DNA of 64,000 nucleotides from a virus, in IMG/VR virus record IMGVR_UViG_3300031951_021456, positions 62,001 to 126,000 of that record, one strand, 5' to 3'. The position numbers and the translations under genes were made by a program. Position 1 is the first letter of the stretch. The number at the start of each line of letters is the position of its first letter. The notes under the pieces are model-generated. The model saw nothing but the letters and a program-made list of their open reading frames with translations. It did no database searches and was not told the DNA's origin. Below, piece by piece: positions 1 through 64,000 of the stretch.

Positions 1-3000
1 AAACGGCTTGTTATACTCTTCCTGATCCTCTTGGGCAGGTTGTTGTAAATAATCCACAATACTCACTCACAAAAGAAACTTTACAAAGAGTTTTTCTTGA
101 GAATGCTATTGGTATTGGTGTCACAAATATCATTTCAAATAGTGCTGGAACCGCTCACACAATTTATACCACATTAGATCATGGACTTGATCCAATTACT
201 TCAGTTTCAATTACGTCTCCTGGAAATGGTTATGGAATTGGATCTGGGAGTAATGAAACTTACTATAATGCTAAATTAGTTAATATTTCTTCATCCGGTG
301 AAAATGCAACAGCGAGTATTATTGTAAATTCAAGTGGATCTATCTCTAGTATTCGTATTATGGATGGTGGCAGCAATTATAATGTTGGAGATAGATTAAG
401 TGTGGTTGGAATTGCAACGACAACTGGATATACAGTTGGAATTGTAAGTGTTGCATCAATTTATAGTCATGTTGGAGAAACAATAAAGGTCAATAAAACT
501 TTAGACCGATACAATACCAGTTATAGAATTACTGGAATTACAAGTAGTAGAGCGATTCAAGTAAGTTCTGCCTCTTCAATAATCTCTCCATCTATATCTG
601 GAATTGGAAGTGTTTCAATTGGACAATGTTATGCTGAATTGACCGGAAAAGCCATTGCAATCTCATCAGTCGTCCATTCATCTGGAATTGCAACTATAAC
701 AACAATTGATTCACATGATTTATACGTTGACAATAAAATTCTTTTTGGTGGATTTACTGAAAGTCCATTTAATAGAGAGTTTTTAGTGAATGGTGTTGTT
801 GGTCTCAATACATTTACAGTAGCTACAGGTAGTACAAATATTTCTGTATCTTTCACTCAAACTCCATATGCCTATAGACAAGGTGCAGCTTCTAATGGTG
901 GCTCTTATACTAATGACAATGAAGGTTTAAGAACTAGAATGATTCCTTTATATTCTGGAATCACTACAACTTTATCTGGAAACATTAATTCCACTATAAC
1001 TACAATTAATGTTTCAAATGCAGTTAATTGTGGTCTAAAAATTGGAGACTATTTACAAATTGATGAAGAATTTGTAAGAATTTCAACAACAGTTGTTTCC
1101 AATACCCTTACTGTTTTTCGTGGGGTTTTGGGTTCAAGAAGTTCTTCACATTCTTCTGGAGCTATTGTTTATAAGATTGGCATTGTTCCCATTGAACTTA
1201 GACGCAACTCTTTACTTCGGGCAAGTGCACATACATTTGAATATAATGGCTTTGGATCTGGAAATTATTCATCAGCTCTACCAGATAGACAAGATAGAAC
1301 CTTATCCCAACAGGAAGAATTATTAGCACAATCAACCAAAGAAAATGGCGGCATCGTTGTTTTTTCTGGGATGAATGCAAATGGTAGTTTTTATGTTGGA
1401 AATAAAAAAGTTAATTCTGCAACTGGAACCGAAGAAATTTTTGAGACTCCAATACCTACTATTACTGGCGAAGATGTCAGTACATTAAGTGGTTACAATA
1501 ATGTAAATACATTTGAAGCGACTATTAATCGCTCTCTGTTTGTTGAAGGTGGGGCTAACAAAAATCTTATTTCACAATTTGATGGACCCGTTGTTTTTAA
1601 TAATAAAATAGTTTCAAATTCTGAAAGAGGATTTGAAGCATCTTCAATGCTATTATATGGTCAAGGATTAACACCAAGAAATTATACAATTGGTTCATCT
1701 GAACCGAAATTATCTGGAAATCCTGGTGATGTTCAATATAATTCAGAGCCAATAAGTGGTGGATTTTTAGGTTGGGTCTATACCACAAATAATCGTTGGG
1801 AAAAATTTGGAAAAATCGGAAGCAGTGGATTATCTGTTGATAATAGTGTCGGAGTTTCTAGTAATGGCTCTTTTGTTGGACTTTCAACTCTTATTGACTT
1901 TAAGACAAGTGGAATTGTTCTGACTTCTTCATATGATTCAGTAAGCGGGATTACAACATTAAATTTTTCTGGTGCTTCACCTTTAGGTAATAGTATTGGT
2001 ATTTCAACTGGTTCTAATAATTTTGTTGGAATGGCAACTCAAATTAATTTTGTCGGTAGTCCAAATATTGATATAATTGGAACTGGTGGAACGGGAATTA
2101 ATACAATAAGAGTCGGAATTTCATCTACTTCTTCAATATTAGCTTCAGGTTTCATTAAAAGAGGTGCAACCGGAACCAATTTCTTAAAAGCTGATGGGTC
2201 AGATGCAACCATTACTTACAATGAGGTTACCAATGCCTTAGGTTATGTTCCTGCAAATTCAGGTTCAGTCTCTGGTGGTTCTGAAACTGGTAATTCAATT
2301 ATTTTAGATCAATTATCATCTTTTAATGGAATTACTTCTACATTTGATTTAAAACTTAATGGGAATCTTTTTGTTCCCCCTGGTGGACCTGCTAATTTAA
2401 TTGTATCTCTTGGCGGAATTATTCAAAGGCCAGGAACTGATTATTTTATTCCTCAAAATGCTGGAATTAATACAAGCAAGATACAATTTACTGATGTACC
2501 TTTATCTGGTCTTTCACACTTTATTGTTAGTCTTGGTGGTCAAGGATCCCTATTAAGTAATGGATCTTGGAACTCTAAAGGAGATTTAGTTGTTGGTCTT
2601 ACTGATAATAATGCAGGTATTTTAAGTGTTGGTGCTAATGGTCAGGTTCTTACCGTTGATAGTAATTCTCCAGTTGGAGTAGCTTGGACTGATGGCCCAA
2701 AAATAATTTTAGCTGGATCTCAAAATACAAGCAGTGGAAATTCAATTAGTTATACAGACATTCCAAGCTGGGCTAAAAAAATTACAATATCATTTGAAGG
2801 GGTTGGTATTAATGGTTCTGGAGATATTCTAATTCAATTAGGAACTAATAGTATAATAACTTCTGGATATGAATCAACAAGTTCAAAAGTTAGTACGGCT
2901 GTTGCAACAATAAATTCAACCAATGGATTCATTGTTGAGAGTGATGGTTTCACTGCCCTAATAGGTGGCCATTTTACTTTAACTACAAATGGAGGAAATA

Positions 3001-3158
3001 AGTGGATTAGTAGTCATACTATGAGAGGTGGCCTTTCTGCTTCTTATTTCGGAGCTGGAAATGTTACATTATCTTCATTATTACAACAAATTCATATTAG
3101 TATTACAAACTCAAATAGTTTTACTTCTGGTTCTATTAATGTCATTTACGAGGGCTAA
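1..3158 (+). CDS. Large virion / fibre-like structural protein, 5' end outside window
   Basis: The frame is open from base 3, so this is the C-terminal ~1,050 residues of a longer protein; the first in-window ATG at 360 is internal. The sequence is Gly/Ser/Thr/Ile-rich and repetitive, with units such as GDRLSVVGIATTTGYTVG and a segment GDVQYNSEPISGGFLGWVYT, the style of large tail-associated virion proteins of T4-like cyanophages. There are no long hydrophobic segments. It probably forms a beta-rich fibre or baseplate-associated spike. A small fibre-like gene follows after 3 bases. The exact structural role is not determinable here. Confidence 0.8.
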   Translation, partial: TACYTLPDPLGQVVVNNPQYSLTKETLQRVFLENAIGIGVTNIISNSAGTAHTIYTTLDHGLDPITSVSITSPGNGYGIGSGSNETYYNAKLVNISSSGENATASIIVNSSGSISSIRIMDGGSNYNVGDRLSVVGIATTTGYTVGIVSVASIYSHVGETIKVNKTLDRYNTSYRITGITSSRAIQVSSASSIISPSISGIGSVSIGQCYAELTGKAIAISSVVHSSGIATITTIDSHDLYVDNKILFGGFTESPFNREFLVNGVVGLNTFTVATGSTNISVSFTQTPYAYRQGAASNGGSYTNDNEGLRTRMIPLYSGITTTLSGNINSTITTINVSNAVNCGLKIGDYLQIDEEFVRISTTVVSNTLTVFRGVLGSRSSSHSSGAIVYKIGIVPIELRRNSLLRASAHTFEYNGFGSGNYSSALPDRQDRTLSQQEELLAQSTKENGGIVVFSGMNANGSFYVGNKKVNSATGTEEIFETPIPTITGEDVSTLSGYNNVNTFEATINRSLFVEGGANKNLISQFDGPVVFNNKIVSNSERGFEASSMLLYGQGLTPRNYTIGSSEPKLSGNPGDVQYNSEPISGGFLGWVYTTNNRWEKFGKIGSSGLSVDNSVGVSSNGSFVGLSTLIDFKTSGIVLTSSYDSVSGITTLNFSGASPLGNSIGISTGSNNFVGMATQINFVGSPNIDIIGTGGTGINTIRVGISSTSSILASGFIKRGATGTNFLKADGSDATITYNEVTNALGYVPANSGSVSGGSETGNSIILDQLSSFNGITSTFDLKLNGNLFVPPGGPANLIVSLGGIIQRPGTDYFIPQNAGINTSKIQFTDVPLSGLSHFIVSLGGQGSLLSNGSWNSKGDLVVGLTDNNAGILSVGANGQVLTVDSNSPVGVAWTDGPKIILAGSQNTSSGNSISYTDIPSWAKKITISFEGVGINGSGDILIQLGTNSIITSGYESTSSKVSTAVATINSTNGFIVESDGFTALIGGHFTLTTNGGNKWISSHTMRGGLSASYFGAGNVTLSSLLQQIHISITNSNSFTSGSINVIYEG

Positions 3159-3161
3159 TTA

Positions 3162-3335
3162 ATGTCAAAAACTCAAGCAGAGATTTACAAAGATTCAACA
3201 ATTAATGAAAATGATTTAGCAACAGATTCAGTAACAACTCCAAAAATTAAAGATGAGAATGTTACTAGAAGTAAGCTGAGTAATGATGTAAAACCTTCAC
3301 CATTTACAACTAGAGGATTTAATTTACCAATTTAA
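3162..3335 (+). CDS. Small fibre-associated protein (57 aa)
   Basis: The ATG lies 3 bases after the virion gene stop, so the two are probably co-translated. The protein carries DLATDSVTTPKIKDENVT, which resembles the repeated 'VTTAKIADGAVT' units found in phage fibres. It ends GFNLPI and its stop overlaps the convergent gene's stop by 4 bases (TTAA). It may be a fibre tip or chaperone-like piece, or a fibre domain split off by a stop codon. Confidence 0.6.
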   Translation: MSKTQAEIYKDSTINENDLATDSVTTPKIKDENVTRSKLSNDVKPSPFTTRGFNLPI

Positions 3336-3673
3336 CCATCTTCAGGAATAATTAAAATGTTGTAGGAAGCAGTTCCTCCAGATAAAGCTAAAGTAATTGA
3401 TCTAGTGTGTGGAATATAAACCTCTGTTGGAATTGCAGTAGAAATTCTATCTAGCCCAACTGTCATAAATTCCTCCCTTCTAATGGACTTGCCAAAGGCT
3501 CTAGCTGCTGGAGAATTAATAATTGCATTAGCAGCATTCATTGAAATTCCTAATCCTTGAGCTGGAGTATAGACATCACTTGCCCCAAAGTAATTAATTA
3601 CAACTCTTACATTACCCCCAGTATTATTAGTCCAAGAGACATTGCCAGTACCAGAAAGAATTGTTGCTGCCAT
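3332..3673 (-). CDS. Putative small virion protein (113 aa), late
   Basis: The protein is rich in beta-prone and small residues (N-terminus MAATILSGTGNVSWTNNTGG) with no enzyme motif. It lies convergent to the fibre genes and has an AATAAATA late-promoter-like octamer about 22 bp upstream of its ATG on the minus strand. Position and promoter argue for a late structural or virion-decorating protein. I do not recognise a named family. Confidence 0.65.
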   Translation of the reverse strand: MAATILSGTGNVSWTNNTGGNVRVVINYFGASDVYTPAQGLGISMNAANAIINSPAARAFGKSIRREEFMTVGLDRISTAIPTEVYIPHTRSITLALSGGTASYNILIIPEDG

Positions 3674-3694
3674 GAGAATACAAAATTATTGAAC

Positions 3695-3702
3695 TATTTA
3701 TT
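3695..3702 (-). promoter_or_regulatory. Late-type promoter octamer AATAAATA
   Basis: Read on the minus strand the octamer is AATAAATA, matching the NATAAATA late promoter of T4-like cyanophages, 21 bp before the ATG of the 3673-3332 gene. Confidence 0.5.
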
Positions 3703-4189
3703 AGAATGGTGGTGATCTTGAATTATTATCCAAATTTACTAAATGGTCTTGATTGGACAGTTTTACTATTGGACTGAACTGCACCACAAGGCCTCTGAAT
3801 GGTTCTATAATGTCCTTGATAAATGAAAACAAAATGTCAATTAGTGAAAGAATAATTTTCATCATGTGTTTTATGTGGTTCATGAATTGGGCTACAAGAG
3901 TAATGGAATTATTGATTCGTTACGTTTTTTATTAACTTAACTTTGTTATCTACACTAGCACCTCTTTCAAAATTTGTCAAGTCCCTTCAGTAATGTCAAG
4001 AAACCCTGACGTAGTATAAGTACTTATTGACAGACCTTCAATAATCATGTACGCTCAGCTTTGTCAAAGATGATGCACGATAACTTAAGTGACTTAAAGA
4101 ACTTAAATACTCTTAAAGATTCTTAAGTTACTTAAATACTCTTAAGTTATTTAAAGATTCTTAAAGATACTTAAGTAACAATTAATAAA
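3703..4189. other. Gene-poor segment with phased CTTAA boxes
   Basis: No convincing gene was found in about 490 bases. The right part (4084-4174) carries ten CTTAA-type boxes every 9-10 bp. A TAGTAT hexamer occurs near 4012 without a good -35. Overlapping ORFs of 60 codons on both strands at 3701-3935 lack starts with ribosome-binding signals and were not accepted. Confidence 0.5.
4084..4174. repeat. Helically phased CTTAA repeat array
   Basis: CTTAA begins at 4084, 4093, 4102, 4112, 4122, 4131, 4141, (degenerate, ~4150), 4160 and 4170, an average step near 9.6 bp. It sits immediately before the first gene of the accessory block. It may bind a protein on one DNA face, or be curved or easily melted DNA. 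Confidence 0.75.
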
Positions 4190-4930
4190 ATGATTCATTA
4201 TCTCTTACAATCAGGAAACATTCTATCCACTGAAAAATCTGCATGTCTTAGAACAGAACATAAAATTACATGGACTGCTCATTCAAATCTTTTTAATACT
4301 ATCAATCATCTTCTATTAACAGATAAACTTTCAGATATTATTCCTGTAGGATCTGTAGAATTTTGTAGAACTTATACTGAAATTGTAGGACTTGAGTTAC
4401 CTGATGATTTTTCATATGGTTCAGTAGATATTTCTTTAATAGAACCATATTTAAAAAGAAAAATCAATAAAACAACTTTTGCGTTAGCAAAAGAATGTAG
4501 TTTCATTAAGCCGGTCTACACTAAACTTTTTACTGGAGACATTAAGAATCGCATTAATGATTCATCGCTTTCAGAATTTGAAGTATGGGAATCTGAACCT
4601 GTAGAATTTACAGCAGAATTTAGATTCTATATCTATAGGGATAAAGTTATTGGTTATTCTCGTTATGATGATTTAGACTGTGATTGTAAAGAACTAGACC
4701 ACCATTTAATTGAAAAAATTATTAAAGTGCAAAACTCTTTCCCAATTGCTTATTCAATTGATATTGGTTGGCGAAATGATATTAATGAGTGGAGTCTTAT
4801 TGAATTAAATGATGCATGGGCCTTGGGTTTTTATAATAATAGTGATACCTCTTCAAAACCCCCAAAAAGCAGTGATTATGCTCTAATGATTGCAGAAAGG
4901 TGGAGAGAAATTGTAAATGGACAGATTTGA
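4190..4930 (+). CDS. ATP-grasp domain protein (R2K-like)
   Basis: A 246-aa protein whose C-terminal half has the ATP-grasp layout: a core strand block EFTAEFRFYIYRDKVIGYSR, then AYSIDIGWRND, and a metal-binding strand WSLIELNDAWALGFY where acidic and Asn residues would hold Mg-ATP. This matches the R2K group of ATP-grasp proteins known from phages and biological-conflict islands, which are predicted to ligate amino acids or peptides. It is the first gene after the phased CTTAA array. The substrate is unknown and there is no partner gene nearby to suggest one. Confidence 0.75.
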   Translation: MIHYLLQSGNILSTEKSACLRTEHKITWTAHSNLFNTINHLLLTDKLSDIIPVGSVEFCRTYTEIVGLELPDDFSYGSVDISLIEPYLKRKINKTTFALAKECSFIKPVYTKLFTGDIKNRINDSSLSEFEVWESEPVEFTAEFRFYIYRDKVIGYSRYDDLDCDCKELDHHLIEKIIKVQNSFPIAYSIDIGWRNDINEWSLIELNDAWALGFYNNSDTSSKPPKSSDYALMIAERWREIVNGQI

Positions 4931-5017
4931 AAGTGTCTATAAAATTTTCAACAGCTTGAAAAGTGATGTATGATTTTGTTGTCAGATACTAGACTTAATA
5001 AAAAGATTAAAATCAAA

Positions 5018-5374
5018 ATGAAAGCCTATAAAATTGAAATTCTCGTCATTGATAATGAGAATATTGGAGAAGAATCTATTAAAGAATACATTAAAAATGC
5101 CAAGTACATTTATCCATCAATTTTATCAATAAAATCTAAAGAAATTGGTGATTGGTCAGATGATCATCCACTTAATAAGAAAGAAACATTTTCCAAAACT
5201 GCTAAAGACTTATTTAACCATATAAGTCATGAAAAATTAAAAGAATGGATTGAAGATCAAGAATACTATTTGGGTTCTCCAGAAGACATTGGAGATGGTC
5301 AACATTTTGAATATTATATTCAACCACATACTTTAGAGCAATTAATTGAGTTAGCACTTGAGGAGTTATCATGA
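5018..5374 (+). CDS. Unknown protein (118 aa)
   Basis: I chose the ATG at 5018 (MKAYKIEILVID) over the upstream ATG at 4970, because the same gatcaaaATG/atcaaaATG context precedes the next-but-one gene. The protein is mixed alpha/beta and acidic near the end. Its stop overlaps the next start (ATGA). No family recognised. Confidence 0.75.
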   Translation: MKAYKIEILVIDNENIGEESIKEYIKNAKYIYPSILSIKSKEIGDWSDDHPLNKKETFSKTAKDLFNHISHEKLKEWIEDQEYYLGSPEDIGDGQHFEYYIQPHTLEQLIELALEELS

Positions 5375-5763
5375 CAGATCAAAATGTTATAGATTTAGTT
5401 AAATTACTTCAAAAAGCTTATTCTTCAGTTCCATGGGTGCGAGAAGAAGAACTCAATAAAATTCTTGAAGAAGCAGTTAGTTTAGCTAATAAAATTGAAG
5501 ATGATGAAAATAATTCTAGACATTTTTTATTAAACGATCTTAAAGAAGATCTAATGCGTCTTGAAAAAGGTATATTAGCTAAAAAGAACCAAATTAGAGA
5601 AAAAAGACTAGAATGTAAAAACTCTAAACAAGAATGGTTAAAACCATTGATAAGAGGAACAATAGAAACAATGGAAAAAACCTTGAAAAGTATGGAAGAA
5701 AGAAGAGAAATTATTAAAGAGCAATTGGACACTTTAAAATCTGACCTTGACCATACAGATTGA
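5371..5763 (+). CDS. Coiled-coil protein (130 aa)
   Basis: Highly charged and Lys/Glu-rich throughout, with heptad-like helices from about residue 50 to the end. It overlaps the previous gene by 4 bases, so the two are probably translationally coupled. No catalytic motif is visible; a structural or partner-binding role is likely. Confidence 0.75.
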   Translation: MTDQNVIDLVKLLQKAYSSVPWVREEELNKILEEAVSLANKIEDDENNSRHFLLNDLKEDLMRLEKGILAKKNQIREKRLECKNSKQEWLKPLIRGTIETMEKTLKSMEERREIIKEQLDTLKSDLDHTD

Positions 5764-5810
5764 GGTAATTTGAGTTTATGATATTCTTAGATCAAACACC
5801 ACCGATCAAA

Positions 5811-6026
5811 ATGAAAATCAAACAGATCACGGGCCGGCATCGTCGGGACTTCACTGCAATTTATGAGTGTGAACATTGTGGTGTAACCTACAAAGGAAGC
5901 GGATATGACGACGCCAATTTCCACGATAACGTGATACCTGCGATGAAGTGTTCATCTTGTGGCAAGACTGCAAGTGATGATTATCAACCACTTCAGCCAC
6001 GGTATCCTGAATCTTTTGTCATTTGA
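5811..6026 (+). CDS. Zinc-ribbon protein (71 aa)
   Basis: Two CxxC knuckles, CEHC and CSSC, about 30 residues apart form a typical zinc ribbon, which may bind nucleic acid or protein. I prefer the start at 5811 (MKIKQITGRHRRDF) to the ATG at 5778, by analogy with the identical leader at 5018. Base composition is clearly more GC-rich than its neighbours. Confidence 0.7.
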   Translation: MKIKQITGRHRRDFTAIYECEHCGVTYKGSGYDDANFHDNVIPAMKCSSCGKTASDDYQPLQPRYPESFVI

Positions 6027-6031
6027 TTCTG

Positions 6032-6460
6032 ATGGACGCCTTTATCCCTAGCCCGCACAATCTATCGGCCACATTTAAATCATCATTTACAGTCCACCAG
6101 AGAAGTAATAATATCGGCGGCTTACCATACTATCCACCAAATGAAACAATGCAGGAACGACTGGCGCGATGCATTGAGCATGAGTTGTATTATGGTGGCA
6201 ATCATGTGGCTGCAGCCGCTGCAATCGTTAGGGACATTAGTGAAGGTTACATCCAATTCTCCGATGTTCTAGAAGGTGTAAAGGTTGAGCGCGACCTAGC
6301 CATTCGTATGTTGGCTAAATGGTGCACATCCGTTGAATTAAAAGGCTCTGACTGGGATGCCTGGGACGAGCACTATAAAAATGCTGCTCACCGGCCGGGT
6401 CCTTTGCGTGAACTTCTAGACGCAGCCATTATGGAGATCAAGGTGGAGAAAGAGGCATGA
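6032..6460 (+). CDS. Unknown GC-rich protein (142 aa)
   Basis: Begins at ATG 6032; an upstream TTG is less likely. Helical segments around residues 35-95 are rich in Ala and Arg (RLARCIEHELYYGGNHVAAA). Composition matches the preceding zinc-ribbon gene rather than the AT-rich background. The stop overlaps the next start (ATGA). No family recognised. Confidence 0.7.
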   Translation: MDAFIPSPHNLSATFKSSFTVHQRSNNIGGLPYYPPNETMQERLARCIEHELYYGGNHVAAAAAIVRDISEGYIQFSDVLEGVKVERDLAIRMLAKWCTSVELKGSDWDAWDEHYKNAAHRPGPLRELLDAAIMEIKVEKEA

Positions 6461-6723
6461 ACCACTATAACGAGTCTAACAATACTTCTTATCCTTCTGA
6501 TACTTTGGATGACACTAAAGAAGAGCATATGGAATTCCGTGCAACTGGTAGAATTCTTAATATCCTTAATGAACTTCGCGACAACTACAATCTGAGCAGG
6601 TCTGAAATTATTCGCAGGGCCATTGCTCTTTTCTTCATTGCGAAGAGAGAACAAAAAAGGGGTAACAGATTGGTAGTCTTGAATAGTGATGATGAACTTA
6701 TCTCTGAGATCACCTCTATTTAA
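6457..6723 (+). CDS. Ribbon-helix-helix DNA-binding protein
   Basis: An 88-aa protein with a short acidic tail followed by a classic RHH unit: strand MEFRATGR (residues 25-32), helix 1 ILNILNELRDNYN, turn LSRSE, helix 2 IIRRAIALFF. Such proteins bind operators as dimers. It starts inside the stop of the preceding GC-rich gene. It could regulate the palindromic promoters elsewhere in the window, but nothing ties it to a particular site. Confidence 0.8.
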   Translation: MNHYNESNNTSYPSDTLDDTKEEHMEFRATGRILNILNELRDNYNLSRSEIIRRAIALFFIAKREQKRGNRLVVLNSDDELISEITSI

Positions 6724-6766
6724 ATCTCACAATTATGAAACCTGTCAATCGCTTTCAAACTAAACA

Positions 6767-7042
6767 ATGACAATAAGAAACTTAAGTAATTATTATCTAT
6801 CAAAAGATTATGAAGCCTTATATGAATTGGCGCAGAAACAATCTGTGGTCTGTATAGTAGATTATTTTAGCTGTAGGGATGTTTGTCAAACTTTATATAA
6901 TTCTTATTCAAATGTTATTGAAGTATGCTCCAGAGGTCATGGTTACATTTTTGCTGAAAATATGGAAGACTTTATAGCTATCTGTGAACCTTTGAATCTT
7001 GAATGGATTGTCCCGACGCTTTGTGAGCTGTCACATTCTTGA
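6767..7042 (+). CDS. Unknown protein (91 aa)
   Basis: Contains five Cys (VVCIVDYFSCRDVC and later EVC, AIC), but no spacing typical of a known zinc site. Compact alpha/beta pattern. No family recognised. Confidence 0.65.
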   Translation: MTIRNLSNYYLSKDYEALYELAQKQSVVCIVDYFSCRDVCQTLYNSYSNVIEVCSRGHGYIFAENMEDFIAICEPLNLEWIVPTLCELSHS

Positions 7043-7092
7043 TTACAAATGCTCAAAGTTATTGATAACATTACATCAGCTAACTACACCCT

Positions 7093-7302
7093 ATGAATCA
7101 TCCCACTTCTAAATGGGTAACATTTACCCGAACAATTTGTCCTAAAACTGGAATTCATTATCTTGATGCTCTTGATGAACATGGTCGTCATTGGGCGGCT
7201 CAAATGCACTATGGGCCAGAAAGGTGGCTAACTTTTATTCCAAATGAAAACTGGGCGCCCAGAACCATGTCACAGCCCCTTGAAACATTCACTCAACCAT
7301 GA
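7093..7302 (+). CDS. Unknown protein (69 aa)
   Basis: Trp-rich small protein (WVTF, HWAAQ, RWLTF, NWAPR). It overlaps the next gene by an ATGA junction, which supports both starts. No family recognised. Confidence 0.65.
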   Translation: MNHPTSKWVTFTRTICPKTGIHYLDALDEHGRHWAAQMHYGPERWLTFIPNENWAPRTMSQPLETFTQP

Positions 7303-7778
7303 AACTCTCAGACATTAAAAATGGTGACTTTCTTTATTATACAGAAAGACCTTTTAGTAATTATGCAGATTCTTTAGTTGAAATTTTGGAAATTAATGGT
7401 GAATTGGTCGGACATACTGTATGCACTAATTGGGAAGGTCAATATATTAATGTTCCCTATGAAGAGTCGGAAGATCTTCCACTAGCTCCATATTATGATG
7501 AGAACTGTTGGTATCCAACAACTTATTCTTTAAAAGATGGAGATGCCTCAATATGGATGAATAAAACTTATCCACCAGATAAGCCATCTATTATACCAGT
7601 GAAAGAAATATATGCTCTTTATAAATCCTCTATGTTTTATCCTTATGCTAGTAAAATTGTTGGATTATTTACTGATAAAAATTTACTTGAATTAGCAATG
7701 AATTCCATAAATGTTTCTAATAGTAGTGTTTTCAAATTTTATTACGAAACATATGAACCCAACAAAATTGGAGACTGA
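7299..7778 (+). CDS. Unknown protein with shared C-terminal module (159 aa)
   Basis: The N-terminus (KLSDIKNGDFLYYTE) looks like a small beta domain. The C-terminal ~50 residues (KIVGLFTDKNLLELA, then a Tyr-rich end FKFYYETY) resemble segments of the next two genes, suggesting a repeated module spread over three consecutive genes. Function unknown. Confidence 0.7.
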   Translation: MKLSDIKNGDFLYYTERPFSNYADSLVEILEINGELVGHTVCTNWEGQYINVPYEESEDLPLAPYYDENCWYPTTYSLKDGDASIWMNKTYPPDKPSIIPVKEIYALYKSSMFYPYASKIVGLFTDKNLLELAMNSINVSNSSVFKFYYETYEPNKIGD

Positions 7779-7780
7779 TC

Positions 7781-8164
7781 ATGAAAGTTTTTGTTCTTTA
7801 TGTAGGTGAAAGGCTTGGACCAATTGATAAAATTATAGGAATCTATACGAATGAAGAACTTGCAAAGAATGCCCTTTCACTATGTCCAAAGTCTACATAT
7901 GAATATTATTATTCATATTTTGAACAAGACCTAAATGTAATCCCAAATCATCCTGAAGGTACTAAAGCCTTTATTTGCTCTATTAGAAATAATGAAGTAC
8001 AATATCTAAGACAATTTTCAATCCTTGAAGATACTAGAAGTATTCATCTTTTTCCTAGTGTTCATAAAAATGGGAATGAATGTACTGTATATTGTTGGGC
8101 AACTGATGAAAAACATGCTGGGCAAATAGCCCTAGACCACTTTAAAAACTGTCATGAGTCCTAA
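7781..8164 (+). CDS. Unknown protein, module paralogue (127 aa)
   Basis: Carries VFVLYVGE followed by KIIGIYTNEELAKNAL and a Tyr-rich strand YEYYYSYFE, the same unit as in the genes on either side. A second half (TVYCWATDEKHAGQIALDHF) resembles the 'KAETKEEAAKIAQEKF' end of the next gene. Starts 2 bases after the previous stop. Confidence 0.7.
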   Translation: MKVFVLYVGERLGPIDKIIGIYTNEELAKNALSLCPKSTYEYYYSYFEQDLNVIPNHPEGTKAFICSIRNNEVQYLRQFSILEDTRSIHLFPSVHKNGNECTVYCWATDEKHAGQIALDHFKNCHES

Positions 8165-8221
8165 CCACTGGGCCATATTTTGAGCCATAATAACAAGGTC
8201 AACCAAACACCGACACCTCAA

Positions 8222-9040
8222 ATGGCCAAAGTGATTGAAAATGCTAAAGATGCAATTGAATTTTTTGGTGAACCAGTGGTAGCTAGGAGAAAAACTAAAG
8301 TTAGGATCCGAGAAACAAATGGCGTTGAAACATTTGTGAGCAAATATGGACAAGGCACTCTTACGGCCAAACAGGGAATTGATTATGTAGTCATTCCTGT
8401 TGACGGCTCTGATCCATATCCATGCAAGATTGACATCTTTCATAATACTTGGGAAGAGATTGATGGAACAGGAACTTATCGTAAGACTGGATTGTGTAGG
8501 TTCATTCCAATTCCTGAAGGTACTACAGTGGAGCTTAAAACACTGGAGGGGCCAGTAGAAGTTTCGCATCCAAATTACATTGCTCTCGGTGCTGAAGGGG
8601 AAGTTTATTCATATAGTAAAGAATTCATTGAGAAAAATCTTGATTTAATTTATGTTGTCTTTGGTGAAGATTATCTTATATTCGGTGTGTACTCAACTCT
8701 TGAACTTGCTGAAAAATGTAAAGGGGTAAAACCTGGCAGTTTTATTGGTTATTATTCAATAGATGTAGTTACTCCTCCAGATTTTCTTTTATGGCAAGTC
8801 TGCATCTTTACGAAAACTGGCAAGATCGACTCAATTGAACAAATTGATTCATTTAGCTTTGAATATGTAATGCGGTGTGCTGAACAAAATCCTTTCAGTT
8901 TATTTTATGCTAGTTACTGTTTCAGGGTCAAAGCTGAAACCAAAGAAGAAGCTGCAAAAATAGCACAGGAAAAATTCAAAGAAGCATTTAAAAATGATGC
9001 GGAACTAGCACTCGAAAAATTTGAAAATGAAACCAATTAA
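8222..9040 (+). CDS. PGDYG-like two-unit protein with module paralogue (272 aa)
   Basis: Start taken at ATG 8222; a TTG at 8180 is possible. The segment DYVVIPVDGSDPYPCKIDIF followed by a repeat-like VSHPNYIALGAEGEVYSYSK resembles PGDYG-type domains (a strand pair ending in 'PV or CK...F'). The C-terminal ~110 residues carry YVVFGEDYLIFGVYSTLELA and a helical Lys/Glu-rich end, matching the two upstream genes. Role unknown. Confidence 0.65.
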   Translation: MAKVIENAKDAIEFFGEPVVARRKTKVRIRETNGVETFVSKYGQGTLTAKQGIDYVVIPVDGSDPYPCKIDIFHNTWEEIDGTGTYRKTGLCRFIPIPEGTTVELKTLEGPVEVSHPNYIALGAEGEVYSYSKEFIEKNLDLIYVVFGEDYLIFGVYSTLELAEKCKGVKPGSFIGYYSIDVVTPPDFLLWQVCIFTKTGKIDSIEQIDSFSFEYVMRCAEQNPFSLFYASYCFRVKAETKEEAAKIAQEKFKEAFKNDAELALEKFENETN

Positions 9041-9080
9041 TCTCTTAGTCATTGTCCTCGTCTTTTTGCATTTCTTCTGA
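9027..9080 (+). CDS. Possible 17-aa hydrophobic micro-peptide
   Basis: ATG at 9027 inside the previous gene encodes MKPINLLVIVLVFLHFF, a single membrane-span-like peptide ending just before a hairpin. It could equally be chance. Confidence 0.2.
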   Translation: MKPINLLVIVLVFLHFF

Positions 9081-9090
9081 ATAATCATAA

Positions 9091-9127
9091 GGCTGCTGTG
9101 AGAAATAAATACAGCAGCCATTTTATT
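9091..9127 (+). terminator. Hairpin with T-rich tail
   Basis: A perfect 9-bp stem GGCTGCTGT/ACAGCAGCC (9091-9099, 9111-9119) with an 11-nt loop, followed by ATTTTATT. A plausible intrinsic terminator before the exported-protein gene. Confidence 0.6.
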
Positions 9128-9133
9128 AAAACT

Positions 9134-9427
9134 ATGAAAAACCTTTTTGGATTTTTAACATCCTTGTTACTTCTTTTACAATTTGTTTCTCCAGCTTTTG
9201 CTAAAATTCCTAGTGGAGCAATCCCACTAGAATGGAGACCAAACTATAAAGAACAGGTTGAATATATCATTAATAATAAATGTGAATCTAATGGAATTGT
9301 CCCATATTATGGATACACATATTACACTTGTCCTTCAGGTGAAAAATTCTGGGCGGAAGTTTTAGTTCCTGTTGATAATTCTATTCTATATTTCAAGAAC
9401 CGAGACAAACATTCAGATGAATATTAA
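9134..9427 (+). CDS. Putative exported protein (97 aa)
   Basis: The ATG at 9134 is chosen because it opens directly into a signal peptide: MKNLFGFLTSLLLLLQFVS then PAFA before KIPSG. The mature part is about 74 aa with two Cys (KCESNG, YTCPSG) that could form a disulphide. A periplasmic or membrane-facing role during infection is implied, but the function is unknown. Confidence 0.7.
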   Translation: MKNLFGFLTSLLLLLQFVSPAFAKIPSGAIPLEWRPNYKEQVEYIINNKCESNGIVPYYGYTYYTCPSGEKFWAEVLVPVDNSILYFKNRDKHSDEY

Positions 9428-9429
9428 TT

Positions 9430-9795
9430 ATGAAAATCTCTACAACACATAAAAGATTTGCAGATCATTTAGATGACCAAATCGCTCTAGAATACCCTGC
9501 ACGTTTTCTAGGACCCAATTGGAAGAATGTATTGAACTTCTGGATCTATTTGGATACTTTGAGTGGTGAAGAATTTAGGTTAATTTTTGATCGTTATTGG
9601 GCTTTAGATGAAGATGCTAGAGTTTCTGCTATAAATAATGCTCATAAAGCGGCTGAAGCGACTATAGATATTCATTATACATATACAACTCGTGGTGCCG
9701 CCCTTACACTTGCACCTGCTTATGCATCCCTTGAACTCATTGGTTCTCATAAGCTAGAGTCTCTTAATTTTCTTCCTTTGTTTCTAAACCAGTGA
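9430..9795 (+). CDS. LGPNWK family member 1 (121 aa)
   Basis: Member of the multi-copy family of this window. The N-terminal block reads FADHLDDQIALEYPARFLGP then NWKNVLNFWIYLDTLS. The middle is variable and Ala-rich, and the C-terminal block is ELIGSHKLESLNFLPLFLNQ. The stop overlaps the GTG start of the next member, so the pair is translated together. Function unknown; no catalytic residue set is obvious. Confidence 0.8.
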   Translation: MKISTTHKRFADHLDDQIALEYPARFLGPNWKNVLNFWIYLDTLSGEEFRLIFDRYWALDEDARVSAINNAHKAAEATIDIHYTYTTRGAALTLAPAYASLELIGSHKLESLNFLPLFLNQ

Positions 9796-10163
9796 AAATA
9801 TCTTCTTCTCATCAAAAATTTGCAGATCGGTTAAATAACCAAACTGCTCTAGAATACCCTGAACGTTTTCTGGGACCTAATTGGAAGGATGTATTGAATT
9901 TCTGGATTTATTTGGATACTTTGAGTCGTGAAGAGCTTGATAAAGTCTATGAGCATCATCGTGGTTTGAAAGACATACATATATCAAGGCGTCTTGCTTG
10001 GTGTGCTGCTAAGGATACTATAGGTTATGATTATACAAATGCAGCTGCATTTGCATATTATGTTAATTGTTATAATGCCGCTGGATGTCATGCAACCAGT
10101 GAACTCATTGGTTCTCATAAGCTTGAGACCTTGACGTTTTTTCCTTTGTTCATAAATTTTTAA
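9792..10163 (+). CDS. LGPNWK family member 2 (123 aa), GTG start
   Basis: Starts with GTG overlapping the TGA of member 1. It shares YPERFLGPNWKDVLNFWIYL at the start and ELIGSHKLETLTFFPLFINF at the end, while residues ~50-95 diverge strongly. It precedes tyrS by 8 bases. Confidence 0.8.
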   Translation: MKISSSHQKFADRLNNQTALEYPERFLGPNWKDVLNFWIYLDTLSREELDKVYEHHRGLKDIHISRRLAWCAAKDTIGYDYTNAAAFAYYVNCYNAAGCHATSELIGSHKLETLTFFPLFINF

Positions 10164-10171
10164 ACTTATTC

Positions 10172-11320
10172 ATGAATTTACTTAATGGCATTGTAGATAT
10201 ATTCCCATCAATAGAACCACAAAATTTTTTGGAAACTCCAAAAAGAATTAAACTTGGATTTGATCCAACAACAGATTTTTTACATTTAGGTCATGCTGTT
10301 CTTTTAAGAAAATTAAGGCAATTTCAAAATGAAAATCATACTCCTGTAATAATTATAGGTGACTTTACTGCAAGAATTGGAGATCCAACAGGAAAATCAA
10401 AAACTAGAAAACAATTAACCAAAGAAGAAGTAGAATTCAATACCAATGAATTTTTGAATACTCTTTCAAATTTTATTGACCCCGAAAAATCTGAAATTAT
10501 TTTTAATTCTAAACATTTAGAACAATTATCTCTATCTACAATTATACAATTACAATCATTGGTAACAGTAAATCAACTCCTAGCGAAAAGGGATTTTCAT
10601 CAAAGATTTGAATTACAAAGCCCTATCAGTTTGCATGAATTTATGTATCCACTACTTCAAGGATATGATAGTCATGTAATATCATCTGAAATAGAACTTG
10701 GAGGAATTGATCAAAAATTTAACATCTCAATGGGTAGAGATGTTCAAAGACATTTCAAAAATAAAAATGAACAAATTGGAATGTTAATGCCAATTTTATG
10801 TGGTACTGATGGTGCCAATAAAATGTCTAAAAGTTTGAATAATGCAATAAAAATTGATGAACATCCTTTAATAATGTTTTCTCAATTGGAAAAAATTCCA
10901 GATAATTTAGTAGATGAATATATTCTTCTACTCACCGACTGTAATTTGGGAGATTTTTCTCCAGATCCTAGAGAAAGGCAAAAACAAATGGCCTTTGAGA
11001 TTGTTTCAGAATTTTATGGTTCTGAAGTTGCTCTAAAGTCTATGAATGAATCTCAACAGATCGTTTTGTCTAATTCAAATATATCAGATGTCCCAGAGAT
11101 AGTTGTTTCACATTTGCAGTTTCCATTACCTCTTGCAACTTTATTGAGAGAAACTAAATTATCAGATAGTTCATCTGCAGCAAGAAGATCAATTCGTTCA
11201 GGTTGTATTAAATTAGATGGGATTAAAATTACAGATGAAAATATTATGGTTGATATAAATGATATTGAAAATAAAATTATAAGAATGTCAAAGAACTCTT
11301 TTCATCGTTTTGTCATGTGA
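10172..11320 (+). CDS. tyrS: Tyrosyl-tRNA synthetase
   Basis: A 382-aa class I aminoacyl-tRNA synthetase that charges tRNA-Tyr with tyrosine using ATP. Visible hallmarks: the HIGH-type motif HLGH (38-41), the Tyr-binding block GGIDQKFNISMGRD (177-190), KMSKS (217-221), and a C-terminal S4 RNA-binding domain (LATLLRETKLSDSSSAARRS onward). Length is close to bacterial TyrRS, and no catalytic motif is missing. It sits directly behind two LGPNWK family genes. A phage-encoded TyrRS is unusual and fits the other tRNA-related genes nearby. It shares the AT-rich composition of its neighbours, so it is not obviously a recent transfer. Confidence 0.95.
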   Translation: MNLLNGIVDIFPSIEPQNFLETPKRIKLGFDPTTDFLHLGHAVLLRKLRQFQNENHTPVIIIGDFTARIGDPTGKSKTRKQLTKEEVEFNTNEFLNTLSNFIDPEKSEIIFNSKHLEQLSLSTIIQLQSLVTVNQLLAKRDFHQRFELQSPISLHEFMYPLLQGYDSHVISSEIELGGIDQKFNISMGRDVQRHFKNKNEQIGMLMPILCGTDGANKMSKSLNNAIKIDEHPLIMFSQLEKIPDNLVDEYILLLTDCNLGDFSPDPRERQKQMAFEIVSEFYGSEVALKSMNESQQIVLSNSNISDVPEIVVSHLQFPLPLATLLRETKLSDSSSAARRSIRSGCIKLDGIKITDENIMVDINDIENKIIRMSKNSFHRFVM

Positions 11321-11375
11321 CAGTAGTTAAACTGTCACTATGGAATACACACACTTCACTTCAGTTTGCTAAGAT
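11317..11375 (+). promoter_or_regulatory. Dyad-type promoter
   Basis: Dyad GTGACAGT-agttaa-ACTGTCAC (11317-11338) overlaps the tyrS stop; TAAGAT -10 at 11370-11375, 31 bp further. Drives the 11400 gene. As a hairpin it lacks a T-run, so it is not a simple terminator. Confidence 0.6.
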
Positions 11376-11399
11376 GAAAAAGAAACTTGGAGATTCCCC

Positions 11400-11528
11400 A
11401 TGTTTAAAAGTAAGTTCTTTCCTTTAATTCTTTATCTTAGTTTACTCTTTATTGGAATTTCTTTTCCCTTTGCTATTCTAATGATTTATCCAGTATCGCC
11501 CACTCACAAAATTTTTTATGAATTCTGA
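11400..11528 (+). CDS. Small membrane protein (42 aa)
   Basis: MFKSKFFPLILYLSLLFIGI begins one long hydrophobic segment (residues 6-31) and the protein ends HKIFYEF. Preceded by a dyad-type promoter and an AGATT-rich leader; overlaps the next gene by 11 bases. Function unknown. Confidence 0.55.
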   Translation: MFKSKFFPLILYLSLLFIGISFPFAILMIYPVSPTHKIFYEF

Positions 11529-11745
11529 CAACTTTATTTTATGTTATTGTGTTACTCTTCTTTTTGGTTTCGTGGGGTTTGTTAGTTATGGTACTATTAA
11601 AAATCAACCAGAATCTCTATATAGAGAAACTTTTAATAGATCTATTTCTTGTCGTGAAACTATAGGACTAAAACAAATAACAAATTTAGACTATATTTGT
11701 GGCAAACTTCCTCAAATCTCCGAATTCCATACACCTTCTAAATAA
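11518..11745 (+). CDS. Small membrane-anchored protein (75 aa)
   Basis: N-terminal membrane segment (residues 6-24, FILCYCVTLLFGFVGFVSYG) followed by a ~50-residue soluble tail with two Cys (ISCRE, YICGK). It overlaps the preceding membrane-peptide gene. Function unknown. Confidence 0.65.
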   Translation: MNSDNFILCYCVTLLFGFVGFVSYGTIKNQPESLYRETFNRSISCRETIGLKQITNLDYICGKLPQISEFHTPSK

Positions 11746-11746
11746 A

Positions 11747-12619
11747 ATGACACTCAAACTTACTGCAGTACATTTAGTTGATGAGGGATCTTATTTGGTT
11801 AAGTTCCCATATAATAATAAAAATATCTTGGTTTCTGGAGTTGTACCTGAAAGTTGCAATTATGTTGTAGTTTCTAGCCTTGATGAAATTGTAGAACTTT
11901 ATACACCATCAGCAATTCTAACGCATTATACAAATGATAATGATCCAACTCAAACCATAACCCCAACAATCTATCAACAACAAGTTGATATCCTTCGTGC
12001 TAAAGGAAATTATGATGATTTTTCTGGAGAATTAGTTTTCACAAATCTTGATGATGAATATGCATATAAAAAATTCATTAAAACTTGGAACCCTTTTTAT
12101 GTTAAACAAGAAACCATAAAAAGACCAGTTGAAATTGAAATAACTGAAATTCGCACAAATTCTGGAGATCCAGATATTGTATCTTTATGGAACTCTCCTG
12201 CACTAGGAGTTGATCGTAAACTGTATTCAATTAATCGTCTGGATTTAGCTGTCAAAACTTTAAGAGCCATATGTGGTGATAATAATTGGAATCTTGAGAT
12301 CCCAACACATTCTGGAATTTTATATGCAAAAATTAACAATAGTTATGTTTTTAAAGGTAATGAATTTAAATTTGAGACACATTTTATTGGCACTCTTGAA
12401 CAATCAAAGAGTGAAAAAGCAAGAATTATTAAACTGATCAATGATGTAATAGCCATCCGTAATGCATGTAGGAATAAGATTAATAAAAGAACTGCTGGAT
12501 ATGTTTTAGGAAATCTTAGAATCATTAGTTACAGTGTTCAGTCTTCTACTAAATCTAATATATCAATGAAAATTAATGATCTTATTACTGATATTGAGAA
12601 TGAGCTGATTAAGGAATGA
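11747..12619 (+). CDS. Unknown protein (290 aa)
   Basis: Start at ATG 11747 (MTLKLTAVHLVDEGSYLVKF), one base after the previous stop. The N-terminal third is beta-rich, the middle carries a helical DIL/YKKF segment, and the C-terminal ~70 residues are strongly helical (LIDNDVIAIRNACRNKINKR-like). No motif recognised. Confidence 0.75.
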   Translation: MTLKLTAVHLVDEGSYLVKFPYNNKNILVSGVVPESCNYVVVSSLDEIVELYTPSAILTHYTNDNDPTQTITPTIYQQQVDILRAKGNYDDFSGELVFTNLDDEYAYKKFIKTWNPFYVKQETIKRPVEIEITEIRTNSGDPDIVSLWNSPALGVDRKLYSINRLDLAVKTLRAICGDNNWNLEIPTHSGILYAKINNSYVFKGNEFKFETHFIGTLEQSKSEKARIIKLINDVIAIRNACRNKINKRTAGYVLGNLRIISYSVQSSTKSNISMKINDLITDIENELIKE

Positions 12620-12737
12620 AAGCACCCAAAGAGTACAAACAATGGATCAATAGACTGAGAGCTTTATATTCCTCTTAGATAATCCACATATGGAAAGGAA
12701 ATTAAACAACAATAAAAAGCATAGAAAAATAAAAATT

Positions 12738-12797
12738 GAGACAATTTAACAACTGTCCACCAAATCTCAAAATTCACAAAAAATCCCTTAGTATTAA
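12738..12797 (+). promoter_or_regulatory. Dyad-type promoter
   Basis: GAGACA-atttaacaac-TGTCC at 12738-12758 followed by TAGTAT/TATTAA at 12789-12797, 27 bp before the RNA ligase ATG. Confidence 0.5.
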
Positions 12798-12820
12798 CCT
12801 ACAATCAACCAAAATCAACC

Positions 12821-13357
12821 ATGAGTGAACTTCCTGAATTTATTGCATTTCCTAAAATTCCACGTCTTCAAAAAGATTGTGTAGTTACTGAAAAAATTGA
12901 TGGCACTAATGGTGTTATCTACATCACTCTTGATGGTGATATGTTTATTGGGAGCCGAAATCGTTGGATTACTGCAGACTCAGACAATGCTGGGTTTCAT
13001 CGTTGGGTGATGGAAAATAAAGCTGAATTAGAGAAACTTGGACCAGGTAGACATCATGGTGAATGGTGGGGAAGTGGAATTGGTCGGGGATATAATCTCC
13101 CCAAAGGAGAAAAGCGTTTTTCTCTTTTCAATGTTCATGTTTGGAATGAAGAGAATATTCCTAGCTGTTGTCATGTAGTTCCAACTCTTTACACTGGAGA
13201 ATTCAATACTAATGAAATTGAAAATGCAATGTTAAGTCTCCAAGAAATGGGTTCCCATGCTGCTCCCGGTTATATGAATCCTGAAGGAGTTATGGTCTAT
13301 CATGCTGCTGCTTGTATGTACTTCAAAGCTCCATTTGACAAAAACCACAAAGGTTAA
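12821..13357 (+). CDS. Compact RNA ligase-like nucleotidyltransferase (178 aa)
   Basis: Has the covalent nucleotidyltransferase motifs: I, EKIDGTN with candidate adenylated Lys25; a later FIGSRNRW; HGEWWG (motif III region); EGVMVYH (motif IV); and FKAPFDK (motif V). This is the RNA ligase domain family. At 178 aa it is little more than the catalytic core, without a recognisable extra domain. It probably seals 3'-OH/5'-phosphate breaks, and neighbours a tRNA nucleotidyltransferase. Substrate not determinable here. Confidence 0.8.
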   Translation: MSELPEFIAFPKIPRLQKDCVVTEKIDGTNGVIYITLDGDMFIGSRNRWITADSDNAGFHRWVMENKAELEKLGPGRHHGEWWGSGIGRGYNLPKGEKRFSLFNVHVWNEENIPSCCHVVPTLYTGEFNTNEIENAMLSLQEMGSHAAPGYMNPEGVMVYHAAACMYFKAPFDKNHKG

Positions 13358-13366
13358 AACAAATCA

Positions 13367-14131
13367 ATGAAATCTGAACTATTTCAATTTGCTGAAGTTG
13401 GTGGAGCTGTTCGGGATTCTTTTCTCGGAGTTCCTTCAAAAGATATAGACTTTGTTGCAATCCCAAATAATACAAATGATTGGAATTATGCAGATGAGGC
13501 TTTTACTAATTTAGTACAGGAATTATTTCATCTAGGATTCAAAGGATTTGATAGTAATAGTGGGAACTTCATTCTAAAGCCTGAATTTTTCACTGCTAGA
13601 GTGCAAGTCCCTAAAGAGAACCCTCTTCATCAACGTACAGTTGTGGCAGATTTTGTTCTATCACGTAAAGATGGACCAAGTTCTGATGGACGTAGACCCG
13701 ATTATGTTCTACCTGGAACTTTGCTTGATGATCTTAAGCGTAGAGATTTTACCATTAATGCAATGGCAGTCTTAGACGGCGAATTGGTAGATTATTTCGG
13801 CGGTCAAAAAGATCTAGAGGATCGCTTAATTCGCTTTGTTGGAGATCCACACGAAAGAATTGCAGAAGATGGTTTAAGAGTTATGAGAGCTTTAAGATTT
13901 GTAATCACTAAAGATTTTATGCTCCATCCAGAGACCTATGATGCTATTAATTGCAGTTTAGGTGCACAGATGTTGACAAAAGTTTCTATTGAACGTATTA
14001 GAGAAGAGCTGGAGAAAATGTTCACCTCAAATACATTGAAAACGATTTCTATTCTCAGTGGCCTTAAAGCTGATCTTCAAGAAGCAATTTTTAGAGATGG
14101 TTTGCGTCTGATGCCGTCTTTGAAGCATTAG
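13367..14131 (+). CDS. CCA-adding / poly(A) polymerase-type nucleotidyltransferase
   Basis: Class II tRNA nucleotidyltransferase fold: GGAVRDSFLGV (12-22), the metal-binding DID pair (26-28), RRDFTINAMAV, and the RNA-binding helix block RIAEDGLRVMRALRF. These enzymes add or repair the 3' CCA of tRNA. At 254 aa it is shorter than cellular enzymes (~400), lacking most of the C-terminal body. It lies 9 bases behind the RNA ligase, suggesting joint work on damaged tRNA. Confidence 0.9.
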   Translation: MKSELFQFAEVGGAVRDSFLGVPSKDIDFVAIPNNTNDWNYADEAFTNLVQELFHLGFKGFDSNSGNFILKPEFFTARVQVPKENPLHQRTVVADFVLSRKDGPSSDGRRPDYVLPGTLLDDLKRRDFTINAMAVLDGELVDYFGGQKDLEDRLIRFVGDPHERIAEDGLRVMRALRFVITKDFMLHPETYDAINCSLGAQMLTKVSIERIREELEKMFTSNTLKTISILSGLKADLQEAIFRDGLRLMPSLKH

Positions 14132-14134
14132 ATT

Positions 14135-14192
14135 GTGACAGATTAAAATGTGTCACCGCAAGAACCCAAACCGAGTTCCCTTGCCATATGAT
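14135..14192 (+). promoter_or_regulatory. Dyad-type promoter
   Basis: Perfect GTGACA/TGTCAC arms (14135-14140, 14151-14156) and TATGAT at 14187-14192, upstream of a small membrane gene and the SPFH gene. Confidence 0.6.
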
Positions 14193-14230
14193 AATAGAGC
14201 ATTAAACAAACCCTCATGCCTTTCTAGTCA

Positions 14231-14395
14231 ATGCTTGTAAGAATTATTGGAACTGCAATTGGAGTGTCTCTCTTACTTTTCATTCTTCTCTTGAGGGGAC
14301 TTCCGGTTCTGTTTCTTCTTAAAATGATTCCTCTAGGAATTCTACTTTTTGTTGCTATTGCATTCATTTATGCTGGCGTAGCAAAAGATAGCTGA
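14231..14395 (+). CDS. Small two-span membrane protein (54 aa)
   Basis: Almost entirely hydrophobic: MLVRIIGTAIGVSLLLFILL, a short RGLP turn, then a second span (LGILLFVAIAFIYAG). It lies between a dyad-type promoter and the SPFH-protein gene, so the two could act together in the membrane. Too short for automatic calling but clearly membrane-like. Confidence 0.55.
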   Translation: MLVRIIGTAIGVSLLLFILLLRGLPVLFLLKMIPLGILLFVAIAFIYAGVAKDS

Positions 14396-14450
14396 TCAAA
14401 ATCTCTGATCTTACTGTTTAACTTACCCATTCACTTCACCCTTTTTAACT

Positions 14451-15263
14451 ATGTCTCTCGTAAAAGTTGGTCTAGGTCTTGGTGCTGGCGTCCTGGTTCT
14501 TGCACTTATTTCCGGGCAATGGACAACAATCAATACAGGTGAAAACGGACTTTACACTGGATTTGATGGCCAGGTAAAGAATGAAGTTCTCACCCCCGGT
14601 ATTAAATATGATGGTTTTGGTTCAATTAAAGTCTTCAATACTCGTAAGATTACGGTGACGGCAAATGACCTTCGCCCCAAGACTAAAGATAACACCATCA
14701 TGAAGGAGATGGATGTGACCGTAACCTACAGTATCAATCCCACCTCTCTCTATGATTTCTATACTGGTTATGATATGACCAATCACTCTATCAGCGAAAA
14801 TGGACAAATTCAACTCATGTCCAGTTACATTGCTCGTCTGATTACTTCTGCTGTCAATCAATCTGTGGACGAATTCCCCGCTTTGGTTGTAAACAGCAGC
14901 CTTGGACAGGTTCAAGATACGATTAAGATTAATCTAAGCGAATCTCTAAAGAAAAATGGTCTTGAGGGAAAGATTACCATTGATTCAATCATTGTTGGTA
15001 AAGCTGATCTTCCTGATACTCTTGTTGAATCTGTGAACCGTGTGGTTGCGGCCCAATCTGCAAATAAAGAGCAACAAGTGAAGACTGAAACTGCCCAATT
15101 GAAAGCTGAAGAGAACAAGGCTCTTGCATCTACTGTGACGGCACAATCTCTTGAGTATCAACGTCTTGAAGTTCTTCGTGAAGCGATGAGGAATGGTAGC
15201 ATTCAAAAAATTCTGATTAATGGTGCCAATGTTCTTTCACTTTCTGATAATGTTTTTAAGTGA
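14451..15263 (+). CDS. SPFH / band-7 (prohibitin-like) membrane protein
   Basis: N-terminal membrane anchor (residues 5-22) followed by an SPFH domain (GLYTGFDGQVKNEVLTPGIK and the long VTVTYSINPTSLYDFY region) and a C-terminal Gln/Glu/Ala-rich coiled coil (about 205-245). Such proteins form membrane-associated rings. Similar genes occur in large cyanophages. Codon use looks somewhat more GC-rich than its neighbours, consistent with high expression. An intrinsic terminator follows at 15299. The role in infection is unknown. Confidence 0.85.
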   Translation: MSLVKVGLGLGAGVLVLALISGQWTTINTGENGLYTGFDGQVKNEVLTPGIKYDGFGSIKVFNTRKITVTANDLRPKTKDNTIMKEMDVTVTYSINPTSLYDFYTGYDMTNHSISENGQIQLMSSYIARLITSAVNQSVDEFPALVVNSSLGQVQDTIKINLSESLKKNGLEGKITIDSIIVGKADLPDTLVESVNRVVAAQSANKEQQVKTETAQLKAEENKALASTVTAQSLEYQRLEVLREAMRNGSIQKILINGANVLSLSDNVFK

Positions 15264-15298
15264 TAAATAATAATACCTGATATACGGCAATCTTCAGG

Positions 15299-15323
15299 AG
15301 GAGGGTGAAATTCCCTCCTTTTT
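15299..15323 (+). terminator. Intrinsic terminator
   Basis: Stem AGGAGGG/CCCTCCT with a 7-nt loop followed by TTTTT, closing the SPFH transcription unit. Confidence 0.8.
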
Positions 15324-15466
15324 AGTACCAATAGTAATGCCGTCTATTAGAGTAGAATTATGCTATCACGCATTTATACATACAAATTACTTTTGAATAA
15401 GTTCCATACTATTATTATGGTAGTAAGAAAAAAAAAATAAGTGATGACACCTCTCAAACTTAAAAA

Positions 15467-15523
15467 GATCACTTCACAAACTGTCCCTCCATAACTCAAC
15501 CAACCACCCAAAGGTACTATGAT
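15467..15523 (+). promoter_or_regulatory. Dyad-type promoter
   Basis: GATCACTTCACAAACTGTCC at 15467-15486 with TATGAT at 15518-15523. The ORF that starts at the ATG inside this -10 is therefore shortened to 15549. The bases 15324-15466 hold no recognisable gene. Confidence 0.55.
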
Positions 15524-15548
15524 ACTCTCATACACATTGGAACTCCAA

Positions 15549-15785
15549 ATGTTTGATGCCTACAATGACTATCCTTTTGAGCTGCTCCAGTTTTATGAAG
15601 TTATTCTTTCTTCGTCAAGGAAATCAACCATGGATCTTGAACACATTAAGCAGCAGTTAAACTGCTCAGAAGCATGTGCAAAGGATGTTTATCATTTGAG
15701 GAGTTCCCTTGATTGGTCTCTAGAAAAAGAACAAGAGCTAATTAATCTTCATAGTGCTGGTGTTTCTTTGTTGAGCCATGAGTAA
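15549..15785 (+). CDS. Unknown protein with CS-CA-DVY-LR module (78 aa)
   Basis: The C-terminal ~50 residues (IKQQLNCSEACAKDVYHLRS then LDWSLEKEQELINLHSAGV) match the end of the 18838 gene, defining a small shared helical module. ATG 15631 is an alternative start that would leave only this module. Overlaps the next gene by 8 bases. Confidence 0.65.
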   Translation: MFDAYNDYPFELLQFYEVILSSSRKSTMDLEHIKQQLNCSEACAKDVYHLRSSLDWSLEKEQELINLHSAGVSLLSHE

Positions 15786-16164
15786 CAATATTACAGATGT
15801 TTTTAAGTTCAATAAAAACCCCACAGGCTTAACGTCAACTTACACTTATGAGGTTCTTTCCAAAATTTTTGATAATAATTGGCTAACTTATCTTTTTACT
15901 GGGAAAAAACAAAGAGTTAGATATTATATTAGAGAGAGAGAAACATATAGGTATAATAAATGGTCTAATAATTCATTTTCAACATTTAGAGTTTTACATT
16001 ACTTATCTGATTATAGTTTTTATTCATTGAGTGACTGGACATTTGTTCTCTTTTGGGATGATCCATCAGAACCACAAAGAATAATTACAGAAGCAAAGCT
16101 CAGGTATTTTGACAATACTAACATTAATGATGTTATTTTTTCCTCTGACGACATTCCAATTTAA
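15778..16164 (+). CDS. Unknown protein (128 aa)
   Basis: Aromatic-rich and basic in the middle (RVRYYIRERETYRYNKW). Begins inside the end of the preceding gene, consistent with coupled translation. No family recognised. Confidence 0.65.
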   Translation: MSNNITDVFKFNKNPTGLTSTYTYEVLSKIFDNNWLTYLFTGKKQRVRYYIRERETYRYNKWSNNSFSTFRVLHYLSDYSFYSLSDWTFVLFWDDPSEPQRIITEAKLRYFDNTNINDVIFSSDDIPI

Positions 16165-16176
16165 TTCAAACTAATC

Positions 16177-16326
16177 ATGAAACTTCTAGTCATTGATCTC
16201 AAAAATCCTGAAAATTCTCATTATAGCGATCCACATAAAATTGCAAGCTTTATGATGGCTAAAACTGTTAAAAATTATCCAATGTTTGCTGTTAGTGATG
16301 GAACCAATTCTTACAACAACTTGTGA
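16177..16326 (+). CDS. Small unknown protein (49 aa)
   Basis: MKLLVIDLKNPENSHYSDPH start, with ctaatcATG leader as seen at other genes here. No motif. Possibly a truncated gene, since the following 90 bases look non-coding. Confidence 0.45.
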   Translation: MKLLVIDLKNPENSHYSDPHKIASFMMAKTVKNYPMFAVSDGTNSYNNL

Positions 16327-16415
16327 CTGTGGTGAACTTCAACTGCAAGTTTTGGGACAAATTCATCATAAACGCCATCAACATAAACATACACAATAAA
16401 CTTGGCATAATCTAA

Positions 16416-16511
16416 ATGGAGAAAAAATTCAATCGGAAAAAGAATGAAACTAAAGGACACTTTATGGAGAAAAAATTCAATCGGAAAAAGAATGAAACTA
16501 AAGGACACTTT
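16416..16511 (+). repeat. Perfect 48-bp tandem duplication
   Basis: Two identical 48-bp copies (16416-16463, 16464-16511). In one frame they encode MEKKFNRKKNETKGHF twice, as a 34-aa ORF ending at 16520. Each copy ends in GGACACTTT, the left half of the dyad promoter element. Confidence 0.8.
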
Positions 16512-16558
16512 AATGACTGACACATTGATCTGAGGTGTAGTGAGCCAGGTGATATGCT
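16503..16558 (+). promoter_or_regulatory. Dyad-type promoter
   Basis: GGACACTTTAATGACTGACA at 16503-16522 and TATGCT at 16553-16558 lead into the 16592 gene. Confidence 0.5.
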
Positions 16559-16591
16559 GAACTTGTTCAACACACAACGTTAAAAACCCTA

Positions 16592-17143
16592 ATGAAAATT
16601 GACCTTTCACATTATGTCAGAAAAACTGTAAAAGTTAGATATGCCAATGGCAATGAAGCATTTGGTATAATTACAGTAAGACAATATCTACCTAGTAAAT
16701 TTCTTCAATATAGACTTGTAGATAAAAACCAAAATAGAATTACAGATCATTACGCTTCTGGTAAGTGTTACTATTTTACAGAAAGTTATGACATTGTACA
16801 AATTGAACCTATAACTACTGAAAAAACTATGGATAAACTAGATCTTATGAGCAATTTCTTTAATGCCAAAGATGCACACAAATTGTCAAGTCTTAGTGAT
16901 CCAAATCAACTATTAAAAATAATTCTTGCAGAAATAGAGGAAGTAGCAAGGAATGGAAAATGGAAATATATTACTCGTTCTTATGGTTTTGGCGAAAGTG
17001 TTCTCTATGATATTGAAAACAATTATCCAACTAAAATTAAAGAAGTTTTGAATATGTTGCGTGATTTGGGGTTTACTGCTAAAATTGTAATACATGAAAA
17101 TCAGTTTGTTGATATTTTTCTGCAGGTTACTTGGAATACATAA
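16592..17143 (+). CDS. Unknown two-part protein (183 aa)
   Basis: Residues 1-70 look like a small beta-barrel (VKVRYANGNEAFGIITVRQY); residues 85-183 form an alpha/beta unit with a helical centre (LLKIILAEIEEVARNG) and ends in strands. No known family. Confidence 0.7.
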   Translation: MKIDLSHYVRKTVKVRYANGNEAFGIITVRQYLPSKFLQYRLVDKNQNRITDHYASGKCYYFTESYDIVQIEPITTEKTMDKLDLMSNFFNAKDAHKLSSLSDPNQLLKIILAEIEEVARNGKWKYITRSYGFGESVLYDIENNYPTKIKEVLNMLRDLGFTAKIVIHENQFVDIFLQVTWNT

Positions 17144-17196
17144 AAAACTTCTATCATTGTCAAAAAATGCGCAGCCGGAACGGAGAATAAAGTGAA

Positions 17197-17255
17197 GGAC
17201 ACTTTAACGACTGGCACACACCCATACACTTTGACAAGCGTGCTCCTGCTATGAT
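17197..17255 (+). promoter_or_regulatory. Dyad-type promoter
   Basis: GGACACTTTAACGACTGGCA at 17197-17216; TATGAT at 17250-17255, preceded by TGC (extended -10). Confidence 0.65.
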
Positions 17256-17281
17256 GAATCTGTTCAGCCAACAAATCTCTA

Positions 17282-17479
17282 ATGATTGGAACAAAGGTTA
17301 GCACAGACTTAGTTGCACGAGTCCAAATTGAAAGGTTTGTAATTTCTATGGATGACCTTAAAGAGTATATGAGAAAAAAATTTAGTGCTGGTGGTTGGTA
17401 TGATGTTGAGTTTCGGATCAATATCTTCTCCCCAGATTCATTAATAATTATATCACGGAAAAGAATAGTTAAGGTGTAA
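17282..17479 (+). CDS. Small unknown protein (65 aa)
   Basis: Single alpha/beta unit; the end (FSPDSLIIISRKRIVKV) resembles the C-terminal strand region of the preceding 16592 gene (AGGWYDVEFRI vs TAKIVIHENQFVDIF), so a partial paralogue is possible. Confidence 0.6.
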   Translation: MIGTKVSTDLVARVQIERFVISMDDLKEYMRKKFSAGGWYDVEFRINIFSPDSLIIISRKRIVKV

Positions 17480-17540
17480 AAGAACATATAGATCTTGTTA
17501 ATTCTGTCTGCAATCCCCACTTCTCATTTATCTAAACAAA

Positions 17541-17903
17541 ATGACTTCTACCACTCCAACTCAAACAATGAAAAAGAAAATTACTAAGGCATTAGTTTGG
17601 AATTTGACCAATATAGTGGAATTGTTTCTCATCTACCAGTGGATTTTTAATGATGTTTATTGGGCAGGAAATCTCATTAAATTTTGGATTGTATTTATTT
17701 TTATTTGTACTCTTGCTGTTATATCTTCACCCGAAGCTGTAAAAAGACAACGTGAAATTGGACGATCTGTTCCTAAAATTTTAGCATATATTTCTTATAT
17801 TTTATCAATTGCTTTGATCGTATCTCAAGGCCATTTTGTTTTTGGTGCACTTTATACACTTTCTGCTTGTTTTGAAATTTATAATTTTGATGGAACTGAT
17901 TAA
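17541..17903 (+). CDS. Multi-span membrane protein (120 aa)
   Basis: Three to four hydrophobic spans (about residues 20-38, 45-62, 80-96, 98-112) separated by short basic loops (KRQREIGR). Inner-membrane location is likely. Function unknown. Confidence 0.7.
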   Translation: MTSTTPTQTMKKKITKALVWNLTNIVELFLIYQWIFNDVYWAGNLIKFWIVFIFICTLAVISSPEAVKRQREIGRSVPKILAYISYILSIALIVSQGHFVFGALYTLSACFEIYNFDGTD

Positions 17904-17904
17904 A

Positions 17905-18186
17905 ATGAAAACCTCTCCTTGGATTGTTGATGGTCATTGTGCAATTCGTGTGTTGAATGGTAGTAATTCTGACCAAATCAAAAATAGGATTGCATTCATT
18001 GAAAAATCTCCTCGTATTCGGTTATCATCCTATACGGGTGATAACGATTATGAAAATTGGGCATATGGCCCTAAAGGAAGCAGTGGTGGAAATCCTGAAA
18101 TAGACTTGACTTATGGATTTGATCCCATTTCTCGTCAATGGTGCGATGAACAATTAACTGCTATTGGTTACACACTAGGAGAATAA
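17905..18186 (+). CDS. Unknown protein (93 aa)
   Basis: Begins 1 base after the membrane protein stop; ATG 17905 fits better than the long upstream extension. Gly/Asp-rich middle (YTGDNDYENWAYGPKGSSGG). No family recognised. Confidence 0.65.
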   Translation: MKTSPWIVDGHCAIRVLNGSNSDQIKNRIAFIEKSPRIRLSSYTGDNDYENWAYGPKGSSGGNPEIDLTYGFDPISRQWCDEQLTAIGYTLGE

Positions 18187-18188
18187 AA

Positions 18189-18503
18189 ATGAAACGCAGA
18201 ATCTACAGAAAATATTGGAACCTTATCTTTAAGAAAGTTTTCAATAAGTGTCATATGCATGGCGAAGACATTGAGATTACTTGTTCAAAAATCAGAAAAT
18301 ATAGAAAGTATCTTCAGAGAATGAAGTATCATCATCAACAAAGTGAACAGGATTATCGTAGTGGATATGAGACTTATGGTTATGAAAGTATTGTAGACAT
18401 TGAGACCAGTCTTCTCTACATTTCAGACAGGTTTCATTCTGGATTTCGTTTAGCATGGTTAGTTAATGTTCCTGAAGAAGTTGATAAATTAATGAACACC
18501 TGA
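18189..18503 (+). CDS. Basic helical protein (104 aa)
   Basis: N-terminal half is strongly basic (MKRRIYRKYWNLIFKKVF, KIRKYRKYLQRMKYHHQQ) and could bind nucleic acid; the C-terminal half is acidic. No named family. Confidence 0.65.
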   Translation: MKRRIYRKYWNLIFKKVFNKCHMHGEDIEITCSKIRKYRKYLQRMKYHHQQSEQDYRSGYETYGYESIVDIETSLLYISDRFHSGFRLAWLVNVPEEVDKLMNT

Positions 18504-18544
18504 CCATCTTGTAGAATCTCTCACTTCACACTCATCTAACCATT

Positions 18545-18757
18545 ATGAAAAACTACAGGATTAAAAAAGTAACAGAATCAAATTGTATTATGTATTTTCC
18601 GCAAAGAAAAATTCTTGGATTGTTTTGGATTGATATGTTTAGATATAACCCGTATTATGATGGGTTTGATTCTTATGAAAATGCACATGAAGCACTTTAT
18701 AATGCTATTTGTAAACCTGAAGTTGAATACATTGATGTATATTTTGAAAATGAATGA
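18545..18757 (+). CDS. Small unknown protein (70 aa)
   Basis: Alpha/beta with a Tyr/Asp-rich end (NPYYDGFDSYENAHEALYNA); the 'DSYENAHEA' helix recalls short modules in other small phage proteins. No function assigned. Confidence 0.6.
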   Translation: MKNYRIKKVTESNCIMYFPQRKILGLFWIDMFRYNPYYDGFDSYENAHEALYNAICKPEVEYIDVYFENE

Positions 18758-18814
18758 ACACCTGATCATCTGGCACACCTCTATTCACTTTGAGGGGTGT
18801 GCTCGTGCTATGCT
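18756..18814 (+). promoter_or_regulatory. Dyad-type promoter
   Basis: GAACACCTGATCATCTGGCA at 18756-18775 and TATGCT at 18809-18814. This sets the start of the next gene at ATG 18838. Confidence 0.55.
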
Positions 18815-18837
18815 GCTTTCAGCAACCAAATTCCAAA

Positions 18838-19287
18838 ATGACTTCTCTTCATCTTGATTCCTCGGTTAGCGGACACCTTTTCAAAGATATTAAAATTTCT
18901 CTTTCTGATGATGAACAAGTTAATATCACACGGTTCATTAAAATTTATTATTTTGGTGATGATGAAATAACAAATGAAGAGATCTTAGACTATCCAAATG
19001 ATGTTGTAGAAGGATACACTGCTGCTCTTGGTAGGTTAAGAGGTGGGTGGTCTACAACACTTTCAATGTCTTTTAATCACAATGGGAATCCTTGTATTAA
19101 AATTTCCGAATATGACATTGCTGGTTATGACGAAATTGACAAAATAAAAGAACAAATAGGTTGTTCTTCAGGTTGTGCAATTGATGTATATTTGCTTAGA
19201 AGAAAATTGGATTGGACACGAGAACAAGAACTTGAGCTAATCAATACTCATAATGCCGGTGTTCCATCACATGTTACATTGCTTTGA
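18838..19287 (+). CDS. Unknown protein with CS-CA-DVY-LR module (149 aa)
   Basis: The C-terminal 50 residues (IKEQIGCSSGCAIDVYLLRR then LDWTREQELELINTHNAGV) are paralogous to the 15549 gene. The N-terminal ~95 residues form a separate, unrecognised alpha/beta domain. Start set by the promoter just upstream. Confidence 0.7.
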   Translation: MTSLHLDSSVSGHLFKDIKISLSDDEQVNITRFIKIYYFGDDEITNEEILDYPNDVVEGYTAALGRLRGGWSTTLSMSFNHNGNPCIKISEYDIAGYDEIDKIKEQIGCSSGCAIDVYLLRRKLDWTREQELELINTHNAGVPSHVTLL

Positions 19288-19288
19288 T

Positions 19289-19423
19289 ATGAAAGCTAAA
19301 ATTTCTGAGGATCTCTTCAAATTTTCTGAAAATCTATATGGCAATTTTACAATAAAGTGCACACATATGAAATTTTATCCAAAAGCACTCCAACAAACTT
19401 GTTTACTTATCTTTTTACCATGA
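19289..19423 (+). CDS. Possible small protein (44 aa)
   Basis: MKAKISEDLFKFSENLYGNF start directly behind the preceding stop. No motif; coding status uncertain. Confidence 0.35.
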   Translation: MKAKISEDLFKFSENLYGNFTIKCTHMKFYPKALQQTCLLIFLP

Positions 19424-19461
19424 ATCTCTCAGTCAATAGTTTTTATAAAAATTAATGAATA

Positions 19462-19517
19462 GACAGAATAAGAAGTGGCACAAAGTTAAAGATTTTTCAC
19501 CCGAGACCATATATTAT
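19462..19517 (+). promoter_or_regulatory. Dyad-type promoter
   Basis: GACAGAATAAGAAGTGGCAC at 19462-19481 followed by TATATTATT at 19510-19518. Confidence 0.45.
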
Positions 19518-19539
19518 TAGAGAGTTCACCATCCAGCAA

Positions 19540-19674
19540 ATGACTAACCGACAGCTTTGTATTTTGGTATTTTCCTTGTCTACTCTAGCATTCGCACTTC
19601 AAATTAATAGCCTAATTTTAACATCATTAGTAATAAACATATCCGCAATTTTCGCTATTTACACAAGAAACTAA
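19540..19674 (+). CDS. Small membrane protein (44 aa)
   Basis: MTNRQLCILVFSLSTLAFAL followed by a second hydrophobic run to IFAIYTRN: two short spans. Ends 1 base before the next ATG. Confidence 0.5.
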   Translation: MTNRQLCILVFSLSTLAFALQINSLILTSLVINISAIFAIYTRN

Positions 19675-19675
19675 A

Positions 19676-19882
19676 ATGGAACCTTTTGATCTTTCTACAT
19701 CCCAAAAATTTGAGATTGAGCGCTTTAATCGCGCTATTGATAATACCACAAATATTGAAGATTTGCGTAAAATTGCTAAGCAACTTTTACAGGCTTGGTT
19801 TGTTCAAAAATCAGCAACAAGATGGGTAATGGAAGGCTCTTTAAATCGTAATTTGCCTTCTATTCCACCTCAACCAGAATAA
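19676..19882 (+). CDS. Small helical protein, phage/cyanobacterial type (68 aa)
   Basis: Helix-rich: FEIERFNRAIDNTTNIEDLR then IAKQLLQAWFVQKSATRWVM. From memory this pattern (NRxI...tnIEeL...LLxaW...Q...TxW) recurs in small proteins of T4-like cyanophages and cyanobacteria, which supports the host inference. Function unknown. Confidence 0.65.
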   Translation: MEPFDLSTSQKFEIERFNRAIDNTTNIEDLRKIAKQLLQAWFVQKSATRWVMEGSLNRNLPSIPPQPE

Positions 19883-19886
19883 ATTT

Positions 19887-20084
19887 ATGTTTGTTCAAAT
19901 TTCTCCTGAAAAAAACATTGAAGTCTATTATATGAACAAGGAGAAGTGTGATAGCTATAATGATTTTCATGGGTATAATGAAAATGACAGTAATTATATC
20001 AGAGAAGGATATTATTATGAGAATATGATTGGAAATTTTAAAAGTCAGAAAGAAGCAATTGAACATGCCAAAGCTAAACTATGA
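19887..20084 (+). CDS. Small acidic Tyr/Asn-rich protein (65 aa)
   Basis: The stop overlaps the next family gene (ATGA), arguing for real translation. C-terminal helix QKEAIEHAKAKL resembles the 'EDAI..A' ends of small genes at 55-59 kb. Confidence 0.6.
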   Translation: MFVQISPEKNIEVYYMNKEKCDSYNDFHGYNENDSNYIREGYYYENMIGNFKSQKEAIEHAKAKL

Positions 20085-20437
20085 AAATCTCTACAACACA
20101 TAAAAGATTTGCAGATCGGTTAAGAGGCCAACCTGCCCTAAAATATCCTGAATATTTCTTAGGACCTAATTGGAAGGATGTATTGAATTTCTGGATTTAT
20201 TTGGATACTTTGAGTGATGATGATATTAGGTTAATTGATATGAGATATTTTGCTTTATGGGATTTAAATACCTTAAGGAATCTTGCTTGGAAAGCTGCTA
20301 AGGATACTATAGGTGTGTATTATGCAGAAGCATCTATTCTCACTCCTACATATGCTGGGACTTATGTAACCAGTGAACTTATTGGTTCTCATAAGCTTAA
20401 GTCTCTTAAGTTTCTCCCTTTGTTTTTAAACCTATGA
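20081..20437 (+). CDS. LGPNWK family member 3 (118 aa)
   Basis: Begins MKISTTHKRFADRLRGQPAL, nearly identical to member 1 (9430), then LGPNWKDVLNFWIYLDTLSD and an end ELIGSHKLKSLKFLPLFLNL. Tandem with the next copy through an ATGA overlap. Confidence 0.8.
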   Translation: MKISTTHKRFADRLRGQPALKYPEYFLGPNWKDVLNFWIYLDTLSDDDIRLIDMRYFALWDLNTLRNLAWKAAKDTIGVYYAEASILTPTYAGTYVTSELIGSHKLKSLKFLPLFLNL

Positions 20438-20805
20438 AAATCTCTACAACACATAAAAAATTTGCAGATCGGTTATGGGACCAACCTGTTTTAGAATACC
20501 CTGAACGATTTCTAGGACCTAATTGGAAGAATGTATTGAACTTCTGGATTTATTTGGATACTTTGAGTGCTGAGGATACTGATATAATTCATATGCGCTA
20601 TTTGGTTTTAGGTGAAGATGCTATAGTTTATGCTGAAAACCATGATTGGAAAGCTGCTAGGGATACTATAGGTTTTACATATGCAGATGCAACTTGTCAT
20701 ATAACTTTTACATTTCCAAGCATTTATACAACTCTTGAACTCATTGGTTCTCATAATCTTGAGTATTTGACTTTTCTTCCATTGTTTTTAAAACATAAAA
20801 TTTAA
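20434..20805 (+). CDS. LGPNWK family member 4 (123 aa)
   Basis: First 50 residues are nearly the same as member 3, then the middle diverges (EDTDIIHMRYLVLGEDAIVY) before the common LELIGSHNLEYLTFLPLFLK end. Tandem duplication with a hypervariable core. Confidence 0.8.
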   Translation: MKISTTHKKFADRLWDQPVLEYPERFLGPNWKNVLNFWIYLDTLSAEDTDIIHMRYLVLGEDAIVYAENHDWKAARDTIGFTYADATCHITFTFPSIYTTLELIGSHNLEYLTFLPLFLKHKI

Positions 20806-20841
20806 TCAATTATATCCATTAATCTATAATAATATTTTCAC

Positions 20842-20899
20842 GGACACCTTTTCAACTGGCACATTATGAAAACTCTGAAAGATGTTGTTGAGCTAAAAT
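20842..20899 (+). promoter_or_regulatory. Dyad-type promoter
   Basis: GGACACCTTTTCAACTGGCA at 20842-20861 with TAAAAT at 20894-20899. Confidence 0.5.
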
Positions 20900-20920
20900 A
20901 AAAAAGTTCACACAAAAATC

Positions 20921-21004
20921 ATGATTCTCTTCATTACTGTTGCAGCAATTGTGCCAGAATCAATCGCATATTCTTTAATTCTTTTTAATCTCCCTCTTGT
21001 TTGA
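20921..21004 (+). CDS. Possible 27-aa hydrophobic peptide
   Basis: ATG 20921 encodes MILFITVAAIVPESIAYSLI and seven more residues. It sits between a promoter and the helicase gene; a leader peptide or chance ORF. Confidence 0.25.
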   Translation: MILFITVAAIVPESIAYSLILFNLPLV

Positions 21005-21024
21005 AAAATTATTCATAACAAACA

Positions 21025-22263
21025 ATGGAACTCCGACTGCAACAAAAAAAGGCCATTGAAGTTCTTTCTCAGGCAAATAGAGGAATTATTGCAATGGCTC
21101 CAGGCTCAGGGAAAACTCTCATTCAAATTCATGATTCAAAAAGAATTTTTGAACAATCTGAAGAACCACAGACTGTTGTAGTTGTAGCGCCAAGAATACT
21201 TCTTGCTTCGCAGTTATCTTTTGATTATGGAAAGCACATTAATTGTGCTAAGTATCTCCATGTTCACTCAAAAATTGGAAAGGTAAATCATTATCATACA
21301 ACAGATAAAGAAAATATCAGACAATGGTGTGAAATTCATAAGGAGCACCATAAACTAATTTTTACCACCTATCATTCACTCAAAAAGATTTATAAATCAG
21401 GGATTACGGTAAATACATATATGTTTGATGAATCACATAATTCAACATCTGCTGGGTTTCATGAATATGTGAAAAAGGTAAGTGATAATAATCAAAGATG
21501 CTTCCATTTTAGTGGTACACCTAGATTTAGCAGGGCACCTAAAAATCCGAAAAAGACAAAAAAACCTGGAATGAATGATCCAGTTTATGGTGAAATTATA
21601 GTAAAAGCCACAGCAGCAGAAATGATTAAGCATGGTTATATCTTAAAGCCAAGGGTCATTTCTCATTATCTTGAATGGGTTGAAGAGAGAACTGCACAAC
21701 ATGATGCAACAGATATCTTAAATATCATTAAGACATACAATCTTTCTAAACTTCTTATAAACGTAAGAAAAACATCAAATATGATGGAAATGCTTTCAGA
21801 GACAAATTTTCAAGAGTCTTTGAGAGAACTTGGCTATGATTTATTACATATTACTTCAAATTATGGTCCAGTGTATAATGGTAAAAAAATTAAAAGGGAC
21901 AGATTTTTCCAACTCTTAGATAAGCTTGGTGAATCTATGGATAAAAAATATGTCATTTTAAATTATTCAATTTTAGGTGAAGGAATAAACATTAAATCAT
22001 TAGATGCTGTACTCTTACTAAGGCAACTAAATCTAATAAAACTTATTCAAACTATAGGGCGAGCAATCAGACTCTCTTCTGAGGATCAAAGGGCTATTGA
22101 TAATGGAAGCTTAAAGGCATGTGATTATATGAATTATCTTAAACCTGAAGGTTTAGTAATTATACCTGTTTATGATAAAAGACTTTTAGAGCAATCTAAA
22201 AGTATTACAACCACTGTTGAAGATGTCTATGAAAAGGGAGAACTCCCAATTATGCAAGTTTAA
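21025..22263 (+). CDS. SF2 DNA/RNA helicase (DEAD/H-type)
   Basis: A 412-aa ATP-dependent helicase or translocase. Walker A is APGSGKT (25-31), motif II DESH (135-138), motif III FSGTP, motif V ILGEGINIKSLDAV, and motif VI QTIGRAIRL. The two RecA-like domains are complete and there are no additional nuclease domains. Its overall layout is that of phage restart/recombination helicases such as the UvsW type, though it is shorter than T4 UvsW. It is followed by a LGPNWK family gene after 4 bases. Confidence 0.9.
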   Translation: MELRLQQKKAIEVLSQANRGIIAMAPGSGKTLIQIHDSKRIFEQSEEPQTVVVVAPRILLASQLSFDYGKHINCAKYLHVHSKIGKVNHYHTTDKENIRQWCEIHKEHHKLIFTTYHSLKKIYKSGITVNTYMFDESHNSTSAGFHEYVKKVSDNNQRCFHFSGTPRFSRAPKNPKKTKKPGMNDPVYGEIIVKATAAEMIKHGYILKPRVISHYLEWVEERTAQHDATDILNIIKTYNLSKLLINVRKTSNMMEMLSETNFQESLRELGYDLLHITSNYGPVYNGKKIKRDRFFQLLDKLGESMDKKYVILNYSILGEGINIKSLDAVLLLRQLNLIKLIQTIGRAIRLSSEDQRAIDNGSLKACDYMNYLKPEGLVIIPVYDKRLLEQSKSITTTVEDVYEKGELPIMQV

Positions 22264-22267
22264 ACTC

Positions 22268-22627
22268 ATGAAAATCTCTTCAACACATCAACAATTTGCA
22301 AATGATTTAAAAGACCAAACTGCTCTAGAATACCCTGAACGTTTTCTAGGACCCAATTGGAAGAATGTCCTGAACTTCTGGATTTACTTGGATACTTTGA
22401 ATGATGAAGAGAGTGAGTTAATTAATAAGCGTTATTGGGCTTCAGAAGATTTAATGAATTTAACAAATCTTTCTTTTAAAACTGCTGAAGCTATTATAGG
22501 GCATGAAAATGCATCTGTAGCTTGGAGTGTCACTCCTTCATTTTCATCTGCTTGTGCAACCTGTGAACTCATTGGCTCACATAATCTAGAGTCTTTTAAG
22601 TTTCTTCCATTGTTTCTAAATATGTGA
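22268..22627 (+). CDS. LGPNWK family member 5 (119 aa)
   Basis: Start at ATG 22268, just after the helicase stop; the longer in-frame extension upstream lies inside the helicase gene. Carries QTALEYPERFLGPNWKNVLN and CELIGSHNLESFKFLPLFLN with a variable core. Confidence 0.8.
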   Translation: MKISSTHQQFANDLKDQTALEYPERFLGPNWKNVLNFWIYLDTLNDEESELINKRYWASEDLMNLTNLSFKTAEAIIGHENASVAWSVTPSFSSACATCELIGSHNLESFKFLPLFLNM

Positions 22628-22680
22628 CACTTTAAAAACTGCCCACCTGCACACAACAACATGATAGATTTTGCTATGAT
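22624..22680 (+). promoter_or_regulatory. Dyad-type promoter
   Basis: GTGACACTTTAAAAACTGCC at 22624-22643; TATGAT at 22675-22680 preceded by TGC. Confidence 0.65.
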
Positions 22681-22700
22681 TACTGTGAATTTAAGAACCG

Positions 22701-23213
22701 ATGAACATTTTTGCAACCTCTTTTTGTCCAGAACAGTCTGCAATTGTTCTCCCAGATTTACATATTAAAAAGATGCCAATTGAATGCTGTCAAATGCTTG
22801 CTTATGTTGCATCTCCTTGGATTCACAATTACGGAACTATTCCTAAAAAAGATGGAACACCATACATGACAAAAAGAAACAGCCCTCGCCTTAAACATCC
22901 ATGTACGCTATGGGTAGCAGAATCTATTCATAATGCTCATTGGCTAATTTATCATGGGTTTATGTTGTGCGAGGAATATTTTAGACGTTATGAAAAACAA
23001 ATTGCATGTTATGGATCTCTTTTAAATGCTCTAGAAATATTTCCTGATGGTGACTTTAATAAGATTACACCATTTATTAGAGCTATGCCTGATCATTTGA
23101 AGTTTGATAAGACAATTGACACATTTACAGCCTATAAAAAATATCTTGCATCAAAATCATGGGCAGCAAACAATTATAAAAAACTTCCATCCCGCAAACC
23201 AAATTGGATTTAA
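22701..23213 (+). CDS. Conserved phage protein (170 aa)
   Basis: Pattern MNIFATSFCPEQSA...IKKMPIECCQMLAYV...HPCTLWVAES...NAHWLIYHGFMLCEEYFRRY is one I associate with a widespread phage family of unknown function (N-terminal '..KxVVKMxLEtaQlL', 'HPCxxWxxxs.xNYxWL', 'LCxEYxxRY'). It sits behind its own promoter. No enzymatic role is safely assignable. Confidence 0.8.
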   Translation: MNIFATSFCPEQSAIVLPDLHIKKMPIECCQMLAYVASPWIHNYGTIPKKDGTPYMTKRNSPRLKHPCTLWVAESIHNAHWLIYHGFMLCEEYFRRYEKQIACYGSLLNALEIFPDGDFNKITPFIRAMPDHLKFDKTIDTFTAYKKYLASKSWAANNYKKLPSRKPNWI

Positions 23214-23219
23214 TTATAA

Positions 23220-23594
23220 ATGAAAATCTCAACTTCTCTTAAATATTTTCAAGACAACTATCACTATGATATTCCTAAACTTGGTTCCAATTATAAGAAT
23301 ATTTTAAACTTTTGGATTTTTATTGATACATTAAATATCAACCAATGGAATAAAATTGAAAAAGCTTTTTATCTAATTGAACAAGGTTACAATCTAACAG
23401 AAATTAAACACTTTGCTGCGGATTTAAACGGCTATGCATATGAAATTCAACTTTCCACATGGGGATGTCCATATAAAAAATATAATTTATCACTAAGATC
23501 TCCAATATTTGCAGCTTATGAACTAATTGCAATGGATAAAATTCTTGATGAAGGAAAAACTCTACAGATTTTACCACTATTTTTAGATTTATGA
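23220..23594 (+). CDS. LGPNWK family member 6, divergent (124 aa)
   Basis: Shows a weakened version of the signature (KLGSNYKNILNFWIFIDTLN) and an end AYELIAMDKILDEG...LPLFLDL. It overlaps the following exonuclease gene by ATGA. More diverged than the others, so probably an old branch. Confidence 0.75.
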   Translation: MKISTSLKYFQDNYHYDIPKLGSNYKNILNFWIFIDTLNINQWNKIEKAFYLIEQGYNLTEIKHFAADLNGYAYEIQLSTWGCPYKKYNLSLRSPIFAAYELIAMDKILDEGKTLQILPLFLDL

Positions 23595-24178
23595 ACCCCA
23601 TAAGAAAAACCAACTATCTTTCTATTGATTTAGAACTTAATACTGATGGAACACAAACATATGAAATTTGCGAAATTGGAGTAGCTCTAGGAAATATTGA
23701 TGAAATATTTTTAACAGATTCAAGGGTTATTAAAATTAAGCAGCCTCTATTTGAAAAAACTACAGAAATTACCAAAATTACACAAGAAGAGATTGATTCT
23801 GGGATCTCATTAAATGAAGCTGCTCAATGGCTTTCTGAAATAATTGATACTCATAAGCCTTTTGTAAATCCAGTACAATGGGGTGTTAGTGATTCTTTTG
23901 AATTGTTAGCTGAATTTAAACAGAACAATATTAATTTTCCATATTTTGGAAGACGAATTATTGATGTAAAACACATCTTTCTTTTTATTGAAGCTGCATA
24001 TGGTAGAAGTCTTTCTGGTGGATTAAGAAGTGCAATGGGTAAACATAAGCTCAAATTTTTCGGTACTCCACATAGAGCAGAGTGTGATGCTCACAATACT
24101 TTAAGATTATTTTTTCACCTTTTGAAACGACAAAGAAGTCTTGAAGAAATTATAGTTAAATCTAAATCCATTTTTTAA
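23591..24178 (+). CDS. DEDDh 3'-5' exonuclease-like protein
   Basis: RNase T/DnaQ-type fold: SIDLEL gives the first Asp-Glu pair (D13, E15), a later NPVQWGVSDSFEL could provide the second Asp, and PHRAECDAHNTLRL supplies the His and last Asp (HxAxxD). A 195-aa stand-alone exonuclease, acting on DNA or RNA ends. Located between a LGPNWK gene and a SLOG-fold gene. Confidence 0.8.
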   Translation: MNPIRKTNYLSIDLELNTDGTQTYEICEIGVALGNIDEIFLTDSRVIKIKQPLFEKTTEITKITQEEIDSGISLNEAAQWLSEIIDTHKPFVNPVQWGVSDSFELLAEFKQNNINFPYFGRRIIDVKHIFLFIEAAYGRSLSGGLRSAMGKHKLKFFGTPHRAECDAHNTLRLFFHLLKRQRSLEEIIVKSKSIF

Positions 24179-24180
24179 TA

Positions 24181-24687
24181 ATGAAAATATATACTGGTAT
24201 TGGAAGCCGTTCAACACCTGAACACATCATAACATTAATTCATGGAATTTCAAAAAAGTTGAATGAACAAGGATTTTTATTGAGATCTGGTGGAGCTAAT
24301 GGGGCAGACTCGGCATTTGAGAAATTCTCAACAAATAGAGAAATCTATTTACCTTGGGATGGATTTAATAGAAGAACACATGATGGATCATCTTATTTTG
24401 AGTTTTTGAAGTGCCCTGCGTGGACCACAGCAACTTCTAGTGTTAATACTTTTCATCCATATCATGAAAAACTTTCATCATCTGCTAGACTTCTAATGGC
24501 TCGCAATTTTATGCAAATTATGGGCGCAGACGGTAAGACTCCCACCAATTTTGTGATATGTTGGACTAAAGAGGGAAAAGATATTGGAGGAACTTCACAG
24601 GCACTGAGAATCGCAAGACATGAAAATATTCCTGTTCTCAATTTGGGGAATCTTAAGATAGAAAGACACTTTACAAACTGGCTGTAA
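24181..24687 (+). CDS. DprA/SLOG-like nucleotide-binding protein
   Basis: GIGSRSTP at the start, LRSGGANGADSAFE, and GGTSQALRIA near the end form the Rossmann-like SLOG signature seen in phage 'DprA-like' proteins. It may bind a nucleotide ligand or DNA. The final residues (ERHFTNWL) are encoded by the next promoter's dyad (GACACTTTACAAACTGG). Confidence 0.8.
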   Translation: MKIYTGIGSRSTPEHIITLIHGISKKLNEQGFLLRSGGANGADSAFEKFSTNREIYLPWDGFNRRTHDGSSYFEFLKCPAWTTATSSVNTFHPYHEKLSSSARLLMARNFMQIMGADGKTPTNFVICWTKEGKDIGGTSQALRIARHENIPVLNLGNLKIERHFTNWL

Positions 24688-24720
24688 AGTGATCTGTTGG
24701 TCTAAAAATTTTGATATGGT
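24665..24720 (+). promoter_or_regulatory. Dyad-type promoter
   Basis: GACACTTTACAAACTGGCTG at 24665-24684 within the end of the SLOG gene; TATGGT at 24715-24720. Confidence 0.5.
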
Positions 24721-24743
24721 AAGCAAGATACACAAGAGAATTT

Positions 24744-25451
24744 ATGGATCTCATTCCAGTTTCTTCGGGCAGATTTGATTCATTTAGGTATCATAATGAA
24801 ACTTTCTATAGATTGAGATTTCAAGATGGTGCTAAATGGTATCGTTATCAATCATCGTTGGAAAGTTTTAAAGAGTTATTATGTGAATATATTTTAATCT
24901 CAAAGTTAGAAGAAGAATATTCTCTTTTTATACGCCCAATTAAAAAACTCACCGAAAACAAGTCTGAACTTAATACAGAAGAAGTTTTCAATTTTGTGGT
25001 TGATGCAATTAAAAATAGAACCAATTATACAAGCTTCAATCAGCAGCCAAATAGTACCAATAAATTAATTGTAGAAAGTAACTCTAAATGCTCATCTCTC
25101 TATATCTGCAGTAAACGAGATGCATATCTGAATAGAAATACTGTGGCAGCATTTTATGATGACCATTGTATAGTGTTTCCATTAGAGAATGTCATCAGGG
25201 TAAATTTAAAGAAATTATATGGATTGTTGTTCTTATTTTTACACCGAGAATATTCAATTCAACTCTATCATTATAGAGAAAATAAAAATGGTTATACCCA
25301 ACAAATTTGGAGACATAAAATTAACCCATCTGCGAATAAAAATGAGAAGATGTTTAGAAATTTTGATGAACCAATTACAATACTTTTTCGTAAAATCATT
25401 AATGATAATGATGACAATTTTACAAATTCCAATCATAAAACTGTCCACTAG
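24744..25451 (+). CDS. Unknown protein (235 aa)
   Basis: N-terminus MDLIPVSSGRFDSFRYHNET with SSxxxxxxY...YRYQSSLESFKELL resembles a KTSC-type mini-domain (short strand pair then 'Y.Y..V...'). The remainder is alpha/beta without known motifs. The C-terminus runs into the next promoter region. Confidence 0.65.
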   Translation: MDLIPVSSGRFDSFRYHNETFYRLRFQDGAKWYRYQSSLESFKELLCEYILISKLEEEYSLFIRPIKKLTENKSELNTEEVFNFVVDAIKNRTNYTSFNQQPNSTNKLIVESNSKCSSLYICSKRDAYLNRNTVAAFYDDHCIVFPLENVIRVNLKKLYGLLFLFLHREYSIQLYHYRENKNGYTQQIWRHKINPSANKNEKMFRNFDEPITILFRKIINDNDDNFTNSNHKTVH

Positions 25452-25483
25452 AACCACCAAACCTTCCAATTTGATTCTAAAAT
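25427..25483 (+). promoter_or_regulatory. Weak dyad-type promoter
   Basis: Only the right half AACTGTCCAC is clear (25439-25448); TAAAAT at 25478-25483 has the usual spacing. Confidence 0.35.
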
Positions 25484-25498
25484 ATCAATGCCTTACAA

Positions 25499-26023
25499 AT
25501 GAAAACATGCATGTCAGTTCCTAAATTTAAGATTGGAGATATTATTATCTCTAAACTAGGTACAAAACCTGGTAAAATTACCTACACAACCTGGAGCGAT
25601 TATTATGAAGTAACATATCTTCATAATAATCGCTCTGGGGCAATCTCAAAAACCAATGCAATTCTTTATCACGGAGACTCAACAATGACTCAAGATTCGC
25701 TATTTTCTTTCATCAAAGATGATGGATCCATCGGATATGCAACATACCTTGCAACCAATAGTGCAGGAGAATGGGTGGTTGAAGAGAAAGGTAGCTCAGT
25801 TATTCATACCAAACCTAAAGATAGCTTCACTGAAGTTGTTCCATTTACATTTTCTGCAAAATCTGGAAGTCAGACTGTTTCTTTTACCTGCGATGAATAT
25901 AAAGTCTTAGTTGGTGAGCTTCTTCTCCTTGATGGTTCAATTTATCAAGTTACAGGATTAAATACAAAGGCTAAAAATGCACCAAAATTCACTGGAGTAC
26001 GCCTAGTAACCAAACCCTTTTGA
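25499..26023 (+). CDS. Unknown beta-rich protein (174 aa)
   Basis: Two small barrel-like segments: FKIGDIIISKLGTKPGKITY near the N-terminus and VLVGELLLLDGSIYQVTGLN near the C-terminus, both of 'guide/anchor' SH3-like type. No catalytic motif. Followed by a clear terminator. Confidence 0.65.
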   Translation: MKTCMSVPKFKIGDIIISKLGTKPGKITYTTWSDYYEVTYLHNNRSGAISKTNAILYHGDSTMTQDSLFSFIKDDGSIGYATYLATNSAGEWVVEEKGSSVIHTKPKDSFTEVVPFTFSAKSGSQTVSFTCDEYKVLVGELLLLDGSIYQVTGLNTKAKNAPKFTGVRLVTKPF

Positions 26024-26032
26024 TAATATTTG

Positions 26033-26056
26033 GGGCTCAATTTAATGAGCCCTTTC
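26033..26056 (+). terminator. Intrinsic terminator
   Basis: GGGCTCA/TGAGCCC stem with a 6-nt loop and a short T tract. Confidence 0.65.
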
Positions 26057-26085
26057 CATTAATTAAAACCATCTAATAAATCACC

Positions 26086-27630
26086 ATGTCACTTAAAATT
26101 TCCGAAAAAGCTAATCTTAATTATCTTGCAAAAGTTGTAAAACTAACAAATCTTAGAAAGCATCCAAATGCAGATAAATTACAGATAACCACTATTGATG
26201 GAAATAATATCATTACTGGCTTAGATGCTAAGGATGGTGATCTTTATGTGTATTTTTCTCTTGAAAGTTCAATCAATTTGAATTATATTTCATTTTCAAA
26301 TGGATTTAGGGAAAGCTCTTTAAATACTAATAAAGAAGTTGTTGGATTTTTTGAACCAAGAGGTAGAGTGCGGGCGATCTCTCTTCGGGGTGAAAAATCA
26401 TGTGGATATATTTGTCCAGTAAAAAATATCAATGAATGGCTTAATACCTTTACGTCTTTCAATATTACTGAAGAACATCAAGATGTAGAATTTGATATGA
26501 TTTGTGATACGGTAATGTGCGAAAAATATATAAATCGTGAAGCACTTCTTAAAATCTTAAAGGCCAATAAAACTCCAAAGGGTATTAAAAAATTAGCAAA
26601 AGAAACAAAGCTAATTGAAGGTCAATTCGCATTTCATGTTGATACTGCACATCTTCAAAAATATATCTATAAAATCAATCCGCATGATATCATTCATATT
26701 TCCAAAAAGCTTCATGGAACTTCTGCTATTGTTGGAAATATTTTGTGTAAGCGTAAATTATCGCTTAAAGATTCCATTGCAAGATTTTTTGGGGTAAATG
26801 TAAATGAAACAGAATATCAATTGATTTGGTCTTCTAGAACAGTTGTAAAGAATGGCAACTATTATTTGTCTTGGCAAGAAACCCTCTGGAAAAATTTTCT
26901 ATATTATCTCAGCAGTTACAAAAAACCATTTGAATCTTGGGTATCCTTGATTTTAGCTGAAGGTGACCAGAAAAGAGAAGAATTTTTTGGTGATTTGCAA
27001 TATCATAGATCAACTCCTTTGCAACTCTATAAAGATTTGCAAGAGTGGAGTAAAATTATCAAAAATCCACAAACATCTAATCATTATTATTCATATGATA
27101 TTTGGAGGGATGTTGCTATCCAGCTTGAAGATTTTCTTTATAAAGGAATGACATTTTATTGTGAAGTTGTTGGTTATACAAAGGAAGGAGCATATCTTCA
27201 AAAGGGTTATGACTATGGTTGCGATCTAGGAAACTTTGCAATTTACATCTATCGCATCACATATACAAATCCTTCAGGGAAGATATTTGAATTTTCAACT
27301 CAGCAAGTGAAGGCATATTGCAATAAACTTGGCCTAAACATGGTCCCAGAACTTTATTATGGGAGAGCAAAAGACCTATTTGACATTCCTGTAGATGATA
27401 ATTGGCATGATAATTTTATTGAATTAGTTAGCCAGAATTATCTTGAAAAGGATTGTGACATGTGTGTAAATAAAGTTCCAGATGAAGGTATTGTACTCCG
27501 TAAGGAAGATATTGACATTGAACCATACAAATATATAAGTTTTGCATTTAAACTGCGAGAAACAAAAAATGCAGATAATGGCGAAATTGATCTAGAAACA
27601 ATTGAATCTGAACAGTTAGGTGATGCATAA
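26086..27630 (+). CDS. RNA ligase, two-domain (Rnl5/DraRnl-like)
   Basis: A 514-aa protein. Residues ~12-110 form an OB-like module (LAKVVKLTNLRKHPNADKLQ) seen at the front of one RNA ligase class. The ligase core begins at ISKKLHGTSAIVG, where the Lys of KLHGT is the likely nucleotide acceptor. It continues with WSSRTVVKNG, FYCEVVGYT (motif IIIa), DEGIVLRKE (IV) and FAFKLRE (V). It would seal nicked or cleaved RNA. It is the second RNA ligase of the window and has its own terminator upstream. Confidence 0.85.
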   Translation: MSLKISEKANLNYLAKVVKLTNLRKHPNADKLQITTIDGNNIITGLDAKDGDLYVYFSLESSINLNYISFSNGFRESSLNTNKEVVGFFEPRGRVRAISLRGEKSCGYICPVKNINEWLNTFTSFNITEEHQDVEFDMICDTVMCEKYINREALLKILKANKTPKGIKKLAKETKLIEGQFAFHVDTAHLQKYIYKINPHDIIHISKKLHGTSAIVGNILCKRKLSLKDSIARFFGVNVNETEYQLIWSSRTVVKNGNYYLSWQETLWKNFLYYLSSYKKPFESWVSLILAEGDQKREEFFGDLQYHRSTPLQLYKDLQEWSKIIKNPQTSNHYYSYDIWRDVAIQLEDFLYKGMTFYCEVVGYTKEGAYLQKGYDYGCDLGNFAIYIYRITYTNPSGKIFEFSTQQVKAYCNKLGLNMVPELYYGRAKDLFDIPVDDNWHDNFIELVSQNYLEKDCDMCVNKVPDEGIVLRKEDIDIEPYKYISFAFKLRETKNADNGEIDLETIESEQLGDA

Positions 27631-27673
27631 TAATTATCCTTTACTTTAACATTATTGTATTGTTTCTAAACCA

Positions 27674-28042
27674 GTGAAAATCTCCACCACCCATCAAAAA
27701 TTTGCAGATCAGTTAGGCGACCAAACTGCTCTAGAATACCCTGAACGTTTTCTAGGACCTAATTGGAAGGATGTTTTGAACTTCTGGATTTATTTGGACA
27801 CTTTAAGCGCCGAAAAGCGTAAGATAGTTAGTAAGCGCTATAGTGCTTTAGCTGATACTTCAGTAATAAGTTTAACTCATGGTTCTCACTGGGTTCTTAC
27901 ATGGAATGCTGCTCAAGATATTATAGGTAATGAATGTGTATGGTCAGCTTTCCGGGTGATTGGGAGCAGTGTGAACATTGAACTCATCGCTTCACATAAA
28001 CTTGAGTCTCTTAAGTTTCTTCCCCTGTTTTTGAATTTATGA
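27674..28042 (+). CDS. LGPNWK family member 7 (122 aa), GTG start
   Basis: GTG start in the context tttctaaaccaGTG, the same bases that end member 1 and begin member 2. So the upstream 20 bases look like a relic of a lost neighbour. Standard N- and C-terminal blocks; the core contains an insertion (LTHGSHWVLT). Confidence 0.8.
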   Translation: MKISTTHQKFADQLGDQTALEYPERFLGPNWKDVLNFWIYLDTLSAEKRKIVSKRYSALADTSVISLTHGSHWVLTWNAAQDIIGNECVWSAFRVIGSSVNIELIASHKLESLKFLPLFLNL

Positions 28043-28392
28043 AAATCTCTAGAACACATAAAAGATTTGCCGATCATTTAGATGACCAAACTGCTTTAGA
28101 ATACCCTGAACGATTTCTAGGACCCAATTGGAAAGATGTACTGAACTTTTGGATTTATTACGATACTTTGAGTGATGATGTTCTTAGGTTAATTATTAGG
28201 CGCCATCAGGCTATAGAGGATTTAAATTATGTAAAGAATCTTTCTTGGAATGCTGCTGAAAATACTATAGGTGAGTATTATACGCGGGTAGCTTATGATG
28301 TTACACATTCTCTTAGTTATTTAACCTGCGAACTCATTGGTTCACATAAGCTTGAGACTCTCAATTTTCTTCCTTTGTTTTTGAATTTATGA
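28039..28392 (+). CDS. LGPNWK family member 8 (117 aa)
   Basis: ATGA overlap with member 7 and with the kinase gene that follows. FADHLDDQTALEYPERFLGP start and CELIGSHKLETLNFLPLFLN end; variable core. Confidence 0.8.
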   Translation: MKISRTHKRFADHLDDQTALEYPERFLGPNWKDVLNFWIYYDTLSDDVLRLIIRRHQAIEDLNYVKNLSWNAAENTIGEYYTRVAYDVTHSLSYLTCELIGSHKLETLNFLPLFLNL

Positions 28393-28847
28393 AACATCTT
28401 CCATCTCTGCTTATTTTATGTGGACTTCCTGGTTCAGGTAAGAGCACTTATTGTAAACAATATTCAAATTCAAATTTTGTAAGACTTTCATCAGATGATT
28501 ATATTGAAAAAGTGGCAAGAGACCAAGGAAAAACATACAATGAAGTTTTTTCATATGCAATTAGAGATGCTGATAGATATTTTAAACAAAAATTAGACTA
28601 TTATGCAGACACTGAATATAACATAATTATTGATAGAACAAATCTTACTGTAAAAACTAGAAGAAAGATTATCAACAAATTTAAAAATCATCAAAAGATG
28701 ATTGTATTTTTTAATGTGCCATTAAATACCATAAAAGAAAGAAACATCAGGCCTGGAAAAATATTTTCTGAAGAAATGTTAGATGATATGTATAGTAGAT
28801 TGGAAATACCAACAGAACTTGAAGCTCAAGTTGTGACAGTTAGCTAA
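28389..28847 (+). CDS. Polynucleotide kinase-like P-loop kinase
   Basis: P-loop GLPGSGKST (12-20), a strand-end VRLSSDDYIE, the IIIDRTNLTVKTRRKI block typical of T4 Pnk-like 5'-kinases, and a lid with ERNIRPG. At 152 aa it has only the kinase domain, with no C-terminal phosphatase. A separate metallophosphoesterase gene follows. It likely re-phosphorylates 5' RNA or DNA ends for the RNA ligases nearby. Confidence 0.85.
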   Translation: MKHLPSLLILCGLPGSGKSTYCKQYSNSNFVRLSSDDYIEKVARDQGKTYNEVFSYAIRDADRYFKQKLDYYADTEYNIIIDRTNLTVKTRRKIINKFKNHQKMIVFFNVPLNTIKERNIRPGKIFSEEMLDDMYSRLEIPTELEAQVVTVS

Positions 28848-28890
28848 CTGTCCAAAGGTGACAGACTACAAAGGTACTCAATGTTATGAT
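28833..28890 (+). promoter_or_regulatory. Dyad-type promoter with perfect palindrome
   Basis: GACAGTTAGCTAACTGTC (28835-28852) is a perfect 18-bp palindrome; TATGAT at 28885-28890. The best-formed example of this promoter class. Confidence 0.75.
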
Positions 28891-28913
28891 ATGTATTATT
28901 GATTCGGAAACTA

Positions 28914-29603
28914 ATGAATTGCGTTCTTGTTGGGGACATTCATTCTCAATTTTCAAAACTTCAAAATGCTCTTAATTACATTGAAAATACTATTGAGGAT
29001 TATTATATCATATTTTTAGGAGATGCATTTGATTCAAGATGTGAAGAATCAAATTCTGTTGGAGTCTACAAAACAATTAAAAATTTACAAGATAAAAACA
29101 AAGCAACTCTCATTCATTCAAATCATCAATGGAAACTTCAACGATATCTTTATGGAAATCCTGTAAGAATTGATCAATCTCTACAGAGAACTCTTGATGA
29201 TTTTCAGAGTTCAGATGTTACATCTATTGAACTTTTAACTTGGCTTGAGTCTTTACCATTTGCTTGTGCATTTAAAGATATTAATGAACAAGAATATCGC
29301 TGCGCCCATGCATATCATAGTTCTAAGCTTCTTATTCCTAGAACTTATGATGGCATACATTGTACTTATAAAGTAAGTGCAAAAATGCGAGATAAATTGA
29401 TTTATGGTGCATTATATGAGGGAACCCGGCTGTCATGGTGGGAACATGAATCAACAAATGAATGGATTCGGGTTTCTGGACATTATCATACTGTTGAAAT
29501 CTCATATACAAAAAAAGCATTGGTATTGGATTCATGTTGCGGGGATGAAAATGGTCTTCTCTCTGTTTTTAATGTAAACACATGGGAGATTTTTCAATTT
29601 TGA
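28914..29603 (+). CDS. Calcineurin-like metallophosphoesterase
   Basis: Metal-binding motifs in order: GDIHSQ near the start, GDAFDSR, SNHQWK (replacing GNHE), and SGHYHT near the C-terminus. 230 aa, start at ATG 28914. It could remove end phosphates or act as a nucleotide phosphatase. Its location next to the kinase, and the RNA ligases, makes RNA-end processing attractive. Overlaps the next gene. Confidence 0.85.
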   Translation: MNCVLVGDIHSQFSKLQNALNYIENTIEDYYIIFLGDAFDSRCEESNSVGVYKTIKNLQDKNKATLIHSNHQWKLQRYLYGNPVRIDQSLQRTLDDFQSSDVTSIELLTWLESLPFACAFKDINEQEYRCAHAYHSSKLLIPRTYDGIHCTYKVSAKMRDKLIYGALYEGTRLSWWEHESTNEWIRVSGHYHTVEISYTKKALVLDSCCGDENGLLSVFNVNTWEIFQF

Positions 29604-30124
29604 ATATTAAGGATCATCTTATTGAAAGACATGTTGATCTAAATCTGCATAAGCCACTTCTAGATGATGAAAACATCTCTGCCATATTTTTATGCTATAA
29701 TTTATCTGGACAATTATGTGGCTATCAGAGATATAGGCCATTAGGAGATAAAAAGATTTTTAATAATCCATATCATGGTCGGTATTACACATATAGAAAG
29801 CAACAAACTGTTACAGTTTGGGGAGCAGAATCTTATTTCATTTCAAATGGCCCAATCTTTATAACTGAGGGAATTTTTGATGCAGCAAGAATTACAGAAA
29901 GAAATTGTAGTGCCTTTGCTATGTTATGTAATAGTCCACCAAAAGACTATAAAAATTGGCTCCAAATGTTAGCTAGACCAACTATTGCAATTTGCGATAA
30001 TGATCAGGCTGGCATTGAGCTTTCCAAGTTTACTGATTTTTATGAGATTGCTCCAGATGGTGATTTAGGTTCTTCTCCAAATGACTACGTTTCTTATCTT
30101 TTAACTAAATATGCCAGTCTTTGA
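29582..30124 (+). CDS. TOPRIM-domain protein (DNA primase-like)
   Basis: TOPRIM core: IFITEGIFDAARIT holds the conserved Glu, and AICDNDQAGIEL holds the DxD pair. Preceded by a small N-terminal segment with an aromatic YYTYRKQQT strand. At 180 aa it lacks a zinc-finger and helicase, unlike full primases. May prime DNA or process nucleic acids. Confidence 0.75.
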   Translation: MGDFSILNIKDHLIERHVDLNLHKPLLDDENISAIFLCYNLSGQLCGYQRYRPLGDKKIFNNPYHGRYYTYRKQQTVTVWGAESYFISNGPIFITEGIFDAARITERNCSAFAMLCNSPPKDYKNWLQMLARPTIAICDNDQAGIELSKFTDFYEIAPDGDLGSSPNDYVSYLLTKYASL

Positions 30125-30218
30125 AGTGTCCATTCTAAGTGAACTTTATTAAAATCTCTGCTAAGTTAATAAAACCTCCTGAGGAATTCTAAATTTATGA
30201 TTCGCGCTCCTCCCAATC

Positions 30219-30280
30219 AACCAACTGTCCACTCTCTCACCCAAACTCACAGATCTCTGTTATCTTATAGGGGTGAGAGA
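30219..30280 (+). promoter_or_regulatory. Promoter/operator of the ubiquitin-like operon
   Basis: Right half-site AACTGTCCAC (30223-30232) is followed by a 10-bp inverted repeat, TCTCTCACCC (30233-30242) with GGGTGAGAGA (30271-30280), that encloses a TATCTTATAG -10 region (30261-30270). No good -35. Confidence 0.55.
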
Positions 30281-30324
30281 CAAAAACTCTCCACAAACCC
30301 TCAACTCTACAAAATAACTGCATT

Positions 30325-30594
30325 ATGTCTTCTTTCTCTAACGCTCTTCAGCAACAAGATCCTTCTGCTGTTGTGTATCTGGATGTGAACGGTAACGTGA
30401 TCGCTCTGATGCCCAACGAATACGAGGGGAAAACCCTGACCCAACTTTTCACCGACTTTGGTTCCCGACTCGGCACTAACGTTTCCCGCGTTACAAGCTT
30501 CACTATCAATGGTCAACAAGTGGGCGCCACCGCCGTTGTCCGCCCAGGCGAAACCGTTCGCGGCAACGTTCAAACTGACAGCAAGCAAGCCTGA
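30325..30594 (+). CDS. Ubiquitin-like (beta-grasp) protein
   Basis: 89 aa. Strand-turn-strand start (AVVYLDVNGNVIALMPNEYE), helix (LTQLFTDFGSRLG), then strands SFTINGQQVGATAVVRPGET: a beta-grasp layout like ThiS/PRTRC-C/BilA-type Ubls. The call rests mainly on the genes that follow (JAMM, E1). It ends VQTDSKQA, so there is no C-terminal di-glycine; maturation or a non-GG attachment would be needed. Codons are much more GC-rich than the neighbours. A hairpin follows within 25 bases, possibly letting this gene be made in excess over the enzymes. Confidence 0.65.
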   Translation: MSSFSNALQQQDPSAVVYLDVNGNVIALMPNEYEGKTLTQLFTDFGSRLGTNVSRVTSFTINGQQVGATAVVRPGETVRGNVQTDSKQA

Positions 30595-30618
30595 TCATCC
30601 TTCAGATTAATTGACCAT

Positions 30619-30660
30619 GAGTCTACCTAGTTTCTGGGTAGACTCTATTTCTTTATCTTT
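30619..30660 (+). terminator. Hairpin/attenuator between Ubl and JAMM genes
   Basis: GAGTCTACC/GGTAGACTC 9-bp stem (30619-30627, 30637-30645) followed by TATTTCTTTATCTTTTATT. It overlaps possible upstream starts of the next gene, which supports the start at 30665. Confidence 0.65.
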
Positions 30661-30664
30661 TATT

Positions 30665-31774
30665 ATGACATCTTCTAGATTCCTAAATCTTTATGCTAAT
30701 TATCATGGTGATCAAACCGTTCTTGAGAATCCTGAGCAAGTTCTAGGACCAAATTGTAAAAGTATTTTAGACTTTTGGGAGAGCCTAGATGAAAGTGTTC
30801 TTAGAACTGAATTTGATGGTTCATTTGAGATCTATTCCTGTCCATGGGGGAAATATCTTAGGCCTTGCCGGGATCCTCTAGCTAATTCAGTAATAACAAA
30901 AGAAAATTATGATAAGTTTGAAGTCGCAGAAAATGTCAATAAAATTCCATCAGATATTTGGACTGCATGGATTCTTCTCTGTTTTCATTTTGTGGATAAA
31001 GTTCCAACAAAAATGGAAGTTCTTGTTCGTTTCTTGAGAAATGAAGAAAATCCATCTCAATTTATGGCAGTCGTCCCTAAACAATCTGTTACAGGGGTAT
31101 CAGTAAAAGTTGGAAACTTTAATGATTGCTGTAACCTCTTAACTGGAGAAAAATACACATCATATCCACCAGAAGGTTGGATTCCATGTGGTTCTAGTCA
31201 TAGCCATAATACATTGTTTTCTGGCTGGAGTGATGAAGATAATAAATATGAAATTCCAGATCCAGGGATTCATATTACGGTTGGGGAAATCAACTCAACA
31301 AAACGAACATATCAAATTGCCGCTTCAGTGACAGGAAATTTGAAAAGATTCAAGATTAATTATACTCATCTCATTGATACAACATTTGATGAAGACTCTA
31401 AATTTCATAAAAATGTATTAGAATATGTTGAAATTAGTACAACAAAATATCAATCATGGCCTACGAATGTTAATTATAAACCCCTGCAGCGAAAACTTCC
31501 TCCAGCCAAAACAACTTTCAGCAATATTGAAGAATATCGTGAGTTTATGTATGGGGAATTCACTGATTTTGATGCCTATAAAAAAATTAGTAGAGATCCA
31601 TTTCATTATAGCGATTCGTTTAGATATGTAACTAATACATTAGAGGTTCATCAAATAGCTGATAGCATTGAAGATTTTATCAAAGAGAATCGCAATGATG
31701 CTGATCAACTAGAAGAGTTGCAAAATACTCTGTCTTCATGTCTTATTGATCTTCAACTTGAACTAAACTCATGA
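30665..31774 (+). CDS. JAMM/JAB isopeptidase fused to LGPNWK-type domain (member 9)
   Basis: 369 aa from ATG 30665. Residues ~3-45 (YANYHGDQTVLENPEQVLGP then NCKSILDFWESLDE) are clearly a LGPNWK family domain. Residues ~115-235 are a JAB domain: candidate Glu118 (KMEVLVRF), and a complete JAMM motif HSHNTLFSGWSDED giving H179, H181, S189 and D192, followed by GIHITVGEIN strands. The layout of this domain resembles PRTRC protein A / Prok-JAB. The likely job is removing or trimming the ubiquitin-like protein. C-terminal ~80 residues are helical. Overlaps the next gene (ATGA). Confidence 0.85.
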   Translation: MTSSRFLNLYANYHGDQTVLENPEQVLGPNCKSILDFWESLDESVLRTEFDGSFEIYSCPWGKYLRPCRDPLANSVITKENYDKFEVAENVNKIPSDIWTAWILLCFHFVDKVPTKMEVLVRFLRNEENPSQFMAVVPKQSVTGVSVKVGNFNDCCNLLTGEKYTSYPPEGWIPCGSSHSHNTLFSGWSDEDNKYEIPDPGIHITVGEINSTKRTYQIAASVTGNLKRFKINYTHLIDTTFDEDSKFHKNVLEYVEISTTKYQSWPTNVNYKPLQRKLPPAKTTFSNIEEYREFMYGEFTDFDAYKKISRDPFHYSDSFRYVTNTLEVHQIADSIEDFIKENRNDADQLEELQNTLSSCLIDLQLELNS

Positions 31775-32592
31775 CATCCATTCTTTTTCCCGAAACGCTT
31801 CCTTCTGGGCTTGTTAATCTATTTCCACCAAAAATCAGTGCAATTTCATATAATTATTCTGGAGATGGATTGCTTTTAAGGGCTCATATGAAAGATAAAT
31901 TTAGACGTTTGCAACAAGATGGTGAATATGCTGCAAACTTTCTTATGTGTCCCATGATTTTTCAGCAAACTTTGGAAATTAATAACCCTGAAACTAGATT
32001 TCAAGTAAGAGAAACTCCCAGCCATTATCCAGAAACCAGAGTATATTTACAGGGAACAAAAATAGTAGATAATAATATTTTTACAACAGTAAAGGATAAT
32101 ATGTCAAATGTATGTGATAGCACTTTTTTAGTTTGCTGGGGTGGAAATTTTAATGTAAAGAGTATAAAAACAATGAAAGGATTTATTGATCTTTTCTTTA
32201 ATAGTTATTTTAATGGTGATTATACTTCACCAAAGGCATTAAGGACATCTGAAGAAAATTGTATTGAGATTAGAGGTGAAATTGCAGAAGATTCTTTTGA
32301 GGCCACTAATTATAAGCTCATTTCAAAGGATGCAAATGCAATCTATACTATTCATAGGCATGATAATCCTTCCATTTTCTTTTGGCTTAAATCTGCCGGA
32401 TTTAATCCAATTGTAGAAAATTCTGACATTATGTTAGTTCCACTTAAGAGTGTTATCCTAACGGATAATGGAATTGATTATCCTGGATTTGTAACACCTA
32501 TTGATCTTTGCCGTAAGAAATGGTTCATTCTCCCTGATGGGAAATTTGTTGGGCAGATGTCCAGTTCACAGACTGTCCGTAACCCCACGTAA
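31771..32592 (+). CDS. Candidate E2-like / PRTRC-B-like component (273 aa)
   Basis: Sits between the JAMM and E1 genes, where an E2-like partner is expected in such operons. Visible pieces: a central CDSTFLVCWGGNFNVKS strand, KGFIDLFFNSYFNGDY helix, and a C-terminal FFWLKSAGFNPIV...LPDGKFVG region. I cannot see a decisive E2 catalytic Cys; Cys117 and Cys124 of the CDSTFLVC stretch are candidates only. The assignment rests on position. Confidence 0.45.
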   Translation: MTSILFPETLPSGLVNLFPPKISAISYNYSGDGLLLRAHMKDKFRRLQQDGEYAANFLMCPMIFQQTLEINNPETRFQVRETPSHYPETRVYLQGTKIVDNNIFTTVKDNMSNVCDSTFLVCWGGNFNVKSIKTMKGFIDLFFNSYFNGDYTSPKALRTSEENCIEIRGEIAEDSFEATNYKLISKDANAIYTIHRHDNPSIFFWLKSAGFNPIVENSDIMLVPLKSVILTDNGIDYPGFVTPIDLCRKKWFILPDGKFVGQMSSSQTVRNPT

Positions 32593-32639
32593 AATCCCTA
32601 AAACCTCCTAGATTAAAAAAGCCTACAACACACTCAAAA

Positions 32640-33353
32640 ATGTTTGATAAAGTTTATCTGCTCGGAATTGGCGGGGGTGGAAGTCACCTTGCTCCAGTTC
32701 TCGTCCAAACTCTCCGCTCACACCCAAAAACTTCATATAGTACAATCACCTTTATTGATGGTGATAAATTTGAGAAAAAAAACCAGAGCCGACAGCTTAT
32801 GGAGCCTAGCGATGTTGGCCTTAACAAGGCTACTTCAGTTGCTAGAATCTGTGAAGATCGTGGATTTTCTGATGTATATTCAATTGAAGATTATGCAAAC
32901 TTTGAGAATCTAGTTCCACTTCTTGAAGATGCTCAGTCTCCACTTGTGATTGCATGTGTAGATAACAATGCAACCAGGGCAGCTATCATTGATGCGATCC
33001 AAAAAGTTTGCATTGATGATAACAAGAAGAACTTCTTCTTTATCACACCTGGTAATAGTGATGCGACCGAAGACCCTAAGGGTCAAGTTTGTTGGTGGGG
33101 GGCAATCAACGGGAAAACTTATGGTCAAAACCCCAAAGAATATGATCTAGACATTCAAAATCCTGATGATTTTATTCCAAGGATTGGTGGATGTATGGAT
33201 ATGAGCGAATCTCATCCACAAGTTCTTTCAGCAAATCATCTTGCGGTGTCTCTCACCCTTTCTCTCGTTCAAACACTGTTGGATGAGAAATTGGATCATC
33301 GTAAGTCTCAAATTCGCTTCAACTGCTACAATCTTACCACTGCCATTTCCTGA
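32640..33353 (+). CDS. E1/ThiF/MoeB-like adenylating enzyme
   Basis: 237 aa. Nucleotide-binding loop GIGGGGSHL (9-17); FIDGDKFEKKNQSRQ gives the acidic pair (D40, D42), Asn48 and Arg51; LNKATSVARI gives Lys63; and IACVDNNATR gives Asp108: a full E1 adenylation set. Cys185 (GGCMDM) is a possible thioester Cys. The C-terminal ~50 residues (HLAVSLTLSLVQTLLDEKL... RFNCYNLTT) parallel PRTRC-type ThiF proteins. It would activate the Ubl as an acyl-adenylate. Confidence 0.85.
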   Translation: MFDKVYLLGIGGGGSHLAPVLVQTLRSHPKTSYSTITFIDGDKFEKKNQSRQLMEPSDVGLNKATSVARICEDRGFSDVYSIEDYANFENLVPLLEDAQSPLVIACVDNNATRAAIIDAIQKVCIDDNKKNFFFITPGNSDATEDPKGQVCWWGAINGKTYGQNPKEYDLDIQNPDDFIPRIGGCMDMSESHPQVLSANHLAVSLTLSLVQTLLDEKLDHRKSQIRFNCYNLTTAIS

Positions 33354-33358
33354 AAATC

Positions 33359-33829
33359 ATGTCTGACAATCCTCAAAACGTTAAAGTCAATGCAAGAGTT
33401 CTTAAATTTGATCAACTTCTTCAAGGCATTGAAGAATACGCAAGTTCAATCCGTACTCGTACAGATTCTGCTCTGAGCGAGGATAACATCTGCTCCCGTA
33501 TTGAAGAGATCTTTGGGGAAGAAGAATCTTTCAATAGGCTAGTTGCAGCTATTGTTACTCGTATTGGCATTAATAGCATCGTTAATGGTGTTGTTCGCCA
33601 AACGCAAGGAGACATTAACGAGAAGATTGATGCTACCATTAGCTCAAAACTCTCAGAAGAACCCCTACTTTCCACTGTAAATAGGCTCATTCAAATGCAC
33701 GCCAATGGTCAGGAAATTTCAATTCCTGATATCAATCAAAATCGCAAAATTGAAGACATTCCATTGGATAGTCCAGAAAATATTGCAGAGGTCTGTAGGC
33801 TTCTAGCTGGGGCTGACGCAATTCTCTGA
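33359..33829 (+). CDS. Helical operon partner (156 aa)
   Basis: Last gene of the ubiquitin-like operon, 5 bases after the E1 stop. Mostly helical, with acidic Glu-rich stretches (RIEEIFGEEESFNRLVAAIV). It ends near a strong terminator. It could be a substrate, adaptor or scaffold. No recognised family. Confidence 0.7.
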   Translation: MSDNPQNVKVNARVLKFDQLLQGIEEYASSIRTRTDSALSEDNICSRIEEIFGEEESFNRLVAAIVTRIGINSIVNGVVRQTQGDINEKIDATISSKLSEEPLLSTVNRLIQMHANGQEISIPDINQNRKIEDIPLDSPENIAEVCRLLAGADAIL

Positions 33830-33839
33830 TTCATTTTGA

Positions 33840-33865
33840 GGGGAGAATTAATCTCCCCCTTTTTG
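33840..33865 (+). terminator. Intrinsic terminator of the ubiquitin-like operon
   Basis: GGGGAGA/TCTCCCC stem, 5-nt loop, then CTTTTT. Confidence 0.8.
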
Positions 33866-33874
33866 TTTAAAACC

Positions 33875-34255
33875 ATGAAAATCTCCATTTCACATCAACA
33901 TTTTGCAAATTGGTTAAAGGCTCAAGATGCTCTAACTAATCCAGAAAAATATCTTGGCCCCAAATGGAAAGATGTCCTGAACTTTTGGATTTATTTGGAT
34001 TCAGAAGAGTCTGAGTGGGATGAGCGGCGTTGCACCGCTACTCTGCGTGCCGCTTATAATATTATAGGCTCTGAGTGGGATGAGCGGCGTTGCATCGCTA
34101 CTCTGCGTGCCGCTTATAATATTATAGGCTCTGAGTATGGATATGCAGCTTTTAATGCTCATGTTGGTTATGCTGAAGGGCATGCAACCTGTGAACTTAT
34201 CGCTTCACATAAACTTGAGTCTCTCAGTTTTCTTCCCCTGTTCTTGACCCCATGA
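33875..34255 (+). CDS. LGPNWK family member 10 with internal duplication (126 aa)
   Basis: Start ATG 33875; ends CELIASHKLESLSFLPLFLT. A 60-bp tandem duplication in the core repeats SEWDERRCTATLRAAYNIIG with a single substitution (Thr to Ile). It directly follows the terminator of the ubiquitin-like operon. Confidence 0.8.
   Translation: MKISISHQHFANWLKAQDALTNPEKYLGPKWKDVLNFWIYLDSEESEWDERRCTATLRAAYNIIGSEWDERRCIATLRAAYNIIGSEYGYAAFNAHVGYAEGHATCELIASHKLESLSFLPLFLTP
34009..34128 (+). repeat. 60-bp in-gene tandem duplication
   Basis: Copies 34009-34068 and 34069-34128 differ by one base (C/T), so the duplication is recent. Confidence 0.9.
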
Positions 34256-34309
34256 CACTTTAAAAACTGTCTACTGGATGACCGATAAGAAAAACTTATC
34301 TGGTATGAT
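34254..34309 (+). promoter_or_regulatory. Dyad-type promoter
   Basis: GACACTTTAAAAACTGTC at 34254-34271, overlapping the family gene stop; TATGAT at 34304-34309. Confidence 0.65.
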
Positions 34310-34354
34310 TAGATCAATGGAGAAATCCAGAACAACCCACCCTGAGAGAGTCTA

Positions 34355-34561
34355 ATGCCCCAAAATTTCCCAAATTCAACGGCAATTGAAAGTATTTCTG
34401 AACTAATTGATAATAAGGTTACCATTAAATGGAAAAATGGCAATTCATACACATATACAGTATTAAACCCTGAAAGCTTCTTAAGAGATCTTTCCAATGT
34501 AAAATCAGTCGGGAGTTTTGTTAATCGCAAAATTCAAGAAAACACCCTCCAATTAGTATAA
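34355..34561 (+). CDS. KTSC-domain-like small protein (68 aa)
   Basis: Strand pair with Ser-Ile-Ser-Glu... VTIKWKNGNSYTYTVLNPES, then SVGSFVNRKI: the KTSC mini-domain pattern found in phage and bacterial conflict genes. Role unknown. Confidence 0.65.
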   Translation: MPQNFPNSTAIESISELIDNKVTIKWKNGNSYTYTVLNPESFLRDLSNVKSVGSFVNRKIQENTLQLV

Positions 34562-34571
34562 GGTAATTTAA

Positions 34572-34805
34572 ATGTCTTTAAGTACCATTGAACGTCTATC
34601 TCCATTTTCTTCAAGTTTCACTTGGGATGATTACACAAATGAACTCTATCGGTTTTCTGATGATTATGGATATCTTTCGGTTGAACAGATGAAAAATGAA
34701 ATAGAACGGTTTAGGATGTTCAGTTTTACTGATAAAATTAATTTTACAATGACTGTTGAGGATTTCGTTGACTTCTTATTTGATGCAAACTCCAATCACA
34801 CCTGA
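34572..34805 (+). CDS. Small unknown protein (77 aa)
   Basis: Aromatic and acidic; no motif. First of a chain of overlapping tiny genes: its end overlaps the next by 23 bases. Confidence 0.6.
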   Translation: MSLSTIERLSPFSSSFTWDDYTNELYRFSDDYGYLSVEQMKNEIERFRMFSFTDKINFTMTVEDFVDFLFDANSNHT

Positions 34806-34890
34806 TCCTAATTATCTTTACAACTTATATGAAGAAGAAGAACCAGAGGACCAACCGGAAGATGCCGAGTTTGATGATGAATCAAACTGA
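34783..34890 (+). CDS. Acidic micro-protein (35 aa)
   Basis: Encodes MQTPITPDPNYLYNLYEEEE and an Asp/Glu-rich tail, overlapping genes at both ends. A DNA-mimic-like acidic peptide is possible but speculative. Confidence 0.45.
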   Translation: MQTPITPDPNYLYNLYEEEEPEDQPEDAEFDDESN

Positions 34891-34990
34891 AGACATTTTT
34901 CTAAATGATGATTTTGGTTCACAGCTTCATGAATTTTTAGATCCAGAACTTTTACAAATTTTAGACAATTATGAATTTGACGAAAACTGA
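34877..34990 (+). CDS. Acidic micro-protein (37 aa)
   Basis: MNQTEDIFLNDDFGSQLHEF and LDPELLQILDNYEFDEN; overlaps the previous and following tiny genes in different frames. Confidence 0.45.
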   Translation: MNQTEDIFLNDDFGSQLHEFLDPELLQILDNYEFDEN

Positions 34991-35123
34991 CTTTAATGAT
35001 ATTCTCAAAACCCTTGATGAAGCTAAAACCGCAGATGAACTCTTAACTGCACTTAATAAAATTGGACACAATGAAAACTGTCCCAATGAGGCTTTACAAG
35101 ATCAACCAATGACCTATTCTTGA
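34971..35123 (+). CDS. Small helical protein (50 aa)
   Basis: MNLTKTDFNDILKTLDEAKT start; overlaps the previous gene by 20 bases. A dyad-type promoter lies within its 3' end. Confidence 0.5.
   Translation: MNLTKTDFNDILKTLDEAKTADELLTALNKIGHNENCPNEALQDQPMTYS
35064..35120 (+). promoter_or_regulatory. Dyad-type promoter inside a small gene
   Basis: GGACACAATGAAAACTGTCC at 35064-35083; TATTCT at 35115-35120. Confidence 0.45.
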
Positions 35124-35144
35124 AATGTAACTACCACTTACACC

Positions 35145-35354
35145 ATGATCAATCTCAAACCAACTGAAAATACCATGAGCACCTCTGAAGAGGCTGCTCT
35201 TATTCTCTCTGATATTTTTGATGGAGATCTTGTCGCACAACAAGCAGCCATTGAAGAATTCTCTCTGTTTACTGATGAAGACATTTTGGACCAAGAAGAT
35301 GCTCTTTATGATCGTTATCTCCCTGTCAGGGAGGTTTCTTCTATCCAAGAGTAA
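35145..35354 (+). CDS. Small acidic helical protein (69 aa)
   Basis: Acidic and Glu-rich (AAIEEFSLFTDEDILDQEDA). ATG 35175 (MSTSEEAAL) is an alternative start. Overlaps the next ORF by 47 bases. Confidence 0.55.
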   Translation: MINLKPTENTMSTSEEAALILSDIFDGDLVAQQAAIEEFSLFTDEDILDQEDALYDRYLPVREVSSIQE

Positions 35355-35508
35355 TTCCCGCTATAGCATTCATGCAAATGGGTGTATAGTAAATGTAGGA
35401 GACTTAAATTCAGCCTACATGATTGCATACAGAATGGCCAGCTCTTTTGGCCATTCTTTCATTTATGACAATCTTTTCAATAAAACAATTGATGAGTATT
35501 TTGAATGA
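35308..35508 (+). CDS. Small unknown protein (66 aa)
   Basis: Start uncertain; ATG 35308 lies within the previous gene. YMIAYRMASSFGHSFIYDNL is the best-formed segment. Its stop overlaps the next ATG, consistent with coupling. Confidence 0.4.
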   Translation: MIVISLSGRFLLSKSNSRYSIHANGCIVNVGDLNSAYMIAYRMASSFGHSFIYDNLFNKTIDEYFE

Positions 35509-35909
35509 TCTATTCTAAAAGACATTTAGCATTTTCTGAGTTATTTCCATCAGCATTAACACAACCAGAAGAATTTATAGGTCGTAACTGGAAAAATGTT
35601 TTAAATATTTGGATTTTCCTGGATACTATAGATTGTGCTCAATTACATAGAATATATTCAATCTGCTTTCATCCATGTTATGATTATAAATATAGATCAC
35701 TATTGTCTCAATATTCTTTTGAAGAATGCGAATATAGCAGTGATATTTATAATTTAACTCCTAGTGGATTTGATTATCTTGTATTAGAGCTAATATTAGA
35801 ACAAACATTGATGGAAAATCAAATACCCTTGAGGTATCTTCCAAATCTATGCGATTTTATGCCACTTTTTAAATCGTCCATGGATGGCTCAAATAGCTTT
35901 CAGCCATAG
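35505..35909 (+). CDS. LGPNWK family member 11, divergent (134 aa)
   Basis: FIGRNWKNVLNIWIFLDTID replaces the usual block; the rest is divergent and ends LPNLCDFMPLF. Function unknown. Confidence 0.7.
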   Translation: MIYSKRHLAFSELFPSALTQPEEFIGRNWKNVLNIWIFLDTIDCAQLHRIYSICFHPCYDYKYRSLLSQYSFEECEYSSDIYNLTPSGFDYLVLELILEQTLMENQIPLRYLPNLCDFMPLFKSSMDGSNSFQP

Positions 35910-35936
35910 TAGTCTAGATTTGACAACAAACTTCCA

Positions 35937-36512
35937 ATGAAACTTTTCACTCAAGTTTTCCACTATCGGGTGTTACAAGAGCTTTCACTTGATGAACTGT
36001 CAAGTTTTAAGGAACACAATAGACTTAGAGTTTTTCATCATAAGGGGACAAGTTGTGTAACTTGTGGTAAAATCGGAACTAGACTCATTCAAGGTGCTGG
36101 TCGGGGTTCAAAACATTGGGATATTTATACAGATGATCTATATCCTTTAACTGTGGATCACATTATTCCAAAGAGCTTAGGTGGAAGTGATGATTTAGAA
36201 AATTTGCAACCAATGTGCGCAGGATGCAACTTCAGAAAAGGAAACGGCAAACCTTATAATCCTGGGCCGAAACCATGGACCCCTAAAGGATACCAACCTT
36301 GTTCATTGCTTGAAGACTTTAACATTTTAATTGGTAAAACTGTCTGGAAGAGAAAAAGATCTAATGGAGGCTTTAAGAAATCAATATATCAATTAGGAAC
36401 TGTTGATACTATTTTTATGGAAGATAATTCGCAACACTACGCCAGAATAACCGATAACCCTCACTCCAAATTTACAATTAAAGCCCTTTACATTCCATTG
36501 AAAGAACAATGA
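35937..36512 (+). CDS. HNH endonuclease
   Basis: Cys40/Cys43 and Cys94/Cys97 frame the zinc site; the catalytic DH is at 74-75 (LTVDHIIPKSLGGSDDLENL), followed by CAGCNFRKGN. 191 aa with a C-terminal domain likely for DNA recognition. No intron is evident around it, so it may be a free-standing nuclease of the homing or host-attacking type. Confidence 0.9.
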   Translation: MKLFTQVFHYRVLQELSLDELSSFKEHNRLRVFHHKGTSCVTCGKIGTRLIQGAGRGSKHWDIYTDDLYPLTVDHIIPKSLGGSDDLENLQPMCAGCNFRKGNGKPYNPGPKPWTPKGYQPCSLLEDFNILIGKTVWKRKRSNGGFKKSIYQLGTVDTIFMEDNSQHYARITDNPHSKFTIKALYIPLKEQ

Positions 36513-36670
36513 AAGTCACCAAAAAGTCAAAGAAGCCATTTAAATCTGGAGAAAAGATAGCAACCGTTAAGAGTATAATTTCTCATCCAATTTTAAATAG
36601 ACCAGCATACACTTTTTATGAAGATGATTCCTATGTAGCTTGTGAGACATGCAATATTATTGAGGAATAG
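36509..36670 (+). CDS. Small unknown protein (53 aa)
   Basis: ATGA overlap with the HNH gene. Basic N-terminus MKVTKKSKKPFKSGEKIATV then a beta segment HPILNRPAYTFYEDDSYVAC with CETC near the end. Confidence 0.6.
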   Translation: MKVTKKSKKPFKSGEKIATVKSIISHPILNRPAYTFYEDDSYVACETCNIIEE

Positions 36671-36728
36671 TGGACGGTTCAAAATCTGTCCACTATCAAT
36701 TTAAGGAACTCCATAACTGACCTATTAT
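36670..36728 (+). promoter_or_regulatory. Dyad-type promoter
   Basis: Perfect GTGGAC/GTCCAC arms (36670-36675, 36688-36693); TATTAT at 36723-36728. Confidence 0.6.
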
Positions 36729-36754
36729 TAAAGAGTTCAACCCAATTCAATTAA

Positions 36755-37150
36755 ATGGCTCGCCTCTCTGAATTGTCTCCAGAAGAATTGTTTGAAAGTC
36801 ACCATATTTGTTTAAACAGGCCAAAAATTCAAGAAGGTCAGCTTACAATTCTTGCAGAAAAGCTCGCTGAAATTGAAGAAAATTTGGAAAAATTGGAAGC
36901 TTCAAAGGCATTAATTCGCTCAGAAGCTCTTAAATTAATGCAAGAACGTAAATCAGATAAACCATTTAATAGTCAGTATGGTAAATTTACAATATGTTCC
37001 GGCAAAAAAACAAAAGTTTTCACATGCCCTAAGGTGAAAAGAGCACAAACAACCCTAGACAATGCAAAAAGAAAAGCAACCGAAAATGGTCAATTTGAGA
37101 CTAAACAAGGAGATGATTCTCTTAGATTTGATTCTGTCCCTTTGAATTAA
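36755..37150 (+). CDS. Coiled-coil protein (131 aa)
   Basis: Residues 25-70 are Glu/Lys-rich heptads (LAEKLAEIEENLEKLEASKA), followed by a basic segment KKTKVFTCPKVKRAQTTLDN. Size and layout recall small phage proteins that accompany recombination functions, but this is not certain. Confidence 0.65.
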   Translation: MARLSELSPEELFESHHICLNRPKIQEGQLTILAEKLAEIEENLEKLEASKALIRSEALKLMQERKSDKPFNSQYGKFTICSGKKTKVFTCPKVKRAQTTLDNAKRKATENGQFETKQGDDSLRFDSVPLN

Positions 37151-37179
37151 TTAAACCACAACATTAGTTACCCAATAAA

Positions 37180-37389
37180 ATGAAATTCACCGATTTGCGC
37201 CTTAAATTGACTTGGAAACAGCTCATTCTCCTGAGACTGGGGTTTTTATATTTTGGAATCGTGGGAAGTTTATTTCCAGCAAAAACATCTTTGATAATTT
37301 ATGAATGGTTTAGGGTTAATAAAGATGAGTTATATTTAAAAATTATGGCAATCTGTGATTATCTGAGCAGTCAAGATAAAAATTCATAA
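37180..37389 (+). CDS. Single-span membrane protein (69 aa)
   Basis: Membrane segment from LILLRLGFLYFGIVGSLF (about 15-33) with a basic N-terminal flank. Function unknown. Confidence 0.6.
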   Translation: MKFTDLRLKLTWKQLILLRLGFLYFGIVGSLFPAKTSLIIYEWFRVNKDELYLKIMAICDYLSSQDKNS

Positions 37390-37439
37390 GAACTCCTTAT
37401 CATTCAAAGCTTGACAAACCATAATCTTACCACTATCAT
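37386..37439 (+). promoter_or_regulatory. Sigma70-type promoter with ATAAG-N5-CTTAT dyad
   Basis: Dyad 37386-37400, TTGACA 37411-37416, 17-bp spacer, TATCAT 37434-37439; sets the next start at 37465. Confidence 0.8.
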
Positions 37440-37464
37440 TAAAAGATCTTCAACACTTGAACTG

Positions 37465-38040
37465 ATGAATCTCAATCAAGCTGCTCAAAACATGGTTTCT
37501 TTCTGGGAAGATCCAAGGAACATTCCATTCAAGGGCCAATTAATCTCTTTAGATGGCGATACACCATGCATGTGTGCACAAGGCCAAACCCTCTTTAAAG
37601 AGGGCGATTATTCGGTTAATCAGCTAGAGATGATGCCTCAAGAAGTAGCAGATAAAGAAACTGCACGAATCTTAGGAATCTCAGTTTCTCATTCTAGGCT
37701 CTTGCGTAGAATTAATGATTCTTGTCCAGATGCTCCACAAGATGTTCTAACTAATCCAGAAAAATATCTAGGGCATAATTATGAAGCTGTACTGAAATTT
37801 TGGTATCTTTTGGATACTTTGAGTCGTGAAGATTTTGATATAGTTGATAAGCGTTGTTATGATATAGTTTCTGCTTTCTCAGCAGCTTATGCTATTATAG
37901 GCTCTGAGTATGCAAATGCAGCTTTTGATGCTGCCATTGGTCTTGTTGCAGGTTATGCAACTCTTGAACTCATCGGCTCACATAAACTTCAAGAACATGT
38001 TTTTCTTCCTATGTTCTCTTTTACTCAACTTCAGCCATGA
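37465..38040 (+). CDS. CAQG-domain plus LGPNWK domain fusion (member 12)
   Basis: 191 aa. The N-terminal domain (MCAQGQTLFKEGDYSVNQLE, VADKETARILGISVSHSRLL) resembles a unit I associate with cyanobacterial and phage proteins; it leads directly into the family block DVLTNPEKYLGHNYEAVLKF and the ELIGSHKLQEHVFLPMFSF end. So two modules are fused. ATG 37465 follows a clear promoter; the TTG inside its -35 is rejected as start. Confidence 0.8.
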   Translation: MNLNQAAQNMVSFWEDPRNIPFKGQLISLDGDTPCMCAQGQTLFKEGDYSVNQLEMMPQEVADKETARILGISVSHSRLLRRINDSCPDAPQDVLTNPEKYLGHNYEAVLKFWYLLDTLSREDFDIVDKRCYDIVSAFSAAYAIIGSEYANAAFDAAIGLVAGYATLELIGSHKLQEHVFLPMFSFTQLQP

Positions 38041-38198
38041 ATGAATACTATGACGATGAAGAGTTCCTTGAGGAACAAGAAGTCTCCGATGATGATGATG
38101 ATGATCGTTCAGATGATTACAGTCTAGAGGTTGATCCACCATCAGTTAGATCTGCATCACTGTTGCGTAGATCTTTGCCGATACCTAGGCTTTACTGA
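38037..38198 (+). CDS. Acidic small protein (53 aa)
   Basis: ATGA overlap with the fusion gene. Asp/Glu-rich with six consecutive Asp (SDDDDDDR) in the middle and a hydrophobic/basic tail (SLLRRSLPIPRLY). Confidence 0.5.
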   Translation: MNEYYDDEEFLEEQEVSDDDDDDRSDDYSLEVDPPSVRSASLLRRSLPIPRLY

Positions 38199-38251
38199 TA
38201 AGAACTCCTTATCATTCAAAGCTTGACAAGCTCCAAACAATCCACTATTCT
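38198..38251 (+). promoter_or_regulatory. Sigma70-type promoter with dyad
   Basis: ATAAG-N5-CTTAT at 38198-38212; TTGACA 38223-38228; TATTCT 38246-38251. Confidence 0.8.
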
Positions 38252-38274
38252 GTATTTGTTGTTAAACAACTCCA

Positions 38275-38754
38275 ATGACTTCAACTCTTCAGCTCCAAAT
38301 CAACGGCAACACGGTTTCAGGATCTGCTCAGGAACTTGTTGAACTGCTTCAAAAAATTCCTACGGTTGTTGCAAATAAGCCCAAGAAAAACAGCAGGAAA
38401 AAAGCTACACAAGTCCAACAGACATTTGAACAATTTATCGTTCAACAAATTACACCAGAACTAGGATATGCACTTGCCCAACATGTTGTGGATGTTTTGG
38501 AGGGTATTAAAAATACAGAGCCAGATTTTCGCAAGTTTCGGGCAATGTATAGCAAAGTGGAAACAATTGAGCATCGTCAACTTCTTAAGGTTGTCAGTGC
38601 AGCATATCGTGTGAAATATGCCCGCTTCCAAAAAGAACAATACCTCTCTGCTATTTTTTCAACAATTAAATATGCAACAATCTGCCCCCATTGTGGTTCT
38701 CTTGCTGCAGAATTTATTGTTCGTCTAAAACAAGAAGGTTACTTCAACGATTGA
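38275..38754 (+). CDS. Unknown protein with basic linker and CPHCGS knuckle (159 aa)
   Basis: N-terminal 30 residues, then a very basic linker (NKPKKNSRKKATQVQ), a helical core, and a C-terminal single knuckle CPHCGS. Nucleic-acid binding is possible. Ends at a strong terminator. Confidence 0.65.
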   Translation: MTSTLQLQINGNTVSGSAQELVELLQKIPTVVANKPKKNSRKKATQVQQTFEQFIVQQITPELGYALAQHVVDVLEGIKNTEPDFRKFRAMYSKVETIEHRQLLKVVSAAYRVKYARFQKEQYLSAIFSTIKYATICPHCGSLAAEFIVRLKQEGYFND

Positions 38755-38762
38755 TCGCACCT

Positions 38763-38786
38763 GCCCCAATTCATTTGGGGCTTTTT
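38763..38786 (+). terminator. Intrinsic terminator
   Basis: GCCCCAA/TTGGGGC stem, 5-nt loop, TTTTT. Confidence 0.8.
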
Positions 38787-38805
38787 GCTCTTCAAACAAC
38801 CTCTC

Positions 38806-39162
38806 ATGAAAATCTATCTTGACGATGATGCCAACTACAGAATCACTCCTGATGGTTGGCACAGAACATTTACAGCATCAGAAACCATAGAATTACTAAA
38901 AACCGAACAAGTAACACATCTAAGTCTAGATCATGATCTAGGACCACTTGAAGCTGGAACGGGTTATGATGTTGTGTGCTGGATTGAACAAATGGTTATT
39001 GAGAAACAATTTAATCCACCAATTATGACAATTCATTCAGCGAATCCGGTTGGAAGACAAAAAATGCAAGCAGCTATACAGATGATTTACCACCACTTCA
39101 AAGTAACTCAGCCAACATTGTGGGACGAGTTTATTTCAAACTTACAAACCTCAAATTCATGA
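38806..39162 (+). CDS. cREC-type receiver domain protein
   Basis: MKIYLDDDANYR and later LSLDHDLGPLEAGTGYDVVC give the acidic pocket (D6-D8, D42, D44), with a HSANPVGRQKMQAAI helix: the 'cyclic-phosphate processing receiver' pattern associated with RNA repair genes. ATG 38806 chosen. Fits with the RNA ligases and kinase in the window, though not adjacent to them. Overlaps the next gene's start. Confidence 0.75.
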   Translation: MKIYLDDDANYRITPDGWHRTFTASETIELLKTEQVTHLSLDHDLGPLEAGTGYDVVCWIEQMVIEKQFNPPIMTIHSANPVGRQKMQAAIQMIYHHFKVTQPTLWDEFISNLQTSNS

Positions 39163-39608
39163 CATACTCTAAGATACATCAAGCAGTTTCAAAAAAACTT
39201 AATACCCCTGAAGTTTTAATTGACCCAGAGAAATTTTTAGGAGAAAATTTCCAAATTGTCCTGGAATTTTGGAAATTTATTGATACACTGCTTCCTAAAG
39301 ATTTTGAGCGTATTTCATCTAGATATAATGAATTACATGAAAGGGAAGGTGATCTTGCAAGAAAGCTTGATTTCTGTTTAGAAGGTATCAACACACCAGT
39401 TAGAATAGCATGTTTTGATTCTGCCTATAATAACTACATGTACTCAACGTCTACATATAGAGCTGTTGCCTTTTCTATAGTTTATGCCACTCATGAATTA
39501 ATTAATTACTATAATAGCGATAATAGCGATAAACAATTGTACTTCCTGCCTTTGTTTGAAGAATTTTTGGTTGAGATTAATAAGAACTCCTTATCTAAAA
39601 CCCCTTGA
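39159..39608 (+). CDS. LGPNWK family member 13, divergent (149 aa)
   Basis: DPEKFLGENFQIVLEFWKFI block; the end (YNSDNSDKQLYFLPLFEEFL) lengthened. Overlaps the previous gene (ATGA). Its last residues run into the next promoter. Confidence 0.75.
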   Translation: MTYSKIHQAVSKKLNTPEVLIDPEKFLGENFQIVLEFWKFIDTLLPKDFERISSRYNELHEREGDLARKLDFCLEGINTPVRIACFDSAYNNYMYSTSTYRAVAFSIVYATHELINYYNSDNSDKQLYFLPLFEEFLVEINKNSLSKTP

Positions 39609-39633
39609 CAACTTAAGAGATTTCCATTATTCT
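39580..39633 (+). promoter_or_regulatory. Sigma70-type promoter with dyad
   Basis: ATAAG-N5-CTTAT 39580-39594; TTGACA 39605-39610; TATTCT 39628-39633. Confidence 0.75.
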
Positions 39634-39654
39634 TAAATCAATCGCCCAACACCA

Positions 39655-40251
39655 ATGAATCTCAATCAAGCGGCCCAAAACATGGTTTCCTTCTGGGAGG
39701 ATCCGAGAAACATTCCATTTAAGTGCAAATTAATATCTTTTACTGATAGTGGTAAACCTTGCATGTGTGCACAAGGACAAACACTCTTTAAAGAAGGTGG
39801 GTATTCTGTGGATCAGCTAAAGGAGATGCCTCAAGAAGTAGCAGATAAAGAAACTGCACGAATCTTAGGAATCTCAGTTTCTCATTCTTGGCTCTTGCGG
39901 CATATCAACGATTCTAGACTAGGTGCTCCGCAAGATGTTCTAACTAATCCAGAAAAATATCTTGGTCCCAATTGGGAAGCTGTACTGAAATTTTGGCATC
40001 TTTTGGATACTTTGAGTATGGACGAACTTAAGTGGGAAAAAGTTGGAATCCGCTTTTGTGCTTTAGATGAGTTTTATAGATGTTATTCTGAGAATGCAGT
40101 TTTAAAAGCTGCTGAAGATAATATAGAGATTTTCCATGCAAAAAACGTTTTCAATGATTGTTGTCGTGGTGTAGGTTTGGCAACCCTTGAAATCATTGGG
40201 TCTCATAAACTTCAAGAACATGTTTTTCTTCCTATGTTCTCCAACCTTTGA
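39655..40251 (+). CDS. CAQG-domain plus LGPNWK domain fusion (member 14)
   Basis: 198 aa, paralogue of the 37465 gene over the whole N-terminal domain (MNLNQAAQNMVSFWEDPRNI) and family block NPEKYLGPNWEAVLKFWHLL; the core differs. Both copies sit behind near-identical promoters. Confidence 0.8.
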   Translation: MNLNQAAQNMVSFWEDPRNIPFKCKLISFTDSGKPCMCAQGQTLFKEGGYSVDQLKEMPQEVADKETARILGISVSHSWLLRHINDSRLGAPQDVLTNPEKYLGPNWEAVLKFWHLLDTLSMDELKWEKVGIRFCALDEFYRCYSENAVLKAAEDNIEIFHAKNVFNDCCRGVGLATLEIIGSHKLQEHVFLPMFSNL

Positions 40252-40827
40252 ATGATCATGAAACTTAAAGATCTCATCAAAAATCTGAATAGCCCGTCAT
40301 TTCCATTTTATGGTGATGAGTTTCTTCAAGAATTTGGAATTCATGATTATGTTAATTTACATGATAATGGCTTCACTGAAACATATATAAAAGTCTGGTA
40401 TTGCACTGATACTTGGGTTGGGCTTAAAGTTATTTTACTTGATGATGAACCTATTTGCATTTCAAGACAAAATTGCAGAAAAGGTGATATTCACTATGAA
40501 TGGCTCAATGAAGAAAAATTTCTAAGAACCAAAAGGTTTGTTGAGTCTCTTATTGATGAGCCAGATAAAATGAATATAGCTTATGCAAATTTAGAAGAAG
40601 ATTTTGACTGTTGTTATAGTGTTGAATATACAGGCCAATTGATGGAGAACTTTCATTCAAAAGCCATTCATAATGATAAAAATGTTACGTTAGATTGGGT
40701 AAAAATAAGACAAGAAATACAAAATGATAGAATCACCAAAAATGTCTGGATTTTTAGTGAAGAAGGCCAGGCTTCAGTATGTTTGGATATTAGTGAACTA
40801 AAAATTCCAATTAACACAATTAACTGA
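40252..40827 (+). CDS. Unknown protein (191 aa)
   Basis: Second ATG at 40258 also possible. Alpha/beta; no known motif. Ends one base before the next ATG. Confidence 0.65.
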   Translation: MIMKLKDLIKNLNSPSFPFYGDEFLQEFGIHDYVNLHDNGFTETYIKVWYCTDTWVGLKVILLDDEPICISRQNCRKGDIHYEWLNEEKFLRTKRFVESLIDEPDKMNIAYANLEEDFDCCYSVEYTGQLMENFHSKAIHNDKNVTLDWVKIRQEIQNDRITKNVWIFSEEGQASVCLDISELKIPINTIN

Positions 40828-40828
40828 A

Positions 40829-41092
40829 ATGAAACAAACTTTCTGGACTTCAAATTCTAATGCTAAGGAAATTCAAGGTTTACTCAAAAAATATAAAACG
40901 ATAAGATTTCGGGCAAATCCTATAATTATTGGAGATAGAATTGAATTTTGTTTGGGGGGAGATGTTGAAGAATTTAATCAATTTAACCAAGATGTAGATC
41001 TAATTGAGGAGAAATTAAAGGAAATTGATAAGAAACCACTGGGATTTTTTGGACAGTTGAAAAACTGGCTCAAAAATGATTTCATCAGCTAA
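40829..41092 (+). CDS. Small unknown protein (87 aa)
   Basis: Short alpha/beta unit with an acidic middle and amphipathic C-terminal helix (FFGQLKNWLKNDF). Not recognised. Confidence 0.6.
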   Translation: MKQTFWTSNSNAKEIQGLLKKYKTIRFRANPIIIGDRIEFCLGGDVEEFNQFNQDVDLIEEKLKEIDKKPLGFFGQLKNWLKNDFIS

Positions 41093-41133
41093 AATTTTTA
41101 GTAAGATTAAATAGCAACACTCAAACAAAAACT

Positions 41134-41298
41134 ATGAAGCCAGTTTTAATCTATCTGTATGTTGCAGCAGCTTTGGGTACTGCAATTGGATTGGGTAATG
41201 CCTCACCTCAAACCTCTGCGAAACAATTAGCTGCTGTAAGTATTTTATGGCCAGTCTATCATGTAGCAGTTTACACCTATAAGACTGCCAAGGACTAA
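41134..41298 (+). CDS. Small membrane protein (54 aa)
   Basis: Two hydrophobic segments (VLIYLYVAAALGTAIGLG and AAVSILWPVYHVAVYTY) with a short basic tail. Its stop codon overlaps the next promoter's upstream dyad. Confidence 0.55.
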   Translation: MKPVLIYLYVAAALGTAIGLGNASPQTSAKQLAAVSILWPVYHVAVYTYKTAKD

Positions 41299-41351
41299 TA
41301 AGAACTCCTTATCATTCAAAGCTTGACATTTTTTGAATACGGCGCCAAACT
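41298..41351 (+). promoter_or_regulatory. TTGACA promoter with dyad, weak -10
   Basis: Dyad 41298-41312, TTGACA 41323-41328; the -10 position (41346-41351) is CAAACT, a poor match, suggesting a decayed or activator-dependent promoter. Confidence 0.5.
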
Positions 41352-41380
41352 CAATTTATCCAAATGAACATGGCCAACAA

Positions 41381-41797
41381 ATGACAAACCACTCTTCAGA
41401 AAAAAATCAACAGTGGCTGGAAATGGAACAGACACTACAAGATAATGGTGGTAGTCAGCGAGTTAAAAGTATTTTGAAATATGTTTTAATGAATTTGGGT
41501 TACAGTCACAGAAGAGATTCTGTGATTTATTATCCAATTTACAACAAATCAGAAGTTTACTTCAATGGTGTTCTTATTGCAACTATTGATAAAAGACATA
41601 AGGCTGTTATTCTACCAAAATATGAGGAAGTACACCGAACAAAACCCGTAAAAGAAATGGTGAATAGAATTTTGATGCGTTTTTGTGGTGTAAAACTATT
41701 TCAGAAGGATAAAGCATGGTCTATTGTTAAACCATATGAAGATAATATGAATTTGGTTGAATCCATTTCAGTTCCTTTTCATGAATTAGACTCATAA
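41381..41797 (+). CDS. RTKSTKERLN-type paralogue 1 (138 aa)
   Basis: ATG 41381 preferred, since the upstream in-frame TTG lies inside the promoter. Shares with the 52352 and 57182 genes a unit: strand-rich middle, a 'T-P/K-S-KE-(L/V)NRIL' helix (KPVKEMVNRILMRFCGV) and FQKDKAW at the end. Function unknown. Confidence 0.65.
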   Translation: MTNHSSEKNQQWLEMEQTLQDNGGSQRVKSILKYVLMNLGYSHRRDSVIYYPIYNKSEVYFNGVLIATIDKRHKAVILPKYEEVHRTKPVKEMVNRILMRFCGVKLFQKDKAWSIVKPYEDNMNLVESISVPFHELDS

Positions 41798-41819
41798 GAT
41801 CTGCTAATGCCTCAGGTGC

Positions 41820-41848
41820 TTGACAAACCATAATTCTTCCCCTATCAT
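41820..41848 (+). promoter_or_regulatory. Sigma70-type promoter
   Basis: TTGACA 41820-41825, 17-bp spacer, TATCAT 41843-41848; the bases downstream to the ATG are nearly identical to the promoter at 48582. Confidence 0.75.
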
Positions 41849-41873
41849 TAAAAAGTCTTCAACCCTTGAGCAA

Positions 41874-42266
41874 ATGAATCTTGCAGAACGTCTTAAGCGC
41901 CATTCTGACTTTTGTTCCGGCCTACCTGGTGGCGTGCGGTTTGATGCTCCCGGCGAGGATCTCAACTGGGCCAACCTCAACTGCGCCAATCTCAGTGACG
42001 CCAATCTCAACTGCGCCACCGGCAACATGAGGGAAATTAAGACCTCTCAATTTGACCAATGGGGCATTACATGGACACGATCCCCGGAAGGTATTGATTA
42101 TCTTCAAATTGGATGTCAACGACATCAACTTGAAAAGTGGAAAAATGCGGATCCACGATGGATTACTGCAATGGATCCGGCAGCGCCTGAATGGTGGGAA
42201 AAATATGGTCAATTTACCATCCAAATGGTTGAGCTTTCACCGGCTGTTGCATGGGGGCACGACTGA
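41874..42266 (+). CDS. Pentapeptide-repeat protein (130 aa)
   Basis: LNWANLNCANLSDANLNCAT gives three to four A(N/D)LxX pentapeptides. The remainder (IDYLQIGCQRHQLEKWKN, WWEKYGQFTIQMVEL) resembles a domain seen with phage pentapeptide genes. GC-richer than its neighbours. May mimic DNA structure, but this is only a family-level guess. Confidence 0.7.
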   Translation: MNLAERLKRHSDFCSGLPGGVRFDAPGEDLNWANLNCANLSDANLNCATGNMREIKTSQFDQWGITWTRSPEGIDYLQIGCQRHQLEKWKNADPRWITAMDPAAPEWWEKYGQFTIQMVELSPAVAWGHD

Positions 42267-42272
42267 CGCCGC

Positions 42273-42322
42273 TTGACAAGCCCGCGTGAATCCCCTAGTA
42301 TCAATGAGCAACTAGGGGATTC
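42273..42322 (+). promoter_or_regulatory. Sigma70-type promoter overlapping a 12-bp inverted repeat
   Basis: TTGACA 42273-42278 and TAGTAT 42296-42301. GAATCCCCTAGT/ACTAGGGGATTC arms (42288-42299, 42311-42322) overlap the -10 and end 4 bases before the ATG: operator or RNA hairpin. Confidence 0.75.
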
Positions 42323-42326
42323 CCCC

Positions 42327-43760
42327 ATGATCATTCTCAGCTCTGAACAGAAACTGGCAATTGAAGCCGCAAGAAGACAGAATAGTAATTTAATTATTGA
42401 AGCTGTCGCAGGAGCAGGAAAAACTTTCACACTAATTGAAATTCTCAAAATACTAGAGGGTTCAATTGCCTTTACAGCTTACAATAAAGATATTGCAACT
42501 GAAATATCCCAAAGAATTTCTCCACTGAATCTTGATAATGTAAATGTTGGTACAATACATTCAATGGGGTTTGGTTCTATTCGTAGAGCATTCAAAAATG
42601 TTAAGGTTGATGGAAATAAACTCAATAAATTAGCCAAAGAAGAGTTTAATGGAGAATATGAATATCTACGTGATATCGCAATAAAGGGTGCAGAATTGGC
42701 AAAACAAGTAATGCCAAAAACCTTTGAAGACTGGCATAAAATGTTTGATCATTATAATTTATGGGATATGGTTTCCGAAGATGCTGCAATTGATGCTGCT
42801 CAATATTTGTTAAATGTTTCAAATAGTGTTAAAAATGTTGTAGATTTTTCAGATATGATCTATATGCCAATTCAATTCAATTTAAGAATTTGGCAATATG
42901 ATGTGATTCTATTAGATGAAGCTCAAGATACAAACCGAGCAAGACGAGAATTGATAAAGAAAATGTTAAAGCCTAATGGCATTCTTATTGCTGTAGGTGA
43001 TCCTCATCAGGCGATTTATGGTTTCACTGGGGCTGACCACAATTCTTTAAACATAATCAAAGAAGAATTTAATTCAGAGGTTTTAAGGCTATCAACAACC
43101 TATAGATGCCCAAAGAAAATTGTAGAATATGCTCAAAAATGGGTAGGACATATTAAAGCACATGAATCTGCACCTGAAGGACTATTAGATTTCTGTAAAA
43201 TTACAGATATAAATCCTAATCCAAATGATGCAATAATTTGTAGAAATACTCGCCCCTTAATTGAAATTGCTTACAAACTATTAAGAGAAAATATCTCATG
43301 TAAAGTTGAAGGTAGAAAAATCGGTGAAGGGTTAATTAAATTAATTAATAAGTGGAAGAGTGTCAAAACTGTTTGTCAATTAGAACAAAAATTAGACGAA
43401 TGGGCCGAAAAAGAAATACAAAAAAATAAAGATAAAGAAAAATTCACAGTATGTCAAGATATTGAAGATAGAGTTCAAACAATTAAAGTTTTTATTGAGC
43501 AATGTGAAGAAACTGATGGAATTGCAATTTTAATTCAAAAAATAAAGTCTTTATTTGAAGATAATACTAGCGGTTGTGTTATTCTTTCTACAATTCATAA
43601 AGCAAAGGGAAGAGAATGGAATCACGTTTATGCATTAGGAATGAATAAGTATTCTCCAAGTAAATGGGCCAAAATGGAATGGGAAATTAAACAAGAAAAA
43701 AATCTTTGTTATGTCCAAGTTACTAGATCTAAACATCATCTTACTATTGTTGAAGCATAA
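42327..43760 (+). CDS. SF1 UvrD/Rep-like DNA helicase
   Basis: 477 aa. Walker A GAGKT (29-33), motif Ia FTAYNKDIA, motif II LLDEAQD (196-201), DPHQAIYGFTGA (III), TTYRCP (IV region), STIHKAKGREW (V), and QVTRSKHHLTI (VI). A complete SF1A 3'-5' helicase core without extra domains. Start at ATG 42327. A helicase with its own palindromic operator could act in replication or repair. Confidence 0.9.
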   Translation: MIILSSEQKLAIEAARRQNSNLIIEAVAGAGKTFTLIEILKILEGSIAFTAYNKDIATEISQRISPLNLDNVNVGTIHSMGFGSIRRAFKNVKVDGNKLNKLAKEEFNGEYEYLRDIAIKGAELAKQVMPKTFEDWHKMFDHYNLWDMVSEDAAIDAAQYLLNVSNSVKNVVDFSDMIYMPIQFNLRIWQYDVILLDEAQDTNRARRELIKKMLKPNGILIAVGDPHQAIYGFTGADHNSLNIIKEEFNSEVLRLSTTYRCPKKIVEYAQKWVGHIKAHESAPEGLLDFCKITDINPNPNDAIICRNTRPLIEIAYKLLRENISCKVEGRKIGEGLIKLINKWKSVKTVCQLEQKLDEWAEKEIQKNKDKEKFTVCQDIEDRVQTIKVFIEQCEETDGIAILIQKIKSLFEDNTSGCVILSTIHKAKGREWNHVYALGMNKYSPSKWAKMEWEIKQEKNLCYVQVTRSKHHLTIVEA

Positions 43761-43773
43761 GCAACACTGATCA

Positions 43774-43810
43774 ATAAGAGCTTGACAGACCACACTCAAG
43801 CTCTTATAAT
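43774..43810 (+). promoter_or_regulatory. Sigma70-type promoter straddled by inverted repeat
   Basis: TTGACA 43782-43787, TATAAT 43805-43810; 12-bp arms ATAAGAGCTTGA/TCAAGCTCTTAT (43774-43785, 43796-43807). Confidence 0.8.
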
Positions 43811-43839
43811 GTTAAAGATGCCAACCTACCAATTCTACA

Positions 43840-44337
43840 ATGTCTAATCTTTTCGCCTGGAATGAAACCATTCAAAATCTTTACCCAGTTCAACCAATTC
43901 CTACAGTTCAACAAATTCTAGATGAAACTTCTGTTGGTAATGGTTTCCATAAATTTGCAGTTGAAGGTGGATTTGTTCACCTCACCACTGAAGTTTTCCG
44001 TCTAGCACTAGAAGATGCTTATGATCCCACCATGAGGGATTGGCAATTATCTGTTAAATTATGGGTATCGGATAAGACGGCAGAAACAAATTATTGGGAA
44101 AGAAGGTTACACCAAGCACTTATGAATGCAAGTGATGCATTATCAGGTGTCCATCATATTTTCACACAAAGATTGAAACGTGGTGAATGTAAAATAGAAG
44201 CTCGAGATCTTGAGAATTTAATGGGTGATTATGAAGTTTCAGTTAAAATTCTACAAGACTATGCTAAATATATGGAAAATCTCGTTAAAGATAAGGTAGA
44301 AAAAATCATAAGCAACCCTTATCAATCAACTCCTTGA
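43840..44337 (+). CDS. Unknown protein (165 aa)
   Basis: Mainly helical after a short N-terminal extension; long helices 95-160 (KDKVEKIISNPYQSTP end). No motif identified. Confidence 0.65.
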   Translation: MSNLFAWNETIQNLYPVQPIPTVQQILDETSVGNGFHKFAVEGGFVHLTTEVFRLALEDAYDPTMRDWQLSVKLWVSDKTAETNYWERRLHQALMNASDALSGVHHIFTQRLKRGECKIEARDLENLMGDYEVSVKILQDYAKYMENLVKDKVEKIISNPYQSTP

Positions 44338-44362
44338 CACTGCCAGCCCCTTGGCATATACT
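44334..44362 (+). promoter_or_regulatory. Sigma70-type promoter
   Basis: TTGACA 44334-44339 (overlaps the previous stop), 17 bp, TATACT 44357-44362. Confidence 0.75.
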
Positions 44363-44389
44363 TAAAAGGTCACACAGAGGACTCCAACC

Positions 44390-44611
44390 ATGATCCATGC
44401 ATTTTTAACCACGGGCGCGTGCATTAGTGGTCATATTGGTGACCTTAACTTTAGAAACAAATTAAGGAATGAATCGTCAAGCGTCACGGAGATTCAAGCT
44501 GATGAAGATGAACTAGCTAGAGCATGTTCATTATTGGGAAGAAATCTTCCGCCGGTAAGATTTTACCATTTTGTTGGGGTTAATGCCCAAGAAATTGCAG
44601 CAAATTGGTAG
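44390..44611 (+). CDS. Small unknown protein (73 aa)
   Basis: ATG preceded by AGAGGA, a plausible ribosome site. Asp/Glu-rich centre; no motif. Confidence 0.55.
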   Translation: MIHAFLTTGACISGHIGDLNFRNKLRNESSSVTEIQADEDELARACSLLGRNLPPVRFYHFVGVNAQEIAANW

Positions 44612-44654
44612 GAATAATAAATTGCTCAAAGAATTAGGAGTTTAATTCTCCTCC

Positions 44655-44720
44655 AAATAAACTTTCAGATGGTTTATTTGTTCTCGCTTAGTGTAATTGA
44701 GGTTCCTTATTTGGAACCTC
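44655..44720. repeat. Two stacked inverted repeats
   Basis: AAATAAAC/GTTTATTT (44655-44662, 44672-44679) and GAGGTTCC/GGAACCTC (44699-44706, 44713-44720); a further GGAG/CTCC stem lies just upstream. No T-run. Could stabilise or process RNA. Confidence 0.5.
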
Positions 44721-44756
44721 TACCTGAGCACATTAGTTTATCATCAAGGAGCCACA

Positions 44757-44945
44757 ATGACAACTGAAACATTTGAAATTCAAATTTTAGTTGACAATCA
44801 ATGGACTAATGATGCCTCTTATTTGGGGCATGGTTGTAAACAAAGCCTGAATAAATTTGATGGTTTAGACACAGCTCAATCAGCAATAGAAAGTTTGATT
44901 GCTGTTGGGTTTGATGGCTCAAAATTAAGAGTAACAAGCCCGTAA
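44757..44945 (+). CDS. Small unknown protein (62 aa)
   Basis: ATG 44757 (leader AAGGAGCCACA supplies a good ribosome site) is preferred to the long 5' extension. Acidic, alpha/beta. No family. Confidence 0.6.
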   Translation: MTTETFEIQILVDNQWTNDASYLGHGCKQSLNKFDGLDTAQSAIESLIAVGFDGSKLRVTSP

Positions 44946-44986
44946 TACCCATAAGCTTTACTAATCATTCCAACCACCAACTAATC

Positions 44987-45328
44987 ATGAAGATCAGCCA
45001 AGAAGCAAAGATTGTCAGACATCCAATGTCCATTTTGACAATTGACAGGAAAAATGGTATTGAAACAAGGGTTATCAGTCAAATGCCACAAGGAATTTAT
45101 GTTAATGATCGCTTATATTCTTATGCTGAGGCGATCCGTAAAGTAAATCCACTTAATCAGTTACACTGGCCGTCAGATGTTCATACACATGTTCATATGA
45201 ATGCTGTAACTGCATTCCTAAAAACCTTTGAAGCTGCATGTCTTAAAAAAGATTACATCCTTAAAGAGATTATTGTTAATGGTAATGGGTATATCTTTAA
45301 TTTTGACTTGGAAAATCAATCACTCTAA
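44987..45328 (+). CDS. Unknown protein (113 aa)
   Basis: MKISQEAKIVRHPMSILTID start; a THVHMN segment and C-terminal helix. Not recognised. Followed after 3 bases by a membrane protein. Confidence 0.6.
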   Translation: MKISQEAKIVRHPMSILTIDRKNGIETRVISQMPQGIYVNDRLYSYAEAIRKVNPLNQLHWPSDVHTHVHMNAVTAFLKTFEAACLKKDYILKEIIVNGNGYIFNFDLENQSL

Positions 45329-45331
45329 ATC

Positions 45332-45532
45332 ATGGCGCTTTTCAGTTTTCTTATTTCTGCATACCCCTATGTATGTTTCATGGTGTTCGGATTTTTTGTA
45401 GGAATTTCAACCTCCAATTGTGAGAGAAACCCAACTATATTTGAGAAATTAGTGCTCATTTCAACTTCTGCAATTTTGGCAATTTTATGGCCAATTGTAT
45501 TAATTATATTTTTTTGGTTGGTTGATCCATAA
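45332..45532 (+). CDS. Two-span membrane protein (66 aa)
   Basis: Spans about residues 4-26 and 42-63 (AILAILWPIVLIIFFWLV). Function unknown. Confidence 0.6.
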   Translation: MALFSFLISAYPYVCFMVFGFFVGISTSNCERNPTIFEKLVLISTSAILAILWPIVLIIFFWLVDP

Positions 45533-45545
45533 GCAACACTGATCA

Positions 45546-45582
45546 ATAAGAGCTTGACAGACCACCCTCAAGCTCTTATAGT
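45546..45582 (+). promoter_or_regulatory. Sigma70-type promoter straddled by inverted repeat
   Basis: TTGACA 45554-45559, TATAGT 45577-45582; same arms as at 43774. Confidence 0.8.
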
Positions 45583-45608
45583 AAGAAAGTCAACTTCAAC
45601 CACACAAG

Positions 45609-46028
45609 ATGGATACCAACGATTTTTTCACACTTCTCGGACTTGAGCATCATCATGTAATGATAGGCTCTAGAGCTTATATGAATACGCCATATTCTGA
45701 TTATGATTATATGTGTTATATTTTCGATAAAGACGAAATATTACAGACACTTAATAATCGTGGAATTAAGTATAGTGTAAATGCTCACGGGACTATTCAA
45801 ATTCTTGTTAGTTTTTTTAAAACTTCAAAATTTGAAATTCCTCAAACCACTCAAATTCACATATGCTTTATTAAGGATTTTGTAGCATGGGAGAAAGCAA
45901 CTGATTGTATGAAAATAGTTTCTAAAAAAACTGAACTATTTTCTAATTGGTCTAAAAAAGATAGAATTAGTCTTTTCTGTGATTTTGTTGTGTATTTTGG
46001 TGGAGACAGGCCAAAAAACTGCTATTAA
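45609..46028 (+). CDS. Nucleotidyltransferase-fold protein (139 aa)
   Basis: GSRAYMNTPYSDYDY carries the GS...DxD signature of minimal Pol-beta-like nucleotidyltransferases (GS 20-21, D31/D33), with a third acidic candidate later. No partner HEPN gene is next to it. Could modify RNA, DNA or protein. Confidence 0.65.
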   Translation: MDTNDFFTLLGLEHHHVMIGSRAYMNTPYSDYDYMCYIFDKDEILQTLNNRGIKYSVNAHGTIQILVSFFKTSKFEIPQTTQIHICFIKDFVAWEKATDCMKIVSKKTELFSNWSKKDRISLFCDFVVYFGGDRPKNCY

Positions 46029-46061
46029 ATGGGGTTGATCCATAAGAAATCCTGATCAATG

Positions 46062-46095
46062 AGAGCTTGACAAACCACGCTCAAGCTCTTATAGT
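46062..46095 (+). promoter_or_regulatory. Sigma70-type promoter straddled by inverted repeat
   Basis: TTGACA 46067-46072, TATAGT 46090-46095; 9-bp arms AGAGCTTGA/TCAAGCTCT. Confidence 0.75.
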
Positions 46096-46119
46096 AAGAA
46101 AGTCAACCTCACTTGCACC

Positions 46120-46374
46120 ATGGACAACAAGAGCATTCAAGTCGGTCGGTTGTGGACAGCTTCCCTAGCATGGAAAGATGCTGCAGAAGTATATTTAATT
46201 GCAGGAGATCTCAATAAGTATCGACACTGCAAGAAAGAACAGGCTGATCTTCTTTTGATGAGAGCAAAGATTCTTAAAGAGATTGCTGATGGAAATAATT
46301 CTCCTGATTATGTCTGGAAAGCTAAGATTTCCACATCAGCAGTGCAATTGCCCATAAGCAACACTGATCAATAA
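46120..46374 (+). CDS. Helical protein (84 aa)
   Basis: Helix-rich with Lys/Ala (WKDAAEVYLIAGDLNKYRHC). C-terminus runs into the next promoter. Not recognised. Confidence 0.6.
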   Translation: MDNKSIQVGRLWTASLAWKDAAEVYLIAGDLNKYRHCKKEQADLLLMRAKILKEIADGNNSPDYVWKAKISTSAVQLPISNTDQ

Positions 46375-46378
46375 GAGC

Positions 46379-46407
46379 TTGACAGAATCTCAAAAATCCA
46401 TTAGTTT
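46379..46407 (+). promoter_or_regulatory. Sigma70-type promoter
   Basis: TTGACA 46379-46384, TAGTTT 46402-46407; left flank resembles other cassettes, right half differs. Confidence 0.65.
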
Positions 46408-46429
46408 ACCTTCATCCGCAACACTGATC

Positions 46430-46672
46430 ATGAACAACAAGGAATTGTTTGAATCGCATTTGAACGAGGCATACATTGATTTATTTCAAAATGATGCAGA
46501 CTATTCTTATGCAGCAGCCAGAAAAACTCCTGCTGAATTGGCATCTTTAATGACAGTTTCTTTAGCCAGGGGTGAAGCCAATTTGGAAGGTGAGGGTATA
46601 ACAAGAGCCTGCAAAGCTGTAGGAATAAAGAAAACCCGTAAAGCAATTAAAGAATTTTTGAATAAGCCATAA
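46430..46672 (+). CDS. Small helical conserved phage protein (80 aa)
   Basis: DADYSYAAARKTPAELASLM ... GEGITRACKAVGIKKTRKAI resembles a family of small phage proteins with the 'KAVGIKxTxKAI' end. The TTG start in the promoter is rejected in favour of ATG 46430. Confidence 0.65.
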   Translation: MNNKELFESHLNEAYIDLFQNDADYSYAAARKTPAELASLMTVSLARGEANLEGEGITRACKAVGIKKTRKAIKEFLNKP

Positions 46673-46714
46673 AATCTAAAAGATAATTTTAGTCTTAACC
46701 CATTCAACACTCCA

Positions 46715-46936
46715 ATGGAAAATCTTTTTGTCAACATCAACCGACGGTCTGATCCAGATTCACCTAAATGGGTTAGATTGAGTGAGATTCTTACATTTCA
46801 TGATACAATTTTCGGTGTTAGAGTAATTTGCAAGGGAGGACATAAGTTTACCGGAACATTGAAATCAAAATTTCTAATGCATGTAATTGCAAAAACTACA
46901 AATACTACATTGAATGATATTGACTATTCCATTTGA
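46715..46936 (+). CDS. Small unknown protein (73 aa)
   Basis: Beta-rich start with a basic C-terminal half; no known motif. Confidence 0.55.
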   Translation: MENLFVNINRRSDPDSPKWVRLSEILTFHDTIFGVRVICKGGHKFTGTLKSKFLMHVIAKTTNTTLNDIDYSI

Positions 46937-46939
46937 TTA

Positions 46940-47203
46940 ATGAAAATCATTAAATTAAGACATCTTTCGCAAAACTCACTCATGAATTATTCAATAGGGC
47001 ATTGGTATATGAAAGGTTGCCTTGCATGTTATAGAAATGCCTTTCTAAATGAAGAAATTTTTTATAACAAAGAGACTCTACTAATTTCTATTGAGAATGT
47101 GAAAAATTCTCGTAATAGTTATATTACAGAAGAGGCATATCAAACTGTTTTGAGACATTTTGAGGCTGGACTTCTTCTTTTTGAATGTCAAAATAAACCA
47201 TAA
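46940..47203 (+). CDS. Small unknown protein (87 aa)
   Basis: Helical, four Cys (CLACYRN, LFECQN). No known motif. Next promoter follows. Confidence 0.55.
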   Translation: MKIIKLRHLSQNSLMNYSIGHWYMKGCLACYRNAFLNEEIFYNKETLLISIENVKNSRNSYITEEAYQTVLRHFEAGLLLFECQNKP

Positions 47204-47225
47204 GCAACACTGATCATTCAATAGC

Positions 47226-47254
47226 TTGACAGCAGCTCAAAAACCCATTAACTT
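47226..47254 (+). promoter_or_regulatory. Sigma70-type promoter
   Basis: TTGACA 47226-47231, TAACTT 47249-47254, then CATCAGGGAGGTTTCC leader. Confidence 0.65.
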
Positions 47255-47287
47255 ACTTTCATCCACATCAGGGAGGTTTCCCCGCTC

Positions 47288-47938
47288 ATGATTACTGAAT
47301 CTGAAGTCAATTCTGCGGTTTATACGCTTCTGCGGTCTAAGAATCTTGAGCATCTTAATGCTCATTCGGGGCTTATTGCCAGGATCAGGAGAGAATGGAA
47401 TTCTTTCAAGAAATCTGCAATAAGTCTAGGGTTTAACCCAGAAGAACACCGCTTAACTGCATACAATATTGCTGAAGGTGATCTATGGGATCATGCTGCA
47501 CATGACTGGATTTTAACTAGAGAAGGTTGTGGGTGTGGTTTCTGGGATGGTGATTGGGAAAAGAATATGGGAGAAAAGCTAACCGAATTGTCCAAGACTT
47601 TCGGGGAGTTGGATGTATATTCTGAACGGGGCTATGTTTATAGCGAGTTCCCATGTAATATCAATAAGATTGCAACTTATTGTTTTATTAAATATAAAAA
47701 CTTCAGCCAACGCGGGGCCAGCCTCATTCAATTCCCACAGAAAAACGCAACTTCATATCTGGTTAAATTACCTGAGATTGATAAACACTGGAGAAGGATT
47801 AACTGTAGATGTGTATCTATAGATGGTGGGTTTGAATTTATAGATTGGTGTCATGTGAAGGGAGAAAAAATTTGTCTAGGGAATATATTAGGTAGAATTT
47901 ATGTACCTGTAGATGATGTTGTTAAAGTTGAACTATAA
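47288..47938 (+). CDS. Conserved phage protein, paralogue pair (216 aa)
   Basis: Clearly related to the 50279 gene across its length (SEVNxAxxxL ... REWxSFKxSAIxxGFxPEEHR ... HDWI...GFxDGxWxxxxxEKLxE ... INKIATYCFxKYK). The ITREGCGCGFWDGDW stretch is a widespread phage pattern. The function of the pair is unknown; one member is behind a TTGACA promoter, the other behind a dyad promoter. Confidence 0.8.
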   Translation: MITESEVNSAVYTLLRSKNLEHLNAHSGLIARIRREWNSFKKSAISLGFNPEEHRLTAYNIAEGDLWDHAAHDWILTREGCGCGFWDGDWEKNMGEKLTELSKTFGELDVYSERGYVYSEFPCNINKIATYCFIKYKNFSQRGASLIQFPQKNATSYLVKLPEIDKHWRRINCRCVSIDGGFEFIDWCHVKGEKICLGNILGRIYVPVDDVVKVEL

Positions 47939-47959
47939 TGGATTCTAATCAATGGAGGC

Positions 47960-47988
47960 TTGACAGCGAGAGATAAACCCCTTACAGT
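47960..47988 (+). promoter_or_regulatory. Sigma70-type promoter
   Basis: TTGACA 47960-47965, TACAGT 47983-47988. Confidence 0.65.
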
Positions 47989-48016
47989 AACAGAGTAATC
48001 CACCACACTCAAAACA

Positions 48017-48553
48017 ATGTCAACAAAAAGAGAGCTTCAAAGTGAAATTGAAAGTTTGAAAAGAGACATAGATTGCATAACCAATAGAATTAAAGAAAGA
48101 GAAGAAGAATTATCTAAGTATTCAGCACCAGATCGCATTAGAGATGCTGATGTTGGTGAAACATTGGCAGATGGTTGTGTATTGATAGATTTTCTACGTG
48201 GCAAAGACCGAGCATGGGCAATTCTAGGCGCACCCGTAGAAACCATTCAGTACACTACGCTTAAAGATATGGATAAAATTAAAAAAGAATTATCATTAGG
48301 CCCAGAATGGTTTCTACCTACACACCAAATTGCTAAAAGTATTTGCATTGATCCTTGCCATTTTGAACTTCTCCCGGTGGGTGAGTATTGGACATCTATT
48401 TCTGAGAATGAATATATTCTCATTGCGGAGAATAACGCGCTTGTATTTGCCACCTTAAGATACGCGAATAACAACAATCTTTCTAGACTGGCTTGGTATT
48501 GTAAGATTGTTGAGTTTAGTGTGCATCCATCATACGATTATTTACCTTATTGA
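48017..48553 (+). CDS. N-terminal coiled-coil protein (178 aa)
   Basis: First ~36 residues are a coiled coil (LQSEIESLKRDIDCITNRIK); the remainder is alpha/beta, beginning ADGCVLIDFLRGKDRAWAIL. Not recognised. Confidence 0.65.
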   Translation: MSTKRELQSEIESLKRDIDCITNRIKEREEELSKYSAPDRIRDADVGETLADGCVLIDFLRGKDRAWAILGAPVETIQYTTLKDMDKIKKELSLGPEWFLPTHQIAKSICIDPCHFELLPVGEYWTSISENEYILIAENNALVFATLRYANNNNLSRLAWYCKIVEFSVHPSYDYLPY

Positions 48554-48556
48554 TCT

Positions 48557-48610
48557 ATAAGAACGACTTATCAATAAAAGCTTGACAAGCCATAATTCTT
48601 CCCCTATCAT
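48557..48610 (+). promoter_or_regulatory. Sigma70-type promoter with dyad
   Basis: ATAAG-aacga-CTTAT 48557-48571, TTGACA 48582-48587, TATCAT 48605-48610. Confidence 0.8.
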
Positions 48611-48635
48611 TAAAAAGTCTTCAACACTTGAATCA

Positions 48636-48929
48636 ATGACTGATCAAACTGCTCGCCAGCGTGCAATCCATGCAGCTAACATGCAATGGGCTGCACACCT
48701 AAAGCGAACCGCTCAAAAAGCTGCTCAAGATGCAGATAAAGCTTCTCTAGCAGCCTCTCAAGCACATGACCGAGTAAACACTCTTCGTGCAGCATTAGCG
48801 GCTGCTCATGCTAATCTTCAAAGTTCAATAGCAGCAGCCATCACAACACAAGATATTTCAAATAATGCTAAGCTAAATGCCATAGATGCTCGTACAGATT
48901 ACCATACTTTTATGGATAGTATCAAATAA
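48636..48929 (+). CDS. Alanine-rich helical protein (97 aa)
   Basis: Ala/Gln/Asp-rich with long helices (RTAQKAAQDADKASLAASQA), suggesting a coiled coil. ATG 48636 after the promoter. Confidence 0.65.
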   Translation: MTDQTARQRAIHAANMQWAAHLKRTAQKAAQDADKASLAASQAHDRVNTLRAALAAAHANLQSSIAAAITTQDISNNAKLNAIDARTDYHTFMDSIK

Positions 48930-48936
48930 TTGTATC

Positions 48937-49092
48937 ATGAAAAACGGTTCATATTGGTCGGATAAAAGAGACATTCCAAGCGGAAAATATGGTAAGACTA
49001 AGCTGCCTGACTGTGAATGTACTGGTATATTTACATGTAGAGTCTGTTTAGATTATAGTATTATTAGGGACAAAATCTTTCCAAACTCATGA
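48937..49092 (+). CDS. Small Cys-rich protein (51 aa)
   Basis: CECTGIFTCRVC gives a four-Cys set that may bind zinc. ATGA overlap with the next gene. Confidence 0.55.
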   Translation: MKNGSYWSDKRDIPSGKYGKTKLPDCECTGIFTCRVCLDYSIIRDKIFPNS

Positions 49093-49577
49093 AAAGTTTT
49101 CACCAACAACTGGCAACATTCAAAGCTCTTGACAAACAAAAAAGAGAGAATCCTTTTCGTAAGGAATGGATAAATTCACAGTCTCTCCATTATACAGAAA
49201 GATGGAAAAAAGAAGCTGATATTATTAAAAGGTATGTTGAATTATCACGAGGAAAGTTTCCTGATTTTGTTCTAGAGAATTTTTATTGCTTAAAATATAT
49301 GATAACAGGGGAAGCTTTTAATCTTGGCTGGGGTTTTGAATGTAATAATGTAATTTATTGGAAAGATACAAAAAGAGAGATAATGGCTGAATGGATGGAT
49401 AGATATAATCACACATGCGATTATCTAGGACCAATTAAAAGAGTAACCATGCTGGAAAGTATGCTGTATAATAGATTCAATTTTATAGGGCCAATTGAAC
49501 GAAAAATCTTGCATGAAAGTATGCGGAGTGACTCATATGGAATTCTAATGCCTCAAGGTCTTGACAAAAGCACTTGA
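49089..49577 (+). CDS. Protein with short internal repeat (162 aa)
   Basis: The end contains GPIKRVTMLESM then GPIERKILHESM, an internal duplication of ~23 residues. Its last codons lie in the next promoter (CTCAAGGTCTTGACA). Not recognised. Confidence 0.6.
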   Translation: MKSFHQQLATFKALDKQKRENPFRKEWINSQSLHYTERWKKEADIIKRYVELSRGKFPDFVLENFYCLKYMITGEAFNLGWGFECNNVIYWKDTKREIMAEWMDRYNHTCDYLGPIKRVTMLESMLYNRFNFIGPIERKILHESMRSDSYGILMPQGLDKST

Positions 49578-49590
49578 GACATTCTAGTAT
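49547..49590 (+). promoter_or_regulatory. Sigma70-type promoter straddled by inverted repeat
   Basis: Arms AATGCCTCAAG/CTTGAGACATT (one mismatch), TTGACA 49561-49566, 18-bp spacer, TAGTAT 49585-49590. Confidence 0.75.
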
Positions 49591-49616
49591 AAACAAGTAA
49601 TCCACAGAGGGTTCCC

Positions 49617-50123
49617 ATGGCTCCTATTCACTTCCACCGCGACAATAATTTGAAAGAAGTAATTGTTGCAACAAATAAAATCAATAAAGTATGTAATATT
49701 ATTCAACCGCAGATCATAGAAACTTTAAGACCTTTCAGGGGCAAAAAAATAATTAAGGTAACTCCTTATCGTACTCTAACGAGTAAAGTTTTTGAAGTTC
49801 TCAATCCAGTTTTAGAAGAATACCGAAAAACAATGGGAGGTATGTATATCTTGGATTATCAATCTAATTATAGTCTGTCTTTGAAAGTTCAGGTGCCGTA
49901 TAAATTGCATTATGATGATGGGGGGTTTCAAGGCAGTTTGTCTCATTTTCTTTATTTGGGTTTTTTGGAAAACAGTACTTACCTTAAGGACGAAGATCTA
50001 AAGTTATGTAAGAGTAAGGAAGATTATGATTTTGATGAAATTAAGTTGAAAATGGTGCAGCTTAAACAGTTGGAAGAACAATTTGATGCATTAAAGAGTG
50101 AATTATCGCGCTTCTTGCGATAA
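49617..50123 (+). CDS. Unknown protein (168 aa)
   Basis: Alpha/beta; C-terminal coiled coil (KMVQLKQLEEQFDALKSELS). Followed by a terminator. Confidence 0.65.
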   Translation: MAPIHFHRDNNLKEVIVATNKINKVCNIIQPQIIETLRPFRGKKIIKVTPYRTLTSKVFEVLNPVLEEYRKTMGGMYILDYQSNYSLSLKVQVPYKLHYDDGGFQGSLSHFLYLGFLENSTYLKDEDLKLCKSKEDYDFDEIKLKMVQLKQLEEQFDALKSELSRFLR

Positions 50124-50140
50124 GGAATAGACCATATTAC

Positions 50141-50175
50141 TCCCCGGTTTGCTAGTCTTACTGGGGATTTTTTGT
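50141..50175 (+). terminator. Intrinsic terminator (cassette type)
   Basis: TCCCCGG/CTGGGGA stem with a GCTAGTCTTA-containing loop, then ATTTTTTTG. The same sequence recurs at 59045, 60250 and 60571. Confidence 0.8.
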
Positions 50176-50190
50176 GTTTAATGTTTTAAT

Positions 50191-50250
50191 GTGACACTTT
50201 AAGAACTGGCACATTCTTAACCACCTTTCCGCCCTTACCTGCTGTAGGAT
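50191..50250 (+). promoter_or_regulatory. Dyad-type promoter (cassette form)
   Basis: GACACTTTAAGAACTGGCAC (50193-50212), 32 bp, TAGGAT 50245-50250; then AAACAAAGGGAGGTTCCCCC and GTG. Confidence 0.75.
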
Positions 50251-50278
50251 AAACAAGCAAACAAAGGGAGGTTCCCCC

Positions 50279-50905
50279 GTGACTACACAATCTGAAGTTA
50301 ATGCTGCAATTGCAGCATTGTATATTTCCGATGAATTTGATGATAAAAAGGTTACTAAATCTCTAAACTCTCGTATAAAAAGAGAATGGTTATCATTCAA
50401 AGCTTCTGCTATAAATATAGGTTTTGACCCTGAAAAACATAGAACATTTACGCTAGATAAATCTAAAGAAGACTTATGGGGTTATGTTGCACATGACTGG
50501 ATAATGATTCGTAATTTGGGATTTTTAGACGGCCATTGGCAAAAAGATAAGGCAGAGAAATTAGCAGAAATTGCAAAATCTTTTGGCCGGTTGGAAGTAT
50601 TTCAACAGGGTGATTATATCTTTCCACGTTCAGATGAGTATATCAATAAGATTGCAACTTACTGCTTTCTTAAGTATAAAGAAGTGTCACACTCACATTT
50701 GAATAAAGATGGTTATGGTAAGACTTCATCGCCATATATGATTAAGTTACCCGAGATTGATAATCAATGGAGGAGAATATATTCTTTATGCTATTCTAAT
50801 ACATCAACCGAAATCATTACAATAAAAGGTGAAACATTATTATTGGGGAATCTATTATCGGATTTTTGTATAGCAGTTGGAGATACAGTTAAGATTAATT
50901 TGTAG
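50279..50905 (+). CDS. Conserved phage protein, paralogue of 47288 (208 aa)
   Basis: GTG start in the leader GGGAGGTTCCCCC. Shares SEVNAAIAAL, IKREWLSFKASAINIGFD and INKIATYCFLKYK with the 47288 gene; the middle C-terminal region differs. Confidence 0.8.
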   Translation: MTTQSEVNAAIAALYISDEFDDKKVTKSLNSRIKREWLSFKASAINIGFDPEKHRTFTLDKSKEDLWGYVAHDWIMIRNLGFLDGHWQKDKAEKLAEIAKSFGRLEVFQQGDYIFPRSDEYINKIATYCFLKYKEVSHSHLNKDGYGKTSSPYMIKLPEIDNQWRRIYSLCYSNTSTEIITIKGETLLLGNLLSDFCIAVGDTVKINL

Positions 50906-50932
50906 GTATAACAAGCTCTCATAAGAGATGCT

Positions 50933-50975
50933 AATGCCTTAAGGGTTGACAGATCCCCTTAAGACATTCTAGTAT
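50933..50975 (+). promoter_or_regulatory. Sigma70-type promoter straddled by inverted repeat
   Basis: AATGCCTTAAGGG/CCCTTAAGACATT, TTGACA 50946-50951, TAGTAT 50970-50975. Confidence 0.8.
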
Positions 50976-51000
50976 AAACAAGTAATCCACAGAGGTTTTT

Positions 51001-51303
51001 ATGCACTCCCAACATCCAGCAATTATTGAATGTTTGAATAGTTTCAATTTTGAAAATGTTCACAAAATAATGGTACTTCTAGATTGGAAATATGCTATGC
51101 CTGCACCACCATATTATGCTGAGGTTCCTAATATAGAACGGCTGAAGGAATGCGCAGAATATCTATTGCGTCTATCTGTGCAGCATAGATGTGATTGGAG
51201 TAGTGGTGGATTTGAAGCGAAATATATTGTCGGGTGGGATGGTTTTGTTAAGCTTCGCTTATGCTTCGTGGCAGTTGATTGTCAGGTGAATTGTAAAGAA
51301 TAA
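51001..51303 (+). CDS. Unknown protein (100 aa)
   Basis: Alpha/beta with C-rich end (VAVDCQVNC). Stop is joined directly to the second half of a terminator loop. Confidence 0.6.
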   Translation: MHSQHPAIIECLNSFNFENVHKIMVLLDWKYAMPAPPYYAEVPNIERLKECAEYLLRLSVQHRCDWSSGGFEAKYIVGWDGFVKLRLCFVAVDCQVNCKE

Positions 51304-51330
51304 GCTAGTCTTACTGGGGATTTTTTGTGC
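51304..51330 (+). other. Half of a cassette terminator
   Basis: GCTAGTCTTACTGGGGATTT directly after the stop is the right half of the cassette terminator; the left stem is missing, a probable recombination junction. Confidence 0.7.
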
Positions 51331-51343
51331 TTAATGTTTTAAT

Positions 51344-51403
51344 GTGACACTTTAAGAACTGGCACAGTCTAGAGAACCATCCAGCCCTTAGCTGCTTTAT
51401 GAT
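51344..51403 (+). promoter_or_regulatory. Dyad-type promoter (cassette form)
   Basis: GTGACACTTTAAGAACTGGC from 51344, 32 bp after GGCAC, TATGAT 51398-51403. Confidence 0.7.
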
Positions 51404-51428
51404 ATGGAGGTATTCATCCAGGTATTTC

Positions 51429-51725
51429 ATGGCTACGCCAGCATTCAAAACAAAAAAAGGTGACCTTACAGCTTATGCCTTGGCTTGTGGATATATTGAA
51501 AAGGTGGAAATTGGAGATGATATAATAGTTCTGCAAGCTTTGGATTGCCCTAATGTATATCTCGTTTCGTTGTGGGAAGGTAAATATAATTCCCATGATA
51601 AAGATTATCGCTTGCTAACTGATGCACGAAGAGAGTTTAAGAAGCTCGTCTCTATGAAAAAACGTGCTGACACTTTAAGAACTGGCACGTTCTCAACCAC
51701 CTTTCCGCCCTTAGCTGCTGTATGA
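51429..51725 (+). CDS. Unknown protein with promoter-encoded tail (98 aa)
   Basis: ATG 51429 (after the -10). The last ~19 residues (ADTLRTGTFSTTFPPLAAV) are the translation of the next gene's dyad promoter. Core not recognised. Confidence 0.6.
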   Translation: MATPAFKTKKGDLTAYALACGYIEKVEIGDDIIVLQALDCPNVYLVSLWEGKYNSHDKDYRLLTDARREFKKLVSMKKRADTLRTGTFSTTFPPLAAV

Positions 51726-51726
51726 T
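51669..51726 (+). promoter_or_regulatory. Dyad-type promoter (cassette form)
   Basis: GACACTTTAAGAACTGGCAC 51669-51688, TATGAT 51721-51726. Confidence 0.7.
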
Positions 51727-51755
51727 GACAAGGTAAACAAAGGGAGGTTCCCACC

Positions 51756-52271
51756 ATGCCCATCACAATCTATGAATTCGGTGAATTGTCAGATGAAGCA
51801 AAAAGCATTGCATTAAATACCTTTCGTTATATCAATGTTGACTGTAACTGGCATGAAACTGTATGCGAAGATGCAGAAGTAATCGGATTAAAGATTACAG
51901 AATTTGATATTGATAGAAATACCATAAAGGGACATTTGAAACAAGATTTTTTGGATGTATGTAGGCTAATAAGAAAAAATCACGGTAAAGATACGGAAAC
52001 AAGAGACACCGCCAAAAAGTATCTTAAAGAATATATTGCAGAATACTATCGTTATAGGGGCAATGATACACAAAATTTACCAGATTTGCTGAAAGGCTTC
52101 CAATGTGAAGATGAAGCAAAGGATATAGAGATAGATTTTGCCCTCGCACTTTTGGAGGATTATTTCATCATGTTGAGAAGAGAATATGAATATCTCACAT
52201 CTGATGAAGCAGTTAAAGAATCAATTGAATTAAATGAGATGAAATTTCTAGAGAATGGTAATGTGACATAA
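51756..52271 (+). CDS. Conserved phage protein, 'FGELSDEAK' type (171 aa)
   Basis: TIYEFGELSDEAKSIALNTF followed by CNWHETVCEDAEVIGLKITE matches a broadly distributed phage family whose N-terminus reads 'F.ELsd.AKekA'. Helical. Function unknown. Confidence 0.75.
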   Translation: MPITIYEFGELSDEAKSIALNTFRYINVDCNWHETVCEDAEVIGLKITEFDIDRNTIKGHLKQDFLDVCRLIRKNHGKDTETRDTAKKYLKEYIAEYYRYRGNDTQNLPDLLKGFQCEDEAKDIEIDFALALLEDYFIMLRREYEYLTSDEAVKESIELNEMKFLENGNVT

Positions 52272-52321
52272 GCAGTGCTTATCAATAAAGGCTTGACAAT
52301 CCATATTCTTACCTGTAGTAT
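52268..52321 (+). promoter_or_regulatory. Sigma70-type promoter with dyad
   Basis: ATAAG-cagtg-CTTAT 52268-52282, TTGACA 52293-52298, TAGTAT 52316-52321. Confidence 0.8.
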
Positions 52322-52351
52322 TCTTTCATCCACATCAGGGAGGTTCCCACT

Positions 52352-52894
52352 ATGTCTCAAATTCGTCTCACCGGCCTTGATCTATTGAAGCATCATAAAA
52401 GTCAACATGAAACAAGGCACTTAAAGGTGATGTTTGCTGGATATATTAAAGATGGATTTAAGCCATCATATACAGAATACTATTCAGCATTACTTCCACT
52501 AATGTTATGGAATAAAAAGTATGAAAATACAATGAACAATGGAGGTTCTAAAATTGTTCAAAGTCTAGTGACACATCTGGTGGCGGGTGCAGATTATCAG
52601 AAAGAAAATGATCGGGTGTGTTATTTGAGTAATGGTGATGCTGCTATTTACTATTATGGGCAGTTAATATGCATTGTAAATTTTAATAATAATTATATAA
52701 CGATTCAGCCCAATTTAATGAGAACAAAATCCACAAAAGAACGTTTGAATAGAATTTTGATGAAATTCACTGGATGTCAACTATTTCAAAAAGAAAAGAA
52801 GTGGTATGTTTATGATCCAGAAAGAGATCAAGATAGTTTAGTGCCTGAGGGAGCTTGCTTCAGAGTAGATTTTATCGGCTCCTGTCCAGAATAG
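52352..52894 (+). CDS. RTKSTKERLN-type paralogue 2 (180 aa)
   Basis: Shares the RTKSTKERLNRILMKFTGC helix and FQKEKKWYVYDPERD end with the 41381 and 57182 genes. The N-terminal 60 residues differ. Function unknown. Confidence 0.7.
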   Translation: MSQIRLTGLDLLKHHKSQHETRHLKVMFAGYIKDGFKPSYTEYYSALLPLMLWNKKYENTMNNGGSKIVQSLVTHLVAGADYQKENDRVCYLSNGDAAIYYYGQLICIVNFNNNYITIQPNLMRTKSTKERLNRILMKFTGCQLFQKEKKWYVYDPERDQDSLVPEGACFRVDFIGSCPE

Positions 52895-52909
52895 GACATA
52901 AGAGATACT

Positions 52910-52953
52910 AATGCCTTAAGTGATTGACAGATCCCCTTAAGGCATTCTAAGAT
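52910..52953 (+). promoter_or_regulatory. Sigma70-type promoter straddled by perfect inverted repeat
   Basis: AATGCCTTAAG/CTTAAGGCATT, TTGACA 52924-52929, TAAGAT 52948-52953. Confidence 0.8.
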
Positions 52954-52984
52954 AATCAAGTAAACCAAGGGAGGTTCCCCAATC

Positions 52985-53401
52985 ATGGCTCAAACTTTCA
53001 ACAATTGGTCTGAAGTTCCTGCATCAATTGAAGCAAAGATCCGAAAAATTTGGAATGGTGACGGAGCTTCAACATACGAAAAAAGTCATGATGAAAACGG
53101 TGAAGAAATTACAGTCTATAAATTATCAGACTACAAAGTGATTTTCAATACTGATTTTTTGACCGATGCTCAGAAAATTAAATTCTTTGAGTTGGCATGG
53201 ACCTATAGATTAAATCTTGCAGACTTTCTGCATAATTTAACATTTGAACCTGAATGTGTAAGGATATATGATGAAGTATATCATATCCCCGGAATTGTTG
53301 TAGGAACCTGGCCACATTGCAACCTATATGGTGGGATGGATGAAAACGGACATATTCATACTCAATTATGGTTCAGCTTTCTTAAATCTTATCAGAGCTA
53401 A
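52985..53401 (+). CDS. Unknown protein (138 aa)
   Basis: Mixed alpha/beta with a C-terminal GGMDENGHIHTQLWF strand pair. Not recognised. Confidence 0.6.
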   Translation: MAQTFNNWSEVPASIEAKIRKIWNGDGASTYEKSHDENGEEITVYKLSDYKVIFNTDFLTDAQKIKFFELAWTYRLNLADFLHNLTFEPECVRIYDEVYHIPGIVVGTWPHCNLYGGMDENGHIHTQLWFSFLKSYQS

Positions 53402-53427
53402 AAACATGTAGGCCTATAAGAGATACT

Positions 53428-53471
53428 AATACCTTAAGGTCTTGACAAAAGCCCTTAAGGTATTTTAGTAT
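53428..53471 (+). promoter_or_regulatory. Sigma70-type promoter straddled by perfect inverted repeat
   Basis: AATACCTTAAGG/CCTTAAGGTATT, TTGACA 53442-53447, TAGTAT 53466-53471. Confidence 0.8.
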
Positions 53472-53503
53472 AATCAAGTAAACACATCAGGGAGGTTCCC
53501 ACC

Positions 53504-53836
53504 ATGATTGATTCTTTATATCAAGATGGAGAGATTAGATTTTTGAGGCATTTTTCTACAAGAGGAGGTAGATATATTTCAAATAGGCTAAATCTAAAGG
53601 GAAAAAATGCAGAAAAAATTAGCAATAGTCTGTCAGGTTTCTTCTGGAATTTACATGCTGCAATTGTGGTTAAAAATTTGAATGAAATGAAAGCCAATAA
53701 AATTACTAATCCATATGTAAATGGCTGCAAAATGATATATGAAGAAATTCTTGAGAATCCGCAATATATGTTTCTTCCAAAATGGGTTAAGGACGATTTA
53801 GTTATTGCTGGTAAATTTTTGAGTTACGAAAAATAA
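53504..53836 (+). CDS. Helical protein (110 aa)
   Basis: Helix-rich; LPKWVKDDLVIAGKFL at the end loosely resembles CPQWVKISLVQHCEHL in the 58605 gene. Confidence 0.6.
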   Translation: MIDSLYQDGEIRFLRHFSTRGGRYISNRLNLKGKNAEKISNSLSGFFWNLHAAIVVKNLNEMKANKITNPYVNGCKMIYEEILENPQYMFLPKWVKDDLVIAGKFLSYEK

Positions 53837-53849
53837 GACAATCTTCCAT

Positions 53850-53906
53850 CTCTAGGGTGACACTTTAAGAACCGGCACACCCTAGAGAACCTTCTGGCCC
53901 TTAGCT
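53850..53906 (+). promoter_or_regulatory. Dyad-type promoter flanked by extra 10-bp inverted repeat
   Basis: GTGACACTTTAAGAACCGGC from 53857; outer arms CTCTAGGGTG/CACCCTAGAG (53850-53859, 53878-53887) enclose it; TAAAAT 53901-53906. Confidence 0.7.
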
Positions 53907-53944
53907 GCTGTAAAATAAGCAAGTAAACCACAAGGGAGGTTCCT

Positions 53945-54286
53945 TTGACTGCAACAATCTATCAACAATTACTTGAGCACTCTAAAGGTTTAATAGAGAT
54001 TCATGAAACTGATTTAACCATTCACGATCAAAACAGAATAAAGACATTTGAGCCAGGTTCAAAATGGTTATGGGTTTGTTATCAGTGTGGAACATATTTA
54101 ACAAAATGGGAGAGTAAATTCACATCAGAACTTTTATATTATATCGTGGAGAGGAATGGCTGTCCAGATTGCAAAGTCTTCATCATTGAATGTAATGAAG
54201 AATTAAATGGAAATGTTATAGAGAAACAAGCAGCAGAATTGTGGATTCAAAAGAAATATGAGAATTCCTTATCAATAAAGGCTTGA
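53945..54286 (+). CDS. Zinc-ribbon protein, TTG start (113 aa)
   Basis: TTG directly follows GGGAGGTTCCT. Two CxxC knuckles (CYQC, CPDC) about 33 residues apart form a zinc ribbon. Ends inside the next TTGACA. Confidence 0.7.
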   Translation: MTATIYQQLLEHSKGLIEIHETDLTIHDQNRIKTFEPGSKWLWVCYQCGTYLTKWESKFTSELLYYIVERNGCPDCKVFIIECNEELNGNVIEKQAAELWIQKKYENSLSIKA

Positions 54287-54311
54287 CAAACCATACTCTT
54301 ACCTGTAGTAT
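54258..54311 (+). promoter_or_regulatory. Sigma70-type promoter with dyad
   Basis: ATGAG-aattc-CTTAT 54258-54272, TTGACA 54283-54288, TAGTAT 54306-54311. Confidence 0.75.
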
Positions 54312-54338
54312 TCTTTCACTCACATCAGAGAGGTTCTC

Positions 54339-54743
54339 ATGTTTTTAGGTAAACATCAAAAAGGTCTCATTACTTATCTCGTAAAACGGAAAAATTACAC
54401 TGGCATTTGTGGCCAAGATATGAGAGATGTTCTTAATAGGCTAGTAAAAAGAGGTATAATTAAGTATAAAAAAATTGAGTATAATTATGGAACATATGAA
54501 TATGAAGTAACATTAACTATTCCAGATATTCATTACATTACATCTGAAGAAGCTAATAATATGAATAGTTTTCAGCGATATAAAGAGCTTAGGGGTGAAC
54601 CTTATAGAGAAGGATTCTTTTTTATTACAAACCCACAATTACTTTCTAATAAGACACATTATTCACGACAACATGAAGAATTTGGACCATTCTCTAGTAT
54701 AGAAGAAGCTGTTGTATTTTATGCAAGTAATAGAAAATTTTAA
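54339..54743 (+). CDS. Winged-helix-like protein (134 aa)
   Basis: N-terminal ITYLVKRKN...QDMRDVLNRLVKRGIIKYKK resembles a winged-helix core; the C-terminal half is unrecognised. Could regulate or bind DNA. Confidence 0.6.
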   Translation: MFLGKHQKGLITYLVKRKNYTGICGQDMRDVLNRLVKRGIIKYKKIEYNYGTYEYEVTLTIPDIHYITSEEANNMNSFQRYKELRGEPYREGFFFITNPQLLSNKTHYSRQHEEFGPFSSIEEAVVFYASNRKF

Positions 54744-54765
54744 TAAAATGTGTTTTTAATCGTTT

Positions 54766-54891
54766 TTATTGATAATCATTCTCAATAAGGTGTTTTAAGT
54801 GTTTTATTGATCTTATTGATAATCATTCTCAATAAGGTGTTTTAAGTATATTGAAGGTCTTAAATGTTTTATTGATAATCATTCTCAATAA
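54766..54891. promoter_or_regulatory. Three Fur-box-like operators
   Basis: TGATAATCATTCTCA occurs three times (within 54766-54788, 54813-54835, 54869-54891), flanked by TTA/TAA that complete a 7-bp dyad. It differs by one base from the classical 7-1-7 Fur box TGATAATNATTATCA. Each copy is followed by GGTNTTTTA. The intergenic region has no gene. Confidence 0.6.
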
Positions 54892-54977
54892 GGTATTTTA
54901 GGTATTTTAGGTATTTTAAGTGTCTTATTGGTCTGATGATCTTAGCGGACTAGGACCACACACTCTAAGACACTCAA

Positions 54978-55033
54978 GGACAGAAGAAAAACCGGCACAA
55001 TAAAACCCACAGAACGATCATAACCGCTAAGAT
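54978..55033 (+). promoter_or_regulatory. Dyad-type promoter
   Basis: GGACAGAAGAAAAACCGGCA from 54978, TAAGAT 55028-55033. A 10-bp inverted repeat ATCTTAGCGG/CCGCTAAGAT (54939-54948, 55024-55033) has its right arm on the -10. Confidence 0.5.
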
Positions 55034-55055
55034 GTAAAAGTCATTCAATCATTCC

Positions 55056-55271
55056 ATGGCCACCCACAACATTTTTCCAGCCTACAAAGGGCTAGTTAAA
55101 GTGTCCAAACTGCGCAAAAAGATTGGCCAACAAAGATATACAATCTCAGCAAAAATCACCCCAGACTTTACATTTGAAACAATAATTCCAGCATATAACA
55201 GAGAGGATGCAATTTTCCGTGCTACAGCATACTTTCCAAATGGAAGATTCGTCAAAGTGAATAACAAATGA
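55056..55271 (+). CDS. Small unknown protein, FPNGKF type 1 (71 aa)
   Basis: C-terminal EDAIFRATAYFPNGRFVKVN resembles the 59174 gene (QDAINQARDIFPNGKFTGAK). Basic N-terminal half. First gene behind the Fur-like boxes. Confidence 0.6.
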   Translation: MATHNIFPAYKGLVKVSKLRKKIGQQRYTISAKITPDFTFETIIPAYNREDAIFRATAYFPNGRFVKVNNK

Positions 55272-55275
55272 GACT

Positions 55276-55332
55276 GTGACACTTTAAGAACTGGCATGTT
55301 CTCAACCACCTTTCCGCCTTTAGCTGTAGGAT
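55276..55332 (+). promoter_or_regulatory. Dyad-type promoter (cassette form, shortened spacer)
   Basis: GTGACACTTTAAGAACTGGC from 55276; TAGGAT 55327-55332, 3 bp closer than usual. Confidence 0.65.
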
Positions 55333-55359
55333 ATGGAGGCAAACAAAGGGAGGTTTCCC

Positions 55360-55581
55360 GTGAAATTGATCAGTAATCACGAGGATAACATTAAAAGGGA
55401 GCTTTATACAATTGAAAATAATGGGGATAAATTTACACTCATTTGGTATGTTAATCCAACTACAAAAACAATTATTGATGTTGAACTGAGAGATGCATCC
55501 GGGGTATCTGTTTTTGATCCTGCCTTACTTGAGGAGATTGAAACCTTTGTAGTTGATACACTTATTGAACGTCAATCTTAA
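55360..55581 (+). CDS. Small unknown protein, GTG start (73 aa)
   Basis: GTG after GGGAGGTTTCCC. Alpha/beta with acidic ends; no motif. Confidence 0.6.
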   Translation: MKLISNHEDNIKRELYTIENNGDKFTLIWYVNPTTKTIIDVELRDASGVSVFDPALLEEIETFVVDTLIERQS

Positions 55582-55582
55582 G

Positions 55583-55643
55583 ATAAGCATTTCTTATCAT
55601 AGACTCTAGAGTGCTCAAAGTGTGCTAGAGTCTTAACTATAAA
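55583..55643 (+). promoter_or_regulatory. Promoter with dyad and inverted repeat, weak -35
   Basis: ATAAG-N5-CTTAT 55583-55597; AGACTCTAG/CTAGAGTCT arms (55601-55609, 55625-55633); TATAAA 55638-55643, but TCAAAG replaces TTGACA. Confidence 0.6.
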
Positions 55644-55661
55644 TCAAGGGAGGTTCCCGCA

Positions 55662-56045
55662 ATGGCTAAAGAAACCACATCACAGATTGTTTCAAAGTAT
55701 AAGTGTCTCATTGTAAACATTTTAGCAGGAGCTAAAATAACCAAACCGACGGGTCTTGAGCTTATGGGGCAATTGAGTAATTTGTGGTCAGATGAAGAAT
55801 TTAGCAGCTTGTCATTATATGCAAAGGAAGAACTATTTGAATACTCAGACAATAAAAGGATACAGCTTACTGATGAATATACAGTATCACTTTACACTGA
55901 TGATAATGGCAATAAAAGTATATCAAACAAAACCGAATTTGCATGTGAGCCATCCATTTATTGGTATGAAGTCAAAGAGATATGCTCAAATGATGGAACA
56001 ATGGTAATAATCAAAACACCTACAGATAAAGTATATCTTGAGTAA
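55662..56045 (+). CDS. Unknown protein (127 aa)
   Basis: Starts MAKETTSQIVSKYKCLIVNI; alpha/beta. Starts with MAKE like 56154 and 59174 (shared leader region). No motif. Confidence 0.6.
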   Translation: MAKETTSQIVSKYKCLIVNILAGAKITKPTGLELMGQLSNLWSDEEFSSLSLYAKEELFEYSDNKRIQLTDEYTVSLYTDDNGNKSISNKTEFACEPSIYWYEVKEICSNDGTMVIIKTPTDKVYLE

Positions 56046-56081
56046 GTCTTATAGGTATATTAAGCTCTCATAAGAGATGCT

Positions 56082-56125
56082 AATGCCTTAAGTGATTGAC
56101 AGATCCCCTTAAGGCATTCTAGTAT
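56082..56125 (+). promoter_or_regulatory. Sigma70-type promoter straddled by perfect inverted repeat
   Basis: AATGCCTTAAG/CTTAAGGCATT, TTGACA 56096-56101, TAGTAT 56120-56125. Confidence 0.8.
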
Positions 56126-56153
56126 AGTCAAGTAAACCAAAGGGAGGTTCCCC

Positions 56154-56324
56154 ATGGCTAAAGAAAGTTTCAGGGAAAAGATCATCGGCTTGGCTATAGG
56201 TTGTGATTATACACATGATGACTCCTGCGCAACATGGGAATCAATAGCACGGGAGCTGATTGCTCAGATGAGCGAACAAGATTGCCAGGATTTCTATGAT
56301 TATTTCATGGACAATTGCATGTAA
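56154..56324 (+). CDS. Small unknown protein (56 aa)
   Basis: MAKESFREKIIGLAIGCDYT then a helical, Cys-containing end (EQDCQDFYDYFMDNCM). First five codons identical to those of the 59174 gene. Confidence 0.6.
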   Translation: MAKESFREKIIGLAIGCDYTHDDSCATWESIARELIAQMSEQDCQDFYDYFMDNCM

Positions 56325-56366
56325 CTGATAAGCTCCAATCTTTCCACCAACACCGCTTTTTTCACC

Positions 56367-56966
56367 ATGGCTAATTTGATTGATTCTGGAATTGACTACG
56401 GAATGGGACGGACTAATGTTGATATGGATAATGGGATCCGTTACGGCTTCATTCCCGCTAATGATCTTGCATCCCACGCATGGGATACTATCATGAACGA
56501 CGGTGAAGATTTAGACTATACGGAAGCAATTGAAAATTTGAAAGATGAATTAGCTAGAACGATAAAAAGCACAGTGGAAGACTATGATCCCCGTTTCGAC
56601 TGCAAACAAGCAGCAGAGGATATAGTGGATGCAATGGAATTTATTCTAGAGTCTAGCGGAGATTGCACAAGGTACAAATACGAAAATAAAGGGTTGGAAT
56701 TTTCTACGTTATCCGATGGCGATTTAGTAGTGATAAAATCCCCGTACTTTACCTACTGCGGCCACTGTTCCCCTTGCGCGCCTGGTGGAGGTTATCTTAA
56801 GTCTGGGGGATCTGTAAAGACCTACTGTCTTGGACCGGAATGGTTTGACGAGAATTCCCCTATACCCTACGTTTGCTATAGAGTGTCAGACGGATCCCCC
56901 TTGTCTCCTCATGACTACTTGCATCCACAAGACGGGCTAGTTTTAACTGTTTCAATAGAACCTTAA
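56367..56966 (+). CDS. Cys-rich unknown protein (199 aa)
   Basis: N-terminal GIDYGMGRTNVDMDNGIRYG, then a helix, then a Cys-rich CGHCSPCAPGGGYLKSGG...YCLGPEWFD segment likely binding metal. I associate this pattern with conserved phage proteins of unknown role. Higher GC than neighbours. Confidence 0.7.
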   Translation: MANLIDSGIDYGMGRTNVDMDNGIRYGFIPANDLASHAWDTIMNDGEDLDYTEAIENLKDELARTIKSTVEDYDPRFDCKQAAEDIVDAMEFILESSGDCTRYKYENKGLEFSTLSDGDLVVIKSPYFTYCGHCSPCAPGGGYLKSGGSVKTYCLGPEWFDENSPIPYVCYRVSDGSPLSPHDYLHPQDGLVLTVSIEP

Positions 56967-57098
56967 AAGAATAAAGGAAATAAGGCAACCAAAATCTATT
57001 AAGAGACTTCAATAAGCGATGGAATAATTCTAGTATTTGATTGCAGATACTCTGCTCATTATATCAATCCTTGTGGCTTTTAGGTATATCAGGCTCCC

Positions 57099-57152
57099 AT
57101 AAGGTATTCTTATCATTCAAAGCTTGACAAGCCATAATTTTAGTCTTATTGT
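57099..57152 (+). promoter_or_regulatory. Sigma70-type promoter with dyad
   Basis: ATAAG-gtatt-CTTAT 57099-57113, TTGACA 57124-57129, TATTGT 57147-57152. 56967-57098 contains no gene. Confidence 0.75.
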
Positions 57153-57181
57153 TCCTTTGTTCACTCATTCAGGTTTCAATC

Positions 57182-57484
57182 ATGCGCAAAATTGAAGAAA
57201 AGATGATTGATGCAATCAATTATCGCAAAAATTGGTCTTGCGATAACACAATGGTTGAGATTTTTGATAATGAAATTATCGTCAAATTACATTTTCACCC
57301 CATCGCTAGAATTAATAAAAATAGCATTAAACTTTCATCGTTTGGTTATGAAACAAGAACCACAAAATCTAGACTTAATGCTATTCTTAGTCACTTTGGT
57401 AAAGAAAGAATCTATCAGCAAGATTTTGTTTGGTATATAAATAATGAACTTTTTATTGATGGAATGTCTATATCATTGGTTTAA
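57182..57484 (+). CDS. RTKSTKERLN-type paralogue 3 (100 aa)
   Basis: ATG 57182. SFGYETRTTKSRLNAILSHF and QQDFVWYINNE correspond to the shared block of the 41381 and 52352 genes; shortest member. Confidence 0.7.
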   Translation: MRKIEEKMIDAINYRKNWSCDNTMVEIFDNEIIVKLHFHPIARINKNSIKLSSFGYETRTTKSRLNAILSHFGKERIYQQDFVWYINNELFIDGMSISLV

Positions 57485-57485
57485 T

Positions 57486-57550
57486 CTTATGAGAGCTTGA
57501 TATACCTTAAGACATTAGAAAATCTTATAGGTATATCAAGCTCTCATAAG
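57486..57550. repeat. Long inverted repeat, about 22 bp per arm
   Basis: From 57486, CTTATGAGAGCTTGATATAC continues to CCT (57507); its complement lies at 57529-57550, with a further 5-bp stem inside. The right arm belongs to a cassette element repeated at other promoters. Confidence 0.85.
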
Positions 57551-57600
57551 GTATTCTTATCATTCAAAGCTTGACAATATCCCTTCAGACACTCTAAGAT
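57546..57600 (+). promoter_or_regulatory. Sigma70-type promoter with dyad
   Basis: ATAAG-gtatt-CTTAT 57546-57560, TTGACA 57571-57576, 18 bp, TAAGAT 57595-57600. Confidence 0.75.
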
Positions 57601-57627
57601 AAACAAGTAAACAAAAAGGAGGTTCCT

Positions 57628-57822
57628 TTGAGCACTGAGCTAGAACGAATCCAAAAAGAAAAATTCAAAGAATGCCTTAAAGGTCTTCCAGAATTTATTA
57701 TGTCTGGAGCAACCTATGAGCAGTGCTTGCTTAAAGTTTTGGAAGAATGTGATTGGTGTTTCTACACTCAAGAAGAAGATAATTTAGTTAAATCTATTCA
57801 CTCTTACTTCTCCAAACCATGA
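57628..57822 (+). CDS. Small unknown protein, TTG start (64 aa)
   Basis: TTG after GGAGGTTCCT. Helical; overlaps the next gene by ATGA. Confidence 0.6.
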   Translation: MSTELERIQKEKFKECLKGLPEFIMSGATYEQCLLKVLEECDWCFYTQEEDNLVKSIHSYFSKP

Positions 57823-58145
57823 GACTACCATCCATCAAGACAATCTCATCAAATTTTCCAGATCTTTCAAAGGAAGATGTAAAGAAAGTTAGACAATTAC
57901 TTGAGAAGTATTACTATAGACCTATCGTATGTTTGCAAAAAATAAACAAGGTAATTGAAGGCCACGGCCTTGAGTATATTGCAGATGTGGAAGATGATGG
58001 AATAAATTTTAATGGCGTGGAATATGTCAATATGGGTGATAGTTATGCTTCAACAATTTGCTATGATCGTAGTAGTGGGAGAATGTTTATATCATGCTGG
58101 GAAGATGTAGTCGTGAAAAATCTTAAGCGCTTCGGAGGCCCATAA
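57819..58145 (+). CDS. Unknown protein (108 aa)
   Basis: N-terminal helical segment and beta C-terminal half; not recognised. Coupled to the previous gene. Confidence 0.6.
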   Translation: MRLPSIKTISSNFPDLSKEDVKKVRQLLEKYYYRPIVCLQKINKVIEGHGLEYIADVEDDGINFNGVEYVNMGDSYASTICYDRSSGRMFISCWEDVVVKNLKRFGGP

Positions 58146-58166
58146 GATCTTTTAATGTCTCAAGGG

Positions 58167-58195
58167 TTGACAGGAGATAATTTTAGTCTTATTGT
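58167..58195 (+). promoter_or_regulatory. Sigma70-type promoter (hybrid halves)
   Basis: TTGACA 58167-58172, TATTGT 58190-58195. Left flank resembles the CTCAAGG type, right flank the 57124 type. Confidence 0.7.
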
Positions 58196-58219
58196 TCCTT
58201 TGTTCATTCATTTTTCATC

Positions 58220-58504
58220 ATGAATCTTTCACAAGGAGAAATTAAAATTATTCTTGAATCCCATTGTAGGCGCTATCTTGATATGTTAAATCAAGAAGAA
58301 CTTTATAGTTATGCACTTAATTCTATGATGAATTCTTATGAGAAAAATCCAGGCTACTCTGACACTGATCTAAACCTTTTAGTTCGTGATATATTTAAGC
58401 TTGAAGGAAATGATGTCGATTCTGTATCAGAATTCTTAACCGGTTGCGGGATCTCCGATGATAATGTGGATCAGTTAATAGTAGATAGTCTTATTGATAG
58501 TTAA
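58220..58504 (+). CDS. Helical acidic protein (94 aa)
   Basis: Long helices with Asp/Glu-rich surface. No motif. Confidence 0.6.
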   Translation: MNLSQGEIKIILESHCRRYLDMLNQEELYSYALNSMMNSYEKNPGYSDTDLNLLVRDIFKLEGNDVDSVSEFLTGCGISDDNVDQLIVDSLIDS

Positions 58505-58548
58505 GAGGTTTATCAAGCTCTCATAAGATCTTCTAATGCCCTTAAGGG

Positions 58549-58577
58549 TTGACAGATGCCTTGAGACACTCTAAGAT
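58549..58577 (+). promoter_or_regulatory. Sigma70-type promoter
   Basis: TTGACA 58549-58554, 17 bp, TAAGAT 58572-58577; partial inverted repeat only. Confidence 0.7.
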
Positions 58578-58604
58578 AAACAAGTAAACAAAAAGGAGGT
58601 TCCT

Positions 58605-59030
58605 TTGGACTATTCAACAGCCTACAATCATCATGAAAGACTGTTGGGTGTTATGGATGGTTTGTATATGAATGCCCGCTTAACAAAAACGAGACACCAT
58701 AAATTGCGGAAAGATGTTAAACTATATGTTTGGGAGGATGAAGGCCTTAAAAGGTGCCCACAATGGGTTAAAATAAGTTTAGTGCAACATTGTGAACATT
58801 TATCCAAAAATATAAGCGAATGGCAAAGATGGGCATATAAGGGATCGGATGGTAAATTGTATCTTTCATATACTGATCTTAGCAAAGATGATCAGAATAA
58901 AGTAGATTTAGGAGAGATTGAAGGTCACCATTATTGGCTTGAGGAAACGAATAAAGATATAATTGTGCGGGGCGATGATGGGATTTTAACTATAACAAAG
59001 ACTAGGAGATTGACAGAATTCTATTATTGA
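58605..59030 (+). CDS. Unknown protein, TTG start (141 aa)
   Basis: TTG after AGGAGGTTCCT. Basic middle (TKTRHHKLRKDVKLY) and a C-terminal strand-rich ITITKTRR. Followed by a cassette terminator. Confidence 0.6.
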   Translation: MDYSTAYNHHERLLGVMDGLYMNARLTKTRHHKLRKDVKLYVWEDEGLKRCPQWVKISLVQHCEHLSKNISEWQRWAYKGSDGKLYLSYTDLSKDDQNKVDLGEIEGHHYWLEETNKDIIVRGDDGILTITKTRRLTEFYY

Positions 59031-59044
59031 TTAGTTGCATTCTC

Positions 59045-59078
59045 TCCCCGGTTTGCTAGTCTTACCGGGGATTTTTTG
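59045..59078 (+). terminator. Intrinsic terminator (cassette type)
   Basis: TCCCCGG/CCGGGGA stem, GCTAGTCTTA-containing loop, TTTTTT. Confidence 0.85.
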
Positions 59079-59095
59079 TGCTTGAATGTTTTAAT

Positions 59096-59147
59096 GTGAC
59101 ACTTTGAGAACCGGCGTCTCTCCAACCACCCTTAGCTGCTGTAGGAT
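59096..59147 (+). promoter_or_regulatory. Dyad-type promoter (cassette form, shortened spacer)
   Basis: GTGACACTTTGAGAACCGGC 59096-59115, TAGGAT 59142-59147, about 6 bp closer than usual. Confidence 0.6.
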
Positions 59148-59173
59148 ATGGAGGTAAACAAAGGGAGGTTCCC

Positions 59174-59425
59174 ATGGCTAAAGAAAGTTTCCCAGACTAT
59201 AAAAGACACGTCACACTTCAACACCGAAGAATAAACTCAAGCGGTTATGATCGTTATGGTGTTTACTATGGCATCGGGCAACGACTTTACTATATTGCCG
59301 CCTTATCTGAAGATGGCATGGATTATATTTATCAAGATGAGTTTCGGGCAATTGATAGACAGGATGCAATCAATCAAGCCAGGGATATATTCCCAAATGG
59401 AAAGTTTACTGGTGCTAAAAAATGA
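59174..59425 (+). CDS. Small unknown protein, FPNGKF type 2 (83 aa)
   Basis: Paralogue of the 55056 gene at its C-terminus; N-terminal MAKESF is the same as the 56154 gene. ATGA overlap with the next gene. Confidence 0.6.
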   Translation: MAKESFPDYKRHVTLQHRRINSSGYDRYGVYYGIGQRLYYIAALSEDGMDYIYQDEFRAIDRQDAINQARDIFPNGKFTGAKK

Positions 59426-59667
59426 AAAGATATAATTATAGATGGCCTCAACAGTTAGTATTTGGTCACTTAAATGCAGGTGAATTCTTTAGCTTTGCTG
59501 GAGACAGTGTAGTCTATCAAAAATTAAGCACTTTAATGTTTGTTGAAGTGGAAGCTAGAGTGATTGGACAAAAGATAATGGCAAAAATTAAACCTAATGC
59601 AACTGCAAAAAGAGTGAAGAGTTTACAGTTACCTGTTACAGATTGCATGAATTCTTTATTTCCATAA
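59422..59667 (+). CDS. Small unknown protein (81 aa)
   Basis: Basic, beta-rich (VEVEARVIGQKIMAKIKPNA). No motif. Coupled to the previous gene. Confidence 0.6.
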   Translation: MKRYNYRWPQQLVFGHLNAGEFFSFAGDSVVYQKLSTLMFVEVEARVIGQKIMAKIKPNATAKRVKSLQLPVTDCMNSLFP

Positions 59668-59689
59668 GATCTTCTAATGCCCTTAAGGG

Positions 59690-59718
59690 TTGACAGATGC
59701 CTTAAAGCAATCTAGTAT
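59690..59718 (+). promoter_or_regulatory. Sigma70-type promoter
   Basis: TTGACA 59690-59695, TAGTAT 59713-59718. Confidence 0.7.
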
Positions 59719-59744
59719 GAACAAGTAAACCAAGGGAGGTTCCT

Positions 59745-60230
59745 TTGACCACTAATTATTTTCAAGGTCTCAACAATGTTGCTGAGATTAAATCTCAGTA
59801 TAGAGAATTGGCTAGAAAGTTTCATCCTGATCTTGGAGGTTGTCTTGAAACTATGAAGACAATAAATTTACAGTATCATAACGCGCTGAAAGGTGAAAAC
59901 AATAAAGAATACGATGGACATACTTACAAATATAATAGCAAAACAGAACAGGATATAATGGACAAAATTAATGAGCTTCTGAAGCTAAATGATATACAGA
60001 TTGATCTCATAGGACTTTGGGTATGGATTCGTGGGGAAACTAAACCACATAAAGATAAGCTTAAAGAAATGGGTTGTTACTGGCATAGTAAGCGTGTCTG
60101 CTGGTATTGGAAGCCTAAAGGTTATTCAGGTTCCCGTAGAACTAATCCGGGGAGTTTGGATGAATTAGCTAGAAAGTATGGAGCGCAAACTTTTAATAGT
60201 ATGGGAACAAAAAGACTCGCAGCAGTGTAA
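59745..60230 (+). CDS. J-domain protein, TTG start (161 aa)
   Basis: IKSQYRELARKFHPDLGG...TINLQYHNAL is a J-domain core with the HPD motif (27-29), which would stimulate an Hsp70 partner. The C-terminal half has a 'WVWIRGETKPHKD...CYWHSKRVCWYWKP' Trp-rich fold seen in phage and bacterial J-like proteins. May redirect the host DnaK. Confidence 0.8.
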   Translation: MTTNYFQGLNNVAEIKSQYRELARKFHPDLGGCLETMKTINLQYHNALKGENNKEYDGHTYKYNSKTEQDIMDKINELLKLNDIQIDLIGLWVWIRGETKPHKDKLKEMGCYWHSKRVCWYWKPKGYSGSRRTNPGSLDELARKYGAQTFNSMGTKRLAAV

Positions 60231-60249
60231 ATTGATCAGTTACAATCTC

Positions 60250-60283
60250 TCCCCGGTTTGCTAGTCTTATCGGGGATTTTTTG
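60250..60283 (+). terminator. Intrinsic terminator (cassette type)
   Basis: TCCCCGG stem and TTTTTT, with TCGGGGA closing arm. Confidence 0.8.
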
Positions 60284-60300
60284 TGCCTGAATGTTTTAAT

Positions 60301-60360
60301 GTGACACTTTAAGGACTGGCACAGTCTTAACCACCTTTCTGCCCTTAGTTGCTGTAGGAT
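60301..60360 (+). promoter_or_regulatory. Dyad-type promoter (cassette form)
   Basis: GTGACACTTTAAGGACTGGC from 60301, 32 bp after GGCAC, TAGGAT 60355-60360. Confidence 0.7.
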
Positions 60361-60391
60361 ATGAAGGCAAACCAAAGGGATCTTCCCAACC

Positions 60392-60532
60392 ATGGCCAAA
60401 CTTGAAATTATGTTGACCGCTTATCTCGCTATCCTTCTTGGATGTGGTGGTGGTTTCGCGATTGTTGGAGCAGTCTCCACCATCACAAAATGTGCGACAC
60501 CGACACCGTTTTGTGTTGACGTGAATAGCTAA
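60392..60532 (+). CDS. Small membrane protein (46 aa)
   Basis: MAKLEIMLTAYLAILLGCGG and a hydrophobic GFAIVGAVSTITK run, then CATPTPFC. Own promoter and terminator. Function unknown. Confidence 0.55.
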   Translation: MAKLEIMLTAYLAILLGCGGGFAIVGAVSTITKCATPTPFCVDVNS

Positions 60533-60570
60533 ATCGGTTTCAATATGCATTCTTGATCAGTTACAATCTC

Positions 60571-60604
60571 TCCCCGGTTTGCTAGTCTTACCGGGGATTT
60601 TTTG
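60571..60604 (+). terminator. Intrinsic terminator (cassette type)
   Basis: TCCCCGG/CCGGGGA stem and TTTTTT. Confidence 0.85.
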
Positions 60605-60621
60605 TGCCTGAATGTTTTAAT

Positions 60622-60677
60622 GTGACACTTTTTGAAGTGTCTTTATTTTTGTCGTTTGTGGCGCACTGTGATATAAT
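60622..60677 (+). promoter_or_regulatory. Strong dyad-type promoter without gene
   Basis: GACACTTTTTGAAGTGTC 60624-60641 (7-bp arms) followed by TTGTCG-N17-TATAAT at 60649-60677. No ORF of note downstream. Confidence 0.65.
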
Positions 60678-61114
60678 GGGCGTTTTAGTAAGTTTGCTCT
60701 ATAGTATGTGTGTATTATTAGGTATGTAGAACAGTTGTATTATAGTATATGTGTACTGTGGACAGTTGCCTAGCCGTCCGTGGCCGCCGTCGTCCGTGCC
60801 TAGCGTAAGATAATAAAGATAAGAAAGATAATAAAGAAAGATAACCCCTAAAGTGCGTTTTAAATAAAAATTCAATGGGTCCCATATCACTTAAAACCAC
60901 CCCTGCGTCTTAAAAAAAAAATTTCGCCCAAAAAAATTTCGCCAAAATAGGTGAAGTAAAATTATTCTCTATTAATCCTCAGAGTAATCAAATTCATTCC
61001 TAAATCAAGAGCATCAAGACCATTCTCATTCATTTGAGAGTTTTTCTGTCTAGATAATATCACTTAGATAAACTTTTTGTTTGGAAATATTTAAACAGAT
61101 TTTCTCAAATGGTA
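60678..61114. other. Gene-free segment between opposed transcription units
   Basis: Holds a GC-rich stretch near 60765-60805 (GCCGTCCGTGGCCGCCGTCG), poly-A runs and repeated AATTTCGCC near 60920-60945. Possible site of a small RNA or replication/packaging signal. I see no gene. Confidence 0.5.
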
Positions 61115-61582
61115 TTATGAGAATTTATTTTCTGTTTTATTTTTAATATGAATTTTTGTCCTTAGTTTAAATTTTTGGGGGGCTTTATCTCTGTATTTTT
61201 TTGGTATTTTTGGAGCATATACCATACCAGAAGGTTCTTTAGAGATATGTTTTTTGGCATAATCTGGGTCCATTACTGAAGTGTGATATTTTCTACCCCA
61301 GTCATCAACAGCCTGTTGGCCAGAAGTTTTTACAACTTTCCCTGGAGGATTTTTCTTAATATCTTTGGTTGGAACTCTAAATGATATTATTTTAGTTTTC
61401 TTTTCACCATGTCTTTGACCAAAGCTTCTAGCAATTTCTTTATTTGTTGAGGCATAAACCTCGCTAGTATTAAACCCAGATTTTCTAATTTTTCTTTCAG
61501 AACTTTCTGGGGTGCCATGATAGTACCTTGTGAACTTTACTTGTTGCTTAGCTTCTTCAATGAATTCATTAAAGGTTTTCAT
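61115..61582 (-). CDS. Head-packaged ADP-ribosyltransferase-like protein A (155 aa)
   Basis: Begins MKTFNEFIEEAK, resembling the capsid-targeting leader of T4 internal proteins; the bond after IEE would suit the T4-type prohead protease consensus. After it, YYHGT (20-24), SSERKIRKSGFN and EVYASTNKEIARSFG follow an ADP-ribosyltransferase/RNA-2'-phosphotransferase style. It would be packaged in the head and delivered with DNA. Last gene of a three-gene late operon; overlaps its upstream neighbour. Substrate unknown. Confidence 0.65.
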   Translation of the reverse strand: MKTFNEFIEEAKQQVKFTRYYHGTPESSERKIRKSGFNTSEVYASTNKEIARSFGQRHGEKKTKIISFRVPTKDIKKNPPGKVVKTSGQQAVDDWGRKYHTSVMDPDYAKKHISKEPSGMVYAPKIPKKYRDKAPQKFKLRTKIHIKNKTENKFS

Positions 61583-62124
61583 TTTTGATTAGGTATTCTT
61601 TTGGGATTTTGTCTGGGTTTCTTAGGATTTCTTATTGTTGGTTGAGGATTTCTATCAATAGATTGATTTGCAACATCTTTATCAACCATGACGTAAGAAC
61701 CCTTCATATCATAGTGTGCATCTGGCACTCTAACTATTCTCTCACCTTTTTTAATTGCCTCAGCAGATTGAACATGTGGACTTATTTGTTTAGCTCTTTG
61801 GGTTAATTCGTCGCCCGAATACTTTTTAGATAATGATTTCACCTTTTCTGTGTAGTCTTTTTTTGATGTTGTGCTTTTTATCTTTGGATTTACGATTTTT
61901 AGATCAACCCTAGATTTCCCATACTCTCCCCCAATTCTAGAAGAGGGTGTAGTGTAAACTGTTTTATGCCAGTATTGTGCATCTCTAGGGTGATAAGCTC
62001 CAGTTGAGCCGGGTTCAAAACCCTTTTGTAAGATTTTATCTCTACTTTCTTTAGATGTATAATGAGCAGTTCTTAAGATTCTCAGATTTTTTGCTTCTTC
62101 AATGAATTCATTAAAGGTTTTCAT
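61579..62124 (-). CDS. Head-packaged ADP-ribosyltransferase-like protein B (181 aa)
   Basis: Same MKTFNEFIEEAK leader as protein A. AHYTSKESRDKILQKGFEPG and HKTVYTTPSSRIGGEYGKSR are placed like an ART core (His-Tyr-Thr at 21-23). C-terminal region is basic (NPKKPRQNPKRIPNQK). A second, more diverged injected enzyme. Overlaps genes at both ends. Confidence 0.6.
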   Translation of the reverse strand: MKTFNEFIEEAKNLRILRTAHYTSKESRDKILQKGFEPGSTGAYHPRDAQYWHKTVYTTPSSRIGGEYGKSRVDLKIVNPKIKSTTSKKDYTEKVKSLSKKYSGDELTQRAKQISPHVQSAEAIKKGERIVRVPDAHYDMKGSYVMVDKDVANQSIDRNPQPTIRNPKKPRQNPKRIPNQK

Positions 62125-62618
62125 TCTATTCCTAAGCGTTGGGCTGCTCTATCCATTCTTGAAGCAAGTGTTCTTTTTTGGGCTTCCTTTTTCAAGATAT
62201 CTGGATTTTCTCTTCTTTGTCTTGCATATTCTCGGTCGCTTTCAATTTGAGCTTTTCTTTCTTCAGCTCTTTTTCTTGCTTCTTCTCTTCTATCTTCAAT
62301 GGCCTTTTGTCTTTGTGCTGAGCCTGGTATTTTTTGATAGCCTCTTACAGTTGCTCTAGTGGCTTCAATTGCCTCAAGAATATTTGAGAACCATTGTTCA
62401 CTCATAACATCTGCAATTACCTCAGCACTTTCAAGTGACTTTGCAAAGCCCTCATTGACAAGATATTCTTTTACCAGCTTTGCTCTATCTTTTCTTATCC
62501 CCATTAGCTCTTGTTCAGTTTGAGCCTTATTGGTTTGATTTTTTCTTGGGGGATTTTTTAGACTATTGGAGCGTCTTTCAATGGCTCTTTTTAGTTCTTC
62601 GTAGCTTTTTGTGTCCAT
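62121..62618 (-). CDS. Basic helical late protein (165 aa)
   Basis: KLVKEYLVNEGFAKSLESAE and VIADVMSEQWFSNILE form a helical unit that I associate with small phage proteins; the second half is very basic (RREEARKRAEERKAQIESDR). First gene of the leftward operon, behind a GATAAATA promoter. Likely a virion or packaging-associated protein. Confidence 0.65.
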   Translation of the reverse strand: MDTKSYEELKRAIERRSNSLKNPPRKNQTNKAQTEQELMGIRKDRAKLVKEYLVNEGFAKSLESAEVIADVMSEQWFSNILEAIEATRATVRGYQKIPGSAQRQKAIEDRREEARKRAEERKAQIESDREYARQRRENPDILKKEAQKRTLASRMDRAAQRLGIE

Positions 62619-62631
62619 GAGTTTTTGCTAC

Positions 62632-62639
62632 TATTTATC
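62632..62639 (-). promoter_or_regulatory. Late-type promoter octamer GATAAATA
   Basis: On the minus strand GATAAATA lies 13 bp before the ATG of the 62618-62121 gene: the NATAAATA late promoter pattern. Confidence 0.6.
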
Positions 62640-62679
62640 TTACCTAGATAGTGCGCTACAAATTAAACATGAAATAATT

Positions 62680-63513
62680 ATGGCAAAAGGCTTTCAAATT
62701 AAGGCGCGGGAAACGATGGAAGTTCCAACTTGGGACTATGAACGAATTAAACAGAAGATGCAGGGTAAGACCATTGTATTATGTCTTCCGGGAAGAAGCT
62801 GCTCTTATAGTTTTTTGAAGAGTTTTGTTCAACTCTGTTTTGAACTGGCTGGGAATAATATGAAATTTCATATCAGTCAAGACTATAGCAGTATGGTGAA
62901 CTTTGCTCGCTGTAAGGTATTGGGTGCTAATGTTTTGGCTGGACCTAATCAGAAGCCTTGGCAGGGGCAGCTAGATTATGATTATCAACTTTGGATTGAT
63001 AGTGATATTGCATTTAACCCTGAAAACTTTTGGCAGCTCTGTGATCTTGCTCTTCCAGATGATGCTGTTTCGTATGAAGAAGTTCTTAATGATTCTGGGG
63101 AACTTTTAGGTCATCGTCAGATCATTGATGAATCTAAAACTCATCCTATTTCATCTGGTTGGTATTCAACAGAGGATAGAGTTCATACAGCTTGTGCATT
63201 TTGGCTAGAGGCTGATGAGTTTCGCAAAAATGGTGGTGTTATGAATATGGAAAAGATTGATACTATGCTTGCTCGTAAAAAACCATTTACATGTGATTAT
63301 GTTGGTGGTGGGTGGCTTATGATTCAAAAGGGTGTCTTTGAGAATATGGAATATCCTTGGTGGCCTCCTATGCTACAAACCTTTGAAAATGGAGCAATTG
63401 TTGATTTTTGCGGTGAAGATGTTGGATTCTGTTTGAAGGCCAAAGAAAAAGGCTTTAAAATCTGGGTTGATCCTAGAATTCGCGTTGGACATGAAAAAAC
63501 CTTTCCTATCTAA
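62680..63513 (+). CDS. Glycosyltransferase-like protein (GT-A type)
   Basis: 277 aa from ATG 62680 (MAKGFQIKARETMEVPTWDY); the upstream extension has no support. DYQLWIDSDIAFNPENFW holds a DxD-type site for sugar-nucleotide and metal; CDYVGGGWLMIQKGVF and FCGEDVGFCLKAKEKG are further GT-A landmarks. I associate similar genes with T4-like cyanophages. Target may be phage DNA or host surface glycan. Confidence 0.75.
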   Translation: MAKGFQIKARETMEVPTWDYERIKQKMQGKTIVLCLPGRSCSYSFLKSFVQLCFELAGNNMKFHISQDYSSMVNFARCKVLGANVLAGPNQKPWQGQLDYDYQLWIDSDIAFNPENFWQLCDLALPDDAVSYEEVLNDSGELLGHRQIIDESKTHPISSGWYSTEDRVHTACAFWLEADEFRKNGGVMNMEKIDTMLARKKPFTCDYVGGGWLMIQKGVFENMEYPWWPPMLQTFENGAIVDFCGEDVGFCLKAKEKGFKIWVDPRIRVGHEKTFPI

Positions 63514-63515
63514 TC

Positions 63516-63656
63516 ATGCTAAACATTCTATACGATGGCCGCATTATCCATCAACAAGTTACAGAAGAAGAAGCAGCGGCAATTCTTCTTGAATTAGCTG
63601 AACAAGCCTATAAAGGCGAAATTGATCAAGACAAAATAGACTTTGAATATCTTTAA
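63516..63656 (+). CDS. Small acidic protein (46 aa)
   Basis: MLNILYDGRIIHQQVTEEEA and a helical AAILLELAEQAYKGE. Starts 2 bases after the previous stop. Conserved-type small phage protein. Confidence 0.6.
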   Translation: MLNILYDGRIIHQQVTEEEAAAILLELAEQAYKGEIDQDKIDFEYL

Positions 63657-63668
63657 AGGAGAAAAACA

Positions 63669-63809
63669 ATGGCAGTAAAAGCAAAAACTAATGAACAACA
63701 AATTCATTCGAGACCAAAGAAATCCAGACAAGGAGATGGAAAGCATACAAAATTTGCAGCAACCTCAAGAAATGGTTCCCGAAAAAAGTCTCGCGGTCAG
63801 GGATGTTGA
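63669..63809 (+). CDS. Small basic cyanophage-type protein (46 aa)
   Basis: HSRPKKSRQGDGKHTKFAAT then SRNGSRKKSRGQGC; a strongly basic sequence with the 'HTKxxATSRN...RGQG' pattern that I associate with T4-like cyanophages. Ribosome site AAGGAG 6 bases upstream. Confidence 0.7.
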   Translation: MAVKAKTNEQQIHSRPKKSRQGDGKHTKFAATSRNGSRKKSRGQGC

Positions 63810-64000
63810 AGAATGGATTGAAAGAGTCTCTCAGTCTCGCCCAGAGCTGAGGGGCTTTTCTATATGTCCATTTGCAAAAACTGGAGTCTATAAAATCATT
63901 GAATGTCTAGCTAAAGACATTGAAATTGAGAATGGATTTGATGTGATCATTTATATCATTGAGGAATCAGATCTTGATAAGATCAATGAATGGGTGAATC
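63691..64000 (+). CDS. Conserved phage protein, 3' end outside window
   Basis: Open from ATG 63691 (or 63736/63772) to the window end, overlapping the previous gene in another frame. VEEWIERVSQSRPELRGFSI then CPFAKTGVYKII is a DUF1415-like pattern I associate with cyanophage genomes. Partial; start uncertain. Confidence 0.6.
   Translation, partial: MNNKFIRDQRNPDKEMESIQNLQQPQEMVPEKSLAVRDVEEWIERVSQSRPELRGFSICPFAKTGVYKIIECLAKDIEIENGFDVIIYIIEESDLDKINEWVN

Follow-up and report, generated by a model that had tools for sequence, protein, structure and literature searches.

Conjugation of ubiquitin-like proteins (Ubls) in bacteria is so far familiar chiefly as a weapon against phages or as a gene set carried by plasmids. 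The described arrangement closest to the locus considered here is type 6d of Iyer et al. 2006, which comprises a Ubl, a JAB protein with an N-terminal extension, an E1-like protein, an E2-like protein with a Cys and a helical protein (PMC1779556); the plasmid PRTRC sets fit this type in our reading. The present locus lies in a window of 64,000 bases, taken from a virus record of 247,932 bases (IMGVR_UViG_3300031951_021456, positions 62001-126000). As judged from sequence, it is probably a phage-borne cassette for Ubl conjugation and deconjugation, a divergent variant of the PRTRC/type 6d class that has been inherited in a clade of T4-like cyanophages.

The terminase large subunit of the window's virus is ~62% identical to those of T4-like Synechococcus phages, an identity that marks the virus as a T4-like cyanophage, with a genome of 248 kb, and bears out the phage origin proposed for the operon in a first-pass annotation. 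The terminase gene itself is interrupted by an apparent intein. Five closely spaced genes on the + strand occupy window positions 30325-33829 (Table 1), where that annotation had placed its open reading frames, and they are predicted to encode a beta-grasp Ubl, a JAMM protease, an E2-like protein, a ThiF-type E1 and a small partner protein. The boundaries it had drawn around the operon hold in part: the terminator hairpin at 33840-33858 is present, whereas its "regulated promoter" corresponds to an inverted repeat with a putative promoter function. In relatives, a leader element of the form GTCCAC..TAT..GGGTCGGTGAG precedes the Ubl gene, and the TATCTTAT element of the window is related to it; alignment of the upstream regions gives this element a moderate conservation, the window copy being weaker. 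The conserved upstream element did not emerge as a clear genome-wide promoter, and an Rfam search of the window returned no match. At the other end of the operon, the partner protein matches an HMM made from the gene that six relatives carry next downstream of E1, with an E-value of 3e-8 within the window's genome.

Table 1. Features of the operon, in window coordinates, and the evidence for each.
Feature	Position	Strand	Evidence
Upstream region of the Ubl gene	30236..30324	+	Alignment of upstream regions; inverted repeat CTCTCACCC/GGGGTGAGAG around the TATCTTAT element
Ubl, 89 aa, beta-grasp	30325..30594	+	AlphaFold2, Foldseek, identity to relatives
Terminator-like hairpin between Ubl and JAMM	30619..30645	+	12-bp stem, then T-rich tail; z -4.9
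JAMM/JAB metalloprotease, 369 aa from ATG 30665	30665..31774 (ORF 30611-31774)	+	Invariant metal-site residues; family matches Prok-JAB
E2-like protein, 273 aa	31771..32592	+	Prok-E2_D matches of relatives, hhalign to PRTRC_B
E1-like adenylating enzyme (ThiF), 237 aa	32640..33353	+	Pfam ThiF, NCBIfam PRTRC_ThiF
Partner protein, fifth gene, 156 aa	33359..33829	+	HMM of post-E1 genes in relatives
Rho-independent terminator of the operon	33840..33858	+	GGGGAGA-ATTAA-TCTCCCC then CTTTTTG

The operon stands far beyond chance, as its Ubl, JAMM, E2-like and E1 genes are found again, identically ordered, on 13 further viral contigs, which represent 9 distinct operons. These relatives came from alignment-based scans; single-protein scans of the viral contigs with the window E1, Ubl or JAMM gave no match. 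On three contigs the T4-like terminase is present as well, with 58-65% identity, and more divergent pairs of JAMM and E1 are found at further loci (L047-L052). The window branch is the longest in each of the five gene trees, which could reflect relaxed constraint or simply distance. Among deposited phages a related E1 is rare (6 of 50,697), and the six records are Bacillus phage KLEB27-3, Salmonella phage Arash, three Vibrio phages (D69, D148 and D181) and the gut phage contig MT835919. JAMM adjoins E1 in KLEB27-3, Arash, D69 and MT835919, the records inspected, and in the first three of these there is a PRTRC_B-like gene besides, and the Ubls end in GTKG or AGVKG, with tandem Ubl copies in KLEB27-3 (four) and D69 (three).

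Cellular relatives were sought with the JAMM alignment in species genomes and with E1 in plasmids. The JAMM scan of 84,980 bacterial and archaeal species genomes found no relative of the cyanophage JAMM subfamily; a related E1 occurs on 102 of 72,556 plasmids, several of them annotated as PRTRC. The plasmid PRTRC/Iyer type 6d operons are, by these comparisons, the nearest cellular relatives. A link to replication was dropped as an argument: of 12 plasmids inspected, 3 have dnaN next to the operon, as does MT835919, but dnaN was not seen there in the cyanophage clade.

The AlphaFold2 model of the Ubl (pLDDT 81) has the element order E-E-H-E-E-E, and Foldseek matches it to SUMO, ubiquitin and TGS domains with a probability of 1.00, an E-value of 2e-3 and TM of 0.5-0.6; the beta-grasp fold suggested for the 89-aa product in the first-pass annotation is thereby supported. 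The protein is standalone and single-domain, is 30-47% identical to the Ubls of ten related phage operons, and has no Pfam or NCBIfam match; two of its relatives match ThiS weakly, at best 0.006. Its C-terminus is where it departs from them. The window Ubl ends in ...DSKQA, with the Lys kept and the C-terminal Gly absent, whereas Lys-Gly ends the Ubl in 10 of 10 aligned relatives, either at the stop or 1-2 residues before it (tails ...KG, ...KGF, ...KGVY, ...KGLG and ...KGRH). The ...KG end is found also in plasmid Ubls and in other phage Ubls, and an Alicyclobacillus plasmid encodes a Ubl-JAMM fusion in which KKG stands where the two join. Neither the C-terminal motif nor phmmer with the other phage Ubls revealed a second Ubl gene in the 248-kb genome. 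A short AGCA repeat sits exactly at the end of the window Ubl, within 30575-30600, so slippage or an assembly error is possible at this point, and the window copy may be altered in mechanism, decaying or wrongly assembled there. Ubl attachment normally requires a terminal Gly. Since the missing Gly is kept in all ten aligned relatives, conjugation activity in the window's own phage is in doubt; intact, KG-ended copies of the Ubl are present in relatives.

The complete JAMM motif reported in the first-pass annotation (H179, H181, S189 and D192, a numbering that fits the ATG at 30665) proved invariant across 15 sequences, together with E118. Pfam Prok-JAB is matched by 14 of 15 family members, best at 2.8e-7, with the window protein itself below threshold, and solved structures gave no match for the window JAMM. 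In place of the usual N-terminus, its first ~43 aa consist of a fused fragment of a 120-aa family repeated in this phage (E 1.3e-12). Two residues of the N-terminal region, R47 and W61, do not vary, the latter being similar to the W in the RPW motif of plasmids.

The E1 assignment is secure, judged by profiles and residues alike. The protein matches Pfam ThiF (1.4e-11) and NCBIfam PRTRC_ThiF (1.3e-12), the latter with 47.6 bits against a curated cut-off of 144.75, and the nucleotide-site residues GxGGxG, D40-G-D42, R51-Q52, K63 and D108 are invariant in 19 phage sequences, at least 90% of which also conserve Cys185; the full adenylation set described earlier, with GxGGxG, K63 and D108, is thus upheld. 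Within its 237 aa there is no rhodanese or any further domain besides ThiF. Among solved structures it matches MccB only, at 1e-3, and the padloc E1-E2 and BilD models match it weakly, the BilD match being partial (26.5 bits).

Homology of the E2-like protein to the PRTRC_B/Prok-E2_D superfamily is supported by Prok-E2_D matches of two family members (best 5e-6) and by hhalign, with E-values of 7e-7 against phage PRTRC_B-like proteins and 6e-9 against plasmid PRTRC_B. Its invariant residues are Asn113, Cys122 (within CWG), Asn148 and Asp150. The Asn and Cys equivalent to Asn113 and Cys122 lie eight residues apart in plasmid and several phage members, and E2 enzymes have this same eight-residue spacing between the HPN Asn and the catalytic Cys. 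The residues after this Cys are FNNDL in the cyanophage clade, FNGDY in the window and FSHPNH or PNNHD in plasmids, and the window protein is without most of the Cys cluster of its relatives (C-x2-C ... C ... C). Foldseek of the model found no UBC fold in the PDB, and neither PDB nor BFVD gave a match that could be used; it is the sequence profiles that carry the E2 assignment. The earlier guess that the 31771 product is E2-like accordingly survives as homology to the PRTRC_B and Prok-E2_D profiles, but no UBC fold was matched; the HMM searches proposed alongside it gave matches to ThiF and PRTRC_ThiF for E1 and, through relatives, to Prok-JAB and Prok-E2_D.

The organization of the Ubl gene differs from that of its neighbors. 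In 7 of 7 low-GC loci its GC3 (0.34-0.61) is above that of every other operon gene, the window values being 0.54 for Ubl and 0.21-0.33 for the remaining genes. In 7 of 7 loci a hairpin lies 3' of the Ubl stop and before the JAMM gene, with z <= -2.4 in six of them, and the hairpins of the window and its six relatives are unrelated in sequence. Codon enrichment followed by a terminator-like hairpin therefore implies, as a conserved architecture, that Ubl would be made in excess over the enzymes; a conjugation system of this kind needs its modifier in such excess. The Gly-less Ubl end, the N-terminal fusion of JAMM and the hairpin between Ubl and JAMM had gone unmentioned in the first-pass annotation.

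A working cycle can be proposed from these parts. Excess Ubl would be supplied by a gene that is placed first, is enriched in codons and is followed by a partial terminator. JAMM would then trim the tail of 1-2 residues after ...KG where one is present, as trimming residues after the Ubl Gly is a classical job of JAMM proteases. The E1 would use ATP to adenylate the Ubl at its C-terminal Gly and may retain it on Cys185, from which the Ubl would pass to Cys122 of the E2-like protein, where Asn113 is placed like that of the E2 HPN motif; these two steps are suggested by the invariant residues. The E2-like and fifth proteins would bring the Ubl to amines on target proteins, and JAMM could take it off again. 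The conserved Cys185 of E1, Asn113 and Cys122 of E2, the intact JAMM site and the KG tails of the Ubls support a real conjugation machinery. Counted against it are the Gly-less Ubl of the window, the lack of a UBC match by Foldseek in the PDB and of the type 6d His, and the longest branches; the interpretation is largely right for the clade and not secured for the window's phage.

Such a cycle may serve to modify proteins of the host or of the phage, in take-over or in counter-defence, a use that is favored because the operon is apart from the structural genes and comes immediately after genes of RNA-repair type. In T4-like phages, genes for RNA repair typically belong to counter-defence. The window operon is closely preceded by genes for a kinase (28389) and a metallophosphatase (28899), together with a primase-like gene (29582). 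In three relatives (L036, L041 and L046), too, kinase and/or phosphatase genes immediately precede the operon, in L046 with a T4-type RNA ligase, and KLEB27-3, which is not closely related, encodes an RNA ligase, a polynucleotide kinase and a CCA enzyme no more than ~6 kb from its cassette. The roles put forward in the first-pass annotation, namely tagging of host or rival-phage proteins, opposition to a host Bil-like system and marking of virions, are hypothetical. In the open literature searched (preprints and most subscription journals being outside its scope), no paper on phage PRTRC/6d systems was found, nor any account of conjugates, substrates or expression in the cyanophage clade.

Other explanations of the locus must be weighed against conjugation. 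Decay of the window cassette, in which the Ubl Gly and the E2 Cys cluster have been lost and the other proteins are kept but no longer conjugate, is possible but doubtful. The SKQA end as opposed to KG in ten aligned relatives, the disappearance of most of the E2 Cys cluster and the longest branch in five trees are what decay would be expected to leave; a long decay is argued against by five frames that are still open at ~40% identity from relatives and by the active residues of JAMM, E1 and E2, all of which are intact, and the upstream element, attenuator hairpin, terminator and codon enrichment of the Ubl have been kept as well. The Ubl could instead be a sulfur carrier resembling ThiS, MoaD or Urm1 and serve tRNA thiolation or a cofactor without protein tagging. 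The ThiF type of the E1, the weak ThiS match of two Ubl relatives and several nearby genes acting on tRNA or RNA point this way, yet an E2-like protein and a JAMM protease share the operon, no rhodanese domain or thiolase does, and the window Ubl is without Gly, all of which makes a sulfur carrier very unlikely.

Bacterial sets of Ubl, E1, E2 and JAMM are known anti-phage systems (PMC11354881), and with the weak E1 matches to the padloc E1-E2 and BilD models this precedent raises the prospect of a Bil- or CBASS-Ubl-like defence with which the phage would counter rival phages or plasmids. Such a role is quite unlikely, as there is no Bil-type architecture, no effector gene was seen, and the surroundings are the genome of lytic-type T4-like phages, not a defence island. 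Marking or assembly of virions has its own precedent in the Ubl/JAB step of lambda tail assembly, where gpK cleaves the Ubl domain of gpI (PMC12908700), and the E1 and E2-like relatives in Salmonella phage Arash are labelled 'structural protein'. The operon is nevertheless ~30 kb from the structural cluster, a position because of which this role is ranked low, and its Ubl is standalone; virion marking is likewise highly improbable.

With conjugation and deconjugation as the preferred reading, a set conserved among phages suggests that the writing and erasing of Ubl tags extends to bacterial viruses, and its small intact cassettes (L037, L041, L033 and others) are places where substrates of the PRTRC/6d class could be found. 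A more far-reaching proposal, unlikely on present analysis, is that the cyanophage lineage runs its own full tagging cycle, phage-only in its present form, and that the window's phage has switched to a Gly-less Ubl, either through a new, MccB-like C-terminal chemistry or through a non-covalent Ubl. MccB activates a non-Gly peptide end.

In comparing the locus to known systems, the two relatives named in the first-pass annotation fare differently, PRTRC being the right direction by PRTRC_ThiF and PRTRC_B homology, and Bil not, as its E1 and Ubl architectures differ. BilABCD also holds Ubl, E2, JAB and E1 in a single operon; however, BilA has two Ubl domains, BilD is a two-domain E1 with a Cys domain and BilB has a CEHH motif, none of which is seen here, and membership is ruled out by the one-domain Ubl of 89 aa and the E1 of 237 aa. 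The lambda pair gpI/gpK shares a phage Ubl plus JAB but has no E1 or E2, and its Ubl is fused to a tail protein in the tail cluster; the standalone Ubl and nonstructural location rule out this arrangement. The cassettes of KLEB27-3, Arash, D69, D148, D181 and MT835919 have in common with the operon a phage-borne neighborhood of Ubl, PRTRC_B-like, JAMM and E1 genes (JAMM and E1 were seen in MT835919), yet those of KLEB27-3, Arash, the Vibrio phages and MT835919 are <30% identical to it and have another gene order and other partner genes, and KLEB27-3 and D69 encode a tandem Ubl polyprotein instead of a single Ubl.

With PRTRC (NCBIfam TIGR03735-TIGR03738 and relatives, of large plasmids) the operon shares an E1 that matches PRTRC_ThiF, an E2-like protein homologous to PRTRC_B and a JAMM homologous to Prok-JAB/PRTRC_A. 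It differs in that the window scores far under the curated cut-offs with no A, B, C, E or F match, the phage Ubl is not recognizably PRTRC_C/Prok_Ub (hhalign probability 6%), and no ParB, PRTRC_E or PRTRC_F is recognized in the phage operon. Type 6d likewise has a standalone beta-grasp Ubl, an E1-like ThiF without a rhodanese domain, an adjacent JAB/JAMM with a complete metal site and an E2-like protein with a conserved Cys (here Cys122). Its JAB has an extra N-terminal region in which an Arg and a Trp are strictly conserved; the phage JAMM has a conserved Trp there, W61, and R47 is a candidate for the Arg. The uncharacterized helical fifth protein of type 6d may have a counterpart in the conserved fifth gene of the phage operon. 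The differences are that the set is phage-carried here, that the absolutely conserved His after the E2 Cys is Asn in the clade and Gly in the window, that the phage Ubl is of another subfamily, and that the conserved C-terminal Gly of the type 6d Ubl, present as KG in the ten aligned relatives, is missing from the window. Because it has no E2 His, no Prok_Ub-type Ubl and, in the window, no terminal Gly, the phage clade is a phage-borne variant of type 6d and is not filed as a member; what is known is the PRTRC/6d-type Ubl operon class, and what is new is its divergent variant carried by phages.

Some 40 paralogs of one protein family of about 120 aa are present within this single 248-kb phage genome, spread genome-wide and frequently arranged in tandem, with the consensus MKIS..FLGPNWKDVLNFWIYLDTL...SHKLE..LPLF. 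The family found no match among 50,697 phage records, nor in the related viral contigs searched. The N-terminal part of one family copy is fused to the JAMM protein of the Ubl operon. In a further member, a 60-base direct repeat duplicates 20 residues (SEWDERRC.ATLRAAYNIIG).

Coordinates of the family and of other features (window positions unless stated)
Feature	Position
~120-aa family sites	9430-10163, 20081-20805, 22217-22627, 27674-28392, 33836-34255, 35505-35909, 37411-38040, 39120-40251
60-base direct repeat within member 33836-34255	34010-34129
RNA-handling gene set	10172-14131, 26086-29603
SPFH/Band_7 gene	14451-15263; L033 11937-12749
DNA primase-like piece	29582-30121
Terminase large subunit	genome 156873-159515 (L011)
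Poly-Ubl precursor, Bacillus phage KLEB27-3	L002 676-1425
Poly-Ubl precursor, Vibrio phage D69	L004 1397-2188
dnaN, phage contig	L005 1679-2761
E1 and E2-like homologs, Salmonella phage Arash	L003 1519-4539

A set of RNA-handling genes lies near the Ubl operon, comprising tyrosyl-tRNA synthetase, two RNA ligases, a CCA-adding enzyme, an AAA_33 kinase and a metallophosphatase; immediately upstream of the operon is a 180-aa DNA primase-like piece, corresponding to phrog_849 positions 148-304. The SPFH/Band_7 protein is common to the related viral contig L033, where its gene directly follows the Ubl operon; in Bacillus velezensis, plasmid L062 likewise has a prohibitin family gene close to its cassette. 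Outside the window, the terminase large subunit carries an apparent intein past the Walker A region.

In other phages, the poly-Ubl precursor of KLEB27-3 has four repeats, each with an AGVKG end, and that of D69 has three, each ending in GTKG. The beta-clamp gene dnaN adjoins Ubl-conjugation operons on three plasmids (L056, L057, L059) and one phage contig, and the Arash E1 and E2-like homologs carry the annotation 'structural protein'.

What the first reader, a model, noticed from the sequence alone, without database searches (positions are those of the whole stretch)
61115..62124. Two head-packaged ADP-ribosyltransferase-like effectors with a T4-type targeting leader
Both proteins start with the same MKTFNEFIEEAK. 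This resembles T4 internal-protein leaders, with an IEE site for a prohead protease, and is followed by ART-like YYHGT and AHYTS motifs. As in T4 Alt, they may be injected to modify host transcription or defence. Their divergence suggests different targets.
Basis: partly seen in the sequence, partly recalled or inferred. Interest (0 to 1): 0.78.

Follow-up and report, generated by a model that had tools for sequence, protein, structure and literature searches.

The report
Phage-packaged ADP-ribosyltransferase-like effector pair
This large cyanobacterial virus carries two neighbouring genes for enzyme-like proteins of the ADP-ribosyltransferase fold, each tagged with the short address label that phage T4 uses to load proteins into its head, so they are probably injected into the host with the viral DNA.

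Summary
Two overlapping minus-strand genes (61115-61582 and 61579-62124) share the 12-residue start MKTFNEFIEEAK. It matches T4 internal-protein (IPII/IPIII) capsid-targeting leaders (MKTYQEFIAEA) at the positions T4 genetics shows to matter. The record encodes a T4-type prohead protease and gp23. The operon has a late-type promoter (GATAAATA), and 38 of 38 relatives found through the cargo alone have a leader upstream. Predicted structures of both cargoes match ADP-ribosyltransferase folds: Tpt1/KptA C-lobe for one, diphtheria-toxin- and RES-like for the other. The conserved His and Tyr are present, but no conserved third Glu. They are therefore not Alt relatives: Alt has another leader and, from general knowledge, another ART class. 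A cyanophage protein with an equivalent leader (T4-GC190, S-SM1) has been reported in purified virions, which independently supports the leader's role. The leader is a general cargo tag: 193 sampled leader proteins fall into 62 cargo clusters. Head targeting of internal proteins is known from T4; this ART family, its leader and its cyanophage locus were not found described. Virion presence, cleavage, NAD transfer and targets remain untested.

The parts
61115..61582 (-). P1: 155-aa leader plus ART-fold protein (Tpt1/KptA C-lobe-like)
61550..61582 (-). P1 capsid-targeting leader MKTFNEFIEEA; predicted cleavage after E10
   Evidence: L/I-x-E rule from PMC9026906
61241..61537 (-). P1 residues 16-114: ART core (H22, G36, V42, Y43)
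61118..61162 (-). P1 basic C-terminal tail (family consensus RTKTQPKKK)
61579..62124 (-). P2: 181-aa leader plus ART-fold protein (diphtheria-toxin/RES/ExoA-like fold)
62092..62124 (-). P2 capsid-targeting leader MKTFNEFIEEA, 32 nt identical to the P1 leader from the ATG
61645..62085 (-). P2 residues 14-160: ART core (H21, V56, Y57)
62121..62618 (-). P0: first gene of the operon; carries the motif LVKEYLVNEGFAKSLESAEVIADVMSEQWFSNILEA shared by many genes next to leader genes
62632..62639 (-). Late-type promoter GATAAATA, 21 nt before the P0 start

Best explanation
P1 and P2 are late-expressed internal head proteins of a T4-like cyanophage. Their first 10-11 residues are a T4 IPII/IPIII-type capsid-targeting sequence that carries them into the prohead core. 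The phage's own gp21 protease cuts after Glu10, leaving basic mature proteins that start at Ala11, are enclosed with the DNA and are ejected into the host. The mature parts are small ART-superfamily domains that bind NAD+ through the conserved His and Tyr, and most likely ADP-ribosylate host macromolecules, or otherwise consume NAD+, early in infection. Shown here: leader, protease gene, late-type promoter, conservation pattern and predicted fold. Inferred: packaging, cleavage, ejection, NAD chemistry, targets.
For: Leader: T4 IPII and IPIII start MKTYQEFIAEA. In 37 leaders recovered through cargo-only searches, F/Y4, F7, I/L/M8, E10 and A/V11 are kept while 5 and 9 vary most; these are the positions T4 genetics assigns to targeting and processing (PMC9026906). 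Some 18 of 29 family members match PHROG 'internal head protein'; for P1 that match begins at residue 1. Machinery: Peptidase_S77 E 3e-37 and gp23 E 4e-144 in the same record; gp23 carries an L-F-E site near its N-terminus, at about the place of the T4 one. Timing: NATAAATA sites lie 20-35 nt before ORF starts in 8 of 25 cases against 1.35% expected, the best of 21 permuted motifs, with sites upstream of gp21, gp25 and this operon. Cargo: P1 to Tpt1, VIA Z 10.0, 2.1 A over 77 residues; P2 to diphtheria toxin, Z 8.1, 2.7 A over 104; nearly all listed VIA neighbours are ART superfamily. In all 29 rows H22, I32, G36 and V42 are invariant, with Y or H at 43. The P1-type profile's top 8 of 9 PDB matches are Tpt1 (best E 0.014). 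Basicity: pI about 10. Virion precedent: T4-GC190, reported in purified S-SM1 virions (PMC3037559), starts MKKFSAFLNEAE; an orthologue starting MKTFSQFLLEY is in this record.
Against: No virion proteomics exists for this uncultured phage. Foldseek E-values are modest (0.004 and 0.003), and P2's Z of 8 is near the level seen for models without a clear relative, although nearly all its top rows are ARTs. No conserved Glu or Gln sits at the third ART motif. No database family is matched above its cut-off by the window proteins. T4 IPIII has a role in head assembly, so a packaged basic protein need not be an enzyme. The T4-GC190 report does not say where in the virion the protein sits.
Confidence: 0.72

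Rival explanations
1. The proteins are packaged through the leader, but the ART fold is catalytically dead or incidental. Like T4 IPIII they are basic internal proteins that help the head core or bind DNA.
For: pI about 10 and a conserved basic tail; no conserved third-motif Glu; PARP-like folds without Glu include the inactive PARP13 (general knowledge).
Against: The His and the Tyr/His of the NAD pocket are kept in all 29 rows although the cargoes diverge to about 25% identity. Pocket conservation is not needed for a DNA-binding filler.
Confidence: 0.22
2. They are Tpt1/KptA-like RNA-end repair enzymes, delivered to mend tRNAs cut by host defence nucleases.
For: Tpt1 is the top structural and sequence match of P1, including the RHG and VHAST-like motifs; NCBIfam and PHROG weak matches are also RNA 2'-phosphotransferase.
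Against: Only the C-terminal half of Tpt1 (from about residue 90) is matched; the N-terminal RNA lobe is missing. P2's neighbours are diphtheria toxin, RES and ExoA, not Tpt1.
Confidence: 0.08
3. They are NAD+-consuming enzymes of RES/NatT type that change host NAD+ levels rather than modify a target.
For: RES, NatT, ParT and MbcT are among P2's structural neighbours. A leader-bearing nucleotidyltransferase with weak NMNAT similarity is encoded in the same record.
Against: Such matches reflect the shared fold; no signature residue of RES NADases was tested. Lowering NAD+ would also harm the phage.
Confidence: 0.1
4. The leader is not a capsid-targeting sequence but a conserved N-terminus with another use, such as translation or tail assembly.
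For: No direct virion data for this phage.
Against: Identity with functionally mapped T4 CTS positions, attachment to 62 sampled cargo clusters, basic cargoes, a late-type promoter and a virion-detected leader protein.
Confidence: 0.06

Closest known systems
T4 internal head proteins IPI, IPII, IPIII with capsid-targeting sequence
   Same: Nearly identical N-terminal leader, L/I-x-E cleavage site, basic mature part, T4-type protease in the genome, late-type promoter, several leader genes with unrelated cargo in one genome.
   Different: The cargo here is an ART-fold domain; IPI is a restriction inhibitor and IPII/IPIII have no known enzyme activity. The gp46-gp25 flank location is that of cyanophages.
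T4 Alt, head-packaged ADP-ribosyltransferase
   Same: ART proposed to be packaged in the head and injected with the DNA.
   Different: Alt is 683 aa with leader MELITE and is of the Alt/VIP2 R-S-E class; these are 155 and 181 aa, H-Y class, with an IP-type leader.
Tpt1/KptA RNA 2'-phosphotransferase
   Same: P1's ART core superposes on the Tpt1 C-lobe (Z 10.0, 2.1 A, 77 residues).
   Different: No N-terminal RNA-binding lobe; carries a packaging leader.
ART domains of phage polyvalent proteins (PF18760)
   Same: ART domains proposed to be delivered with phage DNA; 6 of 29 family members match PF18760 weakly.
   Different: Polyvalent proteins are very large and multidomain; these are single small domains tagged by a short leader.
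Diphtheria-toxin/ExoA/RES/ParT ART folds
   Same: P2 fold neighbours.
   Different: No conserved catalytic Glu, no cell-entry domains; phage-injected context.

Membership tests
T4-type internal head protein with CTS | About 10-residue N-terminal leader with the T4 key residues at 4, 7, 8 and 10 | tested here: met
   key residues from PMC9026906
T4-type internal head protein with CTS | L/I-x-E cleavage site at the leader end | tested here: met
   I8-E9-E10 followed by A11 in both proteins; rule
T4-type internal head protein with CTS | Cognate prohead protease and T4-type capsid in the genome | tested here: met
T4-type internal head protein with CTS | Late expression | tested here: met
   Late-type promoter 62632-62639; sequence evidence only, no transcript data
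T4-type internal head protein with CTS | Present in the virion with the leader removed | not testable with these tools
   Needs virion mass spectrometry; only a protein with an equivalent leader is reported in S-SM1 virions
ART superfamily | ART fold | tested here: met
   predicted models, Foldseek prob 1.00 for the best hits
ART superfamily | Motif I His and motif II Tyr/His of the NAD pocket | tested here: met
   H in 29/29; Y in 26/29, H in 3/29
ART superfamily, H-Y-E class | Conserved third-motif Glu | tested here: not met
   No conserved E/Q column in the C-terminal half; P1 His, P2 Ser at the PARP-Glu position by alignment
T4 Alt family | Alt-type leader and R-S-E ART motifs | tested here: not met
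   Leader differs; cores carry H and Y instead
Tpt1/KptA | N-terminal RNA-binding lobe plus C-terminal ART lobe | tested here: not met
   Only residues from about 90 of Tpt1 are matched; P1 is 155 aa with the leader directly before the ART core
Polyvalent proteins | Large multidomain protein | tested here: not met
   155 and 181 aa, single domain
RES/NatT NAD-degrading toxins | RES active-site residues and NADase activity | tested here: inconclusive
   Fold neighbours only; residues not compared

The most novel reading that the evidence does not exclude
T4-like cyanophages carry a general, recombining cassette system in which one short capsid address label is placed on an open-ended set of injected enzymes. 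In this phage the virion delivers NAD+-using ART effectors together with a leader-tagged, possibly NMNAT-like enzyme that could supply NAD+, so that host take-over starts before any phage gene is expressed.
Probability: 0.3. Interest if true: 0.78.

Novelty: new variant of a known kind. Interest (0 to 1): 0.62.

Why it matters
Injected proteins act first in an infection, yet outside T4 and a few giant phages they are hard to spot. A leader that can be read from sequence would turn many 'hypothetical' genes of marine and freshwater T4-like phages into testable injected effectors, and would show how Synechococcus phages attack a host whose take-over is poorly understood. This ART family adds an H-Y-type, Glu-less ART to the set of predicted packaged phage effectors.

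Tried and rejected
Alt homology: rejected, since the leader differs and motifs differ. Direct database identification: Pfam, NCBIfam and PADLOC give nothing above cut-off for the window proteins, and tblastn finds no relative of either protein in 50,697 phage records. Genome-contig scan: no relative, but the only pattern used was the leader, so it says little about cellular homologues. A cargo-only profile had no stretch conserved enough to scan with; single cargoes were used instead. P2 profile against PDB sequences: none. Direct P1-P2 BLASTP: not significant; homology rests on intermediates and leader-free profile comparison. Cassette exchange by recombination at the leader: leader DNA of non-homologous cargoes is somewhat more alike within than between loci (0.735 against 0.677, 0 of 5000 permutations), but shared codon usage could explain that. 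The window pair's identical codons have a chance of about 0.009 under codon usage; suggestive only.

Full report
Observation. The minus strand of the window holds a three-gene operon with 4-bp start-stop overlaps: P0 (62121-62618, 165 aa), P2 (61579-62124, 181 aa) and P1 (61115-61582, 155 aa). P1 and P2 both start MKTFNEFIEEAK; their first 32 nt are identical, and the sequences diverge at once after that. The cargoes have no significant direct BLAST match (20% identity, E 0.72). They are distant homologues all the same: iterated HMMs on cargo alone join them through intermediates, and a leader-free profile comparison gives probability 94.6, E 7e-8.

The phage. The window is part of a 247,932-base virus record. 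The record encodes a T4-type prohead protease (PF03420, E 3e-37) and gp23 (E 4e-144). The gp23 is 75% identical to that of Synechococcus phage B23 and 73-74% to S-B05 and its kin. It is a T4-like cyanophage (Kyanoviridae kin). The operon lies near gp25 and gp6, in the flank named as a hot spot between gp46 and gp25 in cyanophages (PMC3037559). B23 has two leader genes at the corresponding place, with other cargo (a GNAT-like protein, by resemblance to the leader GNATs, and a 70-aa protein), both annotated hypothetical. In 16 of 41 listed ART loci gp25 or gp6 homologues are on the fetched stretch (some loci come from the same phage).

Leader. T4 IPII and IPIII, translated from the T4 record, start MKTYQEFIAEA. 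The review PMC9026906 reports that ten residues of IPIII suffice for packaging, that residues 4 and 7 matter most for targeting, 8 and 10 for processing, and that gp21 cuts after L/I-x-E. To avoid selecting on the leader I searched with cargo only. All 38 relatives have a leader-type motif in the reading frame upstream; in one (L201) the leader next to the ART is degenerate and the ORF is fused to another leader gene. In the other 37, position 4 is F/Y, 7 is F in all, 8 is I/L/M, 10 is E in all and 11 is A/V, while 5 and 9 vary most. Among 29 family members 18 match the PHROG family 'internal head protein'; for P1 the match starts at residue 1. The phage's own gp23 has an L-F-E|S site in its N-terminal region, as T4 gp23 has L-T-E|A.

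Late expression. NATAAATA occurs 25 times in the window and two other stretches of the record; 8 sites lie 20-35 nt before an ORF start where 1.35% is expected (p about 1e-9), and it is the best of the 21 permutations of the motif. Sites stand before gp21, gp25 and this operon (62632-62639, 21 nt before P0), and only two sites in the whole window are placed before an ORF.

Virion precedent. PMC3037559 reports the putative citidylyltransferase T4-GC190 among proteins detected in purified S-SM1 virions. The S-SM1 gene annotated T4-GC190 starts MKKFSAFLNEAERS, with F4, F7, L8, E10, A11. The P-SSM2 member starts MKSFSQFLTET, and this record has an orthologue starting MKTFSQFLLEY at G000:C1:222675. 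So a cyanophage protein with an equivalent leader is experimentally a virion component; its place in the virion is not known.

Cargo. AlphaFold2 models (P1 pLDDT 78.7 from 29 rows; P2 87.4 from 27 rows) were compared with the PDB. P1: the first seven Foldseek matches are Tpt1/KptA (best E 0.004, probability 1.00); VIA-align gives Z 10.0, 2.1 A over 77 residues, then diphtheria toxin, PARPs, ExoA and others. P2: diphtheria toxin, RES and NatT toxins, ExoA (Foldseek E from 0.003; Z 8.1, 2.7 A over 104 residues); viral models include annotated PARP-like, PolyVal ART and DarT proteins. By sequence the P1-type profile's best 8 of 9 PDB matches are Tpt1 (E 0.014); single members reach PARP (E 4e-4) and ART-PolyVal (six members, best E 0.006). 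H22, I32, G36, V42 and A109 are invariant and position 43 is Y (26) or H (3); no E or Q column is conserved in the C-terminal half. Aligned by eye to the PARP E-Y-I-V-Y-D strand, P2 has S-Y-V-M-V-D and P1 H-T-S-V-M-D. From general knowledge, ARTs lacking that Glu include active mono-ARTs and inactive members, so fold is firmer than chemistry.

Breadth. Pfam assigns GNAT, nucleotidyltransferase, zeta-toxin-like kinase, lytic transglycosylase and glucosaminidase domains to tested examples. ART cargoes occur fused to a GNAT (L175), to a P0-like protein (L138) and to another leader gene (L201). The sample was chosen for the leader and ART loci were then enriched, so cluster sizes are not frequencies.

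Mechanism, step by step. Shown from sequence: operon, leader, cleavage motif, protease gene, late-type promoter, predicted ART fold, NAD-pocket residues. Inferred: loading into the prohead core, cleavage after E10, ejection, NAD+ use, host target. My estimates: leader acts as CTS 0.9, packaged 0.85, ART fold 0.95, active on NAD+ 0.65, modifies a host macromolecule 0.55.

Literature. PMC9503650 surveys ARTs in 21,191 viral proteomes and infers that many are head-packaged from gene context and MuF fusions; its main text does not mention targeting sequences, propeptides or IPIII. PMC9026906 suggests that the CTS may let T4-like phages package various proteins. I found no description of CTS-tagged ARTs in cyanophages in the held library, which lacks most subscription journals. 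Verdict: a new variant of a known kind.

Noticed in passing
62121-62618 (-); also L010:388-957 and L010:1045-1866: P0 carries a motif of about 38 residues (VLDYLLDEGYADTxESAExIMxxMSEEWxxSIVE type) found in 69 ORFs of 48 fetched loci; 20 of 47 distinct ones lie directly before a leader gene, often with a 4-bp overlap, and it often ends in an I-x-E-like site. It may be a second head-targeting or core-binding element.
   Followed up: partly
G000:C1:222675 (L209:1501-2715): 404-aa leader-bearing nucleotidyltransferase (PF01467 E 9e-4; weak NMNAT matches), orthologue of T4-GC190 reported in S-SM1 virions. If it makes NAD+ it would pair with the ARTs.
   Followed up: partly
G000:C1:126310 (L208:1390-1530, -): 46-aa highly charged protein with leader MKTFIQFIEEAE, just outside the window.
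   Followed up: no
L175:3965-5353, L138:558-1583, L201:3281-4531: In-frame fusions of neighbouring cassettes: ART+GNAT, P0-like+ART, and leader protein + degenerate leader + ART.
   Followed up: partly
family in the window: 9430, 9792, 20081, 20434, 22217, 23220, 27674, 28039, 33836, 35505, 39120 and others (+): 14 related ORFs (many MKISxxHxxFAxxLxxQxALEYPERFLGPNWKxVLNFWIYLDTLS) scattered over 30 kb; no Pfam match for the one tested. Large unexplained paralogue family.
   Followed up: partly
upstream of 37411, 41820 and 48582 (+): Nearly identical element of about 70 bp with TTGACA ... TATCAT (sigma-70-like) before three different early-type genes; it is read in frame as an artefactual N-terminus LTNHNSSPIIKKSSTLE.
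   Followed up: no
10172-11320 and 26086-27630 (+): Phage-encoded tyrosyl-tRNA synthetase (PF00579 E 4e-67) and an RNA ligase with an OB-fold domain (PF09414); possible answer to host tRNA attack.
   Followed up: no
L217 (T4 19101-19130, -): The leader pattern also hits a third T4 gene, 54 aa, MKTFKEFIKEDMVAGDSGG..., besides IPII and IPIII.
   Followed up: no
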